This document shows, one piece after another, positions 1 to 51,316 of a DNA stretch of 51,316 bases. Location: contig CAMFCQ010000010.1 in NCBI GenBank assembly GCA_945948915.1, positions 1 to 51,316 of the forward strand. Direction: 5' to 3'. How positions within the stretch are numbered: the first letter of the stretch is position 1; the number at the start of each line of letters is the position of its first letter. This stretch comes from an uncultured Clostridia bacterium (GTDB lineage: Bacteria; Bacillota; Clostridia; Christensenellales; Aristaeellaceae). A program made the translations under genes and the position numbers. The notes below the pieces were generated by a model that did no database searches, was not told the DNA's origin, and saw only the letters and a list, made by a program, of their open reading frames with translations.

Positions 1-1
1 G

Positions 2-694
2 TGCGTCAGCTACGGCGGCATCCGCGCGCTCAAGGGCATCAGCCTGAGCGTCGAGCAGGGGCAGATCGTCACGCTCATCGGCGCCAACGGCGCGGGCAAA
101 TCGACCACGCTGCGCGCCATCTCGGGCCTTGAAAGGGCGCAGAGCGGCTCCATCACCTACGGCGGCGAGGAACTGACCAGCCTGCCGGCCAAGGAGATCG
201 TCCGCCGGGGCATCATCCATGTGCCTGAGGGGCGGCGCGTCTTCCCGGACATGACCGTCGCGGAGAACCTGAAGATCGGCGCGTTCCTGCGCCGTGACAC
301 CGCAGGGATTGCCGATGACATCGACTATGTGTATTCCCTCTTTCCCCGCCTGAAGGAGCGCTCCTGGCAGCCTGCGGGCACGCTCTCCGGCGGCGAGCAG
401 CAGATGCTGGCCGTCGGCCGCGCGCTGATGAGCCGGCCCAAGGTGCTGATGATGGACGAGCCCTCGCTGGGCCTTGCGCCGCTGATTGTGCGCGACATCT
501 TCTCCATCATCCGCCGCGTGAACGACGACGGCATCACCGTCCTGCTCATCGAGCAGAACGCGAACGCGGCCCTGCGCATCGCCGATTACGGCTATGTGCT
601 GGAAACCGGCACAATCTCGCTGACCGGTACGGGCGAGGAGCTGCTGCGCAACAGCTCTGTGCGCGAGGCCTATCTGGGCAAGAAGCGGAAATAA
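2..694 (+). CDS. livF: Branched-chain amino acid ABC transporter ATP-binding protein LivF (5' truncated)
   Basis: This is the ATPase subunit that powers a Liv-type branched-chain or related amino acid importer on the cytoplasmic face of the membrane. The window starts inside the gene in frame 2, so about the first ten residues are missing; 230 codons remain. Visible motifs are Walker A (GANGAGKST), the signature LSGGEQQ, Walker B (VLMMDEPS) and the H-loop region ending LLIEQNA. LivF proteins are about 235 residues, so only the extreme N-terminus is lost. The short spacer after the second Walker motif and the VPEGRRVFPDMTV stretch are typical of LivF rather than LivG. The rest of the operon lies upstream, outside the window. 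A good intrinsic terminator follows, so this looks like the last gene of its operon. Confidence 0.93.
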   Translation, partial: CVSYGGIRALKGISLSVEQGQIVTLIGANGAGKSTTLRAISGLERAQSGSITYGGEELTSLPAKEIVRRGIIHVPEGRRVFPDMTVAENLKIGAFLRRDTAGIADDIDYVYSLFPRLKERSWQPAGTLSGGEQQMLAVGRALMSRPKVLMMDEPSLGLAPLIVRDIFSIIRRVNDDGITVLLIEQNANAALRIADYGYVLETGTISLTGTGEELLRNSSVREAYLGKKRK

Positions 695-726
695 GCGGTT
701 CCGTGCCCCTTGACAAAACCGAATTG

Positions 727-764
727 ACCAGAATCTCAGGAATGGGATTCTGGTTTTCTGTTTT
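727..764 (+). terminator. Intrinsic terminator after livF
   Basis: A 9-bp perfect stem (ACCAGAATC at 727-735 with GATTCTGGT at about 745-753) is followed by a T-rich run (TTTTCTGTTTTC). It lies 30 bases after the livF stop and closes that operon. Confidence 0.85.
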
Positions 765-1040
765 CAATGATCGTTCCGATGCCCATCCCCAACTTGGGTT
801 CCGAGATTTGCCGAATCAGAAGCAGGAATTGATGCGCGAAAGCCGAATAAAGCAACGAGTATGACCGAAAGTCGGAGGGGCTTTCTTTGCCTGTTTTGGC
901 GCGGCGGAGCCGGATGCGAACGGATTCACCCTGCGCGGCCCGCCGCCAAAATCCTGTGGCTTTCATCCGCAGGGAAACGAATAGCCAAACAATTTTTCAC
1001 GATGCACATCGCGATGAATTTAGAAAGGACGGTAAACCCT
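765..1040 (+). promoter_or_regulatory. Leader region of the GH51 gene with an imperfect dyad
   Basis: This 276-base gap has no convincing gene; reading in frame upstream of the GH51 start gives low-complexity, non-homologous sequence. A large imperfect inverted repeat pairs about 894-907 (TTTTGGCGCGGCGG) with 940-951 (CCGCCGCCAAAA). It could be an operator or a leader hairpin controlling the arabinofuranosidase gene. I did not find a confident -35/-10 pair. Confidence 0.3.
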
Positions 1041-3017
1041 ATGCAGCTGCACATTCCCCAGGAAAAAGGCGTACCGATTCAGCCAGGGATGATCGGTCTG
1101 TTCTTTGAGGACATCAACTATGCGGCGGACGGCGGCCTGTACGCGGAAATGATCGAGAACCGCTCGTTCGAGTTTGTGGATTGCTTTGGCGATATGGGCG
1201 ACTATTACGCCACCCACGACTACGGCTACGGCTGGCATCCCACCACGGCCTGCGGCGAGGGCCGCATGGCCTATGTCATGGGCAGCCCGGTCAACCGCAA
1301 CAATCCGCACTATCTGCGCTTCACGGCCACGCAGGCGGGACAAGGCTTCTGCAATCAGGCGTACAGCGGCATTCATCTTGAGAAGGGGATGACGTACAAC
1401 GTCTCCTTCTATGCCCGGATGGCGCGATATCAGGGTGATCTGACGGTTTCCGTCGAGAAGGAGCAGCAGGTCTTTGCCCAGGGGAGCGTCGCGTGCGTCC
1501 ATGCGCCGGAAAAGACGTGGCAGAAGTGGATTCGCTACGAGCTCACGCTGGAGGCGAAGGAGACTGTGTCCGGCGCGAGGTTCGTGATTGCGCTCGACCA
1601 GCCCGGCGTGGTGGAGTTTGACTTCATCTCCATGATGCCTGCCGATGCTGTGGCGGGCGTCTTCCGCAGGGATCTGTTTGAGCTGCTCAAGGGGCTCCAT
1701 CCCGGCTTCCTGCGCTTCCCGGGCGGCTGCATCATCGAGGGCAATACGCTGGAAAACCGCTACCGCTGGAAGGAGAGCGTCGGCGCGCCGGAGGGCCGCA
1801 GGAGCAACTACAACCGCTGGGCTGTCCACCTGACGAGCGCGGAGAACAACTGGCACACCCAGTATGCTCACTACAACCAGACGCTGGGTATCGGTTTTTA
1901 CGAGTACTTCCTGCTGTGCGAAATGATCGGCGCCAAGCCGCTGCCGGTGCTCAATGTAGGCCTGGCCTGCCAGTTCCAGTCCTATGAGCTGGTGGAAATG
2001 GATGAGCCGGAGTTTGCCGAGTTCATTCAGGATGCGCTCGACCTGATCGAATTTGCCAACGGCCCGGTGAATAGCAAGTGGGGCGGCCTGCGCGCGCAGA
2101 TGGGCCATCCCGCACCCTTCGGCCTGACCATGCTGGGCATCGGCAACGAGCAGTGGCAGACGGACAAGATCGATTTCTTCGCCCGGTACACGGCCTTCGA
2201 GCAGGCCATTCATGCGGTCTATCCGGAGATAAAGCTCATCGGCTCCGCAGGCCCGGACATCACCTCTGAGCGCTACAGCGCGGCGTGGGACTTCTACAAA
2301 AGGGAATGCCCGCGCAAGGACGGCTTCTGCTATGCCGTTGACGAGCACTACTATGTGAAGCCGGACTGGTTCTACGACCATGTGCACTTCTACGACAACT
2401 ATCCCCGCAACGTGAAGGTGTTCTCCGGCGAGTATGCCGCGCACCCTGTCAGCGGCATGAACATGCCCGAGGCCAACAATCTGGAGGGCGCACTGGCGGA
2501 AGCCGCGTTCCTGACCGGCGTGGAGCGCAACGCGGACGTGGTGGTGCTGGCCTCCTATGCGCCGCTGTTCGCGCGCATCGGCTATGCGCAGTGGTCGCCG
2601 GACATGATCTGGTTCGACGAGGAGAAGGCCTACGGAACGCCCAGCTATTACGTTCAGAAGATGTACGGCGAGAACATGGGCACGGTGACCCTTCCCATGC
2701 ACGGACAGGACAAGGTGCTCGAGCAGGCGCACCTGTATGTGAACGCCAGCTTGGACGAGCGCACGGACGAGCTCATCGTCAAGTGCGTGAATCACAGCGA
2801 CGCGGATCAGGAAATCGATCTGGTGACCCCTGCGCAGTGGCAGATGGCGGAGCGCATGACACTGCAGACCCTCGCCTGCGCGGATGGCCTTGACAGCTAC
2901 AACACGCCCGCTGCGCCGGAGAAGGTCAGCACCCGCACGGAAACCGTCGCCTATGAAGGCAGGCTGCCGGTTCCCGCGAACAGCTTCGTGGTCGCGCGCG
3001 TGAAGCGGAGCTGCTGA
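1041..3017 (+). CDS. Alpha-L-arabinofuranosidase, glycoside hydrolase family 51
   Basis: The enzyme removes terminal alpha-L-arabinofuranosyl groups from arabinoxylan or arabinan oligosaccharides. ATG 1041 is chosen because GAAAGGACGG lies just upstream and homology starts at MQLHIPQ; the upstream in-frame extension looks non-coding. The protein is 658 residues with no signal peptide, so it is cytoplasmic. About residues 70-220 look like a carbohydrate-binding, CBM4-like beta-sandwich insert, followed by the catalytic barrel. The acid/base is predicted as Glu370 (GNEQW) and the nucleophile as Glu464 (FSGEYAAH); the PGGCIIEGNTL strand is also a GH51 hallmark. It converges on the GH120 gene, with a hairpin terminator between them. 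Specificity for xylan rather than arabinan is inferred from the surrounding locus. Confidence 0.93.
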   Translation: MQLHIPQEKGVPIQPGMIGLFFEDINYAADGGLYAEMIENRSFEFVDCFGDMGDYYATHDYGYGWHPTTACGEGRMAYVMGSPVNRNNPHYLRFTATQAGQGFCNQAYSGIHLEKGMTYNVSFYARMARYQGDLTVSVEKEQQVFAQGSVACVHAPEKTWQKWIRYELTLEAKETVSGARFVIALDQPGVVEFDFISMMPADAVAGVFRRDLFELLKGLHPGFLRFPGGCIIEGNTLENRYRWKESVGAPEGRRSNYNRWAVHLTSAENNWHTQYAHYNQTLGIGFYEYFLLCEMIGAKPLPVLNVGLACQFQSYELVEMDEPEFAEFIQDALDLIEFANGPVNSKWGGLRAQMGHPAPFGLTMLGIGNEQWQTDKIDFFARYTAFEQAIHAVYPEIKLIGSAGPDITSERYSAAWDFYKRECPRKDGFCYAVDEHYYVKPDWFYDHVHFYDNYPRNVKVFSGEYAAHPVSGMNMPEANNLEGALAEAAFLTGVERNADVVVLASYAPLFARIGYAQWSPDMIWFDEEKAYGTPSYYVQKMYGENMGTVTLPMHGQDKVLEQAHLYVNASLDERTDELIVKCVNHSDADQEIDLVTPAQWQMAERMTLQTLACADGLDSYNTPAAPEKVSTRTETVAYEGRLPVPANSFVVARVKRSC

Positions 3018-3057
3018 TCCGGTCTGACACGCGCAACCAAGGAACAGAACATACAAG

Positions 3058-3093
3058 CCCTCCGCCGCGGAATGGATTCTCCGCGGCGGAGGG
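3058..3093. terminator. Strong hairpin between convergent genes
   Basis: A 13-bp perfect stem, CCCTCCGCCGCGG (3058-3070) with CCGCGGCGGAGGG (3081-3093), sits between the stop of the GH51 gene and the stop of the GH120 gene. Flanking T-rich sequence is modest on both sides, so it probably serves both strands. Confidence 0.75.
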
Positions 3094-3102
3094 CCGTTTG
3101 TA

Positions 3103-5124
3103 TTATTCACCGGCAGAGGCTTTCCACGCATACTCAACCGGGCCGGCGACGGGCATATCGCTCCGCTTCGCGCCGTACAAATCCGTATCGAAGACGATCC
3201 TCTCACCGTCAGGCGTCTCAAAGCGCTCTTCCGGCTCAAAGGCCATGCCCAGCGTGTCGGTGCTGATCAGCTGCGCCTTCGGCAGATACCGGAACAGGTC
3301 GCTCTCCACAACGATCCGGCCGTTTTCCTCCCTGAGCGTAACGGCGACATCATGCTGCGTATCCACCGCGGGCGCTTCCTCCAGCCTGCAGGGTACGGCG
3401 CCGTTGAAGTACACATTGCCGTTCAGCCACACCGGCAGCGGCATGTAGTACTTGTCTCGGGTGTCCGCCGAGCCTTCGCCGCAGTAGCCCGCAAAATGCT
3501 CGGCCCACTGCTCATAGGTCATATAGCCGTCGAAGCTCTGGGTGCCTGCGATCAGGTTGCCGTCATCCCATTCGTCCTGATGATCCTCTTCGCAGATGTC
3601 CAGCAGACCCTGGCGGACCTTCTGCTGTACGAACACGTTGTTGTAGAAGCGGACGTCGCCGTGCAGGATGGACATGAGGTTGACGATATCCGTGGAATGC
3701 GGACGGTGGACAGGGGTATAGCGCGTGGAATCGTACTGCACCGTGCCGTTCTTTACGCCGCGTCCGACGCCGGTAATCGCGCCGCAGAACAGATTGTGCA
3801 CAAACGCAACGCCCTGCGCGGCCAGCCTGACGCTTCGTTCAGACCGGAAGACGTTGTTGTCCACCAGCGTGGGGCCGTGCGCCACCTCGATCCACAGATC
3901 CTCGCCCAGGCCCAGACCGGCCTTGTTCTCCTTCTTCAGCAGCCAGTCCCGGGACATGCAGTTGTCATGGAAGACGTTGCAGGAAACCCGGGTTCCCTGC
4001 GCCTGCCAGTCCAACCAGATGCCGCGGGTACAGTCATGAAAGTGATTGTTGCGGATGATCACATCGATGGCCGCATGCAGCTTGATGCCGCCGATTTCCG
4101 CGCCGGCCAGATTGCGCTTGTTGTTGATGTGGTGGATATGGTTGTTCTCGATGAGCGAGAACACGCAGCCGAGATTGCCGACGATGCCGGTCTGGCCGCA
4201 GTCGTGGATGTCGCAGCCCCGGACCGTGTGAGAACCAATCGTCTCCTTGCTCCATCCGTCGAGCTGTGCGATGAGCGAACACTCGCGCTGGGTTTGCGCG
4301 CCGTCCTTCACCTTTCTGCGCGACCACCGGTTGTCGTTCCCCTGCTGCAGATATTTTCCCAGGGAGATGCCGCTGCATTTGGAATGGGAGATCTCGCAGT
4401 CCTCAATCACCCAGCCCTTGGACCAGTGCGGCCCGATCATGCCGTCCTGCAGCGCGGTGGGCGGCGCCCACTGTGTGGCAGCCCGGGTCACCACAAAGCC
4501 GGACAGCGTGATGTAGTCCACATGCTCCTGTACGGGATAGAAGCAGTGCGGCCGGACATTGATCTCCACCCGTTCCTCATTGGGATTCTTTCCCTGAAAA
4601 TTGGCGTAGATGATGGTCTCGTCGCGCTCCTGCGCCTGACAAGTATACCATGTATGCAGCGTGAAATCGATATCCCACGAGCCCTCATAGGGCGTGGGAT
4701 GGAGCACCTTTTCATAGGCGTCCACTTCGTACAGGGATTTGTCGTCGAGATAGACCTCGCCCGTATGCACCGGCGCCAGCTGATTGAGCCAGTCGCCCCA
4801 CACGCGGGTGGTGTACGGGTTGCACGATCCGAAAAAGCTGTTGGGCAGCACAAGCTTCCACACGTCGCCCTCCACCCATGTCCAGCCCTTTGCAGGCTCT
4901 GCGCCGGTGATGACGGCCGCCCTCGGTGTGGCCGAGCGGAACACCACCGGATGCTCCCGGGTGCCGGCGGTCATCGGAGAGATTTCCTCCCGGTAAACGC
5001 CGGGCATCACAAGCACCTCGTCTCCCGGCCCGGCGCACCGGGCGGCATCCGAGATCCTTTGGAAGGGTTTTTCACGGCTGCCATCTCCGTGGATCTTGGC
5101 ATGAACATCAACATACAATTGCAT
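3103..5124 (-). CDS. Beta-xylosidase, glycoside hydrolase family 120 (right-handed beta-helix)
   Basis: This enzyme releases xylose from the non-reducing end of xylo-oligosaccharides. The 673-residue protein closely follows the pattern of the characterised GH120 enzyme XylC of Thermoanaerobacterium as I recall it: PNSFFG near residue 95, IYANFQG near 172, EINVR, GPHWSKGW, GIKLHAAIDV and LDWQAQGTR. By that comparison Asp372 (LDW) is the nucleophile and Glu413 (IEVAHGP) the acid/base. There is no signal peptide, so it works in the cytoplasm. ATG 5124 has GGAAGGAG 5-9 bases upstream. The gene is monocistronic and convergent with the GH51 gene. Pectate-lyase-like annotation is the usual automatic name for the fold, but the catalytic residues fit GH120. 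Confidence 0.88.
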   Translation of the reverse strand: MQLYVDVHAKIHGDGSREKPFQRISDAARCAGPGDEVLVMPGVYREEISPMTAGTREHPVVFRSATPRAAVITGAEPAKGWTWVEGDVWKLVLPNSFFGSCNPYTTRVWGDWLNQLAPVHTGEVYLDDKSLYEVDAYEKVLHPTPYEGSWDIDFTLHTWYTCQAQERDETIIYANFQGKNPNEERVEINVRPHCFYPVQEHVDYITLSGFVVTRAATQWAPPTALQDGMIGPHWSKGWVIEDCEISHSKCSGISLGKYLQQGNDNRWSRRKVKDGAQTQRECSLIAQLDGWSKETIGSHTVRGCDIHDCGQTGIVGNLGCVFSLIENNHIHHINNKRNLAGAEIGGIKLHAAIDVIIRNNHFHDCTRGIWLDWQAQGTRVSCNVFHDNCMSRDWLLKKENKAGLGLGEDLWIEVAHGPTLVDNNVFRSERSVRLAAQGVAFVHNLFCGAITGVGRGVKNGTVQYDSTRYTPVHRPHSTDIVNLMSILHGDVRFYNNVFVQQKVRQGLLDICEEDHQDEWDDGNLIAGTQSFDGYMTYEQWAEHFAGYCGEGSADTRDKYYMPLPVWLNGNVYFNGAVPCRLEEAPAVDTQHDVAVTLREENGRIVVESDLFRYLPKAQLISTDTLGMAFEPEERFETPDGERIVFDTDLYGAKRSDMPVAGPVEYAWKASAGE

Positions 5125-5344
5125 AAGCTGGCTCCTTCCATCCTATTTTTGATCAATGAAATCGTCATATACACAATCCCCTGTACCGATTGAGGATTGT
5201 TCCGGTTTTGCTGCCTGCGTTGATTTTTTGTCTGGATTCTGATTGCTCCGATCCTCATGTCGGGCCATTACGGCGCTTTTGATTGGAACGGATTGGGTGA
5301 AGCAGCCCTGATTGGCGCTCAGAATTCTACGGTGCTCGTCCGGT

Positions 5345-6718
5345 TCAGCAGCCGGCGTTGCCGGACGGGCGGTCGCCTGCTGTGCCCTGACGCTTTTTCA
5401 GTTCAGCGTGGACGCGAAGCGCGCAGTAGGCAAAGGCGAAGCCGAAGGCCAGCGGGTTGGACAGGCACACGCCCAGATACCCCAGCCCGGCCAGGCAGAG
5501 CATGCTGCCCAGGCTGCGGCCAGTCAGCTCCATAAAGCCGGAGAAAACCGCCTGCACGCTGTACCCCATGCCCTGCAGCGTGTTGCGCATGATCATCAGC
5601 CCGCCGTGCAGGCAGAAGAAGAGGCTGAGCACGGTGAGATAGTACGAGGACAGCGCGATTTCCTCCGCGGCCTGCGCGCCGAGCACCAATGTGGAGAACA
5701 TGTCCTTGGCAAAGAAGAGCACCACCCACGCAATGGCGCAGTAGGTCCACTGAATGGTCAGGCCATCGCGGATGCCGCTGCGGATCCTGTCGTAGCGCCG
5801 CGCGCCCTCGTTCTGCCCGGCGTAGGTGGCCATGGCCATGCCGACGCTCTCCATGGGCAGGGTAAACATCTGGCGGATCTTTTCGCCTGCTGTCTGCCCG
5901 GCGACGGCGGCGGTGCCCAGCGTGTTGATGGCGCCCTGCATGACGACCGCGCCGATGGCGGAGATGGAGTATTCAAAGCCCATCGGGAAGCCGGTCACGC
6001 ACAGCCTGCGCAGGTGGCTCGGGGAGAGAGCGGCATACCGGATAAGGTGCTCAAGGAGCGTCGTTCTGCACAATATCCAGTACAGATTCAGCAGCCCGCT
6101 GACCAGCTGGCTGAGCACGGTGGCCAGCGCGGCGCCGAATACGCCCAGCGACAGCGGGACGATGAACAGGTAATCCAGCGCGATGTTGAGCGCGGTAGAG
6201 AACAGCAGAAAATAGAAGGGATGACGCGAATCGCCTGCGGCGCGCAGCGCGCCGGCGCAGAAGTTGTACAGAATGGACGCCGGAATGCCCAGGAAGATGA
6301 CCGTGGCGTAGGTCTGCGTCATGGCGAAGATGTCCTCGGGCGTGCGCATCAGGCGCAGCAGCGGCGCGCAAAAGGCCGTCATCAGCGCCGTCATGACGAG
6401 GGCCAGCGCCGCGCAAAGCTGCAGGCCGCCGGCGAAGTAGCGCTTGAATTCATCCGGTCGCTTCGCGCCGAAGGACTGCGACAGCGGAATGCTGAAGCCG
6501 ACGCAGGTGCCCTGCACGAAGCCCAGCGTCAGGAAGCCGAGCGAGTACGTCGCGCCGACAGCGGCGAGGGCGTCCGTACCCACAAGACGGCCCACCATCA
6601 GCGTGTCGGCAAAGCTGTACAGCTGCTGAAACAGCGTGCCCAGAATCAGCGGCACAGCAAACAGCAGGATGCGGGTGATGGGTCTGCCCTCGGTGAGGTC
6701 GAGTGTTTTGCCTTGCAT
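5345..6718 (-). CDS. MATE family multidrug/solute efflux transporter
   Basis: This is a polytopic inner-membrane antiporter of about 12 helices that exports cationic drugs or other small molecules, driven by sodium or protons. ATG 6718 gives 457 residues, the usual MATE length, and has GGAG nine bases upstream; a TTG five codons earlier overlaps that site and is less likely. Diagnostic stretches include LFQQLYSFADTLMVGRLVG near the start, AVGATYSLGF, and a repeated second half beginning near ALSPSHLRRLC. It lies downstream of the AraC gene on the same strand with a 94-base gap, so the two may be cotranscribed. The substrate cannot be told from sequence. Confidence 0.9.
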   Translation of the reverse strand: MQGKTLDLTEGRPITRILLFAVPLILGTLFQQLYSFADTLMVGRLVGTDALAAVGATYSLGFLTLGFVQGTCVGFSIPLSQSFGAKRPDEFKRYFAGGLQLCAALALVMTALMTAFCAPLLRLMRTPEDIFAMTQTYATVIFLGIPASILYNFCAGALRAAGDSRHPFYFLLFSTALNIALDYLFIVPLSLGVFGAALATVLSQLVSGLLNLYWILCRTTLLEHLIRYAALSPSHLRRLCVTGFPMGFEYSISAIGAVVMQGAINTLGTAAVAGQTAGEKIRQMFTLPMESVGMAMATYAGQNEGARRYDRIRSGIRDGLTIQWTYCAIAWVVLFFAKDMFSTLVLGAQAAEEIALSSYYLTVLSLFFCLHGGLMIMRNTLQGMGYSVQAVFSGFMELTGRSLGSMLCLAGLGYLGVCLSNPLAFGFAFAYCALRVHAELKKRQGTAGDRPSGNAGC

Positions 6719-6812
6719 GATCGTTCGCTCCAATGGTTTTTTTCCATTCTAGCATGACGGGCGGAGCGCTGGCGCGGCAAAATGCGCACAAAAACAAGGA
6801 TTTCGTCCGCAG

Positions 6813-7766
6813 TTATAGGCCGGGAGAAATTGGCGCGGGCAGCGTGGCCACATCCAGCATGGACATGTCCTCCACGGGGGCGTGCTCCGGGTTCTGCAGC
6901 AGGCGCTTGCGGTCTTCCTTGGGCGTGATGCCGTAGGCCTTCCTGAAGGTCTTCAGGAAGCTGCTGTAATCGGAAAAGCCGCTCTCCGTGCAGGCGTCCA
7001 GCACGCTCTTTCCCTCGCTCAGCGACAGCTTGAAGTGCTGCAGGCGCAGGGCGGTCAGGTAGCCGTGGATACTGTCCATCGTGTATTCGCGGAAGATGTG
7101 GCTGATGTGGCTGCGGCTGACGTAGAGATAGTCCGTCAGCTGGTTGATGGAGAACGCCGGCTCGGTGTAGTGCATCTGGATGTACTTCTGCGCCTTGTCC
7201 ACCAGGGCGGAGGTCGCGTCGGCTGCAATGGTATCGGCACTGGACATACAGGTTTTGAGGATGAGCATCAGCTCGGACAGCTGTGCGCGGAAGGCCCGGC
7301 TGCGCAGCTCCGGCGCCATGGCGGAGGAGCGGTCGATGCGCAGAAACAGATCGCGGATATCCCAGGCGGAGACGACATCCGCGTTGAAGATGACCGGCTC
7401 GTGCGATGTCAGGAAGCCCGGGATGCTCAGCTGCGCGGCGACCTCCCGCCACAGCGACTGATCCACCTGCAGGAGCAGGCGCTCGCTGACCTCGCTGCTG
7501 ACATTGTAGCGGCCCATGTGGTAGATCTCGTCCGGAAAGATGATCAGCTCACCGGGGTGGATGCTGTAAAGGCTGCCGTTGCAGGAATAGAGCACATCGC
7601 CGGCCATGGGGAGAATCAGCTCGAAATACGGATGGCTGTGTACAACGGAGCAGATGTTTTCCTTGTTGGTGTACCATGCAACGACCATGCCAGCGCTGGG
7701 CAGCGTCTGCCGGGCAAGGTCCTGCGTGAGCAGGGAATCGACGTAATGTGCGATTTTGCGAATCAT
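6813..7766 (-). CDS. AraC family transcriptional regulator with cupin sensor domain
   Basis: This 317-residue protein has an N-terminal cupin-like ligand domain (about 1-150, with the HSHPYFELILPM metal/sugar-binding strand pattern) and a C-terminal pair of helix-turn-helix motifs (about 205-305; FSINQLTDYLYVSRSHISHIF and GFSDYSSFLKTFRKAYG). Such proteins usually activate adjacent sugar-use genes when a sugar binds. ATG 7766 has AAGGGGGG ten bases upstream. A very good promoter lies upstream. Its neighbours are the MATE exporter downstream and, divergently, the TRAP/uronate genes; control of the xylan/uronate locus is an inference. Confidence 0.9.
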   Translation of the reverse strand: MIRKIAHYVDSLLTQDLARQTLPSAGMVVAWYTNKENICSVVHSHPYFELILPMAGDVLYSCNGSLYSIHPGELIIFPDEIYHMGRYNVSSEVSERLLLQVDQSLWREVAAQLSIPGFLTSHEPVIFNADVVSAWDIRDLFLRIDRSSAMAPELRSRAFRAQLSELMLILKTCMSSADTIAADATSALVDKAQKYIQMHYTEPAFSINQLTDYLYVSRSHISHIFREYTMDSIHGYLTALRLQHFKLSLSEGKSVLDACTESGFSDYSSFLKTFRKAYGITPKEDRKRLLQNPEHAPVEDMSMLDVATLPAPISPGL

Positions 7767-7815
7767 GCGGGAAAACCCCCCTTTCTTTCTCGGAAAATCG
7801 CGTCTTTATGAGGAT

Positions 7816-7844
7816 AGTATATACAAGCTGTGCACGAATTGCAA
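7816..7844 (-). promoter_or_regulatory. Sigma-70 promoter of the araC-type gene
   Basis: On the minus strand TTGCAA (7839-7844) is followed by a 17-base spacer and TATACT (7816-7821), 50 bases before the start codon. Each box is one mismatch from consensus. Confidence 0.7.
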
Positions 7845-7887
7845 GATATTCAGGACAAAACCATAAGAAAGTGGCGGAGAAACCGAC

Positions 7888-7893
7888 TATAAT
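7888..7893 (+). promoter_or_regulatory. Possible -10 box for the YcxB-like gene
   Basis: A perfect TATAAT lies about 105 bases upstream of the YcxB-like start in the divergent intergenic region. The matching -35 position (about 7865-7870, AAGAAA) is poor, so this would need an activator or may be chance. Confidence 0.35.
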
Positions 7894-7997
7894 GACAGCA
7901 GAAAACGCGAAAAAGAGCATGAATCACCAGAAAACGGACAGATTTACCGGCATTCGATACAAAACATCTGGACAAATGCGAAAGGAAGATGTGGGAA

Positions 7998-8588
7998 ATG
8001 GGATATGATCCGGTGCGCTTCTCCTGCCAGACGGAGTTTGACGAGCGTGCGATCCGCCGGATGTTCAAGACAGAGTACTACACCTACGAAAAGAAGCTCC
8101 TGCTTGGAAGGTGCGTGTTTGCGGTCATTCTCCTTGGCGTGGGCATGTTCTCCGATTTCCCGATGCCGGCGCGGCTCTTCTGTCTGCTGATCGGCGTATG
8201 GCTGATCGTGGCGCTGGATTTTCCCAGCAAGGTGCGCGCCGAAGGCGTGCTCCAGCAGCGCGGCGGCGCGGTGACGCGCGTGCGGCTGGCCTTCACGGAT
8301 CGGGAGATCGTGGTGGAGCAGCGCCAGCACATCCCCTACGCCCAGCTGGACAGGCTGGTGGAGGACGACGAAGCCTTCTATCTTTTCCAGAGCAGGCAGA
8401 ACGCTGTGATGGCGGACAAGCAGAGCCTTCAGCCTGCTGAGCCGGAGGCCTTCAGGAGCCTGATCGAAAAGAAGACAGGCAAGACCTTCAGCCGCAGCGT
8501 GAACCTGCTGTCGATGAACCTGAGCGATCTGCTGCGCATGATGCCTGGCGGCAAGCGACCGGGCCGCGGGAAAAAGCGCAAGCCCTGA
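7998..8588 (+). CDS. YcxB-like two-TM membrane protein
   Basis: No function is known. The 196-residue product has an N-terminal short domain, two adjacent transmembrane segments (about residues 32-50 and 56-72, counted from this start) and a C-terminal soluble domain with the pattern of YcxB-like proteins (LAFTDREIVVEQ, IPYAQLDRLVEDDEAFYLFQ), which is related to small PH-like folds. ATG 7998 is preferred over ATG 7989 because AAGGAAG is nine bases upstream of 7998 but touches 7989. It ends with a very basic tail. It precedes the TRAP operon by 78 bases and may share no function with it. Confidence 0.7.
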   Translation: MGYDPVRFSCQTEFDERAIRRMFKTEYYTYEKKLLLGRCVFAVILLGVGMFSDFPMPARLFCLLIGVWLIVALDFPSKVRAEGVLQQRGGAVTRVRLAFTDREIVVEQRQHIPYAQLDRLVEDDEAFYLFQSRQNAVMADKQSLQPAEPEAFRSLIEKKTGKTFSRSVNLLSMNLSDLLRMMPGGKRPGRGKKRKP

Positions 8589-8605
8589 CCACCAATTGGA
8601 ATCTG

Positions 8606-8644
8606 CCGGACATTGTCCGGTGAGGATAACACCGGCTCAGCCGG
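8606..8644 (+). promoter_or_regulatory. Two short perfect dyads upstream of dctP
   Basis: CCGGAC-ATT-GTCCGG (8606-8620) and CCGGCT-C-AGCCGG (8632-8644) lie just before the dctP ribosome binding site. They could be a terminator remnant of the preceding gene, an operator, or leader structure; sequence alone does not decide. Confidence 0.4.
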
Positions 8645-8666
8645 AAAAAAAGAGGAGGAACCCATT

Positions 8667-9641
8667 ATGAAGAAGACCCTGTGCGTGCTCCTTGCGGCAG
8701 TCCTGATGCTGGCTGTCCTGTCCGTCTCCGCCATGGCGGCGACCAACATGAAGCTCGCCCACAACCTGGCCGAGGATCATGCGGTGCACATCCAGCTGCT
8801 CGCGTTCGCTGACGCTGTGCGCGAGAAGACCGGCGGCGAGATCAACATTGAGATCGTGCCCAACGGCACGCTTGGCTCCGAGGGCGCTGTGCTTGAGCAG
8901 GTCGGCTACGGCATGGTCGAGATGACCAAGGTCTCCGCCTCCACGCTGGGCAACTTCGCCTCCGAGTGGAACGCGCTGTCCGTGCCCTATGTCTTCAACG
9001 ATCAGGAGCACTACTACAACGTCATGGACGGCGAGATCGCCAAGGAGCTGTACACCACCACCGAGGATCAGGGCTTCATCGGCCTGTTCTGGCTGGATTC
9101 CGGCGCCCGCTCCTTCTACACCGCGAACAAGGCCATCCGCACCCCGGCTGACCTGGCCGGCCTGAAGATCCGCACCATGGACTCCCAGATGGCCATCGAC
9201 ATGATGGCGGCCATGGGCGGCTCCGCCACGGTCATGAGCTACTCCGAGATCTACACCGGCATGCAGCAGGGCGTCATTGACGGCGCGGAGAACAACGTGA
9301 CCGCCATGCGCGACCACAAGGACGTGACCAAGTACTACTGCTTCGACGCCCACACCCGCATCCCGGACATCGTGGTCATCTCCACCGACACCTGGGATTC
9401 CCTGACCGAGGAGCAGCAGAACATCATGATGGAGTGCGCCGCGCAGGCCTCCGATGAGTACAAGGCCCGCTGGGCCGCCTTCGAGGAGGAGGTCATGGCC
9501 GCTGCCGAGGGCGTTGAGTTCATCACCGACGTGGATGTCCCGGCCTTCCAGGCTGCCTGCGCGGGCATCTATGAGAACCTGAAGACCAGCGATCCGACCG
9601 TCTACTCCATCGTGGAGAGGATTCAGGAAGCCGGCAAGTAA
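8667..9641 (+). CDS. dctP: TRAP transporter solute-binding protein DctP
   Basis: This extracytoplasmic receptor captures an organic acid, here most likely a hexuronate or aldouronate, and delivers it to the DctQM permease. ATG 8667 has AGAGGAGG upstream and yields 324 residues, the family norm. A signal peptide ends near residue 25 (VSAMA before ATNMKLAHN). Core family patterns are visible: AHNLAEDHAVHIQ, GSEGAVLEQV, GLKIRTMDSQM and GVIDGAENN near residue 205; the conserved Arg of the carboxylate clamp is the one in LKIRTM (about 175). It heads dctP-dctQ-dctM. The uxuA-uxuB genes downstream support a uronate substrate. Confidence 0.93.
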   Translation: MKKTLCVLLAAVLMLAVLSVSAMAATNMKLAHNLAEDHAVHIQLLAFADAVREKTGGEINIEIVPNGTLGSEGAVLEQVGYGMVEMTKVSASTLGNFASEWNALSVPYVFNDQEHYYNVMDGEIAKELYTTTEDQGFIGLFWLDSGARSFYTANKAIRTPADLAGLKIRTMDSQMAIDMMAAMGGSATVMSYSEIYTGMQQGVIDGAENNVTAMRDHKDVTKYYCFDAHTRIPDIVVISTDTWDSLTEEQQNIMMECAAQASDEYKARWAAFEEEVMAAAEGVEFITDVDVPAFQAACAGIYENLKTSDPTVYSIVERIQEAGK

Positions 9642-9667
9642 TTCCGAAAAACCTGCCTGCACAGCGG

Positions 9668-9710
9668 CAGCAGCCCAATTGCCGTAAGGAATTGGGCTGC
9701 TGTTGTGTGG
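9668..9710 (+). promoter_or_regulatory. Intercistronic hairpin between dctP and dctQ
   Basis: A 13-bp perfect stem, CAGCAGCCCAATT (9668-9680) with AATTGGGCTGCTG (9690-9702), has a 9-base loop and only a weak T-run after it. This position and strength are typical of partial attenuation that keeps binding protein in excess over permease. Confidence 0.7.
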
Positions 9711-9782
9711 GCAGGGAGGGAAGAAGCAGGGAAGAACGCCTGGCGTTTCCCGCAGCCCTCGATCAACAGAGGAGACGATATC

Positions 9783-10259
9783 ATGAAAAAGGTAGATAAA
9801 ATTCTGGATGCCGTCATGCGCTGCCTCATGGCCATCGCCATGTTCGCGCTGCTGGCCGGCGGCACCTGGCAGATTTTTACCCGCTGGATCCTGAAGAACC
9901 CGTCCACCTTTACCGACGAGTTCCTGCGCTATGTGCTGATCTGGGCGTCCATGATCGGTTCCGCGTACTGCTTCTACAAGGATGAGCATCTCGCGCTCGA
10001 TCTGGTGAAGGATCGCCTGCACGGCAAGGCGAAGGTCGTCCTGACCATCTTCATCGAGGCGATGATCCTGTTCTTCATCTGCTACGTCTTCGTGTACGGC
10101 GGCTGGCAGCTGACGATCAAGGCGAAGAAGATTTCCTCCGTCATGCACATCCCCTACAAGGTGCTCTACGCCATCGTTCCGATCTCCGGTGTGATGGTTG
10201 TGATCGCCCGTATTCTCAAGTACATTCAGATGTTCACTGAGAAAGGAGGAAAGCAGTAA
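9783..10259 (+). CDS. dctQ: TRAP transporter small permease DctQ
   Basis: The small membrane subunit (158 residues, four transmembrane helices) pairs with DctM to move the substrate captured by DctP using an ion gradient. ATG 9783 has AGAGGAGACG upstream. Family signatures are the GTWQIFTRWIL stretch in helix 1-2, TDEFLRYVLIWASMIGSA near residue 45, and HLALDLVKDRL. Its stop overlaps the dctM start (TAATG), indicating translational coupling. Confidence 0.92.
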   Translation: MKKVDKILDAVMRCLMAIAMFALLAGGTWQIFTRWILKNPSTFTDEFLRYVLIWASMIGSAYCFYKDEHLALDLVKDRLHGKAKVVLTIFIEAMILFFICYVFVYGGWQLTIKAKKISSVMHIPYKVLYAIVPISGVMVVIARILKYIQMFTEKGGKQ

Positions 10260-11578
10260 TGGTTGCGCAGTCGATTCTCGTTCTCTTCGGCTCGTTCTTC
10301 GTCATGCTCTTCGCCGGCGTTCCGATTTCCGCCGGCATTGGCATCGCGTCCTGCCTGACCGCGTTCTCCGCGGGCATGCCCTTTGACAAATTCGCGTTCG
10401 TCGCGGCGCAGAAGTGCTTTGACGGCGTGGACTCCTTCTCCCTGCTGGCGCTGCCGTTCTTCTCTCTGGGCGGCAACATCATGAACAAGGGCGGCATCGC
10501 CAAGCGCCTGGTGCGCCTGGCGCGCCTGCTGGTGGGCAAGGTGCCGGGCTATCTGGCCGCCACCAACGTGCTGGCCAACATGTTCTTTGGCGCGGTCTCC
10601 GGCTCCTCCGTCGCGGCGACCTCCGCGATGGGCTCCATCATGAGCCCGCTGGAGGCAGACGAGGGCTATGACCCGAACTACTCCGCTGCCGTCAACATCT
10701 GCTCCGCGCCGACCGGCATCCTCATCCCGCCGAGCGGTCCGCTGATCCTCTACTCCATCACCGCGGGCGGCGTCTCCGTGGCCGCGCTGTTCATGGGCGG
10801 CTATCTGACCGGCGCGCTGCTGGGCATCGCGGTCATCGCGGTGGCGATCTATCTGGCGCTGAAAAAAGGCTATAAGGCCTCCGCGGTCAAGGAGAGCGAC
10901 TCCACGCTCAAGATCGTCATCGACGCGGTGCCGTCCCTGCTGGCGGTCATCATCGTCATGGGCGGCATCCTGGGCGGCATCTTCACGGCCACCGAGGCCG
11001 GCGTGGTCATGTGCCTGTACTGCGGCATCCTGGCGATTCTCTATCGCGAGATGAACTTCAAGACCTTCTACAACCTGCTGGCTGACACGATGAAGTCCAG
11101 CGCGACGATCCTGTTCCTCATCGCGGCCTCCTCCATCATGTCCTACGTCATGTCCTACACGGGCATCCCGGCGGCGATTTCCTCCATGCTCATGAGCATC
11201 TCGAACAACCGCTATATGCTGCTGCTGATCATGAACGTGTTCCTGCTGGTCATGGGCATGTTCCTGGATCTGACGCCCGCCGTGCTCATCTTCACGCCGA
11301 TCTTCCTGCCCATCGCGCGCAGCATCGGTATGAGCGACGTGCACTTCGGCCTCATGCTCATCATGAACCTGGGCATCGGCTCCGTGACCCCGCCGGTCGG
11401 CTCCTGCCTGTTCGTGGGCTGCGGCGTCGGCCATGTCAAGATCGAGGGCGTGACCAAGTACATCGTCCCGATGTTCGCGGCGATGGTCATCGCGCTGTTT
11501 GTCGTGACCTTCATCCCGGCGATCCCGCTGTGCGTGCCCAAGCTCTGCGGCCTGATCCCGTCGCTGTGGTGGAACTGA
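10259..11578 (+). CDS. dctM: TRAP transporter large permease DctM
   Basis: This is the main transport subunit: 439 residues with about 12 helices. The start codon shares one base with the dctQ stop, and AAAGGAGG lies in the end of dctQ. Typical DctM patterns include LFAGVPISAGIGIAS, LPFFSLGGNIMNKGGIA, FGAVSGSSVAATSAMGSIM, IPPSGPLILYS and the C-terminal NLGIGSVTPPVGSCLFVG. It completes the dctPQM operon; a terminator follows. Confidence 0.95.
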   Translation: MVAQSILVLFGSFFVMLFAGVPISAGIGIASCLTAFSAGMPFDKFAFVAAQKCFDGVDSFSLLALPFFSLGGNIMNKGGIAKRLVRLARLLVGKVPGYLAATNVLANMFFGAVSGSSVAATSAMGSIMSPLEADEGYDPNYSAAVNICSAPTGILIPPSGPLILYSITAGGVSVAALFMGGYLTGALLGIAVIAVAIYLALKKGYKASAVKESDSTLKIVIDAVPSLLAVIIVMGGILGGIFTATEAGVVMCLYCGILAILYREMNFKTFYNLLADTMKSSATILFLIAASSIMSYVMSYTGIPAAISSMLMSISNNRYMLLLIMNVFLLVMGMFLDLTPAVLIFTPIFLPIARSIGMSDVHFGLMLIMNLGIGSVTPPVGSCLFVGCGVGHVKIEGVTKYIVPMFAAMVIALFVVTFIPAIPLCVPKLCGLIPSLWWN

Positions 11579-11612
11579 TCCTGAAACAGCAGCGATGCTA
11601 AACTGAATTCCT

Positions 11613-11669
11613 GGCGGCAGTTACCGTCCTCACAGGTGACTGTGGTGACGCGCTGCCGCCTCTTTTCTT
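11613..11669 (+). terminator. Terminator after dctM
   Basis: GGCGGCAG (11613-11620) pairs with CTGCCGCC (11653-11660), enclosing a smaller hairpin, and is followed by TCTTTTCTT. It separates the TRAP operon from the GH31 genes, although read-through is possible. Confidence 0.7.
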
Positions 11670-11701
11670 ACCCTGAAACAGTGAAAGGAGAGAAGTTCGC
11701 C

Positions 11702-14197
11702 ATGAAAATCTGCTCCCGCTTTACCGGTATGGAGGCAAAAGACGGCTTCTATCTGGTGCATACGGACAATGCCGACCTGAAGATCGTATTCGTCACCGGC
11801 GAGATCGTCCGCATTCGCGCGTCCTTTGACAAAGAGCTGGCGGAGGAAAGCTACATCCTGATGACCACCGCGTGGGAAGACCGTCTCGATCCGCTCTTTG
11901 AGGGTGAACGCACCCGCGTGACCCCGGTGACGCCGGCGATTGCCGAGGACGAGAGCTGCATCGAGTTTACCACCTCCGCCGTACGCCTGGTGCTGGAGAA
12001 GAATCCGCTTTGCCTGGCGCTGTACAACGCGAAGGGCGTCGAGCTTTACCGCACCGTCTCCGGCAGCCCGTTCATCCTGGACAGCAACAACCGCATCACC
12101 TCCCGCGCGCGCATGGAGGAGGAGGACTGCTTCTACGGCTTCGGTGAGAAAGCCGGCCTGCTCAACAAGAACAAGGCGTTCCTGCGCGAGCGCGCCACCG
12201 ACGCGATGGGCTACGACGCGGAGAAGATGGATACGCTCTATAAGCACATCCCCTTCTACATCCGCCTGAGCCGCAGCACGCAGAAGGCCGTGGGCGTGTT
12301 CTATCACAACTTCTACGAGTCCGTGTTCAACATGGGCTGCGAGAAGAGCAACTATTGGCCGCGCTACACCTACTGGCAGGCCGACGGCGGCGACATCGAC
12401 ATGTTCCTGCTGGCCGGCGACTCCATCGCCCGCGTCTTGGACAATTACACCCTGCTGACCGGCCGTCCGGCGCTGCTGCCCAAGCGCGGCCTGGGCTACC
12501 AGGGCAGCTCCATGTACTATCCGGAGCTGGAGAAGGACAGCGACGACGCGGTGGTGGGCTTCATCGATACCATCAAGGAGGAAGGCTTCCCCATCGACGG
12601 CTTCCACCTGTCCAGCGGCTACACCAGCTACAACAATAAGCGCTGCGTGTTCACCTGGAACACCGACCGCTTCAAGGATCCGCGCGCGTACTTCGCGGCG
12701 ATGAACGAGCGCGGCGCGCAGAACGTGCCCAACATCAAGCCGGGCATCCTGCTGATGCACCCCTGGTTCAAGGAATTCGAGGCGAAGGATGTCTTCGTCA
12801 AGGACAGCGAGGACGCGTCCAAATATGCCGTCGGCTCCTGGTGGGGCGGCGACGGCGCGTTCTGGGACTACACCAAGCCCGAGGCGCGCGAGGCCTGGAA
12901 GAAGTACATGACCGACAGCCTCATCGACGTGGGCACCAACTCCATCTGGAACGACAACTGCGAGTACGACTCGCTGCTTGACAAGGATGCGCGCTGCGAC
13001 TTTGACGGCAAGGGCGGCACCATCGCGGCCCTCAAGCCCATCATGAGCACGCTCATGTGCAAGCTAAGCAACGACGCCGTGCGCGAGCATGATCCCTCCG
13101 CCCGCCCGTACAGCGTGTGCCGCTCCGGCTCCGCCGGCATCCAGCGCTATGCGCAGACCTGGTGCGGCGACAACTACACCAGCTGGAAGAGCCTCAAGTA
13201 CAACATCCCGATCATCACGGGCATGGGCCTGTCCGGCCAGCCGAACGAGGGCGCGGACATCGGCGGCTTCGCCGGCCCCGCGCCGGAGGAGGAGCTGTTT
13301 GTGCGCTGGGTGCAGCAGGGCATCTTCCAGGCGCGCTTCTCCATCCACTCCGCCAGCAACGACAACACCGTGACCGAGCCGTGGATGTTCCGTGAGAGCG
13401 CCGGCATCATCCGCGACGCGATCCTGCTGCGCTACCGCATGCTGCCCTACCTGTACAGCGCCGAGTATGAGGCGACGCAGACCGGCGCCCCGATCATGCG
13501 CGCGCTCGTCTACGAGTTCCAGAACGACGAGAACGTCTACGACAGCAGCTTCGACTTCATGTTCGGCCGCGACATCCTGGTGGCCAACGTCATCGAGAAG
13601 GGCGCGAAGACCCGCAGCGTCTACCTGCCCAAGGGCACGAAGTGGTACGACTGGAATGACAAGTTCGCCTGCTACGAGGGCGGCCAGACCATCGAGGTGC
13701 CGGTCGATATGACCAGCATCCCCATGTTCCTGCGCGAGGGCGCGATTGTGCCGATGGCGGACAATCAGCTCATGAGCATGGAGCGCGACTGCGTGAAGAA
13801 CCTGCACCTGGTGATGGTGCCGGGCGAGGATCGCGTCTACACCCTCTACGAGGACGACGGCGTGACCAACGACTTCAAGCAGGGCGTCTACCGCAAGACC
13901 CGGATCACCATGACCGGCACGAGCGTGGTCAAGGTCGCCTTTGCCTCCGAGGGCAGCTACCGCGACAGCGTGGAGAGCGTGAAGGTGGAAATGGTGCGTA
14001 AGGACCGCAGCCCGTTCTGGGTGGCCCTGGGCGGCGAGAAGCTTCCGCACTACCTCAACCGCAGGAAGTTCGACGCGGCGCAGACGGGCTGGTATTACAG
14101 CCAGAGCAAGCGCGCCGTGGAGATCAAGTATCCCAACCCGAAGGCCGACACGGTGCTGACGGTTTCCTTCGAGGATTTCGACCTGATCGGCATGTAA
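11702..14197 (+). CDS. Glycoside hydrolase family 31 enzyme, first of tandem pair
   Basis: GH31 enzymes cleave alpha-glycosidic bonds (alpha-glucosidase, alpha-xylosidase, alpha-galactosidase and others). ATG 11702 follows AAAGGAGAG and gives 831 residues without a signal peptide, so it is intracellular. An N-terminal beta-sandwich (about 1-230) precedes the barrel. The nucleophile is predicted as Asp418 in WNDNCEYD, and the acid/base as Asp490 in CGDNYTSW; GADIGGFAG follows near 520. Most GH31 members have W-x-D-M-N-E at the nucleophile, so N-D-N-C-E is a marked subgroup feature. A C-terminal beta-sandwich follows (IPMFLREGAIVP). The substrate is not readable; alpha-xylosidase or an uronyl- or galactosyl-linked xylan branch would fit the locus. 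Confidence 0.88.
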   Translation: MKICSRFTGMEAKDGFYLVHTDNADLKIVFVTGEIVRIRASFDKELAEESYILMTTAWEDRLDPLFEGERTRVTPVTPAIAEDESCIEFTTSAVRLVLEKNPLCLALYNAKGVELYRTVSGSPFILDSNNRITSRARMEEEDCFYGFGEKAGLLNKNKAFLRERATDAMGYDAEKMDTLYKHIPFYIRLSRSTQKAVGVFYHNFYESVFNMGCEKSNYWPRYTYWQADGGDIDMFLLAGDSIARVLDNYTLLTGRPALLPKRGLGYQGSSMYYPELEKDSDDAVVGFIDTIKEEGFPIDGFHLSSGYTSYNNKRCVFTWNTDRFKDPRAYFAAMNERGAQNVPNIKPGILLMHPWFKEFEAKDVFVKDSEDASKYAVGSWWGGDGAFWDYTKPEAREAWKKYMTDSLIDVGTNSIWNDNCEYDSLLDKDARCDFDGKGGTIAALKPIMSTLMCKLSNDAVREHDPSARPYSVCRSGSAGIQRYAQTWCGDNYTSWKSLKYNIPIITGMGLSGQPNEGADIGGFAGPAPEEELFVRWVQQGIFQARFSIHSASNDNTVTEPWMFRESAGIIRDAILLRYRMLPYLYSAEYEATQTGAPIMRALVYEFQNDENVYDSSFDFMFGRDILVANVIEKGAKTRSVYLPKGTKWYDWNDKFACYEGGQTIEVPVDMTSIPMFLREGAIVPMADNQLMSMERDCVKNLHLVMVPGEDRVYTLYEDDGVTNDFKQGVYRKTRITMTGTSVVKVAFASEGSYRDSVESVKVEMVRKDRSPFWVALGGEKLPHYLNRRKFDAAQTGWYYSQSKRAVEIKYPNPKADTVLTVSFEDFDLIGM

Positions 14198-14203
14198 CGC
14201 GGG

Positions 14204-14227
14204 CGCGGGGAGGACGCCCTCCCCGCG
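14204..14227 (+). promoter_or_regulatory. Intercistronic hairpin between the GH31 genes
   Basis: A 10-bp perfect GC-rich stem, CGCGGGGAGG (14204-14213) with CCTCCCCGCG (14218-14227), has a 4-base loop and no T-run. It probably protects or tunes the upstream message rather than terminating it. Confidence 0.6.
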
Positions 14228-14254
14228 AGCCCCTGGCAATAAGGAGGAAGCAAT

Positions 14255-16765
14255 ATGCTGCTGCGAGAATTCCACTCGCTCGAAAAGACCGAAAACGGCT
14301 ATCTCATTCATGGTGATGCCGCGGACGTCATGCTGGTGTTCATGACGGATGACCTGCTGCGCATCCGCGTATCCTTTGACCGTGCCTTCAGGGAAGAGAG
14401 CTACACGCTGGTTACGACAGCATGGGCGGATCGCATGGACGATCTGCTGAAGGATGAGCGCACGCGCATCACGGCGCTTGACGTGCCGGCGGAGGAGACG
14501 GCGGACACCGTCAACTTCACCACCGCGAAGGTGAAGCTCGTGCTGTGCAAGGAGCCGTTCTCCTTTACCCTCTATGACCTTGACGGCAATGTCATCCATC
14601 AGGATCTGCGCGAGCGCGCCTTCGAGCAGGATCAGATCGGCCGCCTGACGCACTTCTCCAAGACCGATCGGGAGTTCGATCACTTCTTCGGCTTCGGCGA
14701 GAAGACTGGCCACCTGGACAAGCGTGGCCGCCGCCTGCGCATGAGCCCGAAGGACGCCATCGGTCACGATCCCGAGTTTGGCGACCCGATGTATAAGCAC
14801 ATCCCGTTCTATATCCGCGTGAACGAGCACGACAAGCGCCCGGTCGGCCTGTTCTATCACAACAGCTACGACTGCGTGTTCGATCTGGGCCAGGAGCTCT
14901 CCGGCTACTGGGAGCGCTACACCTATTACCAGACGGACGGCGGCGACCTCGACCTGTTCCTGCTGGCTGCGCCGACGATGCCGGGCATCCTTGAGCAGTA
15001 CACCATGCTGACGGGCCGCAGCGCCCTGCCCACCAAGCAGTCGCTGGGCTACTGCGCCTCGACCATGTACTATGCCGAGCTGGAGAAGGACTGCGACCAG
15101 GAGATCTACCGCGTCATCGACAAGCACGAGAAGGAAGATATTCTCATCGACAACTTCTGGCTGGCCTCCGGTTATTCCAGCGGCGAGGAGGACAACCTGC
15201 GCTATGTGTTCAACTGGAACCACAAGCGTTTCCCGGAGCCTAAGACGTTCTTTGAGGAGATGAACCGCCGCGGCATCAACGTCATCCCGAACCTGAAACC
15301 GGGCATCCTCAAGCGCCACCCGTACATGGAGCTGTTTGAGCAGAACGACGTGTTCATCAAGACGCCGGACGGCAGCGAGGATTACTATGGCCGCTGGTGG
15401 GGCGGCAAGGGACGCTTCTTCGACTTCACCAAGCCCGCCGCGCGCGAGACGTGGAAGCAGCTGCTTGAGAAGAACATCCTGGAGATGGGCACCAAGACCG
15501 TCTGGAACGACAACTGCGAGATGGACGGCGTGGAGGACCGCAACGCCCAGTGCGACTTCGAGGGCGAAAAGGGCACGATGGCGGAGCTCAAGATCCTGCA
15601 CAGCAACCTGATGGCCTTCCTGGCAAAGCAGGCGATCGCGGATGTATATCCGGGCGAGCGTCCGTACATCATCAACCGTGCGGGCTACGCCGGCATCCAG
15701 CGCTATGCGCAGGTCTGGGGCGGCGACAACCTGACCGACTGGCGGACGGTGAAGTACAACATCGCGACCATCCTGGGCATGGGCCTGTCCGGCTGCGCGA
15801 ACATGGGCTGTGACATCGGCGGCTTTGCCGGCCCCGCGCCGGAGGCCGAGCTGCTGCTTCGCTGGATCCAGAGCGGCATATTCCAGCCGCGCTTCACGCT
15901 CAACTCCGCCAACAACGACAACACCGTCACCCAGCCGTGGATGTACGAGGAGAACCTGCCCTACATCCGCGAGGCCTACGCGCTGCGCTACCGCATGCTG
16001 CCGTATCTGTATTCCCTCATGTACGAGGCCAACCAGAACGGCATGCCGGCGATGCGCCCGCTGTTCCTGGAGTTCCCGCAGGACGCCGCCTGCTACACCG
16101 ATCAGAGCCTGACATTCATGTACGGCAGCAGCGTGCTGGTGGCCAACGTCGTGGAAAAGGGCGCGGCCGAGCGCACGCTCTACCTGCCGGCGGGCTGCAC
16201 CTGGTACGACATGAACGATAACCTGCGCGCCTATGCGGGCGGGCAGACGATCAGCGTGCCCGTCGGCCCGGGCAGCATCCCGATGTTCCTGCGGGGCAGC
16301 GCCATCTTCGTCACCAGCGAGGACGTGAAGAAGATCCTGCGCGACACCTGGAAGCAGATGGACTACCTCATCGCCGCGGAGGGCGACTGCAGCTTCGTGC
16401 AGTATGACGACGACGGCCACACCGAGGATTACAAGCAGGGCGTCTACGCGAAGACCACGATCTCCGTGAAGGCGGGCGACCGCACGACCATCTCCTTCCG
16501 CCGCGAGGGCAGCTACGAGGACACCGTGGAGCGCATCACCCTGAAGCTGGTCAGCAAGAAGAAGGGCGCCTTCTGGGCGACGGTGGACGGCAAGCCTGTG
16601 ACCCGCTACATCGTGCGCGACGCCTGGGAGGAGGCCGAGAGCGGCTGGTATTACAACCTGTCCGACCGCACCATCTGGCTCAAGACGCCCAAGCCGAAGA
16701 AGAACGACTTCGACATCGTGATTTCCACGGAGAAGTTCGACCTCATCGGCATGGCTGAGGATTGA
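14255..16765 (+). CDS. Glycoside hydrolase family 31 enzyme, second of tandem pair
   Basis: This is a paralogue of the preceding gene: 836 residues, cytoplasmic, starting at ATG 14255 with AAGGAGG upstream. It keeps the same order of domains and the same variant nucleophile motif, here WNDNCEMD with Asp419, and the acid/base in WGGDNLTDW with Asp491. Many segments match the neighbour (PMYKHIPFYIR, YFHNSYDCVF-like, DIGGFAGPAPE, TEDYKQGVY), while substrate-loop regions differ, suggesting duplication followed by change of specificity. It is followed by uxuA after 33 bases, so the pair probably liberates sugars feeding the uronate or pentose routes. Confidence 0.88.
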   Translation: MLLREFHSLEKTENGYLIHGDAADVMLVFMTDDLLRIRVSFDRAFREESYTLVTTAWADRMDDLLKDERTRITALDVPAEETADTVNFTTAKVKLVLCKEPFSFTLYDLDGNVIHQDLRERAFEQDQIGRLTHFSKTDREFDHFFGFGEKTGHLDKRGRRLRMSPKDAIGHDPEFGDPMYKHIPFYIRVNEHDKRPVGLFYHNSYDCVFDLGQELSGYWERYTYYQTDGGDLDLFLLAAPTMPGILEQYTMLTGRSALPTKQSLGYCASTMYYAELEKDCDQEIYRVIDKHEKEDILIDNFWLASGYSSGEEDNLRYVFNWNHKRFPEPKTFFEEMNRRGINVIPNLKPGILKRHPYMELFEQNDVFIKTPDGSEDYYGRWWGGKGRFFDFTKPAARETWKQLLEKNILEMGTKTVWNDNCEMDGVEDRNAQCDFEGEKGTMAELKILHSNLMAFLAKQAIADVYPGERPYIINRAGYAGIQRYAQVWGGDNLTDWRTVKYNIATILGMGLSGCANMGCDIGGFAGPAPEAELLLRWIQSGIFQPRFTLNSANNDNTVTQPWMYEENLPYIREAYALRYRMLPYLYSLMYEANQNGMPAMRPLFLEFPQDAACYTDQSLTFMYGSSVLVANVVEKGAAERTLYLPAGCTWYDMNDNLRAYAGGQTISVPVGPGSIPMFLRGSAIFVTSEDVKKILRDTWKQMDYLIAAEGDCSFVQYDDDGHTEDYKQGVYAKTTISVKAGDRTTISFRREGSYEDTVERITLKLVSKKKGAFWATVDGKPVTRYIVRDAWEEAESGWYYNLSDRTIWLKTPKPKKNDFDIVISTEKFDLIGMAED

Positions 16766-16798
16766 TTGTCCGCATGACGGACAGGAAAGGAAAAGCCT

Positions 16799-17884
16799 AT
16801 GAAAATGACATTCCGCTGGTACGGCAAGGACAGCGACAAGATCACCCTCAAGCAGATCAGGCAGATTCCGAACTGCTCCGGTCTGATGGGCGTGCTGGAT
16901 GACAAGGCTGCCGGCGAGGTCTGGGAAGAAGACGAGATCAAGGCGTACATGGACGAGGTGCACGCCGCGGGCCTGGAGTGCGAGGTCATCGAGAGTGTGA
17001 ACGTCCACGAGGACATCAAGCTCGGCCTGCCCACGCGCGATCAGTATATCGAGAACTACTGCAAGTCCATCCGCAATCTGGCGAAGTACGGCGTGAAGGT
17101 CATTGTCTACAACTTCATGCCCGTGCTCGACTGGCTGCGCACCGACCTCGCCCGCGAGATCCCGGAGGACGGCTCCAACAGCCTGTACTTCGACGAGAAG
17201 GAACTCGGCGCGATGACCCCGGTGGAGATCGTCAAAAAGACCGCCGAGAACTCCAACGGCTTCACCTTGCCGGGCTGGGAGCCGGAGCGCCTGTCCCAGC
17301 TGGAGCATGTGCTCGAGCTGTACAAGGACATCGACGAGGAGAAACTACTGGAGAACTTCAAGTACTTCCTCGATGGCATCATCCCGACCTGCGAGGAGGT
17401 CGGCGTCGTGATGGCCTGCCATCCGGACGATCCGGGCTGGCCCATCTTCGGCCTGCCGCGCATCACGCACGATCAGGCGGGCTTTGACAAGATGGTGAAG
17501 CTCCACGACAGCCCCTGCAACACGCTCTGCCTGTGCACCGGTTCCCTCGGCTCCAACGTGCATAACGACATCCCGGCGATCATCCGCCACTTCGGCGAGA
17601 TGGGCCGCATCGGCTGCCTGCACGTGCGCAACGTGAAGCACCTCGGCTCCGACCGCTGCTTCCGCGAGTCCAGCCATCTGTCCGCCGACGGCGATCTGGA
17701 TATGTACGAGATCATGCGCGCGATCTACGAGACCTGCCCGGATACCTACATCCGTCCGGACCACGGCCGCATGATCTGGGATGAGGTCGGCCGCCCCGGC
17801 TACGGCCTGTACGACCGCGCGCTGGGCATCGCCTACCTGAACGGCCTGTGGGAGGCCATCGACAAGAACAAGAAGAGAGGCTGA
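16799..17884 (+). CDS. uxuA: Mannonate dehydratase UxuA
   Basis: The enzyme dehydrates D-mannonate to 2-keto-3-deoxygluconate in the glucuronate branch of uronate catabolism. The 361 residues match UxuA throughout: [13 protein letters not shown] at the start, [10 protein letters not shown] near 105, [17 protein letters not shown] near 200, [15 protein letters not shown] and [10 protein letters not shown] near the C-terminus. His, Asp and Cys residues in these motifs form the metal site. ATG follows GGAAAGGA. The uxuB start lies six bases after its stop, so the two are one operon. Confidence 0.95.
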
Positions 17885-17889
17885 GCATC

Positions 17890-19503
17890 ATGAAGCTGAC
17901 ACTTTCCGGCATCAAGGACACCGCCGCGTGGGAGCAGGCCGGCATCCGCCTTCCCGCCTATGACGTGGAGGCTGTGGCGAAGAGGACGCGCGAGAACCCG
18001 GTCTGGGTACACTTCGGCGCGGGCAACATCTTCCGCATCTTCATCGGCGGCATCGCCGACAGGCTGCTCACCAGCGGCGAGATGGATCGCGGCATCACCT
18101 GCGTCGAGACGTTCGACTTCGACGTGGTGGACAAGATCTACGAGCCGTATGACAATCTCGTCCTCGCCGTCACGCTCAACGCGGACGCGACCACGGACAA
18201 GCAGGTGATCGGCTCGCTGACCGAGGCGATCAAGGCGCAGTCCGCTGACGCCGCGAGCTGGAGCCGCCTGAAGGAAATCTTCGCCAATCCGGGCCTGCAG
18301 ATGATCTCCTTCACCATCACCGAGAAGGGTTACGCGCTTCGCAACGCCGTGGGCAACTTCTTCCCGTTCATTCAGGCCGACATCGACAACGGCCCGGAGA
18401 AGGCGACCTCCGCGATGGCGGTTGTCTGCGCGCTGCTTGCCCACCGCTTTGAGACCTGCAAGGCGCCGCTGGCGGTCGTGTCCATGGACAACTGCAGCCA
18501 CAACGGCGAGAAGCTGCGCTCCTCCATCCTGACGATAGCACAGCAGTGGCAGGCGAAGGGCTATGTCTCGCAGGCGTTCGTCGATTACATCAGCGACGAA
18601 GCGCAGGTTTCCTTCCCGTGGAGCATGATCGACAAGATCACCCCGCGTCCGGCGGACTCCGTCTGCGAAGAGCTGACGAAGCTCGGCTGCGAGGACATCG
18701 CGCCGGTGATCACCTCCAAGCGCACCTACATCGCGCCGTTCGTCAATGCGGAGGGCCCGCAGTATCTGGTCGTGGAGGATCGCTTCCCGAACGGCCGCCC
18801 GGCGCTGGAGAAGGCCGGCGTGTACATGACCGACCGCGACACCGTCAACTGCACGGAGCGCATGAAGGTCACGACCTGCTTAAACCCCTTGCACACCGCG
18901 ATGAGCATGTACGGCTGCCTGCTGGGCTACACCCGCATCTGCGAGGAAATGAAGGACGCGGACATTGTGAAGCTCATCAAGCGTCTGGGCTACGTCGAGG
19001 GCCTGCCGGTCGTCGTCGATCCGAAGATCATGAGCCCGAAGGCGTTCATCGACGAGGTCGTGGAGCAGCGCCTGCCCAACCCCTTCATGCCGGATGATCC
19101 GCGCCGCATCGCGACCGATACCTCCCAGAAGGTCGGCATCCGCTTCGGCGAGACGATCAAGAGCTACGTCGCGCAGGGCCGCGACCTCGATACGCTGGTA
19201 TCCATCCCGCTGGCGATTGCCGGCTGGATGCGCTACCTGCTGGCGGTTGACGACAACCTGCAGCCGATGGAGGTCTCCGCCGATCCGATGAAGGACGAGC
19301 TGCAGAGCAAGCTCGCGGACATCGTGGCGGGCAAGCCCGAGACCTACAGGGGCCAGCTGCGTGAGATTCTGGCGAATCCGTCGATCTTCGGCAGCGATCT
19401 GTGCGCCGCCGGTCTGGCGGACCGCATCGAGCAGATGTTCGTCGAGGAGCTCGCGGGCGCGGGCGCCGTTCGCGCGACGCTGCATAAATATATCAGCGAG
19501 TAA
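17890..19503 (+). CDS. uxuB: Fructuronate reductase / mannitol dehydrogenase family protein UxuB
   Basis: This NAD(H)-dependent enzyme reduces D-fructuronate to D-mannonate, the step before UxuA. ATG 17890 is chosen because AGAGAGG precedes it; it gives 537 residues. The N-terminal Rossmann region shows VHFGAGNIFRIFIGG (about 40-54), and the family active-site stretch SMDNCSHNGEKL lies near 204-216, followed by FPWSMIDKITPRP. The mannitol dehydrogenase family is broad, but adjacency to uxuA makes fructuronate the expected substrate. The isomerase uxaC and the KDG kinase and aldolase genes are not in this window. Confidence 0.9.
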   Translation: MKLTLSGIKDTAAWEQAGIRLPAYDVEAVAKRTRENPVWVHFGAGNIFRIFIGGIADRLLTSGEMDRGITCVETFDFDVVDKIYEPYDNLVLAVTLNADATTDKQVIGSLTEAIKAQSADAASWSRLKEIFANPGLQMISFTITEKGYALRNAVGNFFPFIQADIDNGPEKATSAMAVVCALLAHRFETCKAPLAVVSMDNCSHNGEKLRSSILTIAQQWQAKGYVSQAFVDYISDEAQVSFPWSMIDKITPRPADSVCEELTKLGCEDIAPVITSKRTYIAPFVNAEGPQYLVVEDRFPNGRPALEKAGVYMTDRDTVNCTERMKVTTCLNPLHTAMSMYGCLLGYTRICEEMKDADIVKLIKRLGYVEGLPVVVDPKIMSPKAFIDEVVEQRLPNPFMPDDPRRIATDTSQKVGIRFGETIKSYVAQGRDLDTLVSIPLAIAGWMRYLLAVDDNLQPMEVSADPMKDELQSKLADIVAGKPETYRGQLREILANPSIFGSDLCAAGLADRIEQMFVEELAGAGAVRATLHKYISE

Positions 19504-19525
19504 GAGGTTCCCTCCTCACAAACAT

Positions 19526-19563
19526 GATCAGCCGCGGCGTGAGCAGAAGCGCCGCGGCTGATC
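19526..19563 (+). terminator. Hairpin after uxuB
   Basis: A 14-bp perfect stem, GATCAGCCGCGGCG (19526-19539) with CGCCGCGGCTGATC (19550-19563), closes the GH31-uxuAB operon. The following T-run is poor, so termination may be incomplete or factor-assisted. Confidence 0.65.
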
Positions 19564-19642
19564 GCATTGAACAGGTTGTTCATAATCCGCGTGTTTCCCA
19601 TGTTCTTCCTGCACAGGCAGAACATTTTTTGTTTCCCTCCTC

Positions 19643-19671
19643 TTTACAAATCAACCAAAACATGCTATGCT
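19643..19671 (+). promoter_or_regulatory. Sigma-70 promoter for the AfuABC/FbpABC-type importer
   Basis: TTTACA (19643-19648), a 17-base spacer and TATGCT (19666-19671) precede the binding-protein gene, leaving a leader of about 85 bases. The leader ends with the palindrome CGATATAATATCG (about 19735-19747) just before the ribosome binding site, a possible operator. Confidence 0.6.
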
Positions 19672-19763
19672 TTTTTGAGATGGAGATCGTTCATCTCTTC
19701 CGGTTGTACGGCAACGTCGTCGGCGCGAGTCCGGCGATATAATATCGTGAAGGAGGATTTCCC

Positions 19764-20792
19764 ATGAAAAAGCTGCTCGCTCTGATCCTGTGCGCTGTGC
19801 TGATGCTCGGCGTCACCGCGACCTCTCTGGCCGTGAACGAGGACGTGGAAGGCAAGGTCATGATCTACACGTCCATGTACCAGTTCGTCATCGACATGAT
19901 GGATGAGGCGCTGGCGCAGGAATTCCCGAACCTCGATGTCGAGTTCTTCTACGGCGGCACCGGCTCCCTGCAGACCAAGCTTGCCGGCGAGATGGAAACC
20001 GGCACCCTCGGCTGCGACATGATGCTCGTCGCCGAGCCCGCATACTCCCTGGAGCTCAAGGAGGGCGGCTGGCTGGAGCCCATGGAGGCCGACGGCGAAA
20101 AGCTGCGCTTTGACTACGACGAGGAGGGCTACTGGTATCCCGTCCGCGTCTGCAACATGGTGCTTGCCTACAATCCGGAGAAGTATGCCGCGGAAGAGCT
20201 TCCGAACAGCTTCTATGACTTCGCCAATGACGAGTCCGTCAAGGGCATGATCTCCATGGGCAACCCGCTGACCAGCGGCACCACCATGGCGGCCGTCGCC
20301 GCGCTGAGCGACAAGTACGGCTATGACTACTTCAAGGCCCTGGGCAGCAACGGCGTGATGATCGAGTCCGGCTCCACCGCGCTGGCCAAGCTGCAGACCG
20401 GCGAGTGCAAGCTCGTCATGATCCTCGAAGAGTCCGTGCTCAAGGTCCGCAAGGAAGAGGGCAGCAAGCTGGCCTGCATCTACCCGACCGACGGCAACAT
20501 CATGATCCCGTCCACCGTCATGACCGTGGCGGAGGACCGCAGCGCGAACATGAATATCGAGGCCTGCCAGGCCATCACCGACTGGCTGCTGAGCGAAGCG
20601 GGCCAGAAGTACATCCTGGAGGGCTATATGCACAGCGTGTTCGCCGGCATGAAGGATGTCCCGTATGACTCCATCGACACCGACGGCCTCATCGAGACCG
20701 ACATGGGCGTTGACTGGGTCCGCTGCTACACGCAGCGCGAGGAGATCCGCACGCAGTTCCAGGAAAGCGTGACTATCCCTGAGAAGAAGTAA
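19764..20792 (+). CDS. ABC transporter substrate-binding protein, AfuA/FbpA-like
   Basis: This secreted receptor (342 residues; signal peptide to about residue 23) belongs to the ferric-iron/2-aminoethylphosphonate/sugar-phosphate binding family. Patterns include KVMIYTSMYQFVIDMM, FFYGGTGSLQTKLAGEMETG, CDMMLVAEP and GNPLTSGTT near 170. It lacks the obvious Tyr-Tyr iron ligands that classic FbpA uses near the C-terminus, and related proteins such as AfuA bind sugar phosphates, so iron is not secure. ATG follows GAAGGAGG. It heads an operon with a fused permease and an ATPase, lying between uxuB and the GH115 gene, which suggests an acidic sugar or oligosaccharide may be the substrate. Confidence 0.8.
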   Translation: MKKLLALILCAVLMLGVTATSLAVNEDVEGKVMIYTSMYQFVIDMMDEALAQEFPNLDVEFFYGGTGSLQTKLAGEMETGTLGCDMMLVAEPAYSLELKEGGWLEPMEADGEKLRFDYDEEGYWYPVRVCNMVLAYNPEKYAAEELPNSFYDFANDESVKGMISMGNPLTSGTTMAAVAALSDKYGYDYFKALGSNGVMIESGSTALAKLQTGECKLVMILEESVLKVRKEEGSKLACIYPTDGNIMIPSTVMTVAEDRSANMNIEACQAITDWLLSEAGQKYILEGYMHSVFAGMKDVPYDSIDTDGLIETDMGVDWVRCYTQREEIRTQFQESVTIPEKK

Positions 20793-20803
20793 TGCAGAAA
20801 AAG

Positions 20804-20827
20804 CGGAGCCGCCCCGCGGCGGCTCCG
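20804..20827 (+). promoter_or_regulatory. Intercistronic hairpin after the binding-protein gene
   Basis: A 10-bp stem, CGGAGCCGCC (20804-20813) with GGCGGCTCCG (20818-20827), has a 4-base loop and no T-run. As with dctP, it probably limits expression of the downstream permease. Confidence 0.65.
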
Positions 20828-20916
20828 TGCTCCATGTTTAGGACAACGACGGGGCGCCGTGCGCTGAAGGCGCATAGCGCCCTTCCTATTTCCCCTGATA
20901 AAGGAGTGCTGGCAGG

Positions 20917-23436
20917 ATGAAGAATAAACCGCGGCCGCAAGCGCAGCCAGGCGACAGCCGGGAGCCTGTGATCGTCAAGACCGCACTGGTCATCGCGCTG
21001 ATCGTGGGCACGCTGATGATCGCAGCGGGCGTCATGGGCATGAATGCGTTCACCGCCTCCGGGTTTGACTCAGAGGACGGCTTTGCCCACCTGTACCACA
21101 TGAAGAGCGCGCTGGATACCCATTACGACGCGGCCATCGCCCCCGCGCTGGCAAGCCTGAGCGAGGAGGAACGCGCGCAGACCTGCGACAGGCTGGACGC
21201 CATGCTCCTTTCCTACTGGGCGGAGCTGACGGGCGACGAGGCCGCCGCCAAGGCCGACCTCGACGCGTTTATCGCTTCCCTGCCGCAGGGCGAACAGGAG
21301 AGCGCCACGCTCAAGCTCTTTGACGCCGCGTTCGCCGTGGATGGCCCCAAGGTCTCCTCCAAGCTCAAAAAGCAGCTCTCCGCCATGGGCGACAGCGAGC
21401 GCACCGATTTCCGCCGCACGCTGCTGCTCGCCCTCACCGACGAGCAGGCTGTTCTGCCTGATCTTGCAGTCGGCGCTGTTGAGGGCAAGGAGGGCGCCGA
21501 GCGCGAACGCATCCTGCTGCAGCTCTTCCTCGTCAGCGGCAGCACGAACAGCGAATCCGTGCCCACCGAGCTGGCCAACAGCCTCAAAAAGGCCGTGCGT
21601 AAGGACGCCGCGCGAATCGAGGCCTACAAGAAAGCCGTCGCGGGCAGCGTGGGCTTCGTCATGCAGTTCACCGTCTCCCACAGCCGTACCATCTGCATGC
21701 TTGGCGTGCTGCTGGTCATCGATGTGGTGCTGCTGTTCTTCCTGCTGGGCGCAGACCACAGCTGGCACTTTGACATGAAATGGATCATCATCCTGCTGAT
21801 CATCGACTTCATGCTTCTGTTCCAGATGCTCCCGCTGATCTATCTGGTCGTCAAGGCATTCTTCCCGAACGGCTCCTTTACGCTGGAGACGTTCACGCGA
21901 CTGTACACCTATCCGATGAACTGGAGCGCGCTCAAAAACACGCTCATCGCCGCCTCCGCGACGATGGTGCTGGGCACGCTCATCGCCTTCCCGCTGGCGT
22001 GGCTGGTGGGCCGCACCAACCTCTACGGCCGCAGGTTCTTCCGCAGCCTGTTCGTGCTCACCTATATGGTGCCGCCGTATGTGGGCGCAATGGCTTGGCT
22101 GCGCCTGCTCAACCCGAACGTGGGCGACATCAACGTGTTCCTGCGCTCGCTCTTCGGCATGGCGCCGGATGCAATCGGCCCGATCAACATCTACTCGCTG
22201 GGCGGTCTCATCTGGGTGCTGACCACGTTCTATTACCCTTACGCCTTCATCACGATCTCCCGCGCGATGGAGAAGATGGATCCGACGCTCGAGGAGGCCA
22301 GCCGCATCTCCGGCGCCTCCCCGCTCAAGACGCTCTTTACCGTCACGCTGCCGATGATGACGCCCTCGCTGATCGCGGGCGCGCTGCTGGTCTTCGTCTG
22401 CGCGGCCAGCTGCTACGGCATCCCCTCGATCATCGGCGCACCGGGCAAGGTGCACACCGTCACCACCCGCATCATCGAATACTACGGCCTCGGCACGCAG
22501 GGCCTCAACGACGCGACGGGGCTCGCCGTGTTCCTGATGGTCATCGCCATCATCGTGCTCTACGTCTCTGACGTCGTCATGGCAAAAAAGCAGTACATCA
22601 CGGTCAGCGGCAAGTCAACCCGGCCCAACATCGTCGATCTGCGCAGCTGGCGCATCCCGCTGACGGTAATGGTCAGCCTCTTCGCCGTGCTCGTCATTCT
22701 GATTCCGTTCACCACCATCCTGACCACCTCCTTCAAGGTGGACGTGGGCAAGAGCCTGCGCGACCCCGGCAACTTCACCTTCGGCCAGTGGACGCTGATC
22801 TTCTCCCGTCAGGAGACGCTCGATTGCCTCAAGAACAGCCTGATCTTCGGCGCGGTCACAGCGACGGTGGGCATTGTCATCGCCTGCGTGATGAGTTACC
22901 TGCTCCAGCGCACGCGCATTCGCGGCCGCAAGCTGCCGGACTTCATGATCACGCTGGGCAGCGGCACGCCGTCCGTGGTCATCGCCCTCGGCCTCATCAT
23001 GACGATGAAGGGCGACTTCGGCGTCAACATCTACAACACGGCGTACATCATGATCGTCGCTTACCTGATCAAGTACCTGATGATGGGCATGCGCACGGTC
23101 GTCTCCGCAATGAGCCAGATCCACGTCTCGCTCGAGGAATGCTCGCAGGTTTCCGGCGCAAGCTGGCTGCGCACGATGTTCAAAATCACCGGTCCGCTCA
23201 TCTTCCCCTCCATTGCCGCGGGCTGGTTCCTGATCTTTATCCCGTCCTTCTACGAGTTGTCCATGACGACGCTGCTCTACTCCAACACCACCAAGACCAT
23301 CGGCTTCCAGCTCTATGAATACTGGACGTTCACCTCGCAGCCGCAGGCCTGCGCGATGGCCTTCGGCATCCTGATCATCGTCGTGGCGCTCAACTTCGTG
23401 CTCAACAAGCTCACCAAGGGCGAGTTTTCCATCTGA
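20917..23436 (+). CDS. ABC transporter permease, two fused permease domains plus N-terminal extracytoplasmic domain
   Basis: This 839-residue membrane protein forms the channel of the FbpB-type importer. It carries both halves in one chain, each with an EAA loop that contacts the ATPase: EEASRISGASPLKTLF near 462 and EECSQVSGASWLRTMF near 742. Unusual is the N-terminus: after a first helix (about 24-48) comes a charged, alpha-helical segment (about 50-250) rich in Glu, Ala and Lys, then a second helix (about 258-280), before the normal permease core. Classic FbpB proteins are about 500-560 residues and lack this. ATG 20917 has AAAGGAG about 12 bases upstream. The gene is followed by its ATPase after 27 bases. 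Confidence 0.88.
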   Translation: MKNKPRPQAQPGDSREPVIVKTALVIALIVGTLMIAAGVMGMNAFTASGFDSEDGFAHLYHMKSALDTHYDAAIAPALASLSEEERAQTCDRLDAMLLSYWAELTGDEAAAKADLDAFIASLPQGEQESATLKLFDAAFAVDGPKVSSKLKKQLSAMGDSERTDFRRTLLLALTDEQAVLPDLAVGAVEGKEGAERERILLQLFLVSGSTNSESVPTELANSLKKAVRKDAARIEAYKKAVAGSVGFVMQFTVSHSRTICMLGVLLVIDVVLLFFLLGADHSWHFDMKWIIILLIIDFMLLFQMLPLIYLVVKAFFPNGSFTLETFTRLYTYPMNWSALKNTLIAASATMVLGTLIAFPLAWLVGRTNLYGRRFFRSLFVLTYMVPPYVGAMAWLRLLNPNVGDINVFLRSLFGMAPDAIGPINIYSLGGLIWVLTTFYYPYAFITISRAMEKMDPTLEEASRISGASPLKTLFTVTLPMMTPSLIAGALLVFVCAASCYGIPSIIGAPGKVHTVTTRIIEYYGLGTQGLNDATGLAVFLMVIAIIVLYVSDVVMAKKQYITVSGKSTRPNIVDLRSWRIPLTVMVSLFAVLVILIPFTTILTTSFKVDVGKSLRDPGNFTFGQWTLIFSRQETLDCLKNSLIFGAVTATVGIVIACVMSYLLQRTRIRGRKLPDFMITLGSGTPSVVIALGLIMTMKGDFGVNIYNTAYIMIVAYLIKYLMMGMRTVVSAMSQIHVSLEECSQVSGASWLRTMFKITGPLIFPSIAAGWFLIFIPSFYELSMTTLLYSNTTKTIGFQLYEYWTFTSQPQACAMAFGILIIVVALNFVLNKLTKGEFSI

Positions 23437-23463
23437 CCGCCGCATTGAAGGAGTGTATATACT

Positions 23464-24540
23464 ATGGCAAGCGTAACCATTCAGAACGTCACCAAGGCAT
23501 TTGGCAATTCGGTCGTGCTGGACAAGTTCAGCGCGACGTTTGAAAACGGCGAATTTGTCACCCTGCTGGGCCCCTCCGGCTGCGGCAAGACGACGATGTT
23601 GCGCATCATTGCGGGCTTTGAAAAGCCGACCTCCGGCAGCGTGCTCTTTGACGACCGCGTCGTCTCCAGCGGCAAGGTCTTCCTCCAGCCGGAAAAGCGC
23701 GACATCGGCATGGTCTTCCAGTCCTACGCCGTCTGGCCGCACATGACGGTCTTTGACAACGTGGCTTACCCGCTGACCATCAAGAAGCAGGACAAGGCAG
23801 CCATCCGCAAGAAGGTGGAGCGCGTGCTCTCCGCCGTACACCTGATTCAGTACGCCGACCGCATCCCCAGCCAGCTCTCCGGCGGCCAGCAGCAGCGCGT
23901 GGCGCTCGCCCGCGCACTGGTGGCGGAGCCGGCGCTGCTGCTGCTGGACGAGCCGCTCTCCAACCTCGACGCCAAGCTGCGTGAGAGCATGCGCTTTGAA
24001 ATCAAGGAAATCCAGAAGGAATACGGCATCACGGTCGTCTACGTCACGCACGACCAGACCGAGGCCATGGCGATGAGTGACCGCATCGTCGTCATCAACC
24101 GCGGCGTAATCCAGCAGATCGGCTCCCCGCGCGAGATCTACACCACCCCGGCGAACCCGTTTGTCGCGGACTTCGTGGGCAAGATCGAGTTCCTGGAGGG
24201 CGTTGCGCGGGATGGCGTCATTGAGCTTGCAGGCTGCGGACAGACGCTCCCCTATACCGGCCCGCTGACCGGCAGCGTGATCGTGGGCATCCGTCCGGAG
24301 CAGGTGCAGTATGCCGCCGCCGGCGAGGGCGAGCTGACCGGCACGGTGCGCACACACTTCTATCTGGGCGATGTGGACGACTGCCGCGTCGATCTGGGTG
24401 ATGGCAAGGCGCTTCGCGTCATCGCCGATCCGTACATGAGCATGGGCGTCGCGGCGGGCAAGCAGGTCACGCTGAAGGTCCGCAGCTTCCACGTCTTCCC
24501 AAAGGACGAGGCGGGCGACTTCCGCAAAATTCTCACCTGA
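23464..24540 (+). CDS. ABC transporter ATP-binding protein, FbpC/PotA-like
   Basis: This ATPase drives the importer encoded just upstream. The 358 residues contain Walker A at 36-44 (GPSGCGKTT), the signature LSGGQQQR near 137, Walker B ([12 protein letters not shown]) near 160 and the H-loop YVTHDQTEA near 195. A C-terminal TOBE-type beta domain (about 240-358) is typical of the CUT1/FbpC/Pot group. ATG 23464 follows AAGGAG. An intrinsic terminator follows within 10 bases. Confidence 0.92.
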
Positions 24541-24549
24541 TCACGATGT

Positions 24550-24585
24550 GCGCCGGGCCGCTTCCTGCAGTCCGGCGCTCTTTCA
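24550..24585 (+). terminator. Terminator after the FbpC-type ATPase gene
   Basis: GCGCCGG (24550-24556) pairs with CCGGCGC (24572-24578), followed by TCTTTCAT. Confidence 0.7.
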
Positions 24586-24715
24586 TGTATCCGGGAGCAG
24601 AAGCATCAACCGCTCTCCATTCTCCTTCAAACGCAGCCTTTCCCGCACTGCACGCGAAAAGCCGCATTTCTCAGGACGCAGGTGGAATTGCTGCACCAAA
24701 CCTCTTCAGATGAAA

Positions 24716-24772
24716 AGCACACACCATGTACGGATTCAATCGCAGCACGGTGTGCGCTTTCCTCTTTTTCTG
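24716..24772 (+). terminator. Second terminator-like hairpin in the convergent gap
   Basis: AGCACACACC (24716-24725) pairs with GGTGTGCGCT (24749-24758) with one mismatch, followed by TTCCTCTTTTTC. The rest of the 24541-24834 gap shows no gene that I can support. Confidence 0.55.
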
Positions 24773-24834
24773 CTTGGCGGAAACCAAAGTCAGAAAGGCC
24801 GCCTTGATCGTTCTTGGCATATTCCGCCCCTCTG

Positions 24835-26835
24835 TCATGCCCGCCGCGCGTCCATCAGCGCGAAAAGCTCATCATTATTTAGATGATTCTCCATGTTGAG
24901 GATGAGCATGATCTGCGCGTCCTCCGGCGCGTCGATGAACCGGCGCTGCCACTGGTAGAAGTGCGGGCCGTCGCCGTTGTTGCGCAGCACGCCCATCAGG
25001 ACGCCCATCAGCCAAGCCGACTGCTTCACGTCCGCCTGACAGTCGTTGGCGTAGAACAGATGCCACTTGCCGTGCTCCCGGTCACGCATGACGCGGTCCG
25101 CGGCAAGATACGCCGCCTTCGCCTTTCCTGCCAGGTAGAAGGCTGTCAGCCAGTCCTCCCCCATCGCCCGGAGCAGGCTGTCCATGGCATGCACGCTGCC
25201 CTGATACGTCTTCTGCAGCAGCTCCGCCTGCATGGCCACCGTATCGCGCATGAGGGTCGCGCCAGGTTCACTCATAGCCAGCATGGCGCGCCGGCAGGTG
25301 TGCAGAATAGCCGCGTAGTTCGCAGCGCCCTGCGCGCACCTTTCGCGATACCACTTCACCTGCTCCTTCAGCGTGGGCGCGTCAATCGCCCACTTCATGT
25401 CATCTGCAGGGGAAGCGGGGTTCTTCATCCACTGGGACACCAGCATACGGGCGCAATGGTTGGCAAACTGTTCGCCTGCGCGCTCGTCCTCGCGCTCGCC
25501 GTAGAACAGCGCATGGTCGTACCAGGCGTCAAAGCAGACTGCGGCTTGCTCCGCATTCTGTGCTCCGTAGTAGCGGGCGCAGTAGTCCATCAGGTGCGCC
25601 TGCGGATCCGCATCGCCGTCGCGCCAGAGCGCTGCGATCAGGTCCAGCGTGTACACATGGGGCTTGACGTTGGAGCAGTTGACGATCCAGTAATCCTTCA
25701 CGCCGAGGGACAGCGCCTGCGTCAGCTCCCGGCGGACGAACGCCGGCGGATTGGGCAGCATGGTCATCTGAGAGGCTGCCTGCAAATCGTAGAACGAGGC
25801 GTGATAGTACAGGCCATGCGCGCCGGACGCGCCCTGCGCCGGCAGCGCCCGGATGCGCGGATTGTGGTTGCCCTGGCGGCGGGTGACCATCTTGCCATAG
25901 CCATTGTCCGCCCAGATCCTGATGACATCCTCCGGCAGATCCAGGTATCCTTGCCGGTAGAGCTCCATCGTCTCGCCGTAGAGGTTGGTGCAGCACGGTG
26001 CGTCGGGCAAAGCGGCCTTCACCAGATCGTACTGCCTGCGGATGAGGTCGGACATGAGCGCGCCGCGCGCTTTGGGCGTATCGTAGCGGGGATCATCCTC
26101 CCAGAACGGCCTGTCTCCCTGCCCGCGGAAGCCCAGGTTGTACACCGTCGGGCGGGACTTCTGCCTGTCCACGGCCTCCTGCCACAGGCCCTCGAAGAGA
26201 TCAGGATGCTCGGTATAGGAGGGAGTCAGATCGGGATAGGCCCGCAGGAACATCCGCGCGCCGAGGGGCTCCGCGTGATGATGGGTGATGTACAGGCCGC
26301 AGTCGGCGGCAAGCGTGTCGTATTTGTGGGCATTGCGGTCCGTGCCGGGGATAACCAGGTTGCCGCCCAGGCGCAGCAGGGACTCGAAGACCATCTCCCA
26401 GGGCTTGTCCCTGCTGCCGTCGAGCGTCCACGCACTCAGCAGCACCTCGTCATTGATGAACCAGCCGCGATACCGCACGGCGCAGGGTGTCGATTCTGCC
26501 GTCCAATCCTCCGGCACGGGATATCCCGGAGCCTTCTTCAGTGGCTGATCATTCCAGAACCAGAAGGGCTCCACGCCAAGAAGATCATGGCTGATGCGGT
26601 ACAGGCCGTAGACAAAGCCCAGCGCGTCGCCGGCACACACAACAAGGCATCCATCCTCCGCATGGATGCGGTAGGCCTCCGCGCTCATGCTCTCCTCGCG
26701 CAGGAGGATGGATGCGCCTGTATCGTTGCCCGGCAGGCAGCAGCTTGCAATATCCCGCAGAAGACTCATGCAGGCCCGCCTGACAGGCCCCTTTGCCGGA
26801 AGGGGAACAATGCTTGTTGAGGCTGTAATCTTCAT
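24835..26835 (-). CDS. Alpha-glucuronidase-like glycoside hydrolase, family 115
   Basis: GH115 enzymes remove (methyl-)glucuronic acid branches from glucuronoxylan. ATG 26835 is preferred because GGGAAAGG lies upstream and homology begins MKITAS; the longer open frame runs into the AraC remnant. The 666-residue protein shows the GH115 patterns VCAGDALGFVYGLYRIS near 75, the YRGWFINDE block near 145, YGETMELYRQGY near 365, WADNGYG, GLYYHASFYD, and the YWIVNCSNVKPHVYTLD strand near 500. It has no signal peptide. Known members are 800 residues or more because of a C-terminal beta domain; here the protein stops soon after the helical region, so that domain appears absent. It lies directly behind a broken AraC gene. 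Confidence 0.8.
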   Translation of the reverse strand: MKITASTSIVPLPAKGPVRRACMSLLRDIASCCLPGNDTGASILLREESMSAEAYRIHAEDGCLVVCAGDALGFVYGLYRISHDLLGVEPFWFWNDQPLKKAPGYPVPEDWTAESTPCAVRYRGWFINDEVLLSAWTLDGSRDKPWEMVFESLLRLGGNLVIPGTDRNAHKYDTLAADCGLYITHHHAEPLGARMFLRAYPDLTPSYTEHPDLFEGLWQEAVDRQKSRPTVYNLGFRGQGDRPFWEDDPRYDTPKARGALMSDLIRRQYDLVKAALPDAPCCTNLYGETMELYRQGYLDLPEDVIRIWADNGYGKMVTRRQGNHNPRIRALPAQGASGAHGLYYHASFYDLQAASQMTMLPNPPAFVRRELTQALSLGVKDYWIVNCSNVKPHVYTLDLIAALWRDGDADPQAHLMDYCARYYGAQNAEQAAVCFDAWYDHALFYGEREDERAGEQFANHCARMLVSQWMKNPASPADDMKWAIDAPTLKEQVKWYRERCAQGAANYAAILHTCRRAMLAMSEPGATLMRDTVAMQAELLQKTYQGSVHAMDSLLRAMGEDWLTAFYLAGKAKAAYLAADRVMRDREHGKWHLFYANDCQADVKQSAWLMGVLMGVLRNNGDGPHFYQWQRRFIDAPEDAQIMLILNMENHLNNDELFALMDARRA

Positions 26836-26855
26836 TCTGGAATCACCTTTCCCTC

Positions 26856-27075
26856 TCATTTGCTTTGTATGTCCCTGGCCGCGCATGCCTGACGATACTG
26901 CAGTGAGGCCATGCCCGTATGTGCCTTGAAGCGGCGGTTGAAGCTGGAAATATCGTAATGGCCGCACTCGATGGCGACATCCTTCACCGGCAGCGAAGCG
27001 GCCAGCAGCAGCTCTTTGGCCGGCGGCATCCGCTTGCGGGTAATCATCTCCAGCGGCGTCTTTCCCCGGGATTTC
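26856..27075 (-). pseudogene. AraC family regulator remnant (second HTH only)
   Basis: The reading ending at 26856 encodes GKTPLEMITRKR, then the second helix-turn-helix of an AraC protein (ELLLAASLPVKDVAIECGHYDISSFNRRF in overall pattern) and a normal C-terminal end. The sensor domain and first HTH are missing, and upstream sequence runs into MITE copy 1 within about 35 bases. It sits 20 bases before the GH115 gene, so it was probably the local regulator of that gene before truncation. Confidence 0.75.
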
Positions 27076-27108
27076 CGATGGCATGTGATTGACCAGCACC
27101 ATCTCGTT

Positions 27109-27272
27109 ATACTGATTCGCAGTTAAAATGCCTAATAGAGTGCATCAGATTTTTCGCTCTGACGAAGCCGAGTGAAGTGAGGCGTTACTCACGGTACGTT
27201 GAACGGAACAAGGCAAAGTCAGAGCGGAAAAGATGGTGCGCGGATCAGGCCAATCTAACAAGTATTGTTATA
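27109..27272. mobile_element. MITE copy 1
   Basis: This roughly 163-base element is about 85-90% alike to the copy at 38294-38456. Its ends are imperfect inverted repeats (ATACTGATTCGCAGTTAAAA at left; the right end is more eroded), and the internal part also folds back (CGCTCTGAC with GTCAGAGCG). It carries no gene. It adjoins the truncated end of the AraC remnant. The remainder up to the Rrf2 terminator (27273-27329) holds no feature I can support. Confidence 0.8.
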
Positions 27273-27329
27273 ACAATATATATTATTGGGCATAATCGCT
27301 CCCATCCGAGAGAGAGAATCGTGGGCATG

Positions 27330-27383
27330 AACAAACAAAACAAAAACGGACAGATCTCCGACCAACAGGCATGAACTGTCCGT
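27330..27383 (-). terminator. Terminator of the rrf2-type gene
   Basis: Read on the minus strand, ACGGACAG (27376-27383) pairs with CTGTCCGT (27346-27353) and is followed by TTTTGTTTTGTTTGT. It lies 15 bases after the Rrf2 stop codon. Confidence 0.85.
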
Positions 27384-27397
27384 TTCCAATTCGAGTT

Positions 27398-27847
27398 TCA
27401 AATGCCGCATGGATAATCGGAGAGATTGTCCGGCTGAGGCTGGGCCTGATCGATCATCTGCGCAAGTGTCACAGAGGAAAGGTATTCCTGCACAACCCTG
27501 TCAAGCCCCTCCCATGCGGAAAGGCTCATGCAGAAGGGCGCGCGGGCGCAGCGGTTCGGCGTACACTCCAGGCACGCAACGGCATGAAGCGAATCCTCGA
27601 CGCTTCGCAGGATATCCAGCAAGGTCACCTCGCCCGGCGAAACGAGCAGCCGATAGCCGCCCTCCTTGCCCCGCTTGATGCCCAGAATACCGGCGGCGGA
27701 CAGATGAGCGGTAAAGGTCTCCATGTATTTCTTGGAAATCTGCTGGCGCATCGACACATCCTTCATGGGCACATAGCCATCCCCGTGATGGGTAGCGATG
27801 TCCAGAAGCATTCGTGTGGCGTAGCGGCCTTTTGTGGGAATCAGCAT
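27398..27847 (-). CDS. Rrf2 family regulator with cysteine cluster (IscR/NsrR-like)
   Basis: The 149-residue protein has an N-terminal winged helix (about 1-65: KGRYATRMLLDIA, GGYRL) and a cysteine group at Cys92, Cys95, Cys100 and Cys106 (CLECTPNRCARAPFC). IscR and NsrR bind an Fe-S cluster through three cysteines here and respond to iron-sulfur status or nitric oxide; CymR, in the same family, lacks them. Whether it governs the neighbouring transport genes or the nitrite-reduction module nearby is inference. GGGGATG lies upstream of ATG 27847. It ends with its own terminator. Confidence 0.88.
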   Translation of the reverse strand: MLIPTKGRYATRMLLDIATHHGDGYVPMKDVSMRQQISKKYMETFTAHLSAAGILGIKRGKEGGYRLLVSPGEVTLLDILRSVEDSLHAVACLECTPNRCARAPFCMSLSAWEGLDRVVQEYLSSVTLAQMIDQAQPQPDNLSDYPCGI

Positions 27848-27930
27848 GATGATTCATCCCCTATGTCTATCATTATAGTGTTTTATGCCGAATTAATCAA
27901 GACCCGGCCGACAGACTGGAGACAGTCCGT

Positions 27931-28257
27931 TCAAAGGCAAACGACGCGCAGAAGCAGCATGTACACGCCGGTGCCCAGGATGATGCTCAAAAAGGTCTTA
28001 TGCTTCCATTTGTAGCTTGCCGCGACGGTCAGAACAGCCGCTGCAGCGGGTAAGCCTGTGCCCACCATGTCACTTTTCACATGGCGAAGACAGTAAACAA
28101 TCAGCACCGCCATCATAGCTGAAGGAAGCGTACCGCCCAGCCGGGCAAGCCATTTCGGCATTCCCTTCCGTTCACGGAAAAGGAAGAAGGGAAGCGCCCT
28201 CAGCGCATAGGTGATGCCTGCCGAAAGCAGCACAGAGATGAGAAAATATGCGGTCAA
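27931..28257 (-). CDS. azlD: AzlD-type branched-chain amino acid export subunit
   Basis: This is a small membrane protein (108 residues, four hydrophobic segments) that pairs with AzlC to export branched-chain amino acids or analogues. The start ITYALRALPFFLFRER and the GGTLPSAMMAVLIVYCL stretch are typical of AzlD. It overlaps the end of the azlC remnant by four bases, as in intact azlCD operons. Because azlC next to it is broken, AzlD is probably without its partner. Confidence 0.88.
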   Translation of the reverse strand: MTAYFLISVLLSAGITYALRALPFFLFRERKGMPKWLARLGGTLPSAMMAVLIVYCLRHVKSDMVGTGLPAAAAVLTVAASYKWKHKTFLSIILGTGVYMLLLRVVCL

Positions 28258-28717
28258 CCTCTTTGATCTCCCTTCTCAGTCTGCTGATGAAGCAGTACCA
28301 GCAGCGCAGAAACGATCAGCAGCGCAGGCAAAATGAACCGGTTTTCTCCAAATACCAGCAGACAGACGACGCCAACTGCCAGACCGATGACGGCGGGCAC
28401 ATGCAACCTCCCCTGCTCCCACTGATCCATGAAGATGATCACAAACAGCGCCGTCATGCAGAAGTCGATTCCCTCCGGTACAGCAGGCAGCAGCTGTCCT
28501 AAAACGCCGCCCAGAACAGCACCAAGCATCCAGCTGCATCTTGCAAAGACCGCTACCCAGAACATGACCTCGCGCCTGTCCCCATCCGGAAGGTTCAGCG
28601 TGCAGTTGACTGCGTAGGTTTCATCTGTCATGGTGTGAATCATGTAGGCCTTTCTGCAACCCATTTCTGAAAGTCACCGACAAAGCTCAGGCTGTAGAAG
28701 GCTTGTCTGCTGTTCAT
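28254..28717 (-). pseudogene. azlC: AzlC remnant, 5' truncated and frameshifted
   Basis: The C-terminal half of AzlC can be read here, but in two frames. From ATG 28717 the frame gives NSRQAFYSLSFVGDFQK and then leaves homology; from about 28664 the next frame gives MGCRKAYMIHTMTDETYAV and runs to the stop at 28254. One A appears to be missing at the switch (CAGAAATGGG where CAGAAAATGGG is expected). The first 100 or so residues of AzlC are absent. Start 28717 overlaps the stop of the preceding small gene as ATGA. Confidence 0.75.
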
Positions 28718-28941
28718 GCCCGCCCCCAGAGCGCGGCATGCAGCCCGGACGGCAGACGCAGGCGAATCCGCCGCAGCAGCCTGAACACGCCCAGCATATT
28801 CAGCGCCATCACCAGCATGGCCAGACCAGCCAGCACAGCGACGGCTCCCGTCTTCTTTCCGGGAACAAGCGCAACCACCAGCAGGGCACCTGCCACCGCA
28901 ATCGCAGCGGCTGCGGGCAGAATCCATTTCTTTTTCATCAT
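28714..28941 (-). CDS. Small two-helix membrane protein, unknown
   Basis: No family recognised. The 75 residues start with MMKKKW, have two hydrophobic segments (about 7-28 and 32-52), and end in a basic tail. AAGGAGG lies six bases before ATG 28941, a strong ribosome site. It lies between the broken GlnQ and AzlC genes; its C-terminus may be a fusion joint created by the same deletion. Confidence 0.5.
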   Translation of the reverse strand: MMKKKWILPAAAAIAVAGALLVVALVPGKKTGAVAVLAGLAMLVMALNMLGVFRLLRRIRLRLPSGLHAALWGRA

Positions 28942-28953
28942 GTTTCCTCCTTG

Positions 28954-29122
28954 TCAGTGGTTCTGGACGGTCTGCAGGAAGGCCCTCGCGCGTTCTGTCC
29001 TAGGCTGCGCAAAGAACTTCTCCGGCTCGCCCTCCTCAAATGATCACCCCGCCGTCCATGAAGATCACCCGGTCGGCCACCCGCCGGGCAAAGCTCATCT
29101 CGTGCGTGACGACCAGCATCCA
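28954..29122 (-). pseudogene. GlnQ-type amino acid ABC ATPase remnant, frameshifted
   Basis: The minus strand encodes [20 protein letters not shown] and MDGGVI, the H-loop and D-loop end of a polar amino acid (GlnQ/TcyN-type) ATPase, then an extra T (ATTTGAGGAGG in place of ATTGAGGAGG, about 29038) shifts the frame; after it EGEPEKFFAQP and a normal C-terminus to QTVQNH can be read. The Walker A and signature parts are absent upstream. It is the tail of an operon that once followed the Met/Cys leader. Confidence 0.75.
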
Positions 29123-29245
29123 TTCTGACAGCGGACATCGGCCGCACACCGATCCGATTCGAACCACATCCATTCACCTCACTCAATAAACAGCGCCCGC
29201 ATGATTTGGCCTCTGCCTTCACCTGCAGGCGCATGTTTCCGCGAG

Positions 29246-29277
29246 AAAGTAAAAGCAGGTGCGCATCGCCCCTGCTT
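29246..29277 (-). terminator. Attenuator-like terminator after the leader peptide
   Basis: On the minus strand AAGCAGG (revcomp of 29271-29277) pairs with CCTGCTT (revcomp of 29253-29259), with an inner GCG/GCG stem, and is followed by TTTACTTT. It begins 20 bases after the leader stop codon, the usual place for a transcription attenuator. Confidence 0.6.
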
Positions 29278-29296
29278 CACAAATGAACCGTTCCGC

Positions 29297-29371
29297 TTAC
29301 GGGTGCAAGGAGAGCGTGACCGCAGGCCGACACATCGACATGGAACACATCTGCATCATGCACAGCTTCAC
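29297..29371 (-). CDS. Met/Cys-rich leader peptide (24 residues)
   Basis: A GTG start at 29371 has GAGGAGGG about seven bases upstream and opens a 24-residue frame beginning MKLCMMQMCSMSMCRPAV, with six Met and three Cys. It is too short for ordinary gene finders. A near-consensus promoter lies upstream and a terminator-like hairpin downstream, so the arrangement matches an amino-acid leader peptide sensing cysteine or methionine supply. The remnant downstream is an amino acid ABC ATPase of the cystine/glutamine type, which fits. No protein function is expected for the peptide itself. Confidence 0.6.
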   Translation of the reverse strand: MKLCMMQMCSMSMCRPAVTLSLHP

Positions 29372-29400
29372 GACGATCCCTCCTCTCTTTGAATGAAGCA

Positions 29401-29429
29401 ATTATACCCCCCTTAATCTATTTTGTTAA
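29401..29429 (-). promoter_or_regulatory. Near-consensus sigma-70 promoter of the leader peptide
   Basis: On the minus strand TTAACA (29424-29429), a 17-base spacer and a perfect TATAAT (29401-29406) precede the leader peptide start by 29 bases. Confidence 0.8.
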
Positions 29430-29471
29430 TAGACTTTAAAGCATTCCCTTTTCGCAACCTGACTGAGAACT

Positions 29472-29658
29472 GAAGTGGTAAACTAAAATTGGACACGTAG
29501 GGGGTAGAAACTGGACACGAAAAACGGTATTCTGTAATGGGCACTGACGAAGTGGACAGGAGGAACACCAATGAAGTACACAAAGGAGCAAAGATTGGAC
29601 ATAGGCCGGAGAATCTATGAAGGAGAGATCAGTCGATACGATGCAACTGTGGAATATC
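29472..29658 (+). mobile_element. IS3-family left-end fragment with 5' part of orfA
   Basis: The region holds a GGAGGAAC ribosome site and a start at 29571 encoding MKYTKEQRLDIGRRIYEGEI and SRYDATVEY, which is the beginning of an IS3-type orfA (helix-turn-helix transposase subunit). Homology stops after about 30 codons, where DUF454 sequence begins on the other strand. The upstream 100 bases are presumably the IS end. No orfB remains. Confidence 0.7.
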
Positions 29659-29829
29659 CTGATACAGCTTTGTGGAGACAAACCATGCGTGCACGCGTCT
29701 GGATCCCTTTGCAAAGCACAGCGCTGTAAGAAGATACAGCGGCACGGTCGGCAGCAGCGGCACACATGTGCCGATCGTGCCTATCACAGCGCAAATCCAT
29801 CCGATGGATACATACACAATCCTGCTCAT
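29659..29829 (-). pseudogene. DUF454 (YbaN-like) membrane protein gene, 3' truncated
   Basis: The frame from ATG 29829 gives a typical DUF454 start with two hydrophobic helices (YVSIGWICAVIGTIG, LPLLPTVPLYLLTALCFAKGS-like) and RVHAWFVSTKLYQD, then enters the IS3 fragment. DUF454 proteins are about 120 residues; only about 56 remain. It lies at the end of the iron/haem operon on the same strand. Confidence 0.75.
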
Positions 29830-29863
29830 CGCTTCACCATATACTCAAGACCTATCGGCTCTC

Positions 29864-30154
29864 TTACTTCTTTCTCTTGGGATTGGCAGGGAACCAGCCC
29901 TTCTGGACGCGCTTTTCCTGCTCAAACAGCTCCAGAATGCTCCACCAGCTGCTCATGCCGATCACAGCCAGCGCAGAGCTAAGGATCACCTGCTCAACCA
30001 GAACCGAAATCACCATCAGCACAATACCGGCCACCAGAAAGACCGGCCAGCAGGACTTGGTAAAATGGTATTCTGCCTTGATCACAATGGGATGAAACAC
30101 GCCGATGGACAGAAACGAAATGAGACCGATCAGAATTCCTGTGAAATGCATCAT
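29864..30154 (-). CDS. DUF4491 family membrane protein
   Basis: The 96 residues match the DUF4491 pattern: GLIIGL-like start, IGVFHPIVIKAEYHF, WPVFLVAGI, and the C-terminal SWWSILELFEQEKRVQKGWF. Three hydrophobic helices are present. Function is unknown. The ATPase gene of the iron importer ends 11 bases upstream, so it belongs to the same operon. AGAGGAGA precedes the start. Confidence 0.85.
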   Translation of the reverse strand: MMHFTGILIGLISFLSIGVFHPIVIKAEYHFTKSCWPVFLVAGIVLMVISVLVEQVILSSALAVIGMSSWWSILELFEQEKRVQKGWFPANPKRKK

Positions 30155-30165
30155 TCATTCTCCTC

Positions 30166-30933
30166 TTAAGATGTTTTGCTGAAATGAAAAAATGTAGTTC
30201 CCTTTTCCTCAATCACGCGGGTTCGTATATCAAAAACCCTGTCAAGCATGCCGGATGCAATCAGCTCCTGCGTCGATCCGGTACAGATCACCCTTCCCTG
30301 CTCCAGCAGGATCAGATGATCGGAATACTGCAGCGCCAGTTCCAGATCGTGCAGCACCATGACAATGGTCTTGCCTGCAGCGTTGAGCTGCCGGATCAGG
30401 TCCATAATCTCAAAGCGGACGCTGATATCCAGGCTCGCGGTCGGCTCATCCAGAAACAGAGCCTGCGTATCCTGCGCAAGCGCCATGGCGATATACGCTC
30501 TTTGCTGCTGGCCGCCGGAAAGCGCGTTGACCATCCTGTCCTGCAAGGCTTCCATTTTTACCTGTGCAAGCGCCTCATCAATGCAGCGCTCATCCTCACG
30601 GCTCAGCACCTGCATGGCTTTTTGATGCGGATAGCGTCCATAGGACACCAGATCGCGCACCGTCACGGCAGGCGGCTGATTGCTCTGTCCCAACCGCGCC
30701 ACGCATCTGGCGAGCTCTTTTTGCCGCATAGCCCCAATATCCTGCCCATCAAGCAGCACCTGTCCGGCGGAGGGCCTCAGGATTCGGCAGGCGGCCTTCA
30801 TCAGCGTACTCTTTCCGCTGCCGTTCGGTCCGAGAATGGTCGTCACCTTGCCGGCAGGAAACCGGACGCTGACGTCGCACAGCGCCTGCGCCTGCCCGGG
30901 ATAGGCGAAGCTGATCCCCTTGAGTTCAATCAT
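30166..30933 (-). CDS. Iron-chelate/cobalamin-type ABC transporter ATPase (FecE/BtuD family)
   Basis: This ATPase energises import of an iron chelate or haem-like ligand. The 255 residues show Walker A at 35-43 (GPNGSGKST), the signature [15 protein letters not shown] near 138, Walker B (ALFLDEPTASLD) near 160 and the H-loop MVLHDLELAL near 193. It overlaps the permease gene upstream by eight bases, so translation is coupled. Confidence 0.92.
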   Translation of the reverse strand: MIELKGISFAYPGQAQALCDVSVRFPAGKVTTILGPNGSGKSTLMKAACRILRPSAGQVLLDGQDIGAMRQKELARCVARLGQSNQPPAVTVRDLVSYGRYPHQKAMQVLSREDERCIDEALAQVKMEALQDRMVNALSGGQQQRAYIAMALAQDTQALFLDEPTASLDISVRFEIMDLIRQLNAAGKTIVMVLHDLELALQYSDHLILLEQGRVICTGSTQELIASGMLDRVFDIRTRVIEEKGTTFFHFSKTS

Positions 30934-31930
30934 GCTGATTCCTCTTGCTGCGAATAATCAAGTACACAAAAAATGGTCCACCGATAAATGAAAGCAAAAT
31001 GCCGACCGGCAGCTCATACGGCGAAAACGCCGTTCTGGCTATCAGATCGCAAAGCGCAACAAACGCCGCGCCTCCCAGCGCGCAGCAGGGCACGAGCCTG
31101 CAATTGTCGTGACCGACCAAAAAGCGAAACACATGCGGCACAATCAAGCCGACAAAGCCAACCATGCCCGCAAAGCTGACCGCTGCGCCAACCAGAACGG
31201 CCGCCGTCAGGATCAAGAGAAAGCGCGTCCTGCCCACGGACATGCCCAGCGACCGGGCCGTGTCCTCGCCCAGCGCCATGATGTTCATATCCCGGCGCAT
31301 CAGCATCGCGCCGATGAGACCAAGAAGGATATATCCGCAGGCAAAATGCAGCCTCTTCATCGTCACGGCGGACAGCCCGCCCACCAGGAACGTGCTTGCG
31401 CCGATATAGGCGTCCGGATAGAGAATCATGATGCAGTTCATGCCCGCACCCAGCACGCTGCTCATCGCCACGCCGGCCAGCACCAGCGTGAGGCGCGATA
31501 CACCGCTCCCCTTCGCCAGGGCGAACACAACAAGCGCCGTAAACAGCGCGCCCAGAAACGCAGCCAACGGCAGCACATGCTCCATCGCCGGAAACAGCGC
31601 CGAGCACAGCAGCACAAACAGGCCTGCGCCGTTGTTCACGCCGATCGTATTCGGGCTCGCCAGCGGATTGTGAAGTACCGCCTGCAGGATCGCGCCTGCA
31701 ACCGCCAGCGCGCTGCCGGCCATCACCGCACCCAGCACCCTGGGGAGCCTGCTGTAGAGCATGATGCGATAGGCAGCAGACTGCTTATCCCCGCAGGCAA
31801 TCGCCCTTAATACCTCCATGGGCGAAACACTGCTTGAGCCCAGACACAGCCCCAGCAGCACCGATACCGCCAGCAGCAGCGCAAGCCCCCACGGGAGCAT
31901 CGCGCCCTTTTTTCTTTTTCTTGGCAACAT
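30926..31930 (-). CDS. Iron-chelate ABC transporter permease (FecCD family)
   Basis: The 334-residue permease has about ten helices and the FecCD landmarks: LPRVLGAVMAGSALAVAGAILQ near 55, NPLASPNTIGVNNGAG near 90, and FAGMVGFVGLIVPHVFRFLVG near 240, with GHD of the coupling helix. It transports the chelate delivered by the adjacent binding protein. The binding-protein stop lies 14 bases upstream. Confidence 0.93.
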   Translation of the reverse strand: MLPRKRKKGAMLPWGLALLLAVSVLLGLCLGSSSVSPMEVLRAIACGDKQSAAYRIMLYSRLPRVLGAVMAGSALAVAGAILQAVLHNPLASPNTIGVNNGAGLFVLLCSALFPAMEHVLPLAAFLGALFTALVVFALAKGSGVSRLTLVLAGVAMSSVLGAGMNCIMILYPDAYIGASTFLVGGLSAVTMKRLHFACGYILLGLIGAMLMRRDMNIMALGEDTARSLGMSVGRTRFLLILTAAVLVGAAVSFAGMVGFVGLIVPHVFRFLVGHDNCRLVPCCALGGAAFVALCDLIARTAFSPYELPVGILLSFIGGPFFVYLIIRSKRNQHD

Positions 31931-31944
31931 CCGATCACCCGTGC

Positions 31945-32877
31945 TTACTCATCATTCGCGCCGTCAAGCAGGCCGGAAAGATATGCGTAGCTTTCCGCCC
32001 ATCGCGCATTGGGCTTATAGACAAATTTTTCGCCCGGCAGCAGGAGATAGCGATCGTTTATCACGGCCGAAAGGCCGTTCCACGCCGGATTGCTCTCCAC
32101 GCTCTTCTCAAGATTCCGCCTGAGCGCCTCTTCATCATTGCCCATCGGAATGACGAGGATGTAGTCCGGATCGATCTCGATGACCTTCTCGATGCTGAAA
32201 TCCTTGAGAAGACTCGGATAGTCATTCAGAATATTGCGCCAACCCAGCTGGGCAAGCATCCGGCCTGTCATCGTGTCCGCGCCCTGCGGGCGGATGCCGC
32301 CGGAATAGGTGATCATCAGCAGCACGCTCGGACCATCCTGCACCGCACTTTCGCTGAGGATCTGATCGATCTGTGCCTGAACGGCAGCGCCGTTTTTCTC
32401 ATACGCCTGCGCATCACCCGTGATCTGCGTGCAGATGCGGAGCATATCCAGATAGTCCTCAAAGTGTGTCACCTTGAAATAGGCTGCAGGAATCCCAGCC
32501 GCAGCAAGGCTGTCCTTGAGCGCCACATGGCTGCCCGTGCGCACGGTGTCGCTTGAGAGAATCACCAGATCAGGATTCAGGCTGAGAATCTGTTCCATAT
32601 TGGGGCTTTGATACGTGCCGACACTCACAACATGCTCGGGAATACCCAGATCGCGATGATCCGTCGTATCCACAGCCGTGCCGACCAGCGTATCCCCGCC
32701 ACCGGCAAGCAGCCAGATCTCAGCAAAGCTGCCCATCAGCGTCACCACGCGCTGAGGATGATCCACCGTGATCTCCTGACCCAACGCATCGGTAAACGTC
32801 ATCGCCCGCGCACTGGCACAGGATACGCAGAGCGCCAGACACAGCATCATTCCCGCCGCCTTTTTCAGCATCCGCAT
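31945..32877 (-). CDS. Iron-chelate ABC transporter substrate-binding protein (FepB/BtuF-like)
   Basis: ATG 32877 is selected because AGGGGAG is eight bases upstream; an earlier ATG at 32916 lacks one. The 310-residue protein has a signal peptide (LCLALCVSC) with a possible lipobox cysteine, so it may be membrane-anchored. Patterns of class III binding proteins are present: ITVDHPQRVVTLMGSFAEI, LSLNPDLVILSS near 110, and DPDYILVIPMG near 230. The ligand could be a siderophore, haem or corrinoid; the nearby haem and cytochrome genes favour iron or haem. Confidence 0.88.
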   Translation of the reverse strand: MRMLKKAAGMMLCLALCVSCASARAMTFTDALGQEITVDHPQRVVTLMGSFAEIWLLAGGGDTLVGTAVDTTDHRDLGIPEHVVSVGTYQSPNMEQILSLNPDLVILSSDTVRTGSHVALKDSLAAAGIPAAYFKVTHFEDYLDMLRICTQITGDAQAYEKNGAAVQAQIDQILSESAVQDGPSVLLMITYSGGIRPQGADTMTGRMLAQLGWRNILNDYPSLLKDFSIEKVIEIDPDYILVIPMGNDEEALRRNLEKSVESNPAWNGLSAVINDRYLLLPGEKFVYKPNARWAESYAYLSGLLDGANDE

Positions 32878-32950
32878 GGCCCATTCTCCCCTCTTGTCAT
32901 CCGTTGGTTTTTGCAATGCTGTCGGCGATGCCGCCGACAGCGTGCTGGTG

Positions 32951-33952
32951 TCACTTCAGGAACTTCTGGCCGTAGGCACAGTAGCTGTCTTCCTGCAGAA
33001 TATCGCCGTCGTGATAATATGCCGAGCGAGCGCGGCAGCCGCCGCACACATTCTTATAGCCGCACTTGCCGCAGGCGCCCTTGTATGCCTGCGTGCGCAG
33101 GGTATTGAAGACCTCGCTGTCCTTCCAGATCTCATCAAACGGCCTTTCGCGCACGTCGCCTGCCTCCTCGACCATATACGCGCAGGGACGCACTTTGCCC
33201 ACCGGGCTGATGATACAGTACGTCAGGCCGGCCAGGCAGCCGCGGGAGAAGCGCGGGCTGACGTCCACGCCCACCTGCTTGGCCACGCGCGTGAACTGCG
33301 GCGCACAGGTCGGCTTGATGTCAATTTTTACCTGCTTCTGCTTTTCCATGATGCTGCGCAGCAGCTCCTCGTACTCCTGCACCTCAACCGCCGTCTCCTC
33401 GATCATCACGCCGCGGCCAACCGGAATCAGGAAGAAGATATACTCCGCCATCGCGCCCTTTTCAACCGCGAAATCGATCACGTCGAGAATCTCGGACTTG
33501 TTCCAATCCATGATCGTCGTGTGAATCTGGAACGGCAGTCCGACTGCGCGGCAGTTTTCCATGCCCTGCACGGTGCGCTCAAAGGCATGCGGATCGCCGC
33601 GGAAGGCGTTGTGCTTTTCCTCATTGAGGCTGTCCAGGCTGATGCCCATGGCCATCGCGCCGCAGTCCTTGAGCTTCTGCGCAACCTCGCGGGTGATCAT
33701 CATTCCGTTGGTGCCGAACACCGGGCGCAGCCCCTTCGACGCCGCATATGCGACCAATTCAAAGATATCCGGGCGCATCAGCGGCTCACCGCCGCTGAAG
33801 ATCATAATCTTGAAGCCCGCGCGGGCAATCTCATCGATCAGCTTCTTGCCTTCCTCGGTGCTCAGTTCCGCTTCCTTGGCGTTGCCGGCGTCCTGATAGC
33901 AGTGGCTGCACTTCAGGTTGCAGCGGTTCGTCGTCATCCATGAAACGATCAC
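32951..33952 (-). CDS. Radical SAM enzyme of the AhbC/AhbD/NirJ haem-synthesis family
   Basis: The 333 residues begin IVSWMTTNRCNLKCSHC, giving the radical SAM CxxxCxxC at Cys11, Cys15 and Cys18, followed by FSGGEPLMRPDI. A C-terminal SPASM-like cysteine set (CLAGLTYC, RPCAY, CGKCGYKNVCGGC, SYC) should bind further Fe-S clusters. The whole length fits NirJ-type enzymes; AhbD decarboxylates iron-coproporphyrin to haem in the sirohaem-dependent pathway, while NirJ acts in haem d1 synthesis. Placement with cytochrome c maturation and nrfA genes favours haem b supply. The start is GTG with AAGGAGG seven bases upstream. Confidence 0.78.
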   Translation of the reverse strand: MIVSWMTTNRCNLKCSHCYQDAGNAKEAELSTEEGKKLIDEIARAGFKIMIFSGGEPLMRPDIFELVAYAASKGLRPVFGTNGMMITREVAQKLKDCGAMAMGISLDSLNEEKHNAFRGDPHAFERTVQGMENCRAVGLPFQIHTTIMDWNKSEILDVIDFAVEKGAMAEYIFFLIPVGRGVMIEETAVEVQEYEELLRSIMEKQKQVKIDIKPTCAPQFTRVAKQVGVDVSPRFSRGCLAGLTYCIISPVGKVRPCAYMVEEAGDVRERPFDEIWKDSEVFNTLRTQAYKGACGKCGYKNVCGGCRARSAYYHDGDILQEDSYCAYGQKFLK

Positions 33953-34011
33953 AGGGTTTTCCTCCTTGCAGACCGGTCATGCCGATCCTTCTATTCATTC
34001 GTTGATTCTGA

Positions 34012-34806
34012 TTACACCGCGTAGGAATGCAGGCCCGGCAGCAGCTTGTTAACGCCGGCGAAGGTGAAGAGCACGCAGAATACCGCAATCACCGCAAACC
34101 ACGCCATCCTCTTGCCCTGCCACTTCATCCTCATGCGCTGATGCAGATAGATCGCGTAGAGAATCCATGTGATCAGCGCCCATGTCTCCTTCGGATCCCA
34201 GCTCCACCAGCGGCTCCACGCCTGCTCCGCCCAGATCGCACCGGAGAGGATCACCACCGTCAGCAGCAGAAAGCCCAGGCTGATCAGACGGTAGGTCATA
34301 TAGTCCGTCTGGCGCATGCGCGTCTCGTCCTCGCTGTGACCCTTTTTGAGCTGCATGAGGTAATACGCGCCAAGGCCGCCCGCGATCGCAAACGATGCAT
34401 ACGAGAACGTCGCCGAACCGATATGCAGCACAAACCACGTGCTGCGCAGCGCCGGCATCAGCTCCTTGATCTCCATCGGCTGGAACGCCGCATAGGAGAG
34501 CACCAGGAACGCCACCGGCATGCTCACCGTCATGATCCATTCCTGACGCAGCTTGGCGTAAAGCACGATGCCTATGATCGCCGCCGACCACGCAAAGCCG
34601 GAAGCAAACTCAAACTGATTGGCCAGCGGCACGCGGCCTGCGACGATGCCGCGCCAGATCGTGAACACAGTCTGCGCGGCGAAGGCCGCAGTAAAAATGC
34701 CTCTCGCCGCGCGCGTGAGCTTCGTTTTGCCCATCATCGCGCCGACGGACTGAAACATCGTCGCCGCAAAGTACGCGACAACAGACGCAAAGAACAGAAT
34801 CTCCAT
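34012..34806 (-). CDS. ccsA: Cytochrome c biogenesis protein CcsA/ResC
   Basis: This membrane protein handles haem and, with ResB, attaches it to apocytochromes on the outer face of the membrane (System II). ATG 34806 gives 264 residues and about eight helices. The tryptophan-rich haem-handling motif WWSWDPKE lies at 200-207, with conserved His128 before it. Its start overlaps the resB stop by one base (TAATG). Its last 47 codons are duplicated at about 38457-38610. Confidence 0.93.
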   Translation of the reverse strand: MEILFFASVVAYFAATMFQSVGAMMGKTKLTRAARGIFTAAFAAQTVFTIWRGIVAGRVPLANQFEFASGFAWSAAIIGIVLYAKLRQEWIMTVSMPVAFLVLSYAAFQPMEIKELMPALRSTWFVLHIGSATFSYASFAIAGGLGAYYLMQLKKGHSEDETRMRQTDYMTYRLISLGFLLLTVVILSGAIWAEQAWSRWWSWDPKETWALITWILYAIYLHQRMRMKWQGKRMAWFAVIAVFCVLFTFAGVNKLLPGLHSYAV

Positions 34807-36044
34807 TACGCTTCCTCCTTGAGCAGGGCCTCCAGTTCGATCATCAGGCCCGTTTGGGTCTTCGGGCTGAGCACGGCATATCCGCTTTCCGTCACCTTCA
34901 CAGCAACAGGCACCATGAAGAAGCACAGATACAGCGCCGCAACGATCAGCACGAATGTGGCATAGAGCATGCCGAGAATCTCCGTATGCATGTGCTTGAT
35001 ACGCAGGCCCGGATAGCTGACCGGATCAAGGAGCGTGAAGCTCACATCACCGATGGTCAGCGTTTCATCCGGGAAGGCAAGCACCGGCGTCGTCACGCCG
35101 CCTGATACGGAAAGGACATCGTACACCGGATCCTCATATGCGCCGGACGTACTCGTCACCAGCATAACGCTGCCGTCCTCGGCCTGCACATAGCCCGGAT
35201 AGAGCGCCTGGAAGAACATGCCGTTTCTGCCGTCGAGCGTCAGGAAGCAGCTTTCGGTCAGCAGCATATCCTCCTCGATGCCATTCGTCAGATTGGCGAT
35301 GCGCACAGCGCCCGCCGTACCGTAGGTTTGCTGATAGATCTTATAGCCGTTAAAGCTGAGCGGTTCATTGACGCGGATCTCCTGCTGCTTCTGGCGCTTG
35401 CCATCGGCAGACGCCGCCGTCAGCACGCTCGCATAGTCAAGCGTGCCCGTCTCATCCTCAATCTGGAAGCGCTCCACGGTGATCATCGTGCCGTCCTCGA
35501 GCGTCAGCGTTTCGCCCGGCATGACCACCTGGTCGCGCACGTCCGCCGTCATCACGGCCGCAGCGCCGATAATCAGGATAAGCAGAAAGGAAAGATGCGT
35601 CAGGAACGAGCCATAAAAGCCGGCCATGTTCTTTGTATAAACCCTGTCTCCGTCCTTCTCTTCGCAGCGGTAGTGCCGCTTCTCAAAGAAGGCACAGAGC
35701 TTCTTTGCCTGCTCTTCTTCAAGCGGCTCAAGCGCGCTTGCCCTGTGCGCCTGCCCCCTGAGCGCGGCAGCCGCGCGGATGGTTCTGGACAGGCGAACGA
35801 TGGAACACAGCGTCAGATTCAGGCACAGCGCCGCCATCAGCACGATGAAATACGGGGCAGAAAATACATCGTCAAGTCCCAGCGCCATGATCAGCTGAGC
35901 CGCGTCTGCACCGTAGCGGCGCACATAGTCCATCGCCTCTCCCTGCTGCACGATCAGGGAGCCTGCCACAGAGCAGGCGATGACCAGCACCAGCAGAATC
36001 ATGCCGAACTTCATGGAACGCAAAAATCCGATCACCTTTTTCAA
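34806..36044 (-). CDS. resB: Cytochrome c biogenesis protein ResB
   Basis: This is the partner of CcsA in System II cytochrome c maturation. The 412-residue protein starts FLRSMKFGMILLVLVIACS and has helices near 10-30, 60-85, 148-168 and 375-395, with a large outer domain between the third and fourth containing the ResB pattern FNGYKIYQQTYG near 250. It lies 96 bases after nrfA with a hairpin between them, and supplies the machinery to mature the pentahaem NrfA. Confidence 0.92.
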   Translation of the reverse strand: MKKVIGFLRSMKFGMILLVLVIACSVAGSLIVQQGEAMDYVRRYGADAAQLIMALGLDDVFSAPYFIVLMAALCLNLTLCSIVRLSRTIRAAAALRGQAHRASALEPLEEEQAKKLCAFFEKRHYRCEEKDGDRVYTKNMAGFYGSFLTHLSFLLILIIGAAAVMTADVRDQVVMPGETLTLEDGTMITVERFQIEDETGTLDYASVLTAASADGKRQKQQEIRVNEPLSFNGYKIYQQTYGTAGAVRIANLTNGIEEDMLLTESCFLTLDGRNGMFFQALYPGYVQAEDGSVMLVTSTSGAYEDPVYDVLSVSGGVTTPVLAFPDETLTIGDVSFTLLDPVSYPGLRIKHMHTEILGMLYATFVLIVAALYLCFFMVPVAVKVTESGYAVLSPKTQTGLMIELEALLKEEA

Positions 36045-36092
36045 GATTCTGCTCTCCTTTTATGACTTTAGTTTTTTTGACTATCCAAGATT

Positions 36093-36132
36093 GCCGCCGA
36101 AGCAGCCTTGTGATTTCTCACGCTCCGGCGGC
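36093..36132 (-). promoter_or_regulatory. Hairpin between nrfA and resB
   Basis: GCCGCCG (36093-36099) pairs with CGGCGGC (36126-36132), with no following T-run on the minus strand. It probably lets some transcription continue into resB-ccsA while keeping nrfA message abundant. Confidence 0.55.
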
Positions 36133-36140
36133 TTAAGGTT

Positions 36141-37322
36141 TTACAGCTTGATCAGAGTCAGCGCTTCGTCAATCAGCGCTTCAGCCTTATCCAGGCACTC
36201 CGTGGTCAGCCTGGAATTGTGCGCGCCTTCGCTGTTCTCAACAAAGACGAAATCCCAGTAGAACTGGCCCTTGCGGTTGAGCTGACGGATCGCATCGAGC
36301 TCTTCCTCGGTGTAAGTGCCCGCGGCCACAGCGTCAGCAAGCTGATTGGTCAGGGTCTCCAGCTTGGTGCCGATAGCGACGGTGCGCTCTTCGGCCTTGG
36401 CCTGAATGCCCTTGACGAAGCCGGACAGATCCGGATGGCAGGCCGCGCAGCTCGCCTGAATGGACTCGCTGGCAAGCGGGCTCACCCAATAGTGGCTGGT
36501 GTAGGTCTCACCGGCAGCATTGGTCGCCTTCTCCATGTGGCAATCCGCACAGGAGAACTGGGACGCATGCACGCTGCCCTTGCCCATGTAGGTTTCGAAT
36601 TCCGGATGCTGCACCTTGATCTGCTTGACGCCGGTGCGCGGATTGGTGTAATCCGCAAACTGCATCTCCTCGAAGTACTCGAGGATCGCGTCCGGATGCA
36701 TGGCGGCCATGCTGTCGTACGGCAGCGTGACGGCCTTGGTCTCCGGAGCGAAGTAGTACTCAACGTGGCACTGCGCACAGGACGCAGTCTCCGCATTGAG
36801 GCCCGCCAGCTCCTCACCCATGGCGTCCGCCAGATAGGTGTGGGTCACGACGAGCTCATTGCCGGTGTTCGCATGGCAGTTGTAGCAGCTCACGCTCTCG
36901 TTCACCTCAGCGAGCATGTCCTCAAACGGGATCTGATACGCGCTGACGCCTTCGTTGTTCACCTTGGCGGTGAAGTCCGGGGTCTTACAGGTGAAACAGT
37001 TAGCCAGAGCATGCGGACGGCCCGTGCTGGTCACGTCCTGCACGGTGTAGTAGTGACCACGGGCGCTGCCATAGAACTTGTTGAAGGCCATTCCCTCGTA
37101 CACGGTAGCGATCATCGGATACTCTTCGACATGGTCGATGATATCCTTGTTTTCCGCGTTCTTTTCATAAGAAGCGTAAACGTCCGGGTACGTCTCGGCC
37201 CAGTCAGCCGCCTTGATCACGGTGACGCCCGTACCCGTCTGGGTCGCGGTCGCCGCCTGCGCGGATACGCAGACCGTCACGATCATCAGCATGCACAGAG
37301 CCAGCATGAGGATTTTCTTCAT
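36141..37322 (-). CDS. nrfA: Ammonia-forming cytochrome c nitrite reductase NrfA
   Basis: This exported pentahaem enzyme reduces nitrite to ammonium with six electrons. A signal peptide ends near residue 23 (AQAATA). The catalytic haem site is CFTCK at 109-113 (lysine-ligated, diagnostic of NrfA), followed by CxxCH at 146-150, 182-186, 258-262 and 292-296. Active-site residues are in place: Arg88 (GSARGH), Tyr189/190 (HVEYYF) and QH at 238-239 (KVQHPEFE). At 393 residues it is shorter than the E. coli enzyme. No nrfH or other quinol-oxidising partner is encoded in the window. AAAGGGGAG precedes ATG 37322. Confidence 0.95.
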   Translation of the reverse strand: MKKILMLALCMLMIVTVCVSAQAATATQTGTGVTVIKAADWAETYPDVYASYEKNAENKDIIDHVEEYPMIATVYEGMAFNKFYGSARGHYYTVQDVTSTGRPHALANCFTCKTPDFTAKVNNEGVSAYQIPFEDMLAEVNESVSCYNCHANTGNELVVTHTYLADAMGEELAGLNAETASCAQCHVEYYFAPETKAVTLPYDSMAAMHPDAILEYFEEMQFADYTNPRTGVKQIKVQHPEFETYMGKGSVHASQFSCADCHMEKATNAAGETYTSHYWVSPLASESIQASCAACHPDLSGFVKGIQAKAEERTVAIGTKLETLTNQLADAVAAGTYTEEELDAIRQLNRKGQFYWDFVFVENSEGAHNSRLTTECLDKAEALIDEALTLIKL

Positions 37323-37458
37323 AATCTATGAACTCCCCTTTCTTGCGTGGACGGCGAAGGCCGCGCCGCCCTGTATTTTCAATACGCCGCCCGCTTACGC
37401 GGAAGGCATAATGAAAATCATGTCCTGTCATTTCGCCGGAATCCGACAAAACTTTAAC

Positions 37459-37487
37459 TTGACATACAGCATAGATTATACGATAAT
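37459..37487 (+). promoter_or_regulatory. Sigma-70 promoter of the Crp/Fnr gene
   Basis: Perfect TTGACA (37459-37464), a 17-base spacer and GATAAT (37482-37487) lie 45 bases before the start of the regulator gene. The shared divergent region with nrfA is only 210 bases, so regulator binding here could affect both genes; I saw no clear Fnr-type palindrome. Confidence 0.8.
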
Positions 37488-37532
37488 ACCAAATATAAAG
37501 CTGTTCGAATTCAAACATGTTAAGAGGGTTTT

Positions 37533-38210
37533 ATGAAAAAATATATCCATGCTCTGACAAAATGTCCTGTTTTTTCCGGTATCAATGAGGAAAACCTTCT
37601 CGTGATGCTCACTTGCATGGATCCGCAGATCTGCCGCTATTCAAAGAATCAGCCTGTACTGCGCGCAGGCGATCCCGCAAGATATATGGGTATCGTTCTC
37701 AGCGGCCGCGTGCAGGTGATCCGCGACGCTGTGTGCGGCAGCCGCAGCATCATTGCTGACTTTGGTCCGCTTCAGGTCTTCGGCGCGGCATTCGCCTGCT
37801 CTTTCATTGATGCGCTTCCCGTGAGCGTCATGGCAGCCGCCGACAGCGAAATCATGCTGATTGACTGCCGGCGGATCATGACCACATGCTCAAACACCTG
37901 CGCTTTCCATGCGAAAATGATTGCCAATCTGCTCAGGAATGTCTGTGAACGCAATGTCCTTTTCAATCAGAAACTGGAAATCGTCACCAAGCGCACCACC
38001 CGCGAAAAGCTCCTTGCTTTCTTTGACGGCTTCGTCCATCAGGCCGGATCTCTGCGTTTTTCAATTCCCTATAACCGCCAGCAGCTCGCCGATTATCTGG
38101 GCGTGAGCCGCTGCGCTATGGTCACTGAGATGACCAGAATGAAGGAAGATGGCCTGATCGATTTCAGAGGAAACGAATTTGAGATTTTTCTGACTACACA
38201 GACAAAATAG
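37533..38210 (+). CDS. Crp/Fnr family transcriptional regulator
   Basis: The 225-residue protein has an N-terminal cyclic-nucleotide-binding-like beta-roll (about 10-130: AGDPARYMGIVLSGRVQVIRD) and a C-terminal winged helix (about 150-220) with recognition helix near RQQLADYLGVSRCAMVTEM. Cysteines at 11, 28 and 34 are present, but the compact cluster of FNR is not obvious, so an oxygen-sensing cluster is uncertain. It is divergent from nrfA and probably activates the nitrite and cytochrome genes under anoxia or nitrosative conditions. The ribosome site AAGAGGG is close to the start. Confidence 0.9.
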   Translation: MKKYIHALTKCPVFSGINEENLLVMLTCMDPQICRYSKNQPVLRAGDPARYMGIVLSGRVQVIRDAVCGSRSIIADFGPLQVFGAAFACSFIDALPVSVMAAADSEIMLIDCRRIMTTCSNTCAFHAKMIANLLRNVCERNVLFNQKLEIVTKRTTREKLLAFFDGFVHQAGSLRFSIPYNRQQLADYLGVSRCAMVTEMTRMKEDGLIDFRGNEFEIFLTTQTK

Positions 38211-38221
38211 AAAATGCAAAA

Positions 38222-38269
38222 AGCTTTCGCCTCTCTTTCCAGTGAGTAGCGAAAGCTGTTTCTGTTTTC
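38222..38269 (+). terminator. Terminator of the Crp/Fnr gene
   Basis: AGCTTTCGC (38222-38230) pairs perfectly with GCGAAAGCT (38249-38257), followed by GTTTCTGTTTTC, 12 bases after the stop codon. Confidence 0.85.
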
Positions 38270-38293
38270 GACAATATTGATATTTCCGGGATT

Positions 38294-38456
38294 ATACTAA
38301 TTCGCAGTTAAAATGCCTAATAGAGTGCATCAGGTTTTTCGCCCTGACGAAGCCGAGTGAAGTGAGGCGTTACTTAAGGTACGTTGAACGAAACAAGGCA
38401 AAGTCAGAGCGGAAAAGATGGTGCGCGGATTAGGCAATTTTAACAAGAATTAGTAT
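38294..38456. mobile_element. MITE copy 2
   Basis: This 163-base element has terminal inverted repeats of about 28 bases (ATACTAATTCGCAGTTAAAA at left; TTTTAACAAGAATTAGTAT at right, three mismatches or gaps). If the ends are taken as CTAATTC and GAATTAG, it is flanked on both sides by TA (38295-38296 and 38454-38455), the target duplication of IS630/Tc1-mariner elements. The inside also folds back (CCCTGAC with GTCAGAG). It codes for nothing and was presumably moved by a transposase elsewhere. Confidence 0.85.
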
Positions 38457-38610
38457 TACACCGCGTAGGAATACAGGCCCGGCAGCAGCTTATTGACGCC
38501 AGCGAAGGTGAAGAGCACACAGAATACTGCAATCACCGCAAACCACGCCATCCTCTTGCCCTTCCAATTCATTCTCATCCTCTGATGCAGATAAACCGCG
38601 TATAGAATTG
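38457..38610 (-). pseudogene. Duplicated 3' end of ccsA
   Basis: The minus strand encodes VYLHQRMRMNWKGKRMAWFA and continues to LLPGLYSYAV plus stop, the last 47 residues of CcsA with four substitutions compared with the complete gene at 34012. Similarity starts exactly at the stop codon beside MITE copy 2 and stops near 38610. The following 130 bases (38611-38740) hold nothing I can identify. Confidence 0.85.
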
Positions 38611-38739
38611 AAAAGTAATTCTCATTTTAAACATTCCATAGTAGTGAAAACAGAAATGTGTGGAGAATGATTCATCCATTCTATTTTCGTGGGAATAAAG
38701 CGTTTGCAAAACGCGCAGCCGCATGGGTTCACCGTGCGT

Positions 38740-39075
38740 TCACAAAGGGGATTTGAGACGCTGATAGGATTTCGTGATCGACACCGTCCCAGCGTCGAAA
38801 TCGAAATCAGCAGGCGTCAGCGCCAGCAGCTCACCCTCTCGGATGCCGCACCAGTAGAGCATTTCAAAGGCGTAGTAGGAGATGGGCTTGTCCATCATCG
38901 CCTCTGAAAACCTCATATACTCGTCCTTCGTCCAGAAGAGCATTTCCCGGCGTTCTTCTGTGCCCATGTTCCCGGCACGCTGCGCGGGATTAACCATCAG
39001 CCCATAATATCTGATCGCATGATTGAAGATTGCGCTCAGCTGGTTATGCACCGTCTTGAGATACGTTGAGGAAAA
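38740..39075 (-). pseudogene. Tyrosine recombinase (phage-type integrase) internal fragment
   Basis: The frame encodes TYLKTVHNQLSAIFNHAIRYYG, the end of the core-binding domain, then EMLYWCGIREGELLALTP with the first catalytic arginine of the tyrosine recombinase family, and breaks off after TKSYQRL. The N-terminal arm and the rest of the catalytic domain (HxxR, Tyr) are missing. It marks an old integrative element here. Confidence 0.75.
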
Positions 39076-39184
39076 AGGACGGCCTTTGGAATTGCCTGAG
39101 CGCGCAGAGCAGAGCAAAGACTTTGAGATTGATGACCTGCTCCCCTGGTCAGAAGAAATGAAGTCGTGGTTCTCGGCAGTGTGA
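39076..39184 (+). pseudogene. Probable IS66-family transposase C-terminal fragment
   Basis: The plus strand frame ends PLELPERAEQSKDFEIDDLL, PWSEEMKSWFSAV and stop, which resembles the C-terminal end of IS66-type transposases (…LLPW…). Only about 35 codons remain, joined directly to the integrase fragment on the other strand. The identification rests on a short stretch and is tentative. Confidence 0.35.
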
Positions 39185-39286
39185 GTGCCGGGAATCACGA
39201 CTTTTTGTATCGGGGAATTATTGAGCGGTTACTCTGGTTCTAACCTCCACCGGTTGAGTCGGTAGTTGTACTTTTGGACAACAGTA

Positions 39287-39344
39287 AAAAATGCGACAGA
39301 GCGCTAAGCATTAAATTCCTTAACATCTGTCGCATTTTTATTTG
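39287..39344. terminator. Bidirectional terminator after the lipoprotein gene
   Basis: AAAAATGCGACAGA (39287-39300) pairs perfectly with TCTGTCGCATTTTT (39326-39339). The A/T runs at both sides make it work on either strand; it ends the protease-lipoprotein operon on the minus strand. Confidence 0.85.
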
Positions 39345-39366
39345 GGAAGTAAATACATTATGGAGT

Positions 39367-39723
39367 TTAGTTCATTGGCAATTCACCGGGCTGGGCAGAA
39401 AAATCTTTGAGAACCAGAGCACCTAATGTACCATTTGCAAATTCAAACGAAAATGCAAGACCTTCTTCATTATAGTGCAGGAATCTTATGCAGTGCTCTT
39501 TCTGCAGCAGTTTCAACAGCTTCTCTGCTTTTTCTTTCCGTTCTTCGAGTGAAGCATCCTCATACTCTTTGCTGTTCAATAGCGAATTGATCTGTTTCTG
39601 GGCAGTATCCGCCTTTTGATCACCGTTCTTTCCTATATCCAGCGCAAAGCAAGCCATAGAGCATCCGGCTACTCCTACAAGAATGATGATCAAACAAACT
39701 ACAATTATTCGGTTCATAATCAT
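39367..39723 (-). CDS. Small lipoprotein resembling the pre-protease segment of its neighbour
   Basis: No named family. The 118-residue product has a hydrophobic signal segment (6-18) and the lipobox VAGC with Cys21, so it should be anchored to the outer face of the membrane. Residues about 44-106 (INSLLNSKEYEDASLEERKE… through FSFEFANGTLGALVL) align by eye with residues about 318-381 of the adjacent protease (IVSLLNDKDF … LQLISFAYPEEILGGVMY): shared SLLNxK, EKxL, SF and LGxxx. Its start overlaps the protease stop (ATGA), so translation is coupled. A propeptide-like inhibitor or chaperone of the protease is a reasonable inference. Low GC compared with the first half of the window. Confidence 0.75.
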   Translation of the reverse strand: MIMNRIIVVCLIIILVGVAGCSMACFALDIGKNGDQKADTAQKQINSLLNSKEYEDASLEERKEKAEKLLKLLQKEHCIRFLHYNEEGLAFSFEFANGTLGALVLKDFSAQPGELPMN

Positions 39724-42341
39724 TGGATTCTTACATTATCGATCAAACAGGCAGAATCATAGATTCTATCGCCAACATCATAAATAATGAAGCTCAATGT
39801 AACCACTTTATTGCTGAGTGCAGAAACATCGATACTTACCGTAGTCCAGCCCGTATGGTAGGTTGTATGATCACCACCAACAAAGTCAATATTCTTTACC
39901 AAGGACCACTCAGACGAGTTGATCGATTCATAGATCTGATTGTGATGTACCTGAGATCCGCGGGTAAGCTGCACGGCGAAAGCATCATTGAATACGCTTC
40001 CAACGTATTCCATTGGCTCCTCAGAAACGAAATCATAGGTAAAGGTCAGCTTTTTCGCACCCTGAGGTACACGGAAGGTCTGATAGAGAATCGAGCCTTC
40101 GGTGCCATTGCCAAACTGCGCATCATTCTGAGAACCAATTCCCGTGCTGATGAATGCTGCGCGTATACCATTGGAGCTTTTCGTGATAAGATTTCCAAGG
40201 CTCATCAGGTTCCGAACATCGCCCATGCTCTCCCAGTATAGGGGAGTCGTGGAGAACATGCTGATCTTTTCAAAATTACCATTCTTCAAGCCATCAACTA
40301 GTCGTGCATTGTCATCGCCTTTCAAAACAGGATAGGCAACATGTTCATTTGCGTTATATTTCTCTTTATTCGCGGCATAGTATTGTTGCAGAGTTGTAGA
40401 ATGTGTTGAATTGTACCAGATCTCGTGATTGGCACCAAACGCCGCAATCGCATGATTGTATGCAGCTCTGGATGTATCCCCTTCAATCAGCCGATTAACA
40501 TAATCATACATGATTCCGCGGCTGTAATCAGCAAAAACAGAATTGTGGAATCCAATATACCCCTTGGCAGAATGATTAATGAATGCATTGGCCATGCTGT
40601 AGTCATATTTAGAAGAATTGCTGCCCTTGCCGTGGCCCAATGCCTGGCAGCACTCTGAAAAAATGAATGTATTGGAGAAGTCACTGCCTGTATACTGCTC
40701 TTCTATGAACCTGGGAAGCAACCAATAACGACCATTGACATTAGCAATCTGCTTATCCTTCAGTTCGGCATCATATGCGCTGTTTTTGCCTTCCGTTGCG
40801 ATTTCTGCCAGGCAAATAGCAGGGGTCTCACTCAGCCACAGGAATCCGTGCCGATACGTTCCCCCGTGAGTCGAGATGGAGACAACATTATATTCATCCA
40901 ATTTCTTATAATCTTCAACAGTTGGGTTAACAATCAAAGTCGTGTCAAGCCCGGCGGCATCCCATGCCGATTTCGCAGTTTCATAAAAAGTGGTTCTATA
41001 CGCAATCATGTTCGGTTTTGTTTCAAATGTGGGGAAGGAGTTGAGAATGACGGCTTTCCCCAGTTCATCGTTTTCATCTGAATTGAATGCCATGAGCATG
41101 GGCATACTATCCGCGGCAGGAACATTATAAACGTCGTAACTATCGATGGCTTCTTGACGCTGGGAGTCGTTTCCGTTCATGTCAGGATTGAGGTTCCCAT
41201 ACATGACACCGCCGAGAATTTCTTCCGGATATGCAAAGGAAATGAGCTGCAAATCTTTATGAACTTCAATAGAGTCGGCTTCAACCTGACCACTGGCAAC
41301 GAATTTCTGAAGCATCTTCTCAACGATTTTCGCCTTTTGATCGTCATCCTGTTCCATAAAGTCTTTATCATTCAGCAAACTGACGATACTGGCGTTAACC
41401 GCATCCATTGCCTTCAAAGTGGAGCTCGAGATCGGCGTATAGTACGAGACAATGATCTCATTCGAAACACTGGAACCGAGCCTTGCCACAAAAGCAAGGT
41501 CAACATCGCTCGTTACATGCGCATTTACTGCAGCACTGTAAATGTTGTCGCCTGCAATATCATCTGCGCCTTCACCATCGTCAAACATCTGAACACTTGT
41601 GTTCAGATTACCTGCTTCTCCATAGAACAGATCAATAGAAGGAACGGTCGTATTGGTTTCCAGATACAGAATCAGGTCATCATCGCCCTTACCAATCGTT
41701 ACCACATTGTGATTGGCGTGCAGCTGGAAATAATCTCCAACAGCATAGCTCAAAAGGTACGATACACTCGCGTTCACTTCAACCGGAACGCCATCAACAA
41801 GCACCGTTTCATGAAGATCAACGTTGAAGACTTGACCATTTCCATCTGCGCTTGCCACCGTCGGCACTACAGCAGTGCTTACCAAAATGACACAAAGAAT
41901 CATGGACAAGATACGTTTTGTCCGTTTGGCCCTCACGAAGACAACGATCAAACACAGAAGACACACGCTTGCAAATACAACCCACAGGAACAGTTGACTA
42001 TCATCGCCAGTTTGTGGAAGATTAACGTATCCTGTAGCATAGTTTGCAGTAATCGTTGAGGATTTGCCGCCCTGGATAATCCCCACATTTTTAGACACAT
42101 CCGAACCGTGAACTAATGATTTTCCTTCGGGAACCGAAAGCTTCATTTCAACAGATTCGATAGCACTGGAATTCGTGTTCTTTACCGTCAGAACGGCTAC
42201 GATTTCCTCATCTATGGTATATTCTGTTTTATTTGTGGTCAGTGAGACTTCAACACCATTGGAAAAATCGGTTGCTGCAAAGCAACTTGACGCTATGCAA
42301 ATATAGACTAGCGTCAGTAAGACAACGAAAACTCTTTTCAT
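39720..42341 (-). CDS. Secreted/membrane-tethered caspase-like (clan CD) cysteine protease with internal LPQTG segment
   Basis: The 873-residue protein starts with a signal peptide (to about 22), then an Ig-like domain (about 25-105). LPQTG at 108-112 is followed by a helix (117-136) and RAKRTKR, exactly like a sortase signal, but the chain continues with another hydrophobic segment ending TVASADG (about 144-166), like a second signal peptide. Then come a beta domain with DDGEGADDIAGDNIYSA (253-270), a charged helical segment (310-382), the putative protease domain with His492 (STHGG) and Cys564 (FIFSECC), and a C-terminal jelly-roll domain (about 720-873; YDFVSEEPMEYVGSVFND). The His-Gly and E-C pattern after hydrophobic strands is typical of clan CD peptidases. 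AAGGAGGAG precedes ATG 42341. Confidence 0.75.
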   Translation of the reverse strand: MKRVFVVLLTLVYICIASSCFAATDFSNGVEVSLTTNKTEYTIDEEIVAVLTVKNTNSSAIESVEMKLSVPEGKSLVHGSDVSKNVGIIQGGKSSTITANYATGYVNLPQTGDDSQLFLWVVFASVCLLCLIVVFVRAKRTKRILSMILCVILVSTAVVPTVASADGNGQVFNVDLHETVLVDGVPVEVNASVSYLLSYAVGDYFQLHANHNVVTIGKGDDDLILYLETNTTVPSIDLFYGEAGNLNTSVQMFDDGEGADDIAGDNIYSAAVNAHVTSDVDLAFVARLGSSVSNEIIVSYYTPISSSTLKAMDAVNASIVSLLNDKDFMEQDDDQKAKIVEKMLQKFVASGQVEADSIEVHKDLQLISFAYPEEILGGVMYGNLNPDMNGNDSQRQEAIDSYDVYNVPAADSMPMLMAFNSDENDELGKAVILNSFPTFETKPNMIAYRTTFYETAKSAWDAAGLDTTLIVNPTVEDYKKLDEYNVVSISTHGGTYRHGFLWLSETPAICLAEIATEGKNSAYDAELKDKQIANVNGRYWLLPRFIEEQYTGSDFSNTFIFSECCQALGHGKGSNSSKYDYSMANAFINHSAKGYIGFHNSVFADYSRGIMYDYVNRLIEGDTSRAAYNHAIAAFGANHEIWYNSTHSTTLQQYYAANKEKYNANEHVAYPVLKGDDNARLVDGLKNGNFEKISMFSTTPLYWESMGDVRNLMSLGNLITKSSNGIRAAFISTGIGSQNDAQFGNGTEGSILYQTFRVPQGAKKLTFTYDFVSEEPMEYVGSVFNDAFAVQLTRGSQVHHNQIYESINSSEWSLVKNIDFVGGDHTTYHTGWTTVSIDVSALSNKVVTLSFIIYDVGDRIYDSACLIDNVRIQ

Positions 42342-42633
42342 AACAGTATTTCTCCTCCTTTTTTCACAGCAAATGCGCTATCATGTATCTCCAATATGTC
42401 TTCCTATATCTTATTTTCTCCTTGATTCATCCAGTATTCTGCTGTTTGCTCAGCGCCTTTCCTTATCATCAAATGACATTCAGGAAATTCTAGCTTTTCT
42501 CCTCCACGAAAAGCGTTGCCTTAACGCTGTCTCTGGATACCGTCGCCGTCCATGCGGACAGCGCGAGCGCTTTGCTCATCCGGTATACGGGCGTCATCAA
42601 TGCCAGAATTGTTCGTTTTATCCATATCCCCCC

Positions 42634-42684
42634 AATCCCACACGTTATCCAATCCTGCACGTTATCCAATCCCGCACGTTATAA
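42634..42684. repeat. Three tandem 17-bp direct repeats
   Basis: AATCCCACACGTTATCC, AATCCTGCACGTTATCC and AATCCCGCACGTTATAA stand head to tail in the divergent region between the protease gene and the HTH gene. They look like operator iterons for a regulator. The rest of the gap (42342-42633 and 42685-42815) contains no gene that I can support; a TATGAT at 42790-42795 may be the -10 of the HTH gene but lacks a good -35. Confidence 0.75.
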
Positions 42685-42815
42685 TACTAACGTTTATTTT
42701 ACTCTGCTTACCCGTCGTCTGTCCATCGTTTTTTGTCCACATAAGTGTGTATTTTTGTCATATTCACACAATCCATCCACATTTTGGTGTATGATAACAT
42801 GCGGAGGGGATAACA

Positions 42816-44270
42816 ATGGATATTGTCGATCTATTTCAGCAGATTCTGGCGTCTCATCATCTCTCGCAGCGAGCGGTCTGCGGCATGCTCGGATTTACTT
42901 CCGCCAATCAGATGACCCGTATCCTTAAACGACAGGTCAGCCATAAGTACTTGGTGAAGTTCGGAAATCTTCTGCTCGAACACAGGCAGGAGCTTGGCTT
43001 GACTGACAGAGAGACGGCTGATTTACAAGCCTGCTGTATGTCAATAAACCTGAACACCGACGACGAAACAGCTGCGAGCATTTTCTTCAGCGCCATCAGC
43101 AGGCCAACTGATTCAAGAAAAGAAGCTGACATAGCCCTCTATGATGCAGAGTGGACATCTATGGGTTCACTGAAATCCGCCTTTCACGATGCTGTCAGTC
43201 TGAGTCTTTCCATCGTTAGCTGTCTGAACCTGCCACTTTGCAGCATTCTCGATGCATGGGAAACGCATTGCATCTTGAATGTCGAATACTATCATCCTGA
43301 AGGAAAGAGAAACGCTCTGAGCGCACAATACCTGCGCAGCATCTGGCCCTTTTTGCACAAGCCCTGGTTCCATCCTTATTGCGTCAAGCGAAGACAGAAC
43401 GTCGCCTGTGATGGTCTGATCCACGCTGATGTTGCATTGATAGACGCAGAATTCTCCGAGGGCGAGCGCAAAAGCTACATGCTGGTACCGCAGTCTGAAC
43501 ACGCTGCCGTCTTGCTGCCCTTTCCAGAGCATCATTTGCCCTTTCAGCGAATCCTGTTTCCTCAGCATGACACCATCTATCCTCTCGAAATTCCTCAGCA
43601 AAATGAGGAGAACTACATACAATACCTCCGATACTTACAGAATCTGGAGCGTAACCACGAGGCTTTTCTCATCAAAGCTGATATGTGCCTGAACATGATT
43701 CCCGCAGAAATTCAGCTCCGCGCTCTTCAGGAAGGGCCAATGAGCAGTTATCCCGGCATCGAAGAAACTCTCGCGCCGATGTACGCCATTGAGAAGGAAC
43801 GCTATGAGAATAATCGCAACAAGAAAAAGTATCAGTACTATCTGCACACTTACGATGGCCTTCTGAGATTTATGGAAACCGGTATCGAGTCCGATCATTT
43901 CTGGGGCTTCCGGCCATTTACGCCTGAAGAACGCTATCAAATCCTTTCCGAATTGTACAATCGTGCGGCCAATTCTCCATATACACATCTGTTTTTCTTA
44001 AAGCCCGGAATTCATCTGATTCCCGACGAAATTGGGTGGTATGAAGATCGGGGAATCTGCTTTCTTCTTCCGCAAACACACTATGACATTGAACACGGGC
44101 ACTCAGAACTGCTTTTTCAAGATCCCTCTTTTTGCCGGTTTTTCAGTGGATACTTCCGGAAATGGATTTGCCAGCACTATGCTTATTCCAAGGCGGACAG
44201 CCTGATAATGCTTCAGAATTTGTTGGAGCAATTCTCGATAACTGTCACCAACCCTGAGGATTCTTTCTGA
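42816..44270 (+). CDS. Unrecognised 484-residue protein with N-terminal HTH
   Basis: No family recognised. Residues about 1-60 form a helix-turn-helix of Cro/C1-like size (LSQRAVCGMLGFTSANQMTRIL), suggesting DNA binding. The remaining 420 residues are soluble, mixed alpha/beta, rich in aromatic residues and His, with no signal peptide, membrane segment or familiar catalytic motif. GGAGGGG lies nine bases before ATG 42816. It is divergent from the protease gene across the tandem repeats, so it probably controls that gene, with the C-terminal part acting as sensor. A hairpin (GAGAATGA with TCATTCTC, 44269-44288) follows the stop. Base composition is low GC like the protease genes. Confidence 0.75.
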   Translation: MDIVDLFQQILASHHLSQRAVCGMLGFTSANQMTRILKRQVSHKYLVKFGNLLLEHRQELGLTDRETADLQACCMSINLNTDDETAASIFFSAISRPTDSRKEADIALYDAEWTSMGSLKSAFHDAVSLSLSIVSCLNLPLCSILDAWETHCILNVEYYHPEGKRNALSAQYLRSIWPFLHKPWFHPYCVKRRQNVACDGLIHADVALIDAEFSEGERKSYMLVPQSEHAAVLLPFPEHHLPFQRILFPQHDTIYPLEIPQQNEENYIQYLRYLQNLERNHEAFLIKADMCLNMIPAEIQLRALQEGPMSSYPGIEETLAPMYAIEKERYENNRNKKKYQYYLHTYDGLLRFMETGIESDHFWGFRPFTPEERYQILSELYNRAANSPYTHLFFLKPGIHLIPDEIGWYEDRGICFLLPQTHYDIEHGHSELLFQDPSFCRFFSGYFRKWICQHYAYSKADSLIMLQNLLEQFSITVTNPEDSF

Positions 44271-44541
44271 GAATGACATCTCATTCTCTAGCCTTCTTAC
44301 TGTTCCAATTGGTTTCAGAATTGGCACTATCTATTCTCGTTGAATACTTGCTGACAGAATCCCGGGACAGATACTACCCCTGACACAATTGTTCGCCAGT
44401 TCATCTCTGCATATCATTTGATTCAAGATGAACTGGATTACATGTGTTTCAGCAGATTCAAAGACATGATTGCGACTGAATTCTTCTTTCGTTATTCTTA
44501 ATAATACCCGCTGTACCTCGAGCCATCTTGGCACAGCAAAA

Positions 44542-44587
44542 GCAGCGGCGCTCCGCCAGGATTGCCGCTGCCCTTATTTTTCTTTTG
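44542..44587 (+). terminator. Intrinsic terminator in the gap after the HTH gene
   Basis: GCAGCGGC (44542-44549) pairs with GCCGCTGC (44564-44571), followed by CCTTATTTTTCTTTT. The rest of 44289-44762 holds only short, non-homologous frames; I see no gene in it. Confidence 0.75.
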
Positions 44588-44762
44588 CGCGCACCTTTAC
44601 TGCACACTGTCGCGTCTATATACCACTCATGAATAAGATTCATGTTTTCCGCAAAACCAATCAAACATCTTCACAATCGTATTCCGGCAACGACTCCTTG
44701 CCGGTTCAGTCCCCTTCAGACCACCATTCTAATCGGCGATTATTGCCAGCTCTCGTTTCCAT

Positions 44763-45125
44763 CTATTCTGAAGTCTCTTCTTTCTGGGGACTCTGTTGGC
44801 ATAACTGTCCGGCAAAACAAAACGCATGGTATTCTTCAATCTTCTCAATAATATATGGCGCATCTGTTTTCTTACTCTTTGTCGTCGGTAACAATCTTAA
44901 CCCGTAGTGCTTCAGCAAATCTCAGAGTTTCTTTCTGTCTATTCTAAGAAGCTCATTCAACTTCATCAACAGTTTATCCCGCATTTCCTTGCTGAGCCGC
45001 TTTCCTCCAATCAAACCGTACTTCTCAAGGAACGCCTCCACCATCTCCCTCTTGTCGTCAGGAGCACTTGCATATTTAAGAATCCACCTTTCTGCGAAAG
45101 GCACCAATGGGGTTATGAAACCCAA
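44763..45125 (-). pseudogene. Unrecognised gene fragment interrupted by an in-frame TGA
   Basis: From ATG 45125 a frame of 67 codons (AERWILKYASAPDDKREMV…LLRIDRKKL) hits TGA at 44922-44924, and the same frame continues for another 52 sense codons (DLLKHYGLRLLP…IIEKIEEYHAFCFAGQ) to a TAG at 44763. Both parts look like natural, charged helical protein. No family is recognised. Because TGA is a normal stop elsewhere here, a nonsense mutation in a decayed gene is the simplest reading. Confidence 0.45.
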
Positions 45126-45189
45126 CCGGCTCTTTCACCTGTTTCAATTGATTGATATACTTGGTTCAGCAGTGTCGGCAAACTACAGA

Positions 45190-45463
45190 ACCCGAGGAGG
45201 TGAGTGGCGGGGCTGAATAGCGGCAAACCCCGCATATTTATGTGGAGTCGGCTGTCCGTTAAGGCATCAATGAATGGCGCAAAACCGTAGCCCGTAAACT
45301 TATCTCTTCCGAAGTTGACTCGATTTCGCCGGACAGCCAGTCCCTGCCGACTCTGCAAACTCTTGCAGGAGAGACGCCATGTTCAAAATCTTCCGCAAAA
45401 ACTGCTGTGGACTGGATGTTCACAAGACCTGGATCTATGCCTGTATCGGCATCACCGATCTGA
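45190..45463 (+). mobile_element. IS110-family left end with start of transposase
   Basis: ATG 45379 opens a frame encoding FRKNCCGLDVHKTWIYACIG, the first strand of the IS110 DEDD transposase (the Asp in GLDVH is a catalytic acid), with homology ending after about 28 codons at 45463. Upstream is a structured leader: GCGGGG/CCCCGC (45207-45212, 45228-45233) and GGCTGTCCG/CGGACAGCC (45250-45258, 45330-45338) closed by GAGTC/GACTC (45245-45249, 45349-45353). In IS110 elements this side encodes the guide (bridge) RNA. The remainder of the element is lost. Confidence 0.75.
45207..45353 (+). ncRNA. Candidate IS110 bridge-RNA region (remnant)
   Basis: The two nested stems described for the IS110 left end enclose internal loops of suitable size (about 70 bases at 45259-45329) directly upstream of the transposase start. 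This agrees in position and architecture with IS110-group bridge RNAs, but I cannot verify loops or target pairing, and the truncated transposase cannot use it. Confidence 0.4.
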
Positions 45464-45562
45464 TGTTAGTTCGTTCACGCATCCATCTCATACATGTGAT
45501 GAAGGTACATAGAAGGAAAAAATTGGCTGATGTATTTTTTAGAGCCTCAAAGGACGCATTCG

Positions 45563-46079
45563 TTATCGTGGAATGTATGCGAATGTATGCAGTACATGTC
45601 CAACAATGCCGCCAGCGTCTTCTGCCGCAGTAATGCTGCCGTTGTTGGTGCAGTTGCGGATGACCGCCTTTGCAGACGTATCGCCCACGCCGAGGCCGCT
45701 TGCAAGGCCAACAATGCCACCGGCATAGTCGCCGCTGATGACATGACCGTTTCCGCCAAAAAACGCCATCGAAGGAATGATAATAGCCGATGGGCGTCCA
45801 GATGTTCTCCGGAGGATTTTCGTCCCAGGCGTCAAAGCTGGCGCAATCGTTGAGCGCGATGTCTGCGGTCAGTTGATAATGGCTGTCATAGTAATCATCG
45901 AACAACTCATCATCATTTATCATCGCTGCAAGCTGCATCAGTTCTTCCACATTCCCAATCAGATATGGGCTTTCCGCCGTGCCTTCGCCGGCAAGAGTGA
46001 ATTCAGATACTTCCGCATAGGCCGCTGCGCAAAGCGCAAGGCAGAGAGCCAGCGCGGCAAGTCAAAGCTTCTTCAACAT
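45563..46079 (-). pseudogene. GLUG-repeat surface protein remnant
   Basis: A gene starting at ATG 46079 would encode a signal peptide (LAALALCLALCAAAYAEVS) but a TGA interrupts it six codons in. It continues through AESPYLIGNVEELMQLAAMI and LTADIALND, and after an extra T in a T-run (about 45755) switches frame to GGNGHVISGDYAGGIVGLAS and CTNNGSITAAEDAGGIVGHV, which are GLUG-type cell-surface repeats. Homology ends near 45563, close to the IS110 fragment. Intact relatives are much longer adhesion-like proteins. Confidence 0.75.
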
Positions 46080-46090
46080 ATTCTTACACT

Positions 46091-47074
46091 TCATCTCTTT
46101 GCATTTGCAATCAGGTCCGGCAGAAGTATTTCGTAATTGGAGTTTTTCAGCACATAGGTCTGATCGGCCACGATGAAAAATTCCTTCTTTCCCTGAAGCC
46201 CGCAGTTGGAAATCGCTGCCAGCGGAATTTCCAGCCAGGGCTTGGGGCCTGCGCCTGCCGCAGCTTTGACGCCCTCCATGAGCAGACCGCCCACGAGGCC
46301 GCCGCCCAGAGCACCTGCGAGGCCCATATTCTTTGAAAAATTGCCCTCGCGTGTCAAGAGGATGCGCTTGTTCGTCACTTCCATGTAGTATGAAAATTTT
46401 CTGCCGCCGTCAGGCTGCAGCAATGTGATCGGGTGATTTTTGCGCTTGGTTTCTTCACCCGGGAGCATTTCCCACTTTTTCATGGACTCGTCCGCATAGC
46501 GCACCTGGGCAGCGGTGGTCTGAACCGGCGTCACAGGTTTCGGAGGCCTTGCAACATGCGGTCTTGCAGTCATCTTCTGACCGCAGTTGGAACAGAACAC
46601 GCTGCCTGCATCGTTGAGCGCATGACAGTGGGGGCAGGAAACCCTCGCGGGCTGTGCAGGCTGGGGCTTGGACATGCTCTGGCCGCAGTTTTCGCAGAAC
46701 ATGCTGCCTGCAATATTCATCGCTTTGCAACGGGGGCAGGCGGCCATCTGAGGGGCCTGCTGCGCGGGAGCAGGTTTTGGCTGTGCGGCAGGCTTATCGT
46801 ACATGACGAAATTATCGCCCGTTGCCTTGCCGGGTTCATCCGGGATCACGATCTTCTGGCTTTGCAGCTCCTGCAGCTTGCGCTGGAGCGCTGCGATTTC
46901 CTCCAGACGCTTCTTTTCCTGTTCGATTTTCTCCAGGCGCTGACGTTCCTTTTCGCGCGCGGCCGCTTCAGCTTCTTCCTTGCGCTTCTTTTCCAGCATG
47001 ATGCGGCCGCGTATGAGCACACTGTCCAGCTCGTCCGCTGTCAGCGCGTTAAGCATTTTCAGAATTTCAATCAT
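46091..47074 (-). CDS. Coiled-coil protein with two zinc ribbons and C-terminal PH-like domain
   Basis: No named function. ATG 47074 is chosen because GGAGG lies eight bases upstream; the earlier ATG 47089 overlaps this site. Of 327 residues, about 25-75 form a charged coiled coil (KKRKEEAEAAAREKERQRLE), then Pro/Ala-rich linkers carry two zinc ribbons, CPRCKAMNIAGSMFCENCG and CPHCHALNDAGSVFCSNCG. The C-terminal part (about 200-327) has the PH/GRAM-like pattern of bacterial membrane-associated proteins (FSYYMEVTNKRILLTREG, a Gly-rich hydrophobic loop, FFIVADQTYVLKNSNYEILL). It is the last gene of a same-strand group; spacing to the upstream SHOCT gene is 21 bases. Confidence 0.75.
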   Translation of the reverse strand: MIEILKMLNALTADELDSVLIRGRIMLEKKRKEEAEAAAREKERQRLEKIEQEKKRLEEIAALQRKLQELQSQKIVIPDEPGKATGDNFVMYDKPAAQPKPAPAQQAPQMAACPRCKAMNIAGSMFCENCGQSMSKPQPAQPARVSCPHCHALNDAGSVFCSNCGQKMTARPHVARPPKPVTPVQTTAAQVRYADESMKKWEMLPGEETKRKNHPITLLQPDGGRKFSYYMEVTNKRILLTREGNFSKNMGLAGALGGGLVGGLLMEGVKAAAGAGPKPWLEIPLAAISNCGLQGKKEFFIVADQTYVLKNSNYEILLPDLIANAKR

Positions 47075-47095
47075 TGGTTGTACCTCCATGATGGG

Positions 47096-48319
47096 TTACA
47101 TCAGTTCGCGTACCTTCTGGTCGTATTCCTCCTGGCTCAGGATGCCGCAATCCAGCAGATCCTTGTACGCCTGAAGCTGTTTTGCAATCTCCTGATCGTT
47201 GCGCTTGGGCGCTGCCGCTTTGGGCGGTTCAGGAACGGTGTATTGGGGGTCGCTCTGAGGTTGCACGGGCGTTTCCTGCACGGGAGCAGAATAAACGCTT
47301 TGCGGCTCAGGCTGCACATAGCCCGCCTGCTGGTAGCTGACTTCGGGCTTTTTGCAGAGTCTGCAAAAGCAGATACCGCTGAAAAATACGGCCAATGTCA
47401 GGAAAACGATGGCGTATGCGCTCAGAAACGCCGGACGAACAAGTATATCGAGTCCAGGCCATCCACCATGGCGGGAGATCGTTTGAATCATCCTCCATAG
47501 GGTTTCATCGTCGGCGATCTCCTTTGAATAGGCCAGAAGCAGTGGCAGCAGGGGAACGAACCAGAGCCAGCGGACGATGCCGCCGCAGCGTTCTTTGATT
47601 TCCCGGTTTGAAAGCAAGGCAAAAATGCTCATCAGGAAGAATGCCGCTACTTTGAACGCGTGCATGGCAATCTCTGTGTAGACCCATTCGCCAAGCACTT
47701 GGCCGCCGGGGGCGTAATCACGGTAAGTGCACAACGCAACGTCGACGCTGCCCAAGGTGAGACCTATGAATCCGATCACAAACAGTATGGAAACCTGCTG
47801 TATATGCTTGGTGCGGAAGGCGGCAAGCATCAGCAATGTGCTCATGCCCGCCAGCGCGACTGCTCCGCTGTTCATCATATAATACGGCATGGATGAGATT
47901 TTCCCATAGATGGCCCCAAACCCCGCAACCGCTGCCAGCAGGAAGAAGATTCCGGCGGCGACCGGGGACTTTTTCACGGGCGCTGCGCTTGCTGCCGCAG
48001 CAGTACAGGCAGTCTGCTGCGGCTGGGCGTAGACGTTATTGGCTGTCGGTTGGGCATGGCCGATGTAGGAATCGGATGCAGAAACCTGTGCTTTCGCCGC
48101 CTTTGCAGCAGCCTTCGCCTTCTTTTTCTTTTCCTTATGCTCGCTGATGATGCCTGCAAGGAACATCAGGCCAAGTCCAACGGCGATCATGGCAATTGCC
48201 GGGAGTATACCGATTTCCTTTCCGACCAGGCCGCTGACAGCCATGACGATGCACACCGCGCCAATCATGCTGCAGATGGTCGCCAGAACGGAGTTTTTGT
48301 AGACAACAAAACGAACCAT
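47096..48319 (-). CDS. Multi-TM protein with C-terminal SHOCT domain
   Basis: The 407-residue product has two N-terminal helices, a charged Lys/Ala stretch (about 63-80), a Pro/Gln-rich linker, about six further helices (about 120-330), a second Pro/Gln-rich linker and a C-terminal SHOCT segment (YKDLLDCGILSQEEYDQKVREL), a short oligomerisation module common in phage and membrane proteins. Function is unknown. The zinc-ribbon paralogue ends 12 bases upstream, so all of these are likely one operon. Confidence 0.75.
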   Translation of the reverse strand: MVRFVVYKNSVLATICSMIGAVCIVMAVSGLVGKEIGILPAIAMIAVGLGLMFLAGIISEHKEKKKKAKAAAKAAKAQVSASDSYIGHAQPTANNVYAQPQQTACTAAAASAAPVKKSPVAAGIFFLLAAVAGFGAIYGKISSMPYYMMNSGAVALAGMSTLLMLAAFRTKHIQQVSILFVIGFIGLTLGSVDVALCTYRDYAPGGQVLGEWVYTEIAMHAFKVAAFFLMSIFALLSNREIKERCGGIVRWLWFVPLLPLLLAYSKEIADDETLWRMIQTISRHGGWPGLDILVRPAFLSAYAIVFLTLAVFFSGICFCRLCKKPEVSYQQAGYVQPEPQSVYSAPVQETPVQPQSDPQYTVPEPPKAAAPKRNDQEIAKQLQAYKDLLDCGILSQEEYDQKVRELM

Positions 48320-48331
48320 AATTCCTTCCCC

Positions 48332-49156
48332 TTACTTCACGGTGATTTTGTTCTTACCGATGTTGGGATATTCCTCACCCAGGGCAAAGTCCGGCGAGAA
48401 CTGCAGGCTATCAAACACCCGGTCAATCTCACCTTGGCCTATCTCAGCTTGGCTGGTCATCATCAGGCGTACTGTATAAGCATTGAGGGATTCTGCCTTG
48501 CTTTCGAAAATGATGAGTTCTCCGCCGTATAGATCTTTATCTTCCTGGGTAAACTTCACGATATAGCGGATTGCGGGATGACCGCAGATTTCATACTTGC
48601 GGAAATACACCATGCTGGCATCACCGGTATGGAGATTTATGGATTCCAGAATTCCGTCCGCGTCGCTCGCTTTGAAGGACGTACCGCCTTCCATCACTCT
48701 GTCTGCGCTGAAAACGCTGTTTCCATCCGCGGACTTCAGAAAATCGTCCTCATCTCCTTCGCCCTGCACCAGTTCATAACCCGGCAGATGTACCCTTACC
48801 AGACTGTACGTCAGGTAGCCATCCTGATAAAGCGCGCCCATATCACAATAGTTGGTCATGAAAGCATCCACAAGGGCCTGTTCGCCCGTATAGATGCTGC
48901 TCGGTTCAACATCGCCGTAGAGCACGTTTTCATAAATGTAGACGCCTGCGAAGAAAACAACAACGGCAATCAGTATGCCCAGAATGACTTTTCCCGTCTT
49001 GCCCTTTTTCTTGACCTTGGGAGCCGCAGGCTGTTTCGGCGCGGCGGTCTGCTGCGGCCGTGCCGGCTGTGAATCATTCACCTGTGTGCCGCAATAATTG
49101 CAAAACTTCGCCTGATCGGAAATCTCTTTCCCGCATTTGCTGCAAAACATACTCAT
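48332..49156 (-). CDS. Zinc-ribbon/one-TM protein, paralogue 1
   Basis: The 274-residue protein has an N-terminal zinc ribbon (CSKCGKEISDQAKFCNYCG, residues 5-23), a Pro/Lys-rich linker, one membrane helix (about 56-76) and an outer domain (about 95-274) with the shared pattern MGALYQDGYLTYSLVRV, LPGYELVQGEGDED, GGELIIFESKA and a C-terminal GKNKITVK. The ribbon would be inside and the repeat domain outside. Two neighbours share this layout. No function is known. Confidence 0.75.
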   Translation of the reverse strand: MSMFCSKCGKEISDQAKFCNYCGTQVNDSQPARPQQTAAPKQPAAPKVKKKGKTGKVILGILIAVVVFFAGVYIYENVLYGDVEPSSIYTGEQALVDAFMTNYCDMGALYQDGYLTYSLVRVHLPGYELVQGEGDEDDFLKSADGNSVFSADRVMEGGTSFKASDADGILESINLHTGDASMVYFRKYEICGHPAIRYIVKFTQEDKDLYGGELIIFESKAESLNAYTVRLMMTSQAEIGQGEIDRVFDSLQFSPDFALGEEYPNIGKNKITVK

Positions 49157-49161
49157 TCCCC

Positions 49162-50592
49162 TTACTTTACGGTGATACGCCTATCCGCAGAACCACTATA
49201 ATTTGTTTCAGTCACCTTGTATTCGGGCGAAACCTGCAGGGTATCAAAAACGTCATAGATATCCGTGTAATAATACCCTGCCGCCGCATCTGCGGTCATG
49301 GAAAAACCTAACACAGTATCGGATGTTTTATAAGGATATATGATGAGATGACCAATAAAAAAACTATATGACTCATCGTAATAATAACACCGGATGACCG
49401 GAAATCCGTTCACATAGTACTTTTCAAAGTCAATGCTCTCTGCAGGATACCACAAGAGATCGCTCAAATCCTTTGCAGTACATTCCTCAAAAGGCGGTGC
49501 AAGAAGATGCTGACTTGCGGAGATATGCAACGTGCCGTCCGCCGTGTACAAACGATCAACACCAATTTCTTCTAAAGTACGGTCCAGCTTATACCCGGGC
49601 AGATCCAGTTTGGCAAGGCCATATCGCAGGGTTCCGTTCTCATAGACTGCGCCATTGTCGCAGGAATCCATTGCCGCCTGAATTTCAGCTTCGCTCCACA
49701 GGGAACCGGTATTTACCTCTTCCGTCGCAGAATTGACAGTGTTTACAGCAGCTTCCTGCTTGGCGGAAGTATCTCCGCCCTTCACAGTGATGCGGCTCAG
49801 GCCGATGACATTGGTATCCTCCGCCTTCGGCGCAAACTGGGGATAGATATTCAGGCTCTCAAATACCTCTTCAATCTCATCAAAACCATATTCCGCCAGT
49901 TCATACATGTTCAGTCGGATGGTTTCTTTTGCAGCTTTCTCCGGGAACACGATCAGTTCGCCGATATACTGATCCATGCCCTCGATGGTGCATCTTGCGA
50001 TGCAGCGGATCACCGGATAGCCGTTCAGCTCCAGCTTCTTGTAAGAAACGATTTCTGCATTGCTGTCCATATTCCTGATGGACTGCAGCAGGCTTTCCCG
50101 GTTTGTTGCATCAAAGGAAATCGGTACGAGTTCGGTCTGCTTGTTGACGGTGAGCATACAGTTGCCGTCTTCGTTCATCAGGTAATCACCTTCACCCGCT
50201 TCGCCGGGTAGCAGCTCGTAACCGGGCACATAAAGCTTGGTCATGCCGTATCGGAGATAACCATCTTCATAAAGCCCGCCATAAATGCAGGCGTCCGCCA
50301 GCGAAGGCTGGGAAAGATCCAGTATCGTGCCGGATTCGCTCTGCTGCTTTACCTCTTTAGGCTTTGCCGTCAGGGCACTCTCAGCAACGTATCTTACCAT
50401 GATATAAATCACCACTGCCATAAGAAGAATCAGGATGCGCTTGCCTGTCCTTCCCTTCTTCTTGGGCACAGCAGTCGGCTGAGGTTCAGGCTGGTATTCA
50501 ACCTTGGAGACCGTCATGCTCATCTGTGTACCGCAATAATTGCAAAACTTCGCCTGATCGGAAATCTCTTTCCCGCAATTCTTGCAATACAT
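49162..50592 (-). CDS. Zinc-ribbon/one-TM protein with duplicated outer domain, paralogue 2
   Basis: The 476-residue protein starts with a zinc ribbon (CKNCGKEISDQAKFCNYCG, residues 3-21), a linker, one helix (about 50-68) and two copies of the outer domain (about 95-270 and 300-476). Each copy ends with a close version of RITVKG or RITVK and contains the GxLRYGxxKLxxPGYxL pattern. The doubling is unique among the three neighbours and suggests recent internal duplication. The gap to the gene below it is only five bases. Confidence 0.75.
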   Translation of the reverse strand: MYCKNCGKEISDQAKFCNYCGTQMSMTVSKVEYQPEPQPTAVPKKKGRTGKRILILLMAVVIYIMVRYVAESALTAKPKEVKQQSESGTILDLSQPSLADACIYGGLYEDGYLRYGMTKLYVPGYELLPGEAGEGDYLMNEDGNCMLTVNKQTELVPISFDATNRESLLQSIRNMDSNAEIVSYKKLELNGYPVIRCIARCTIEGMDQYIGELIVFPEKAAKETIRLNMYELAEYGFDEIEEVFESLNIYPQFAPKAEDTNVIGLSRITVKGGDTSAKQEAAVNTVNSATEEVNTGSLWSEAEIQAAMDSCDNGAVYENGTLRYGLAKLDLPGYKLDRTLEEIGVDRLYTADGTLHISASQHLLAPPFEECTAKDLSDLLWYPAESIDFEKYYVNGFPVIRCYYYDESYSFFIGHLIIYPYKTSDTVLGFSMTADAAAGYYYTDIYDVFDTLQVSPEYKVTETNYSGSADRRITVK

Positions 50593-50606
50593 GCCTTTTC
50601 TTCTCC

Positions 50607-51260
50607 TTATTTCACGGTGATGCGGTTCAGTCCCATCACGTTGGTATCCTCCGCCTTGATCTTCAGGTCAGGAGAGACTTCCAGCGTATCAAACACCTGA
50701 TGGATTGCATCGCTTCCATAGCCGCTGGCTACATCCACAAACATGACCAGCCGGATCGTTTCATCGGCGGTTTCACTGGGGAACACGATGAGTTCGCCCT
50801 GATATTGATAGAGGCCGTCCGCCGTGTAGCCTACAATGGATTGAATCACCGGGAAGCCGTTTACGTAATACTTCTGAAAATCAATCATGCTGGCGTCGCT
50901 GTAACTCTGCTTGTACGAATTCAGCAGGTTTTCTTCAGTGCTGGCGTCATAGGAAATATCAAGAATTTCAAGCTGCTTGTAAGCGGCAAGCAGGCAGCAG
51001 CCGTCGTTTGACATCAGCCAATCGCGTTTATCGCCTTCGCCCGCCAGCAAAGAATAACCCGGTGCGTTCAGCCTGGTCATGCCATATCTGAAGGAACCGT
51101 TCTGGTAGAGGGCGCCATAGAAGCAGGAATCCATGGCGGATTTGATGTTCGGATCTTCCGTAAGCGCTTCCTTGAACCCCTGCTCAAAGCCGGAATCTCT
51201 GTTTTGTGTGCTTGAAACAAAGCTCTGCGTAATCATTTTCGCCCCGAAGAAAACAGCCAT
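50607..51260 (-). pseudogene. Zinc-ribbon/one-TM protein, paralogue 3, 5' truncated
   Basis: The 217-codon frame encodes the end of a membrane helix (MAVFFGAKMI) and one complete outer domain (GALYQNGSFRYGMTRL, GYSLLAGEGD, GELIVFPSETADE, NRITVK). The zinc ribbon, linker and most of the helix that paralogues carry are missing; an in-frame stop lies 18 bases upstream. The sequence beyond about 51264 is of different character, so an insertion has cut the gene. Confidence 0.7.
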
Positions 51261-51263
51261 GAC

Positions 51264-51316
51264 TAGGGTGTGTTTCTAAAGTGTCTAGAGCTAGGTAATT
51301 ATGCAAGCCAGATAAG
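51264..51316. mobile_element. Possible insertion-sequence end
   Basis: The terminal 53 bases (from CTAGGGTGTGTTTCTAAAG) are AT-rich and break the paralogue 3 gene. They look like the end of an insertion element, but there is too little to classify. Confidence 0.35.

Follow-up and report, generated by a model that had tools for sequence, protein, structure and literature searches.

In the 51,316-nucleotide stretch of DNA from an uncultured Clostridia bacterium analysed here (the window), a predicted exported protease gene overlaps the gene of a small predicted lipoprotein whose body, going by alignments and predicted structures, is homologous to residues 308-381 of the protease, just ahead of its catalytic domain; the lipoprotein probably mimics, from a tethered position at the membrane, the propeptide of a clan CD-type protease. 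Both open reading frames, taken from the ORF list and its translations, lie on the minus strand at the positions given by an earlier reading of the sequence alone (the sequence-only reading): the protease ORF encodes 873 amino acids (39720..42341) and the lipoprotein ORF 118 amino acids (39367..39723). As that reading described, they overlap in an ATGA, the protease stop TGA (39720-39722) being shared with the lipoprotein start ATG (39721-39723). Translation of the lipoprotein is probably coupled to that of the protease, and the two proteins would then be co-expressed. A ribosome-binding-like site of the protease ORF, AGGAGGAG (42352-42359), was assigned by eye. The pair sits in a lower-G+C stretch, with an integrase-like fragment alongside.

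The sequence-only reading had aligned the lipoprotein body with protease residues of about 318-381, and the homology was upheld, although the block is slightly longer (308-381). The direct alignment is above chance, if weak by itself: BLASTP of the lipoprotein against the window protease gave E = 0.003, the Smith-Waterman score of 50 was reached in 12 of 3000 shuffles when the whole protease was the target and in 3 of 3000 when it was residues 300-400, a narrower pair (score 45) was reached in 4 of 3000, and in a second test, segment against segment, 2 of 5000 shuffles reached the observed score. In a gapless scan of 793 offsets the best was 274 (lipoprotein 34-74 on protease 308-348, score 38), with the runner-up at offset 299 scoring 31 and a background mean of -32.8 (sd 12.9). 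Homology is settled by the bridging homologue L105, because it matches both proteins: BLASTP gave E = 3e-07 across lipoprotein residues 36-107, and E = 2e-44 with 29% identity over 378 positions for the window protease. The L105 and window segments scored 80 against each other (best of 5000 shuffles 48). The lipoprotein scored 73 against the L105 segment (best of 5000 shuffles 45) and 50 against the segment of its own neighbour, and therefore it is no plain recent copy of the latter.

Two checks proposed in the sequence-only reading, on fold and on profiles, bear on the same point. The fold check came out in its favour, since separately made models share the helix register: helices span residues 13-28, 31-34 and 38-54 in the lipoprotein model and 141-158, 161-164 and 168-184 in the protease model, so that adding 130 to the lipoprotein numbering brings five of the six helix ends into exact agreement and leaves a two-residue difference at the other. 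Lipoprotein strands 69-74 and 79-83 correspond to strands 201-206 and 210-215 of the protease model after a two-residue shift, while the first strand (58-63) has a counterpart of just two residues. The profile check was divided, with the lipoprotein first among sequences outside the profile in three of six tests and lower in the other three. In the first test (15 homologues, window protease left out) it ranked first with 11.9 bits against 9.3 for the best of 5000 shuffles, a result that was unstable upon realignment. Realigned profiles, scored against 10,000 shuffles and 2812 natural ORFs, placed it first when all 18 rows were kept, second once the window protease was taken out (11.2 bits, equal to the best shuffle), seventh without the window protease and L105, and fourth when L005 was also removed; therefore distant members alone miss the lipoprotein.

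The pre-protease segment of the window protease (residues 307-381; 41199..41423, minus strand) was delimited by family occurrence and predicted structure, and its predicted order in the protease model is helix, short helix, helix and strands. Among 45 homologues it was detected in 24, each time ahead of the catalytic domain, and went undetected in 21; of the 24, 17 had served as rows of the search profiles and the other 7 were picked up with these. The gap between the matched segment and catalytic stretches is 27-69 residues in 23 of the 24 and 164 in L095. L105 consists of a signal peptide, the segment directly after it, the catalytic domain and little more, and in the short members L080 and L081 the segment also stands right behind the signal peptide (signal peptides by eye). 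Calling the segment propeptide-like thus finds support in its occurrence as a family domain, in its propeptide position in short members and in its homology to the lipoprotein, with the role of a cleaved inhibitory propeptide remaining putative. The segment appears to be an autonomous domain, because the linker that follows it has a model confidence below 50 in the window protease (model residues 223-260), is proline/threonine-rich in L012 and varies in length. With E values up to 1 allowed, 13 segment members gave a list of 14 Pfam families in which PepSY and other propeptide families were absent, and a search of the PDB with the segment profile gave nothing credible, the best match (E = 0.0088) being a 34-position helical stretch of a lysozyme.

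The lipoprotein carries VAG|C at residues 18-21 (39661..39672, minus strand; by eye), which resembles the lipobox consensus, and the protein is probably anchored in the membrane by a lipid. Its standalone copy of the segment covers residues 34-104 (39412..39624, minus strand). In the single-sequence model (mean pLDDT 67.5), three strands accompany a short helix and two long ones; the model is not predominantly beta or lipocalin-like, as a staphostatin-like fold would be. Foldseek with this model gave a best E value of just 0.34. Matches of DUF4446 and DUF3139 were rejected, as they were below the cut-off and lay over the signal peptide and helices.

The N-terminal part of the protease contains an internal sortase motif, LPQTG (residues 108-112; 42006..42020, minus strand), with a hydrophobic stretch and then RAKRTKR behind it. 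All three elements of a sorting signal (LPXTG, hydrophobic stretch and basic tail) are present, but internally rather than at the C-terminus; the NCBIfam model LPXTG_anchor matched residues 108-140 with 15.7 bits, just below its cut-off of 15.9. This internal layout is common to L003, L004, L007 and L008, and two sortases were matched above the cut-off elsewhere in the genome. A second hydrophobic stretch, signal-peptide-like by eye and ending in VASA|D, spans residues 144-165 (41847..41912, minus strand). In L005, from the same genus, a gene of its own encodes the protease, with an ATG, a GGGAGG site and a signal-peptide-like start. Describing the window protein as a surface protease calls for caution: because the LPQTG is internal and a second signal-peptide-like stretch lies downstream, the catalytic part may be released instead of wall-bound. 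The pneumococcal IgA1 protease, a zinc metalloprotease with an N-terminal LPNTG whose likeness to the window protease is limited to this delivery layout, reportedly has its sortase motif near the N-terminus, upstream of the protease part (title of reference 13 in PMC7695701). A beta-rich region at residues 166-300 (41442..41846, minus strand) includes a choice-of-anchor X motif (NCBIfam choice_anch_X, residues 251-274, 24.1 bits, below the cut-off of 25), and the C-terminal region, residues 690-873 (39723..40274, minus strand), a choice-of-anchor L domain (choice_anch_L, residues 756-868, 42.9 bits against a cut-off of 27).

The caspase/CHAT-like catalytic domain (residues 429-683; 40293..41057, minus strand) was assigned by its conserved His/Cys pair and by Foldseek. 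The motifs STHGG (His492, codon 40866-40868) and SECC (Cys565, codon 40647-40649; both on the minus strand) do not vary across the 7 sequences of one alignment or the 12 of another, window protease included, and H492, G493 and C565 are the same in all 12 sequences of the larger alignment. Foldseek matched the protease model, which was made from an alignment without the lipoprotein and has a low overall confidence (mean pLDDT 50.9), to SAVED-CHAT (E = 9.3e-05), caspase-9 (E = 4.5e-03) and the Craspase TPR-CHAT. The caspase-like assignment of the sequence-only reading therefore held, with the fold resting on this low-confidence model, and we regard the domain as a predicted peptidase with a clan CD-type caspase-like fold and His-Gly and Cys motifs. 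The same Foldseek search also listed non-caspase proteins, among them the DdvA anti-sigma factor (E = 4.6e-04) and phage/viral capsid proteins.

By sequence, none of the Pfam clan CD families (clostripain, legumain, caspase and gingipain) matched the window protease with an E value of 1 or less. The spore protease YabG is a proposed member of clan CD in the part of PMC12445089 consulted, and it resembles the family in its His/Cys pair, although the window protease itself has no YabG match. In a Pfam scan of the catalytic regions of 12 family members, a single member matched YabG U57 (E = 0.095), and the catalytic region of one Paenibacillus homologue had a weak YabG match (E = 0.013; 14.8 bits against a cut-off of 270.4); none of the members scanned had an above-cut-off Pfam model on the catalytic domain. 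Sequence searches of the PDB gave nothing credible (best E = 0.8 for the protease and 0.88 for the family profile), and no report of activity for this family was among the matches listed in the open-licence literature.

Conservation of the pair, another check proposed in the sequence-only reading, went against it. A profile search around 45 homologues of the protease, which diverged copies could escape, found a standalone segment copy in none (0 of 45), and the pair looks unique among them; these homologues are distant ones, most of the loci were fetched through their catalytic domain, and the same-genus copy (L005/L101) runs off the contig end. A search of the own genome counts in favour of the latency reading below: a profile built from the segments of L105, the window protease and the lipoprotein brought up no third copy there, even with E values as high as 10 allowed.

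To hypothesize, we suspect, at close to even chances, that the segment acts in cis to make the catalytic domain latent and that the lipoprotein inhibits this domain in trans at the membrane. The protein would be a secreted clan CD-type cysteine protease with a small helix-helix-sheet domain in the propeptide position, and the lipoprotein would be the same domain alone, tethered to the outside of the cell membrane. During export the in-cis segment would keep the catalytic domain latent, and in trans the lipoprotein would bind the same surface of that domain, so that a protease activated early near its own cell would be inhibited until it is off the membrane, which would protect the producer. 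We hold somewhat more tentatively that this is a two-part latency, in which an in-cis prodomain is combined with a lipid-anchored trans copy coupled by gene overlap and the enzyme is active only after release.

The segment could instead be a docking or ligand-binding domain, with the lipoprotein as a membrane receptor or adaptor retaining the protease or its ligand, and this we consider unlikely, if still worth serious attention. An autonomous segment on a flexible linker is consistent with it, as are the very diverse companion domains of segment-bearing proteases (S-layer, von Willebrand A, dockerin), whereas the segment, where found, adjoins the catalytic domain (24 of 45), an argument weakened because most loci were fetched by that domain. 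Also against docking, segment-led searches of 29 same-genus genomes and the own genome gave no clear copy away from a catalytic domain; they yielded one match of 23 positions, to a transporter-type protein, and another of 34 positions with E = 0.07. A segment match in G008 (L028/L047) was rejected as a standalone copy, being a transporter-type binding protein by eye. Since 17 of the 24 segment-bearing homologues are profile rows and the loci were fetched by catalytic domain, latency with inhibition in trans is rated slightly lower, and docking slightly higher, than would otherwise be the case.

It seems less probable still that the lipoprotein descends from a lipid-anchored protease of the L023 type and persists as a remnant, with the catalytic domain lost and its role absent or drifting. 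L023 has a lipobox-like motif, the segment and the catalytic domain in this order, and a loose lipobox pattern occurs near the start of 5 of 45 homologues (L023, L025, L026, L095 and L096, the last spurious-looking by eye); a remnant would also fit with the greater distance of the lipoprotein from its own neighbour's segment, the absence of the pair elsewhere among the 45 homologues and its lower-G+C surroundings with the integrase-like fragment close by. However, the lipoprotein ORF is intact with its ATGA overlap, a folded core is predicted, and the ORF list has no catalytic-domain ORF directly behind it. We find it improbable that the lipoprotein helps the exported protease to fold, in the manner of a chaperone-type propeptide acting in trans: it is the same domain as the segment, and folding assistance by prodomains has precedent in the part of PMC12445089 consulted, but the domain is already present in cis on the protease. 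Chance similarity between two charged helical segments, which the weak direct signal and ranks 7 and 4 in profiles lacking the window protease and L105 would allow, is very improbable given the bridge through L105, the agreeing helix register and the first place outside the profile in three of six tests.

Latency in cis with inhibition in trans has relatives among known systems, and a propeptide-analogue inhibitor and predicted lipoprotein inhibitors beside C10 proteases are already described; by analogy, the window pair may be such a system for a clan CD-type protease. In the parts of these papers available, Spi is described as a propeptide analogue of SpeB of Streptococcus pyogenes (PMC2873492), and SpeB-Spi is like the window pair in having an inhibitor-type gene beside the protease gene and a propeptide resemblance (PMC2873492, PMC3462683). 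Unlike the window partner, a predicted lipoprotein, Spi is thought to be cytoplasmic in the excerpted text of PMC3462683, and SpeB is a papain-like C10 enzyme. Measured against Spi-type inhibitors, the lipoprotein has gene adjacency and homology to a pre-catalytic segment without a papain-like C10 target; because its partner is caspase-like, we did not file it as Spi, although it may be Spi-like in action. For the Bacteroides C10 proteases Bfp/Btp, the consulted parts of PMC3462683 and PMC2873492 give Bfi/Bti as predicted inhibitors of 116-138 residues, several of them predicted lipoproteins, which like the window lipoprotein are small and adjoin the protease, and are co-transcribed in several cases. 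Their targets are papain-like, unlike the caspase-like window protease; they resemble staphostatins, and Bfi has no significant identity to propeptides or Spi in the portion of PMC2873492 available.

The gingipain RgpB (family C25, clan CD; PMC12445089, in part) is a comparable case in which an N-terminal prodomain, a loop of which sits in the active site, confers latency, and the available part of PMC13366090, the source for both, describes no separate gene for a prodomain copy; the window protease has no gingipain Pfam match. In agreement with the sequence-only reading, which knew of no such layout for clan CD proteases, none of the open-licence papers among the matches listed describes a clan CD protease whose propeptide recurs as a lipoprotein. 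If the inhibitor role holds, the SpeB-Spi solution would have been built a second time, for caspase-like enzymes and with the inhibitor fixed to the membrane, and it would offer a handle on a protease family without an above-cut-off Pfam catalytic match, plus a protein inhibitor for it.

Relatives of the lipoprotein were absent from the viral contigs and phages searched, and relatives of the protease from the plasmids and viral contigs searched. Relatives also occur in two unannotated records labelled phage, and the L105 contig is probably bacterial because its neighbours, by eye, are tsaE-, tsaB- and upp-like. Members of the protease family are found in Paenibacillus, Halanaerobiales, Prevotella and Anaerolineaceae records.

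The 118-residue lipoprotein is homologous to the segment that precedes the catalytic domain of its neighbouring protease. Both ORFs lie on the minus strand, that of the protease with 873 codons (39720-42341) and after it that of the lipoprotein with 118 codons (39367-39723), and ORF positions and sequence bear out that they share four bases, ATGA; a ribosome-binding-like site of the protease ORF, AGGAGGAG, was seen by eye at 42352-42359. Compared directly, lipoprotein and protease match weakly, yet above chance. The resemblance, first proposed in the sequence-only reading, was corroborated through a short homologue, L105 (record MT835937.1, human faecal, unannotated and labelled unverified). 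Lipoprotein residues 36-107 match it with a BLASTP E of 3e-07 (22 of 68 aligned residues identical), and L105 matches the window protease with E 2e-44 in an alignment that takes in the segment; on these alignments L105 bridges the two proteins.

Structure prediction agreed. The lipoprotein model, made from a single sequence (mean pLDDT 67.5; about 80 at model residues 41-80 and 57-68 at 11-40), has helices at 13-28, 31-34 and 38-54 and strands at 58-63, 69-74 and 79-83, while the protease segment, modelled from an alignment without the lipoprotein, has helices at 141-158, 161-164 and 168-184 and strands at 201-206 and 210-215. The helices stand at one constant offset (274 in full-length numbering, which also scores best when the sequences are compared without gaps), except that the protease's first helix begins two residues earlier. 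The strands correspond once shifted two residues, the lipoprotein's first strand having a counterpart only two residues long. Profiles that contained just the distant members failed to pick out the lipoprotein. We take the homology as established, with hardly any doubt.

The protease opens with a signal peptide (residues 1-23), a small domain, LPQTG (residues 108-112, window 42006-42020) with a hydrophobic stretch and RAKRTKR, and a second signal-peptide-like stretch (window 41847-41912) ending VASA/D at residue 165, all by eye. Next is a beta-rich region that contains a choice-of-anchor X motif (24.1 bits, below the cut-off of 25). The segment (residues 307-381) follows, a linker joins it to the catalytic domain, which holds H492 and C565, and a choice-of-anchor L domain (42.9 bits, cut-off 27) forms the C-terminal end. 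No Pfam family describes the catalytic domain. The model of residues 166-873 has low mean confidence (50.9), with ten-residue blocks at 72-82 around the segment helices and from 44 to 87 in the catalytic domain; in the PDB it comes closest to SAVED-CHAT chains (from E 9.3e-05), followed by Craspase TPR-CHAT (E 2.4e-03) and caspase-9 (E 4.5e-03), and non-caspase proteins are also among the matches. Together with the invariant H492 and C565, the CHAT and caspase matches support a caspase-like fold; Y484, H492, G493, C565 and A592 are invariant in all twelve aligned sequences, the window protease among them.

Among 45 distinct homologues outside the window with at least some flanking sequence, a profile search (E up to 0.05) placed the segment before the catalytic domain in 24; since 17 of these were themselves profile rows, the independent finds are 7 in the 28 remaining homologues. 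The linker spans 27-69 residues between matched stretches in 23 of the 24, and 164 in L095. L105 has hardly anything besides a signal peptide, the segment and the catalytic domain. L080 and L081 also open with a signal peptide (by eye); the segment occupies roughly residues 52-118 of their open frames, and the catalytic domain begins at about residue 148-150. Judged by sequence, the segment in these three is where a propeptide sits.

Known systems make it plausible that the segment would be the prodomain of the protease and the lipoprotein a second dose of it, which, held at the membrane, would shield the producer cell from its own protease. The precedents are SpeB-Spi and predicted Bacteroides lipoprotein inhibitors (PMC3462683, PMC2873492) and RgpB latency (PMC13366090). 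By this analogy the putative protective role is, tentatively, the most likely. A docking domain in place of a prodomain appears unlikely; that the lipoprotein is a remnant seems less probable again, and a folding helper is a rather remote prospect. Chance likeness, against which the L105 bridge and the matching helices speak, is scarcely credible. Propeptide-copy inhibitors as such are already known; a search of open-licence papers found no lipoprotein of this kind acting on a caspase-like protease, and the new part would be such a putative inhibitor for this enzyme class.

Conservation of the pair at homologous loci was not borne out. The downstream side was looked at for 43 homologues, two of which (L090, L097) have no room left on the contig, and in the remaining 41 (at least 434 bases downstream) no segment-bearing gene was seen behind the protease. 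A tsaE-like gene comes next in L105 (by eye), and L101, the copy from the same genus, is cut short by the end of its contig. Searched loci, most of them fetched via the catalytic domain, held no segment ORF without that domain except the lipoprotein and a short match in a transporter-type protein. Diverged partners may likewise have escaped detection, as the profile (E up to 0.05) missed the segment in 21 of the 45 proteases; for now the pair is known from this one locus.

When the window protein served as the only query, 6 of 60 genomes matched, its own among them, the other five mainly in the N-terminal 200 residues. Early searches (catalytic region or two-row profile) matched 2 of 391 class, 3 of 297 order and 3 of 299 phylum genomes, its own included, and a twelve-row profile 6 of 391, 14 of 233 and 3 of 234, in overlapping sets that each contain its own genome. 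Ten loci came from one scan of named genomes (Paenibacillus 6, Halanaerobiales 2, Prevotella 1, Anaerolineaceae 1). Two homologues stand in tandem at L084, and six matches in all are listed for genome G608. Lipobox-like motifs occur near the starts of four homologous proteases (L023, L025, L026, L095), so lipid-anchored whole enzymes may exist in the family.

At locus L005 (L101) of the same-genus genome G008, the gene of a 145-residue LPQTG protein (1471-1908) ends in TGA. The protease gene 27 bases after it (1936-3234) has a GGGAGG site to itself and encodes a separate signal peptide along with a GDxxxxDGVYS-type stretch, the segment and the HG/CC motifs; LPXTG module and protease are two genes there and one fused ORF in the window. 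Of six same-genus loci matched by the window protein (L003-L008; L004 and L008 are from one genome), four (L003, L004, L007, L008) show the fusion but differ in their C-terminal parts; among these, L008 has a caspase domain itself (Pfam C14, 23.5 bits, cut-off 21.4). In L005 the two halves are separate, and L006 is an LPXTG protein of the ordinary kind, with the motif at the C-terminus. Because the fusion turns up repeatedly within the genus, a fault in a single assembly is unlikely to explain it. An N-terminal LPXTG signal with a second signal-peptide-like stretch behind it is shared by the same four, before varied C-terminal parts, and, as in the window protein, brings to mind the pneumococcal IgA1 protease with its N-terminal LPNTG. 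Two sortase matches were found in the source genome.

That genome, with the window as contig C10, comprises 2.9 Mb in 158 contigs and is 88.69% complete. Over 37501-45000, protease pair included, G+C falls to 0.44-0.49 from about 0.56-0.64, and this stretch is possibly an acquired island. Downstream of the lipoprotein, an ORF at 38740-39198 (minus strand) matches a phage integrase below threshold (21 bits, cut-off 27.1) and appears truncated. A short ORF at 45379-45633 (plus strand), for which Pfam gave no match at E up to 0.001, carries a DVHK motif reminiscent of IS110-type transposases. From 46091 to 50592 (minus strand) there is a run of genes whose products have zinc ribbons or a SHOCT domain, and a distant protease homologue, L010, likewise has a zinc ribbon at its start.
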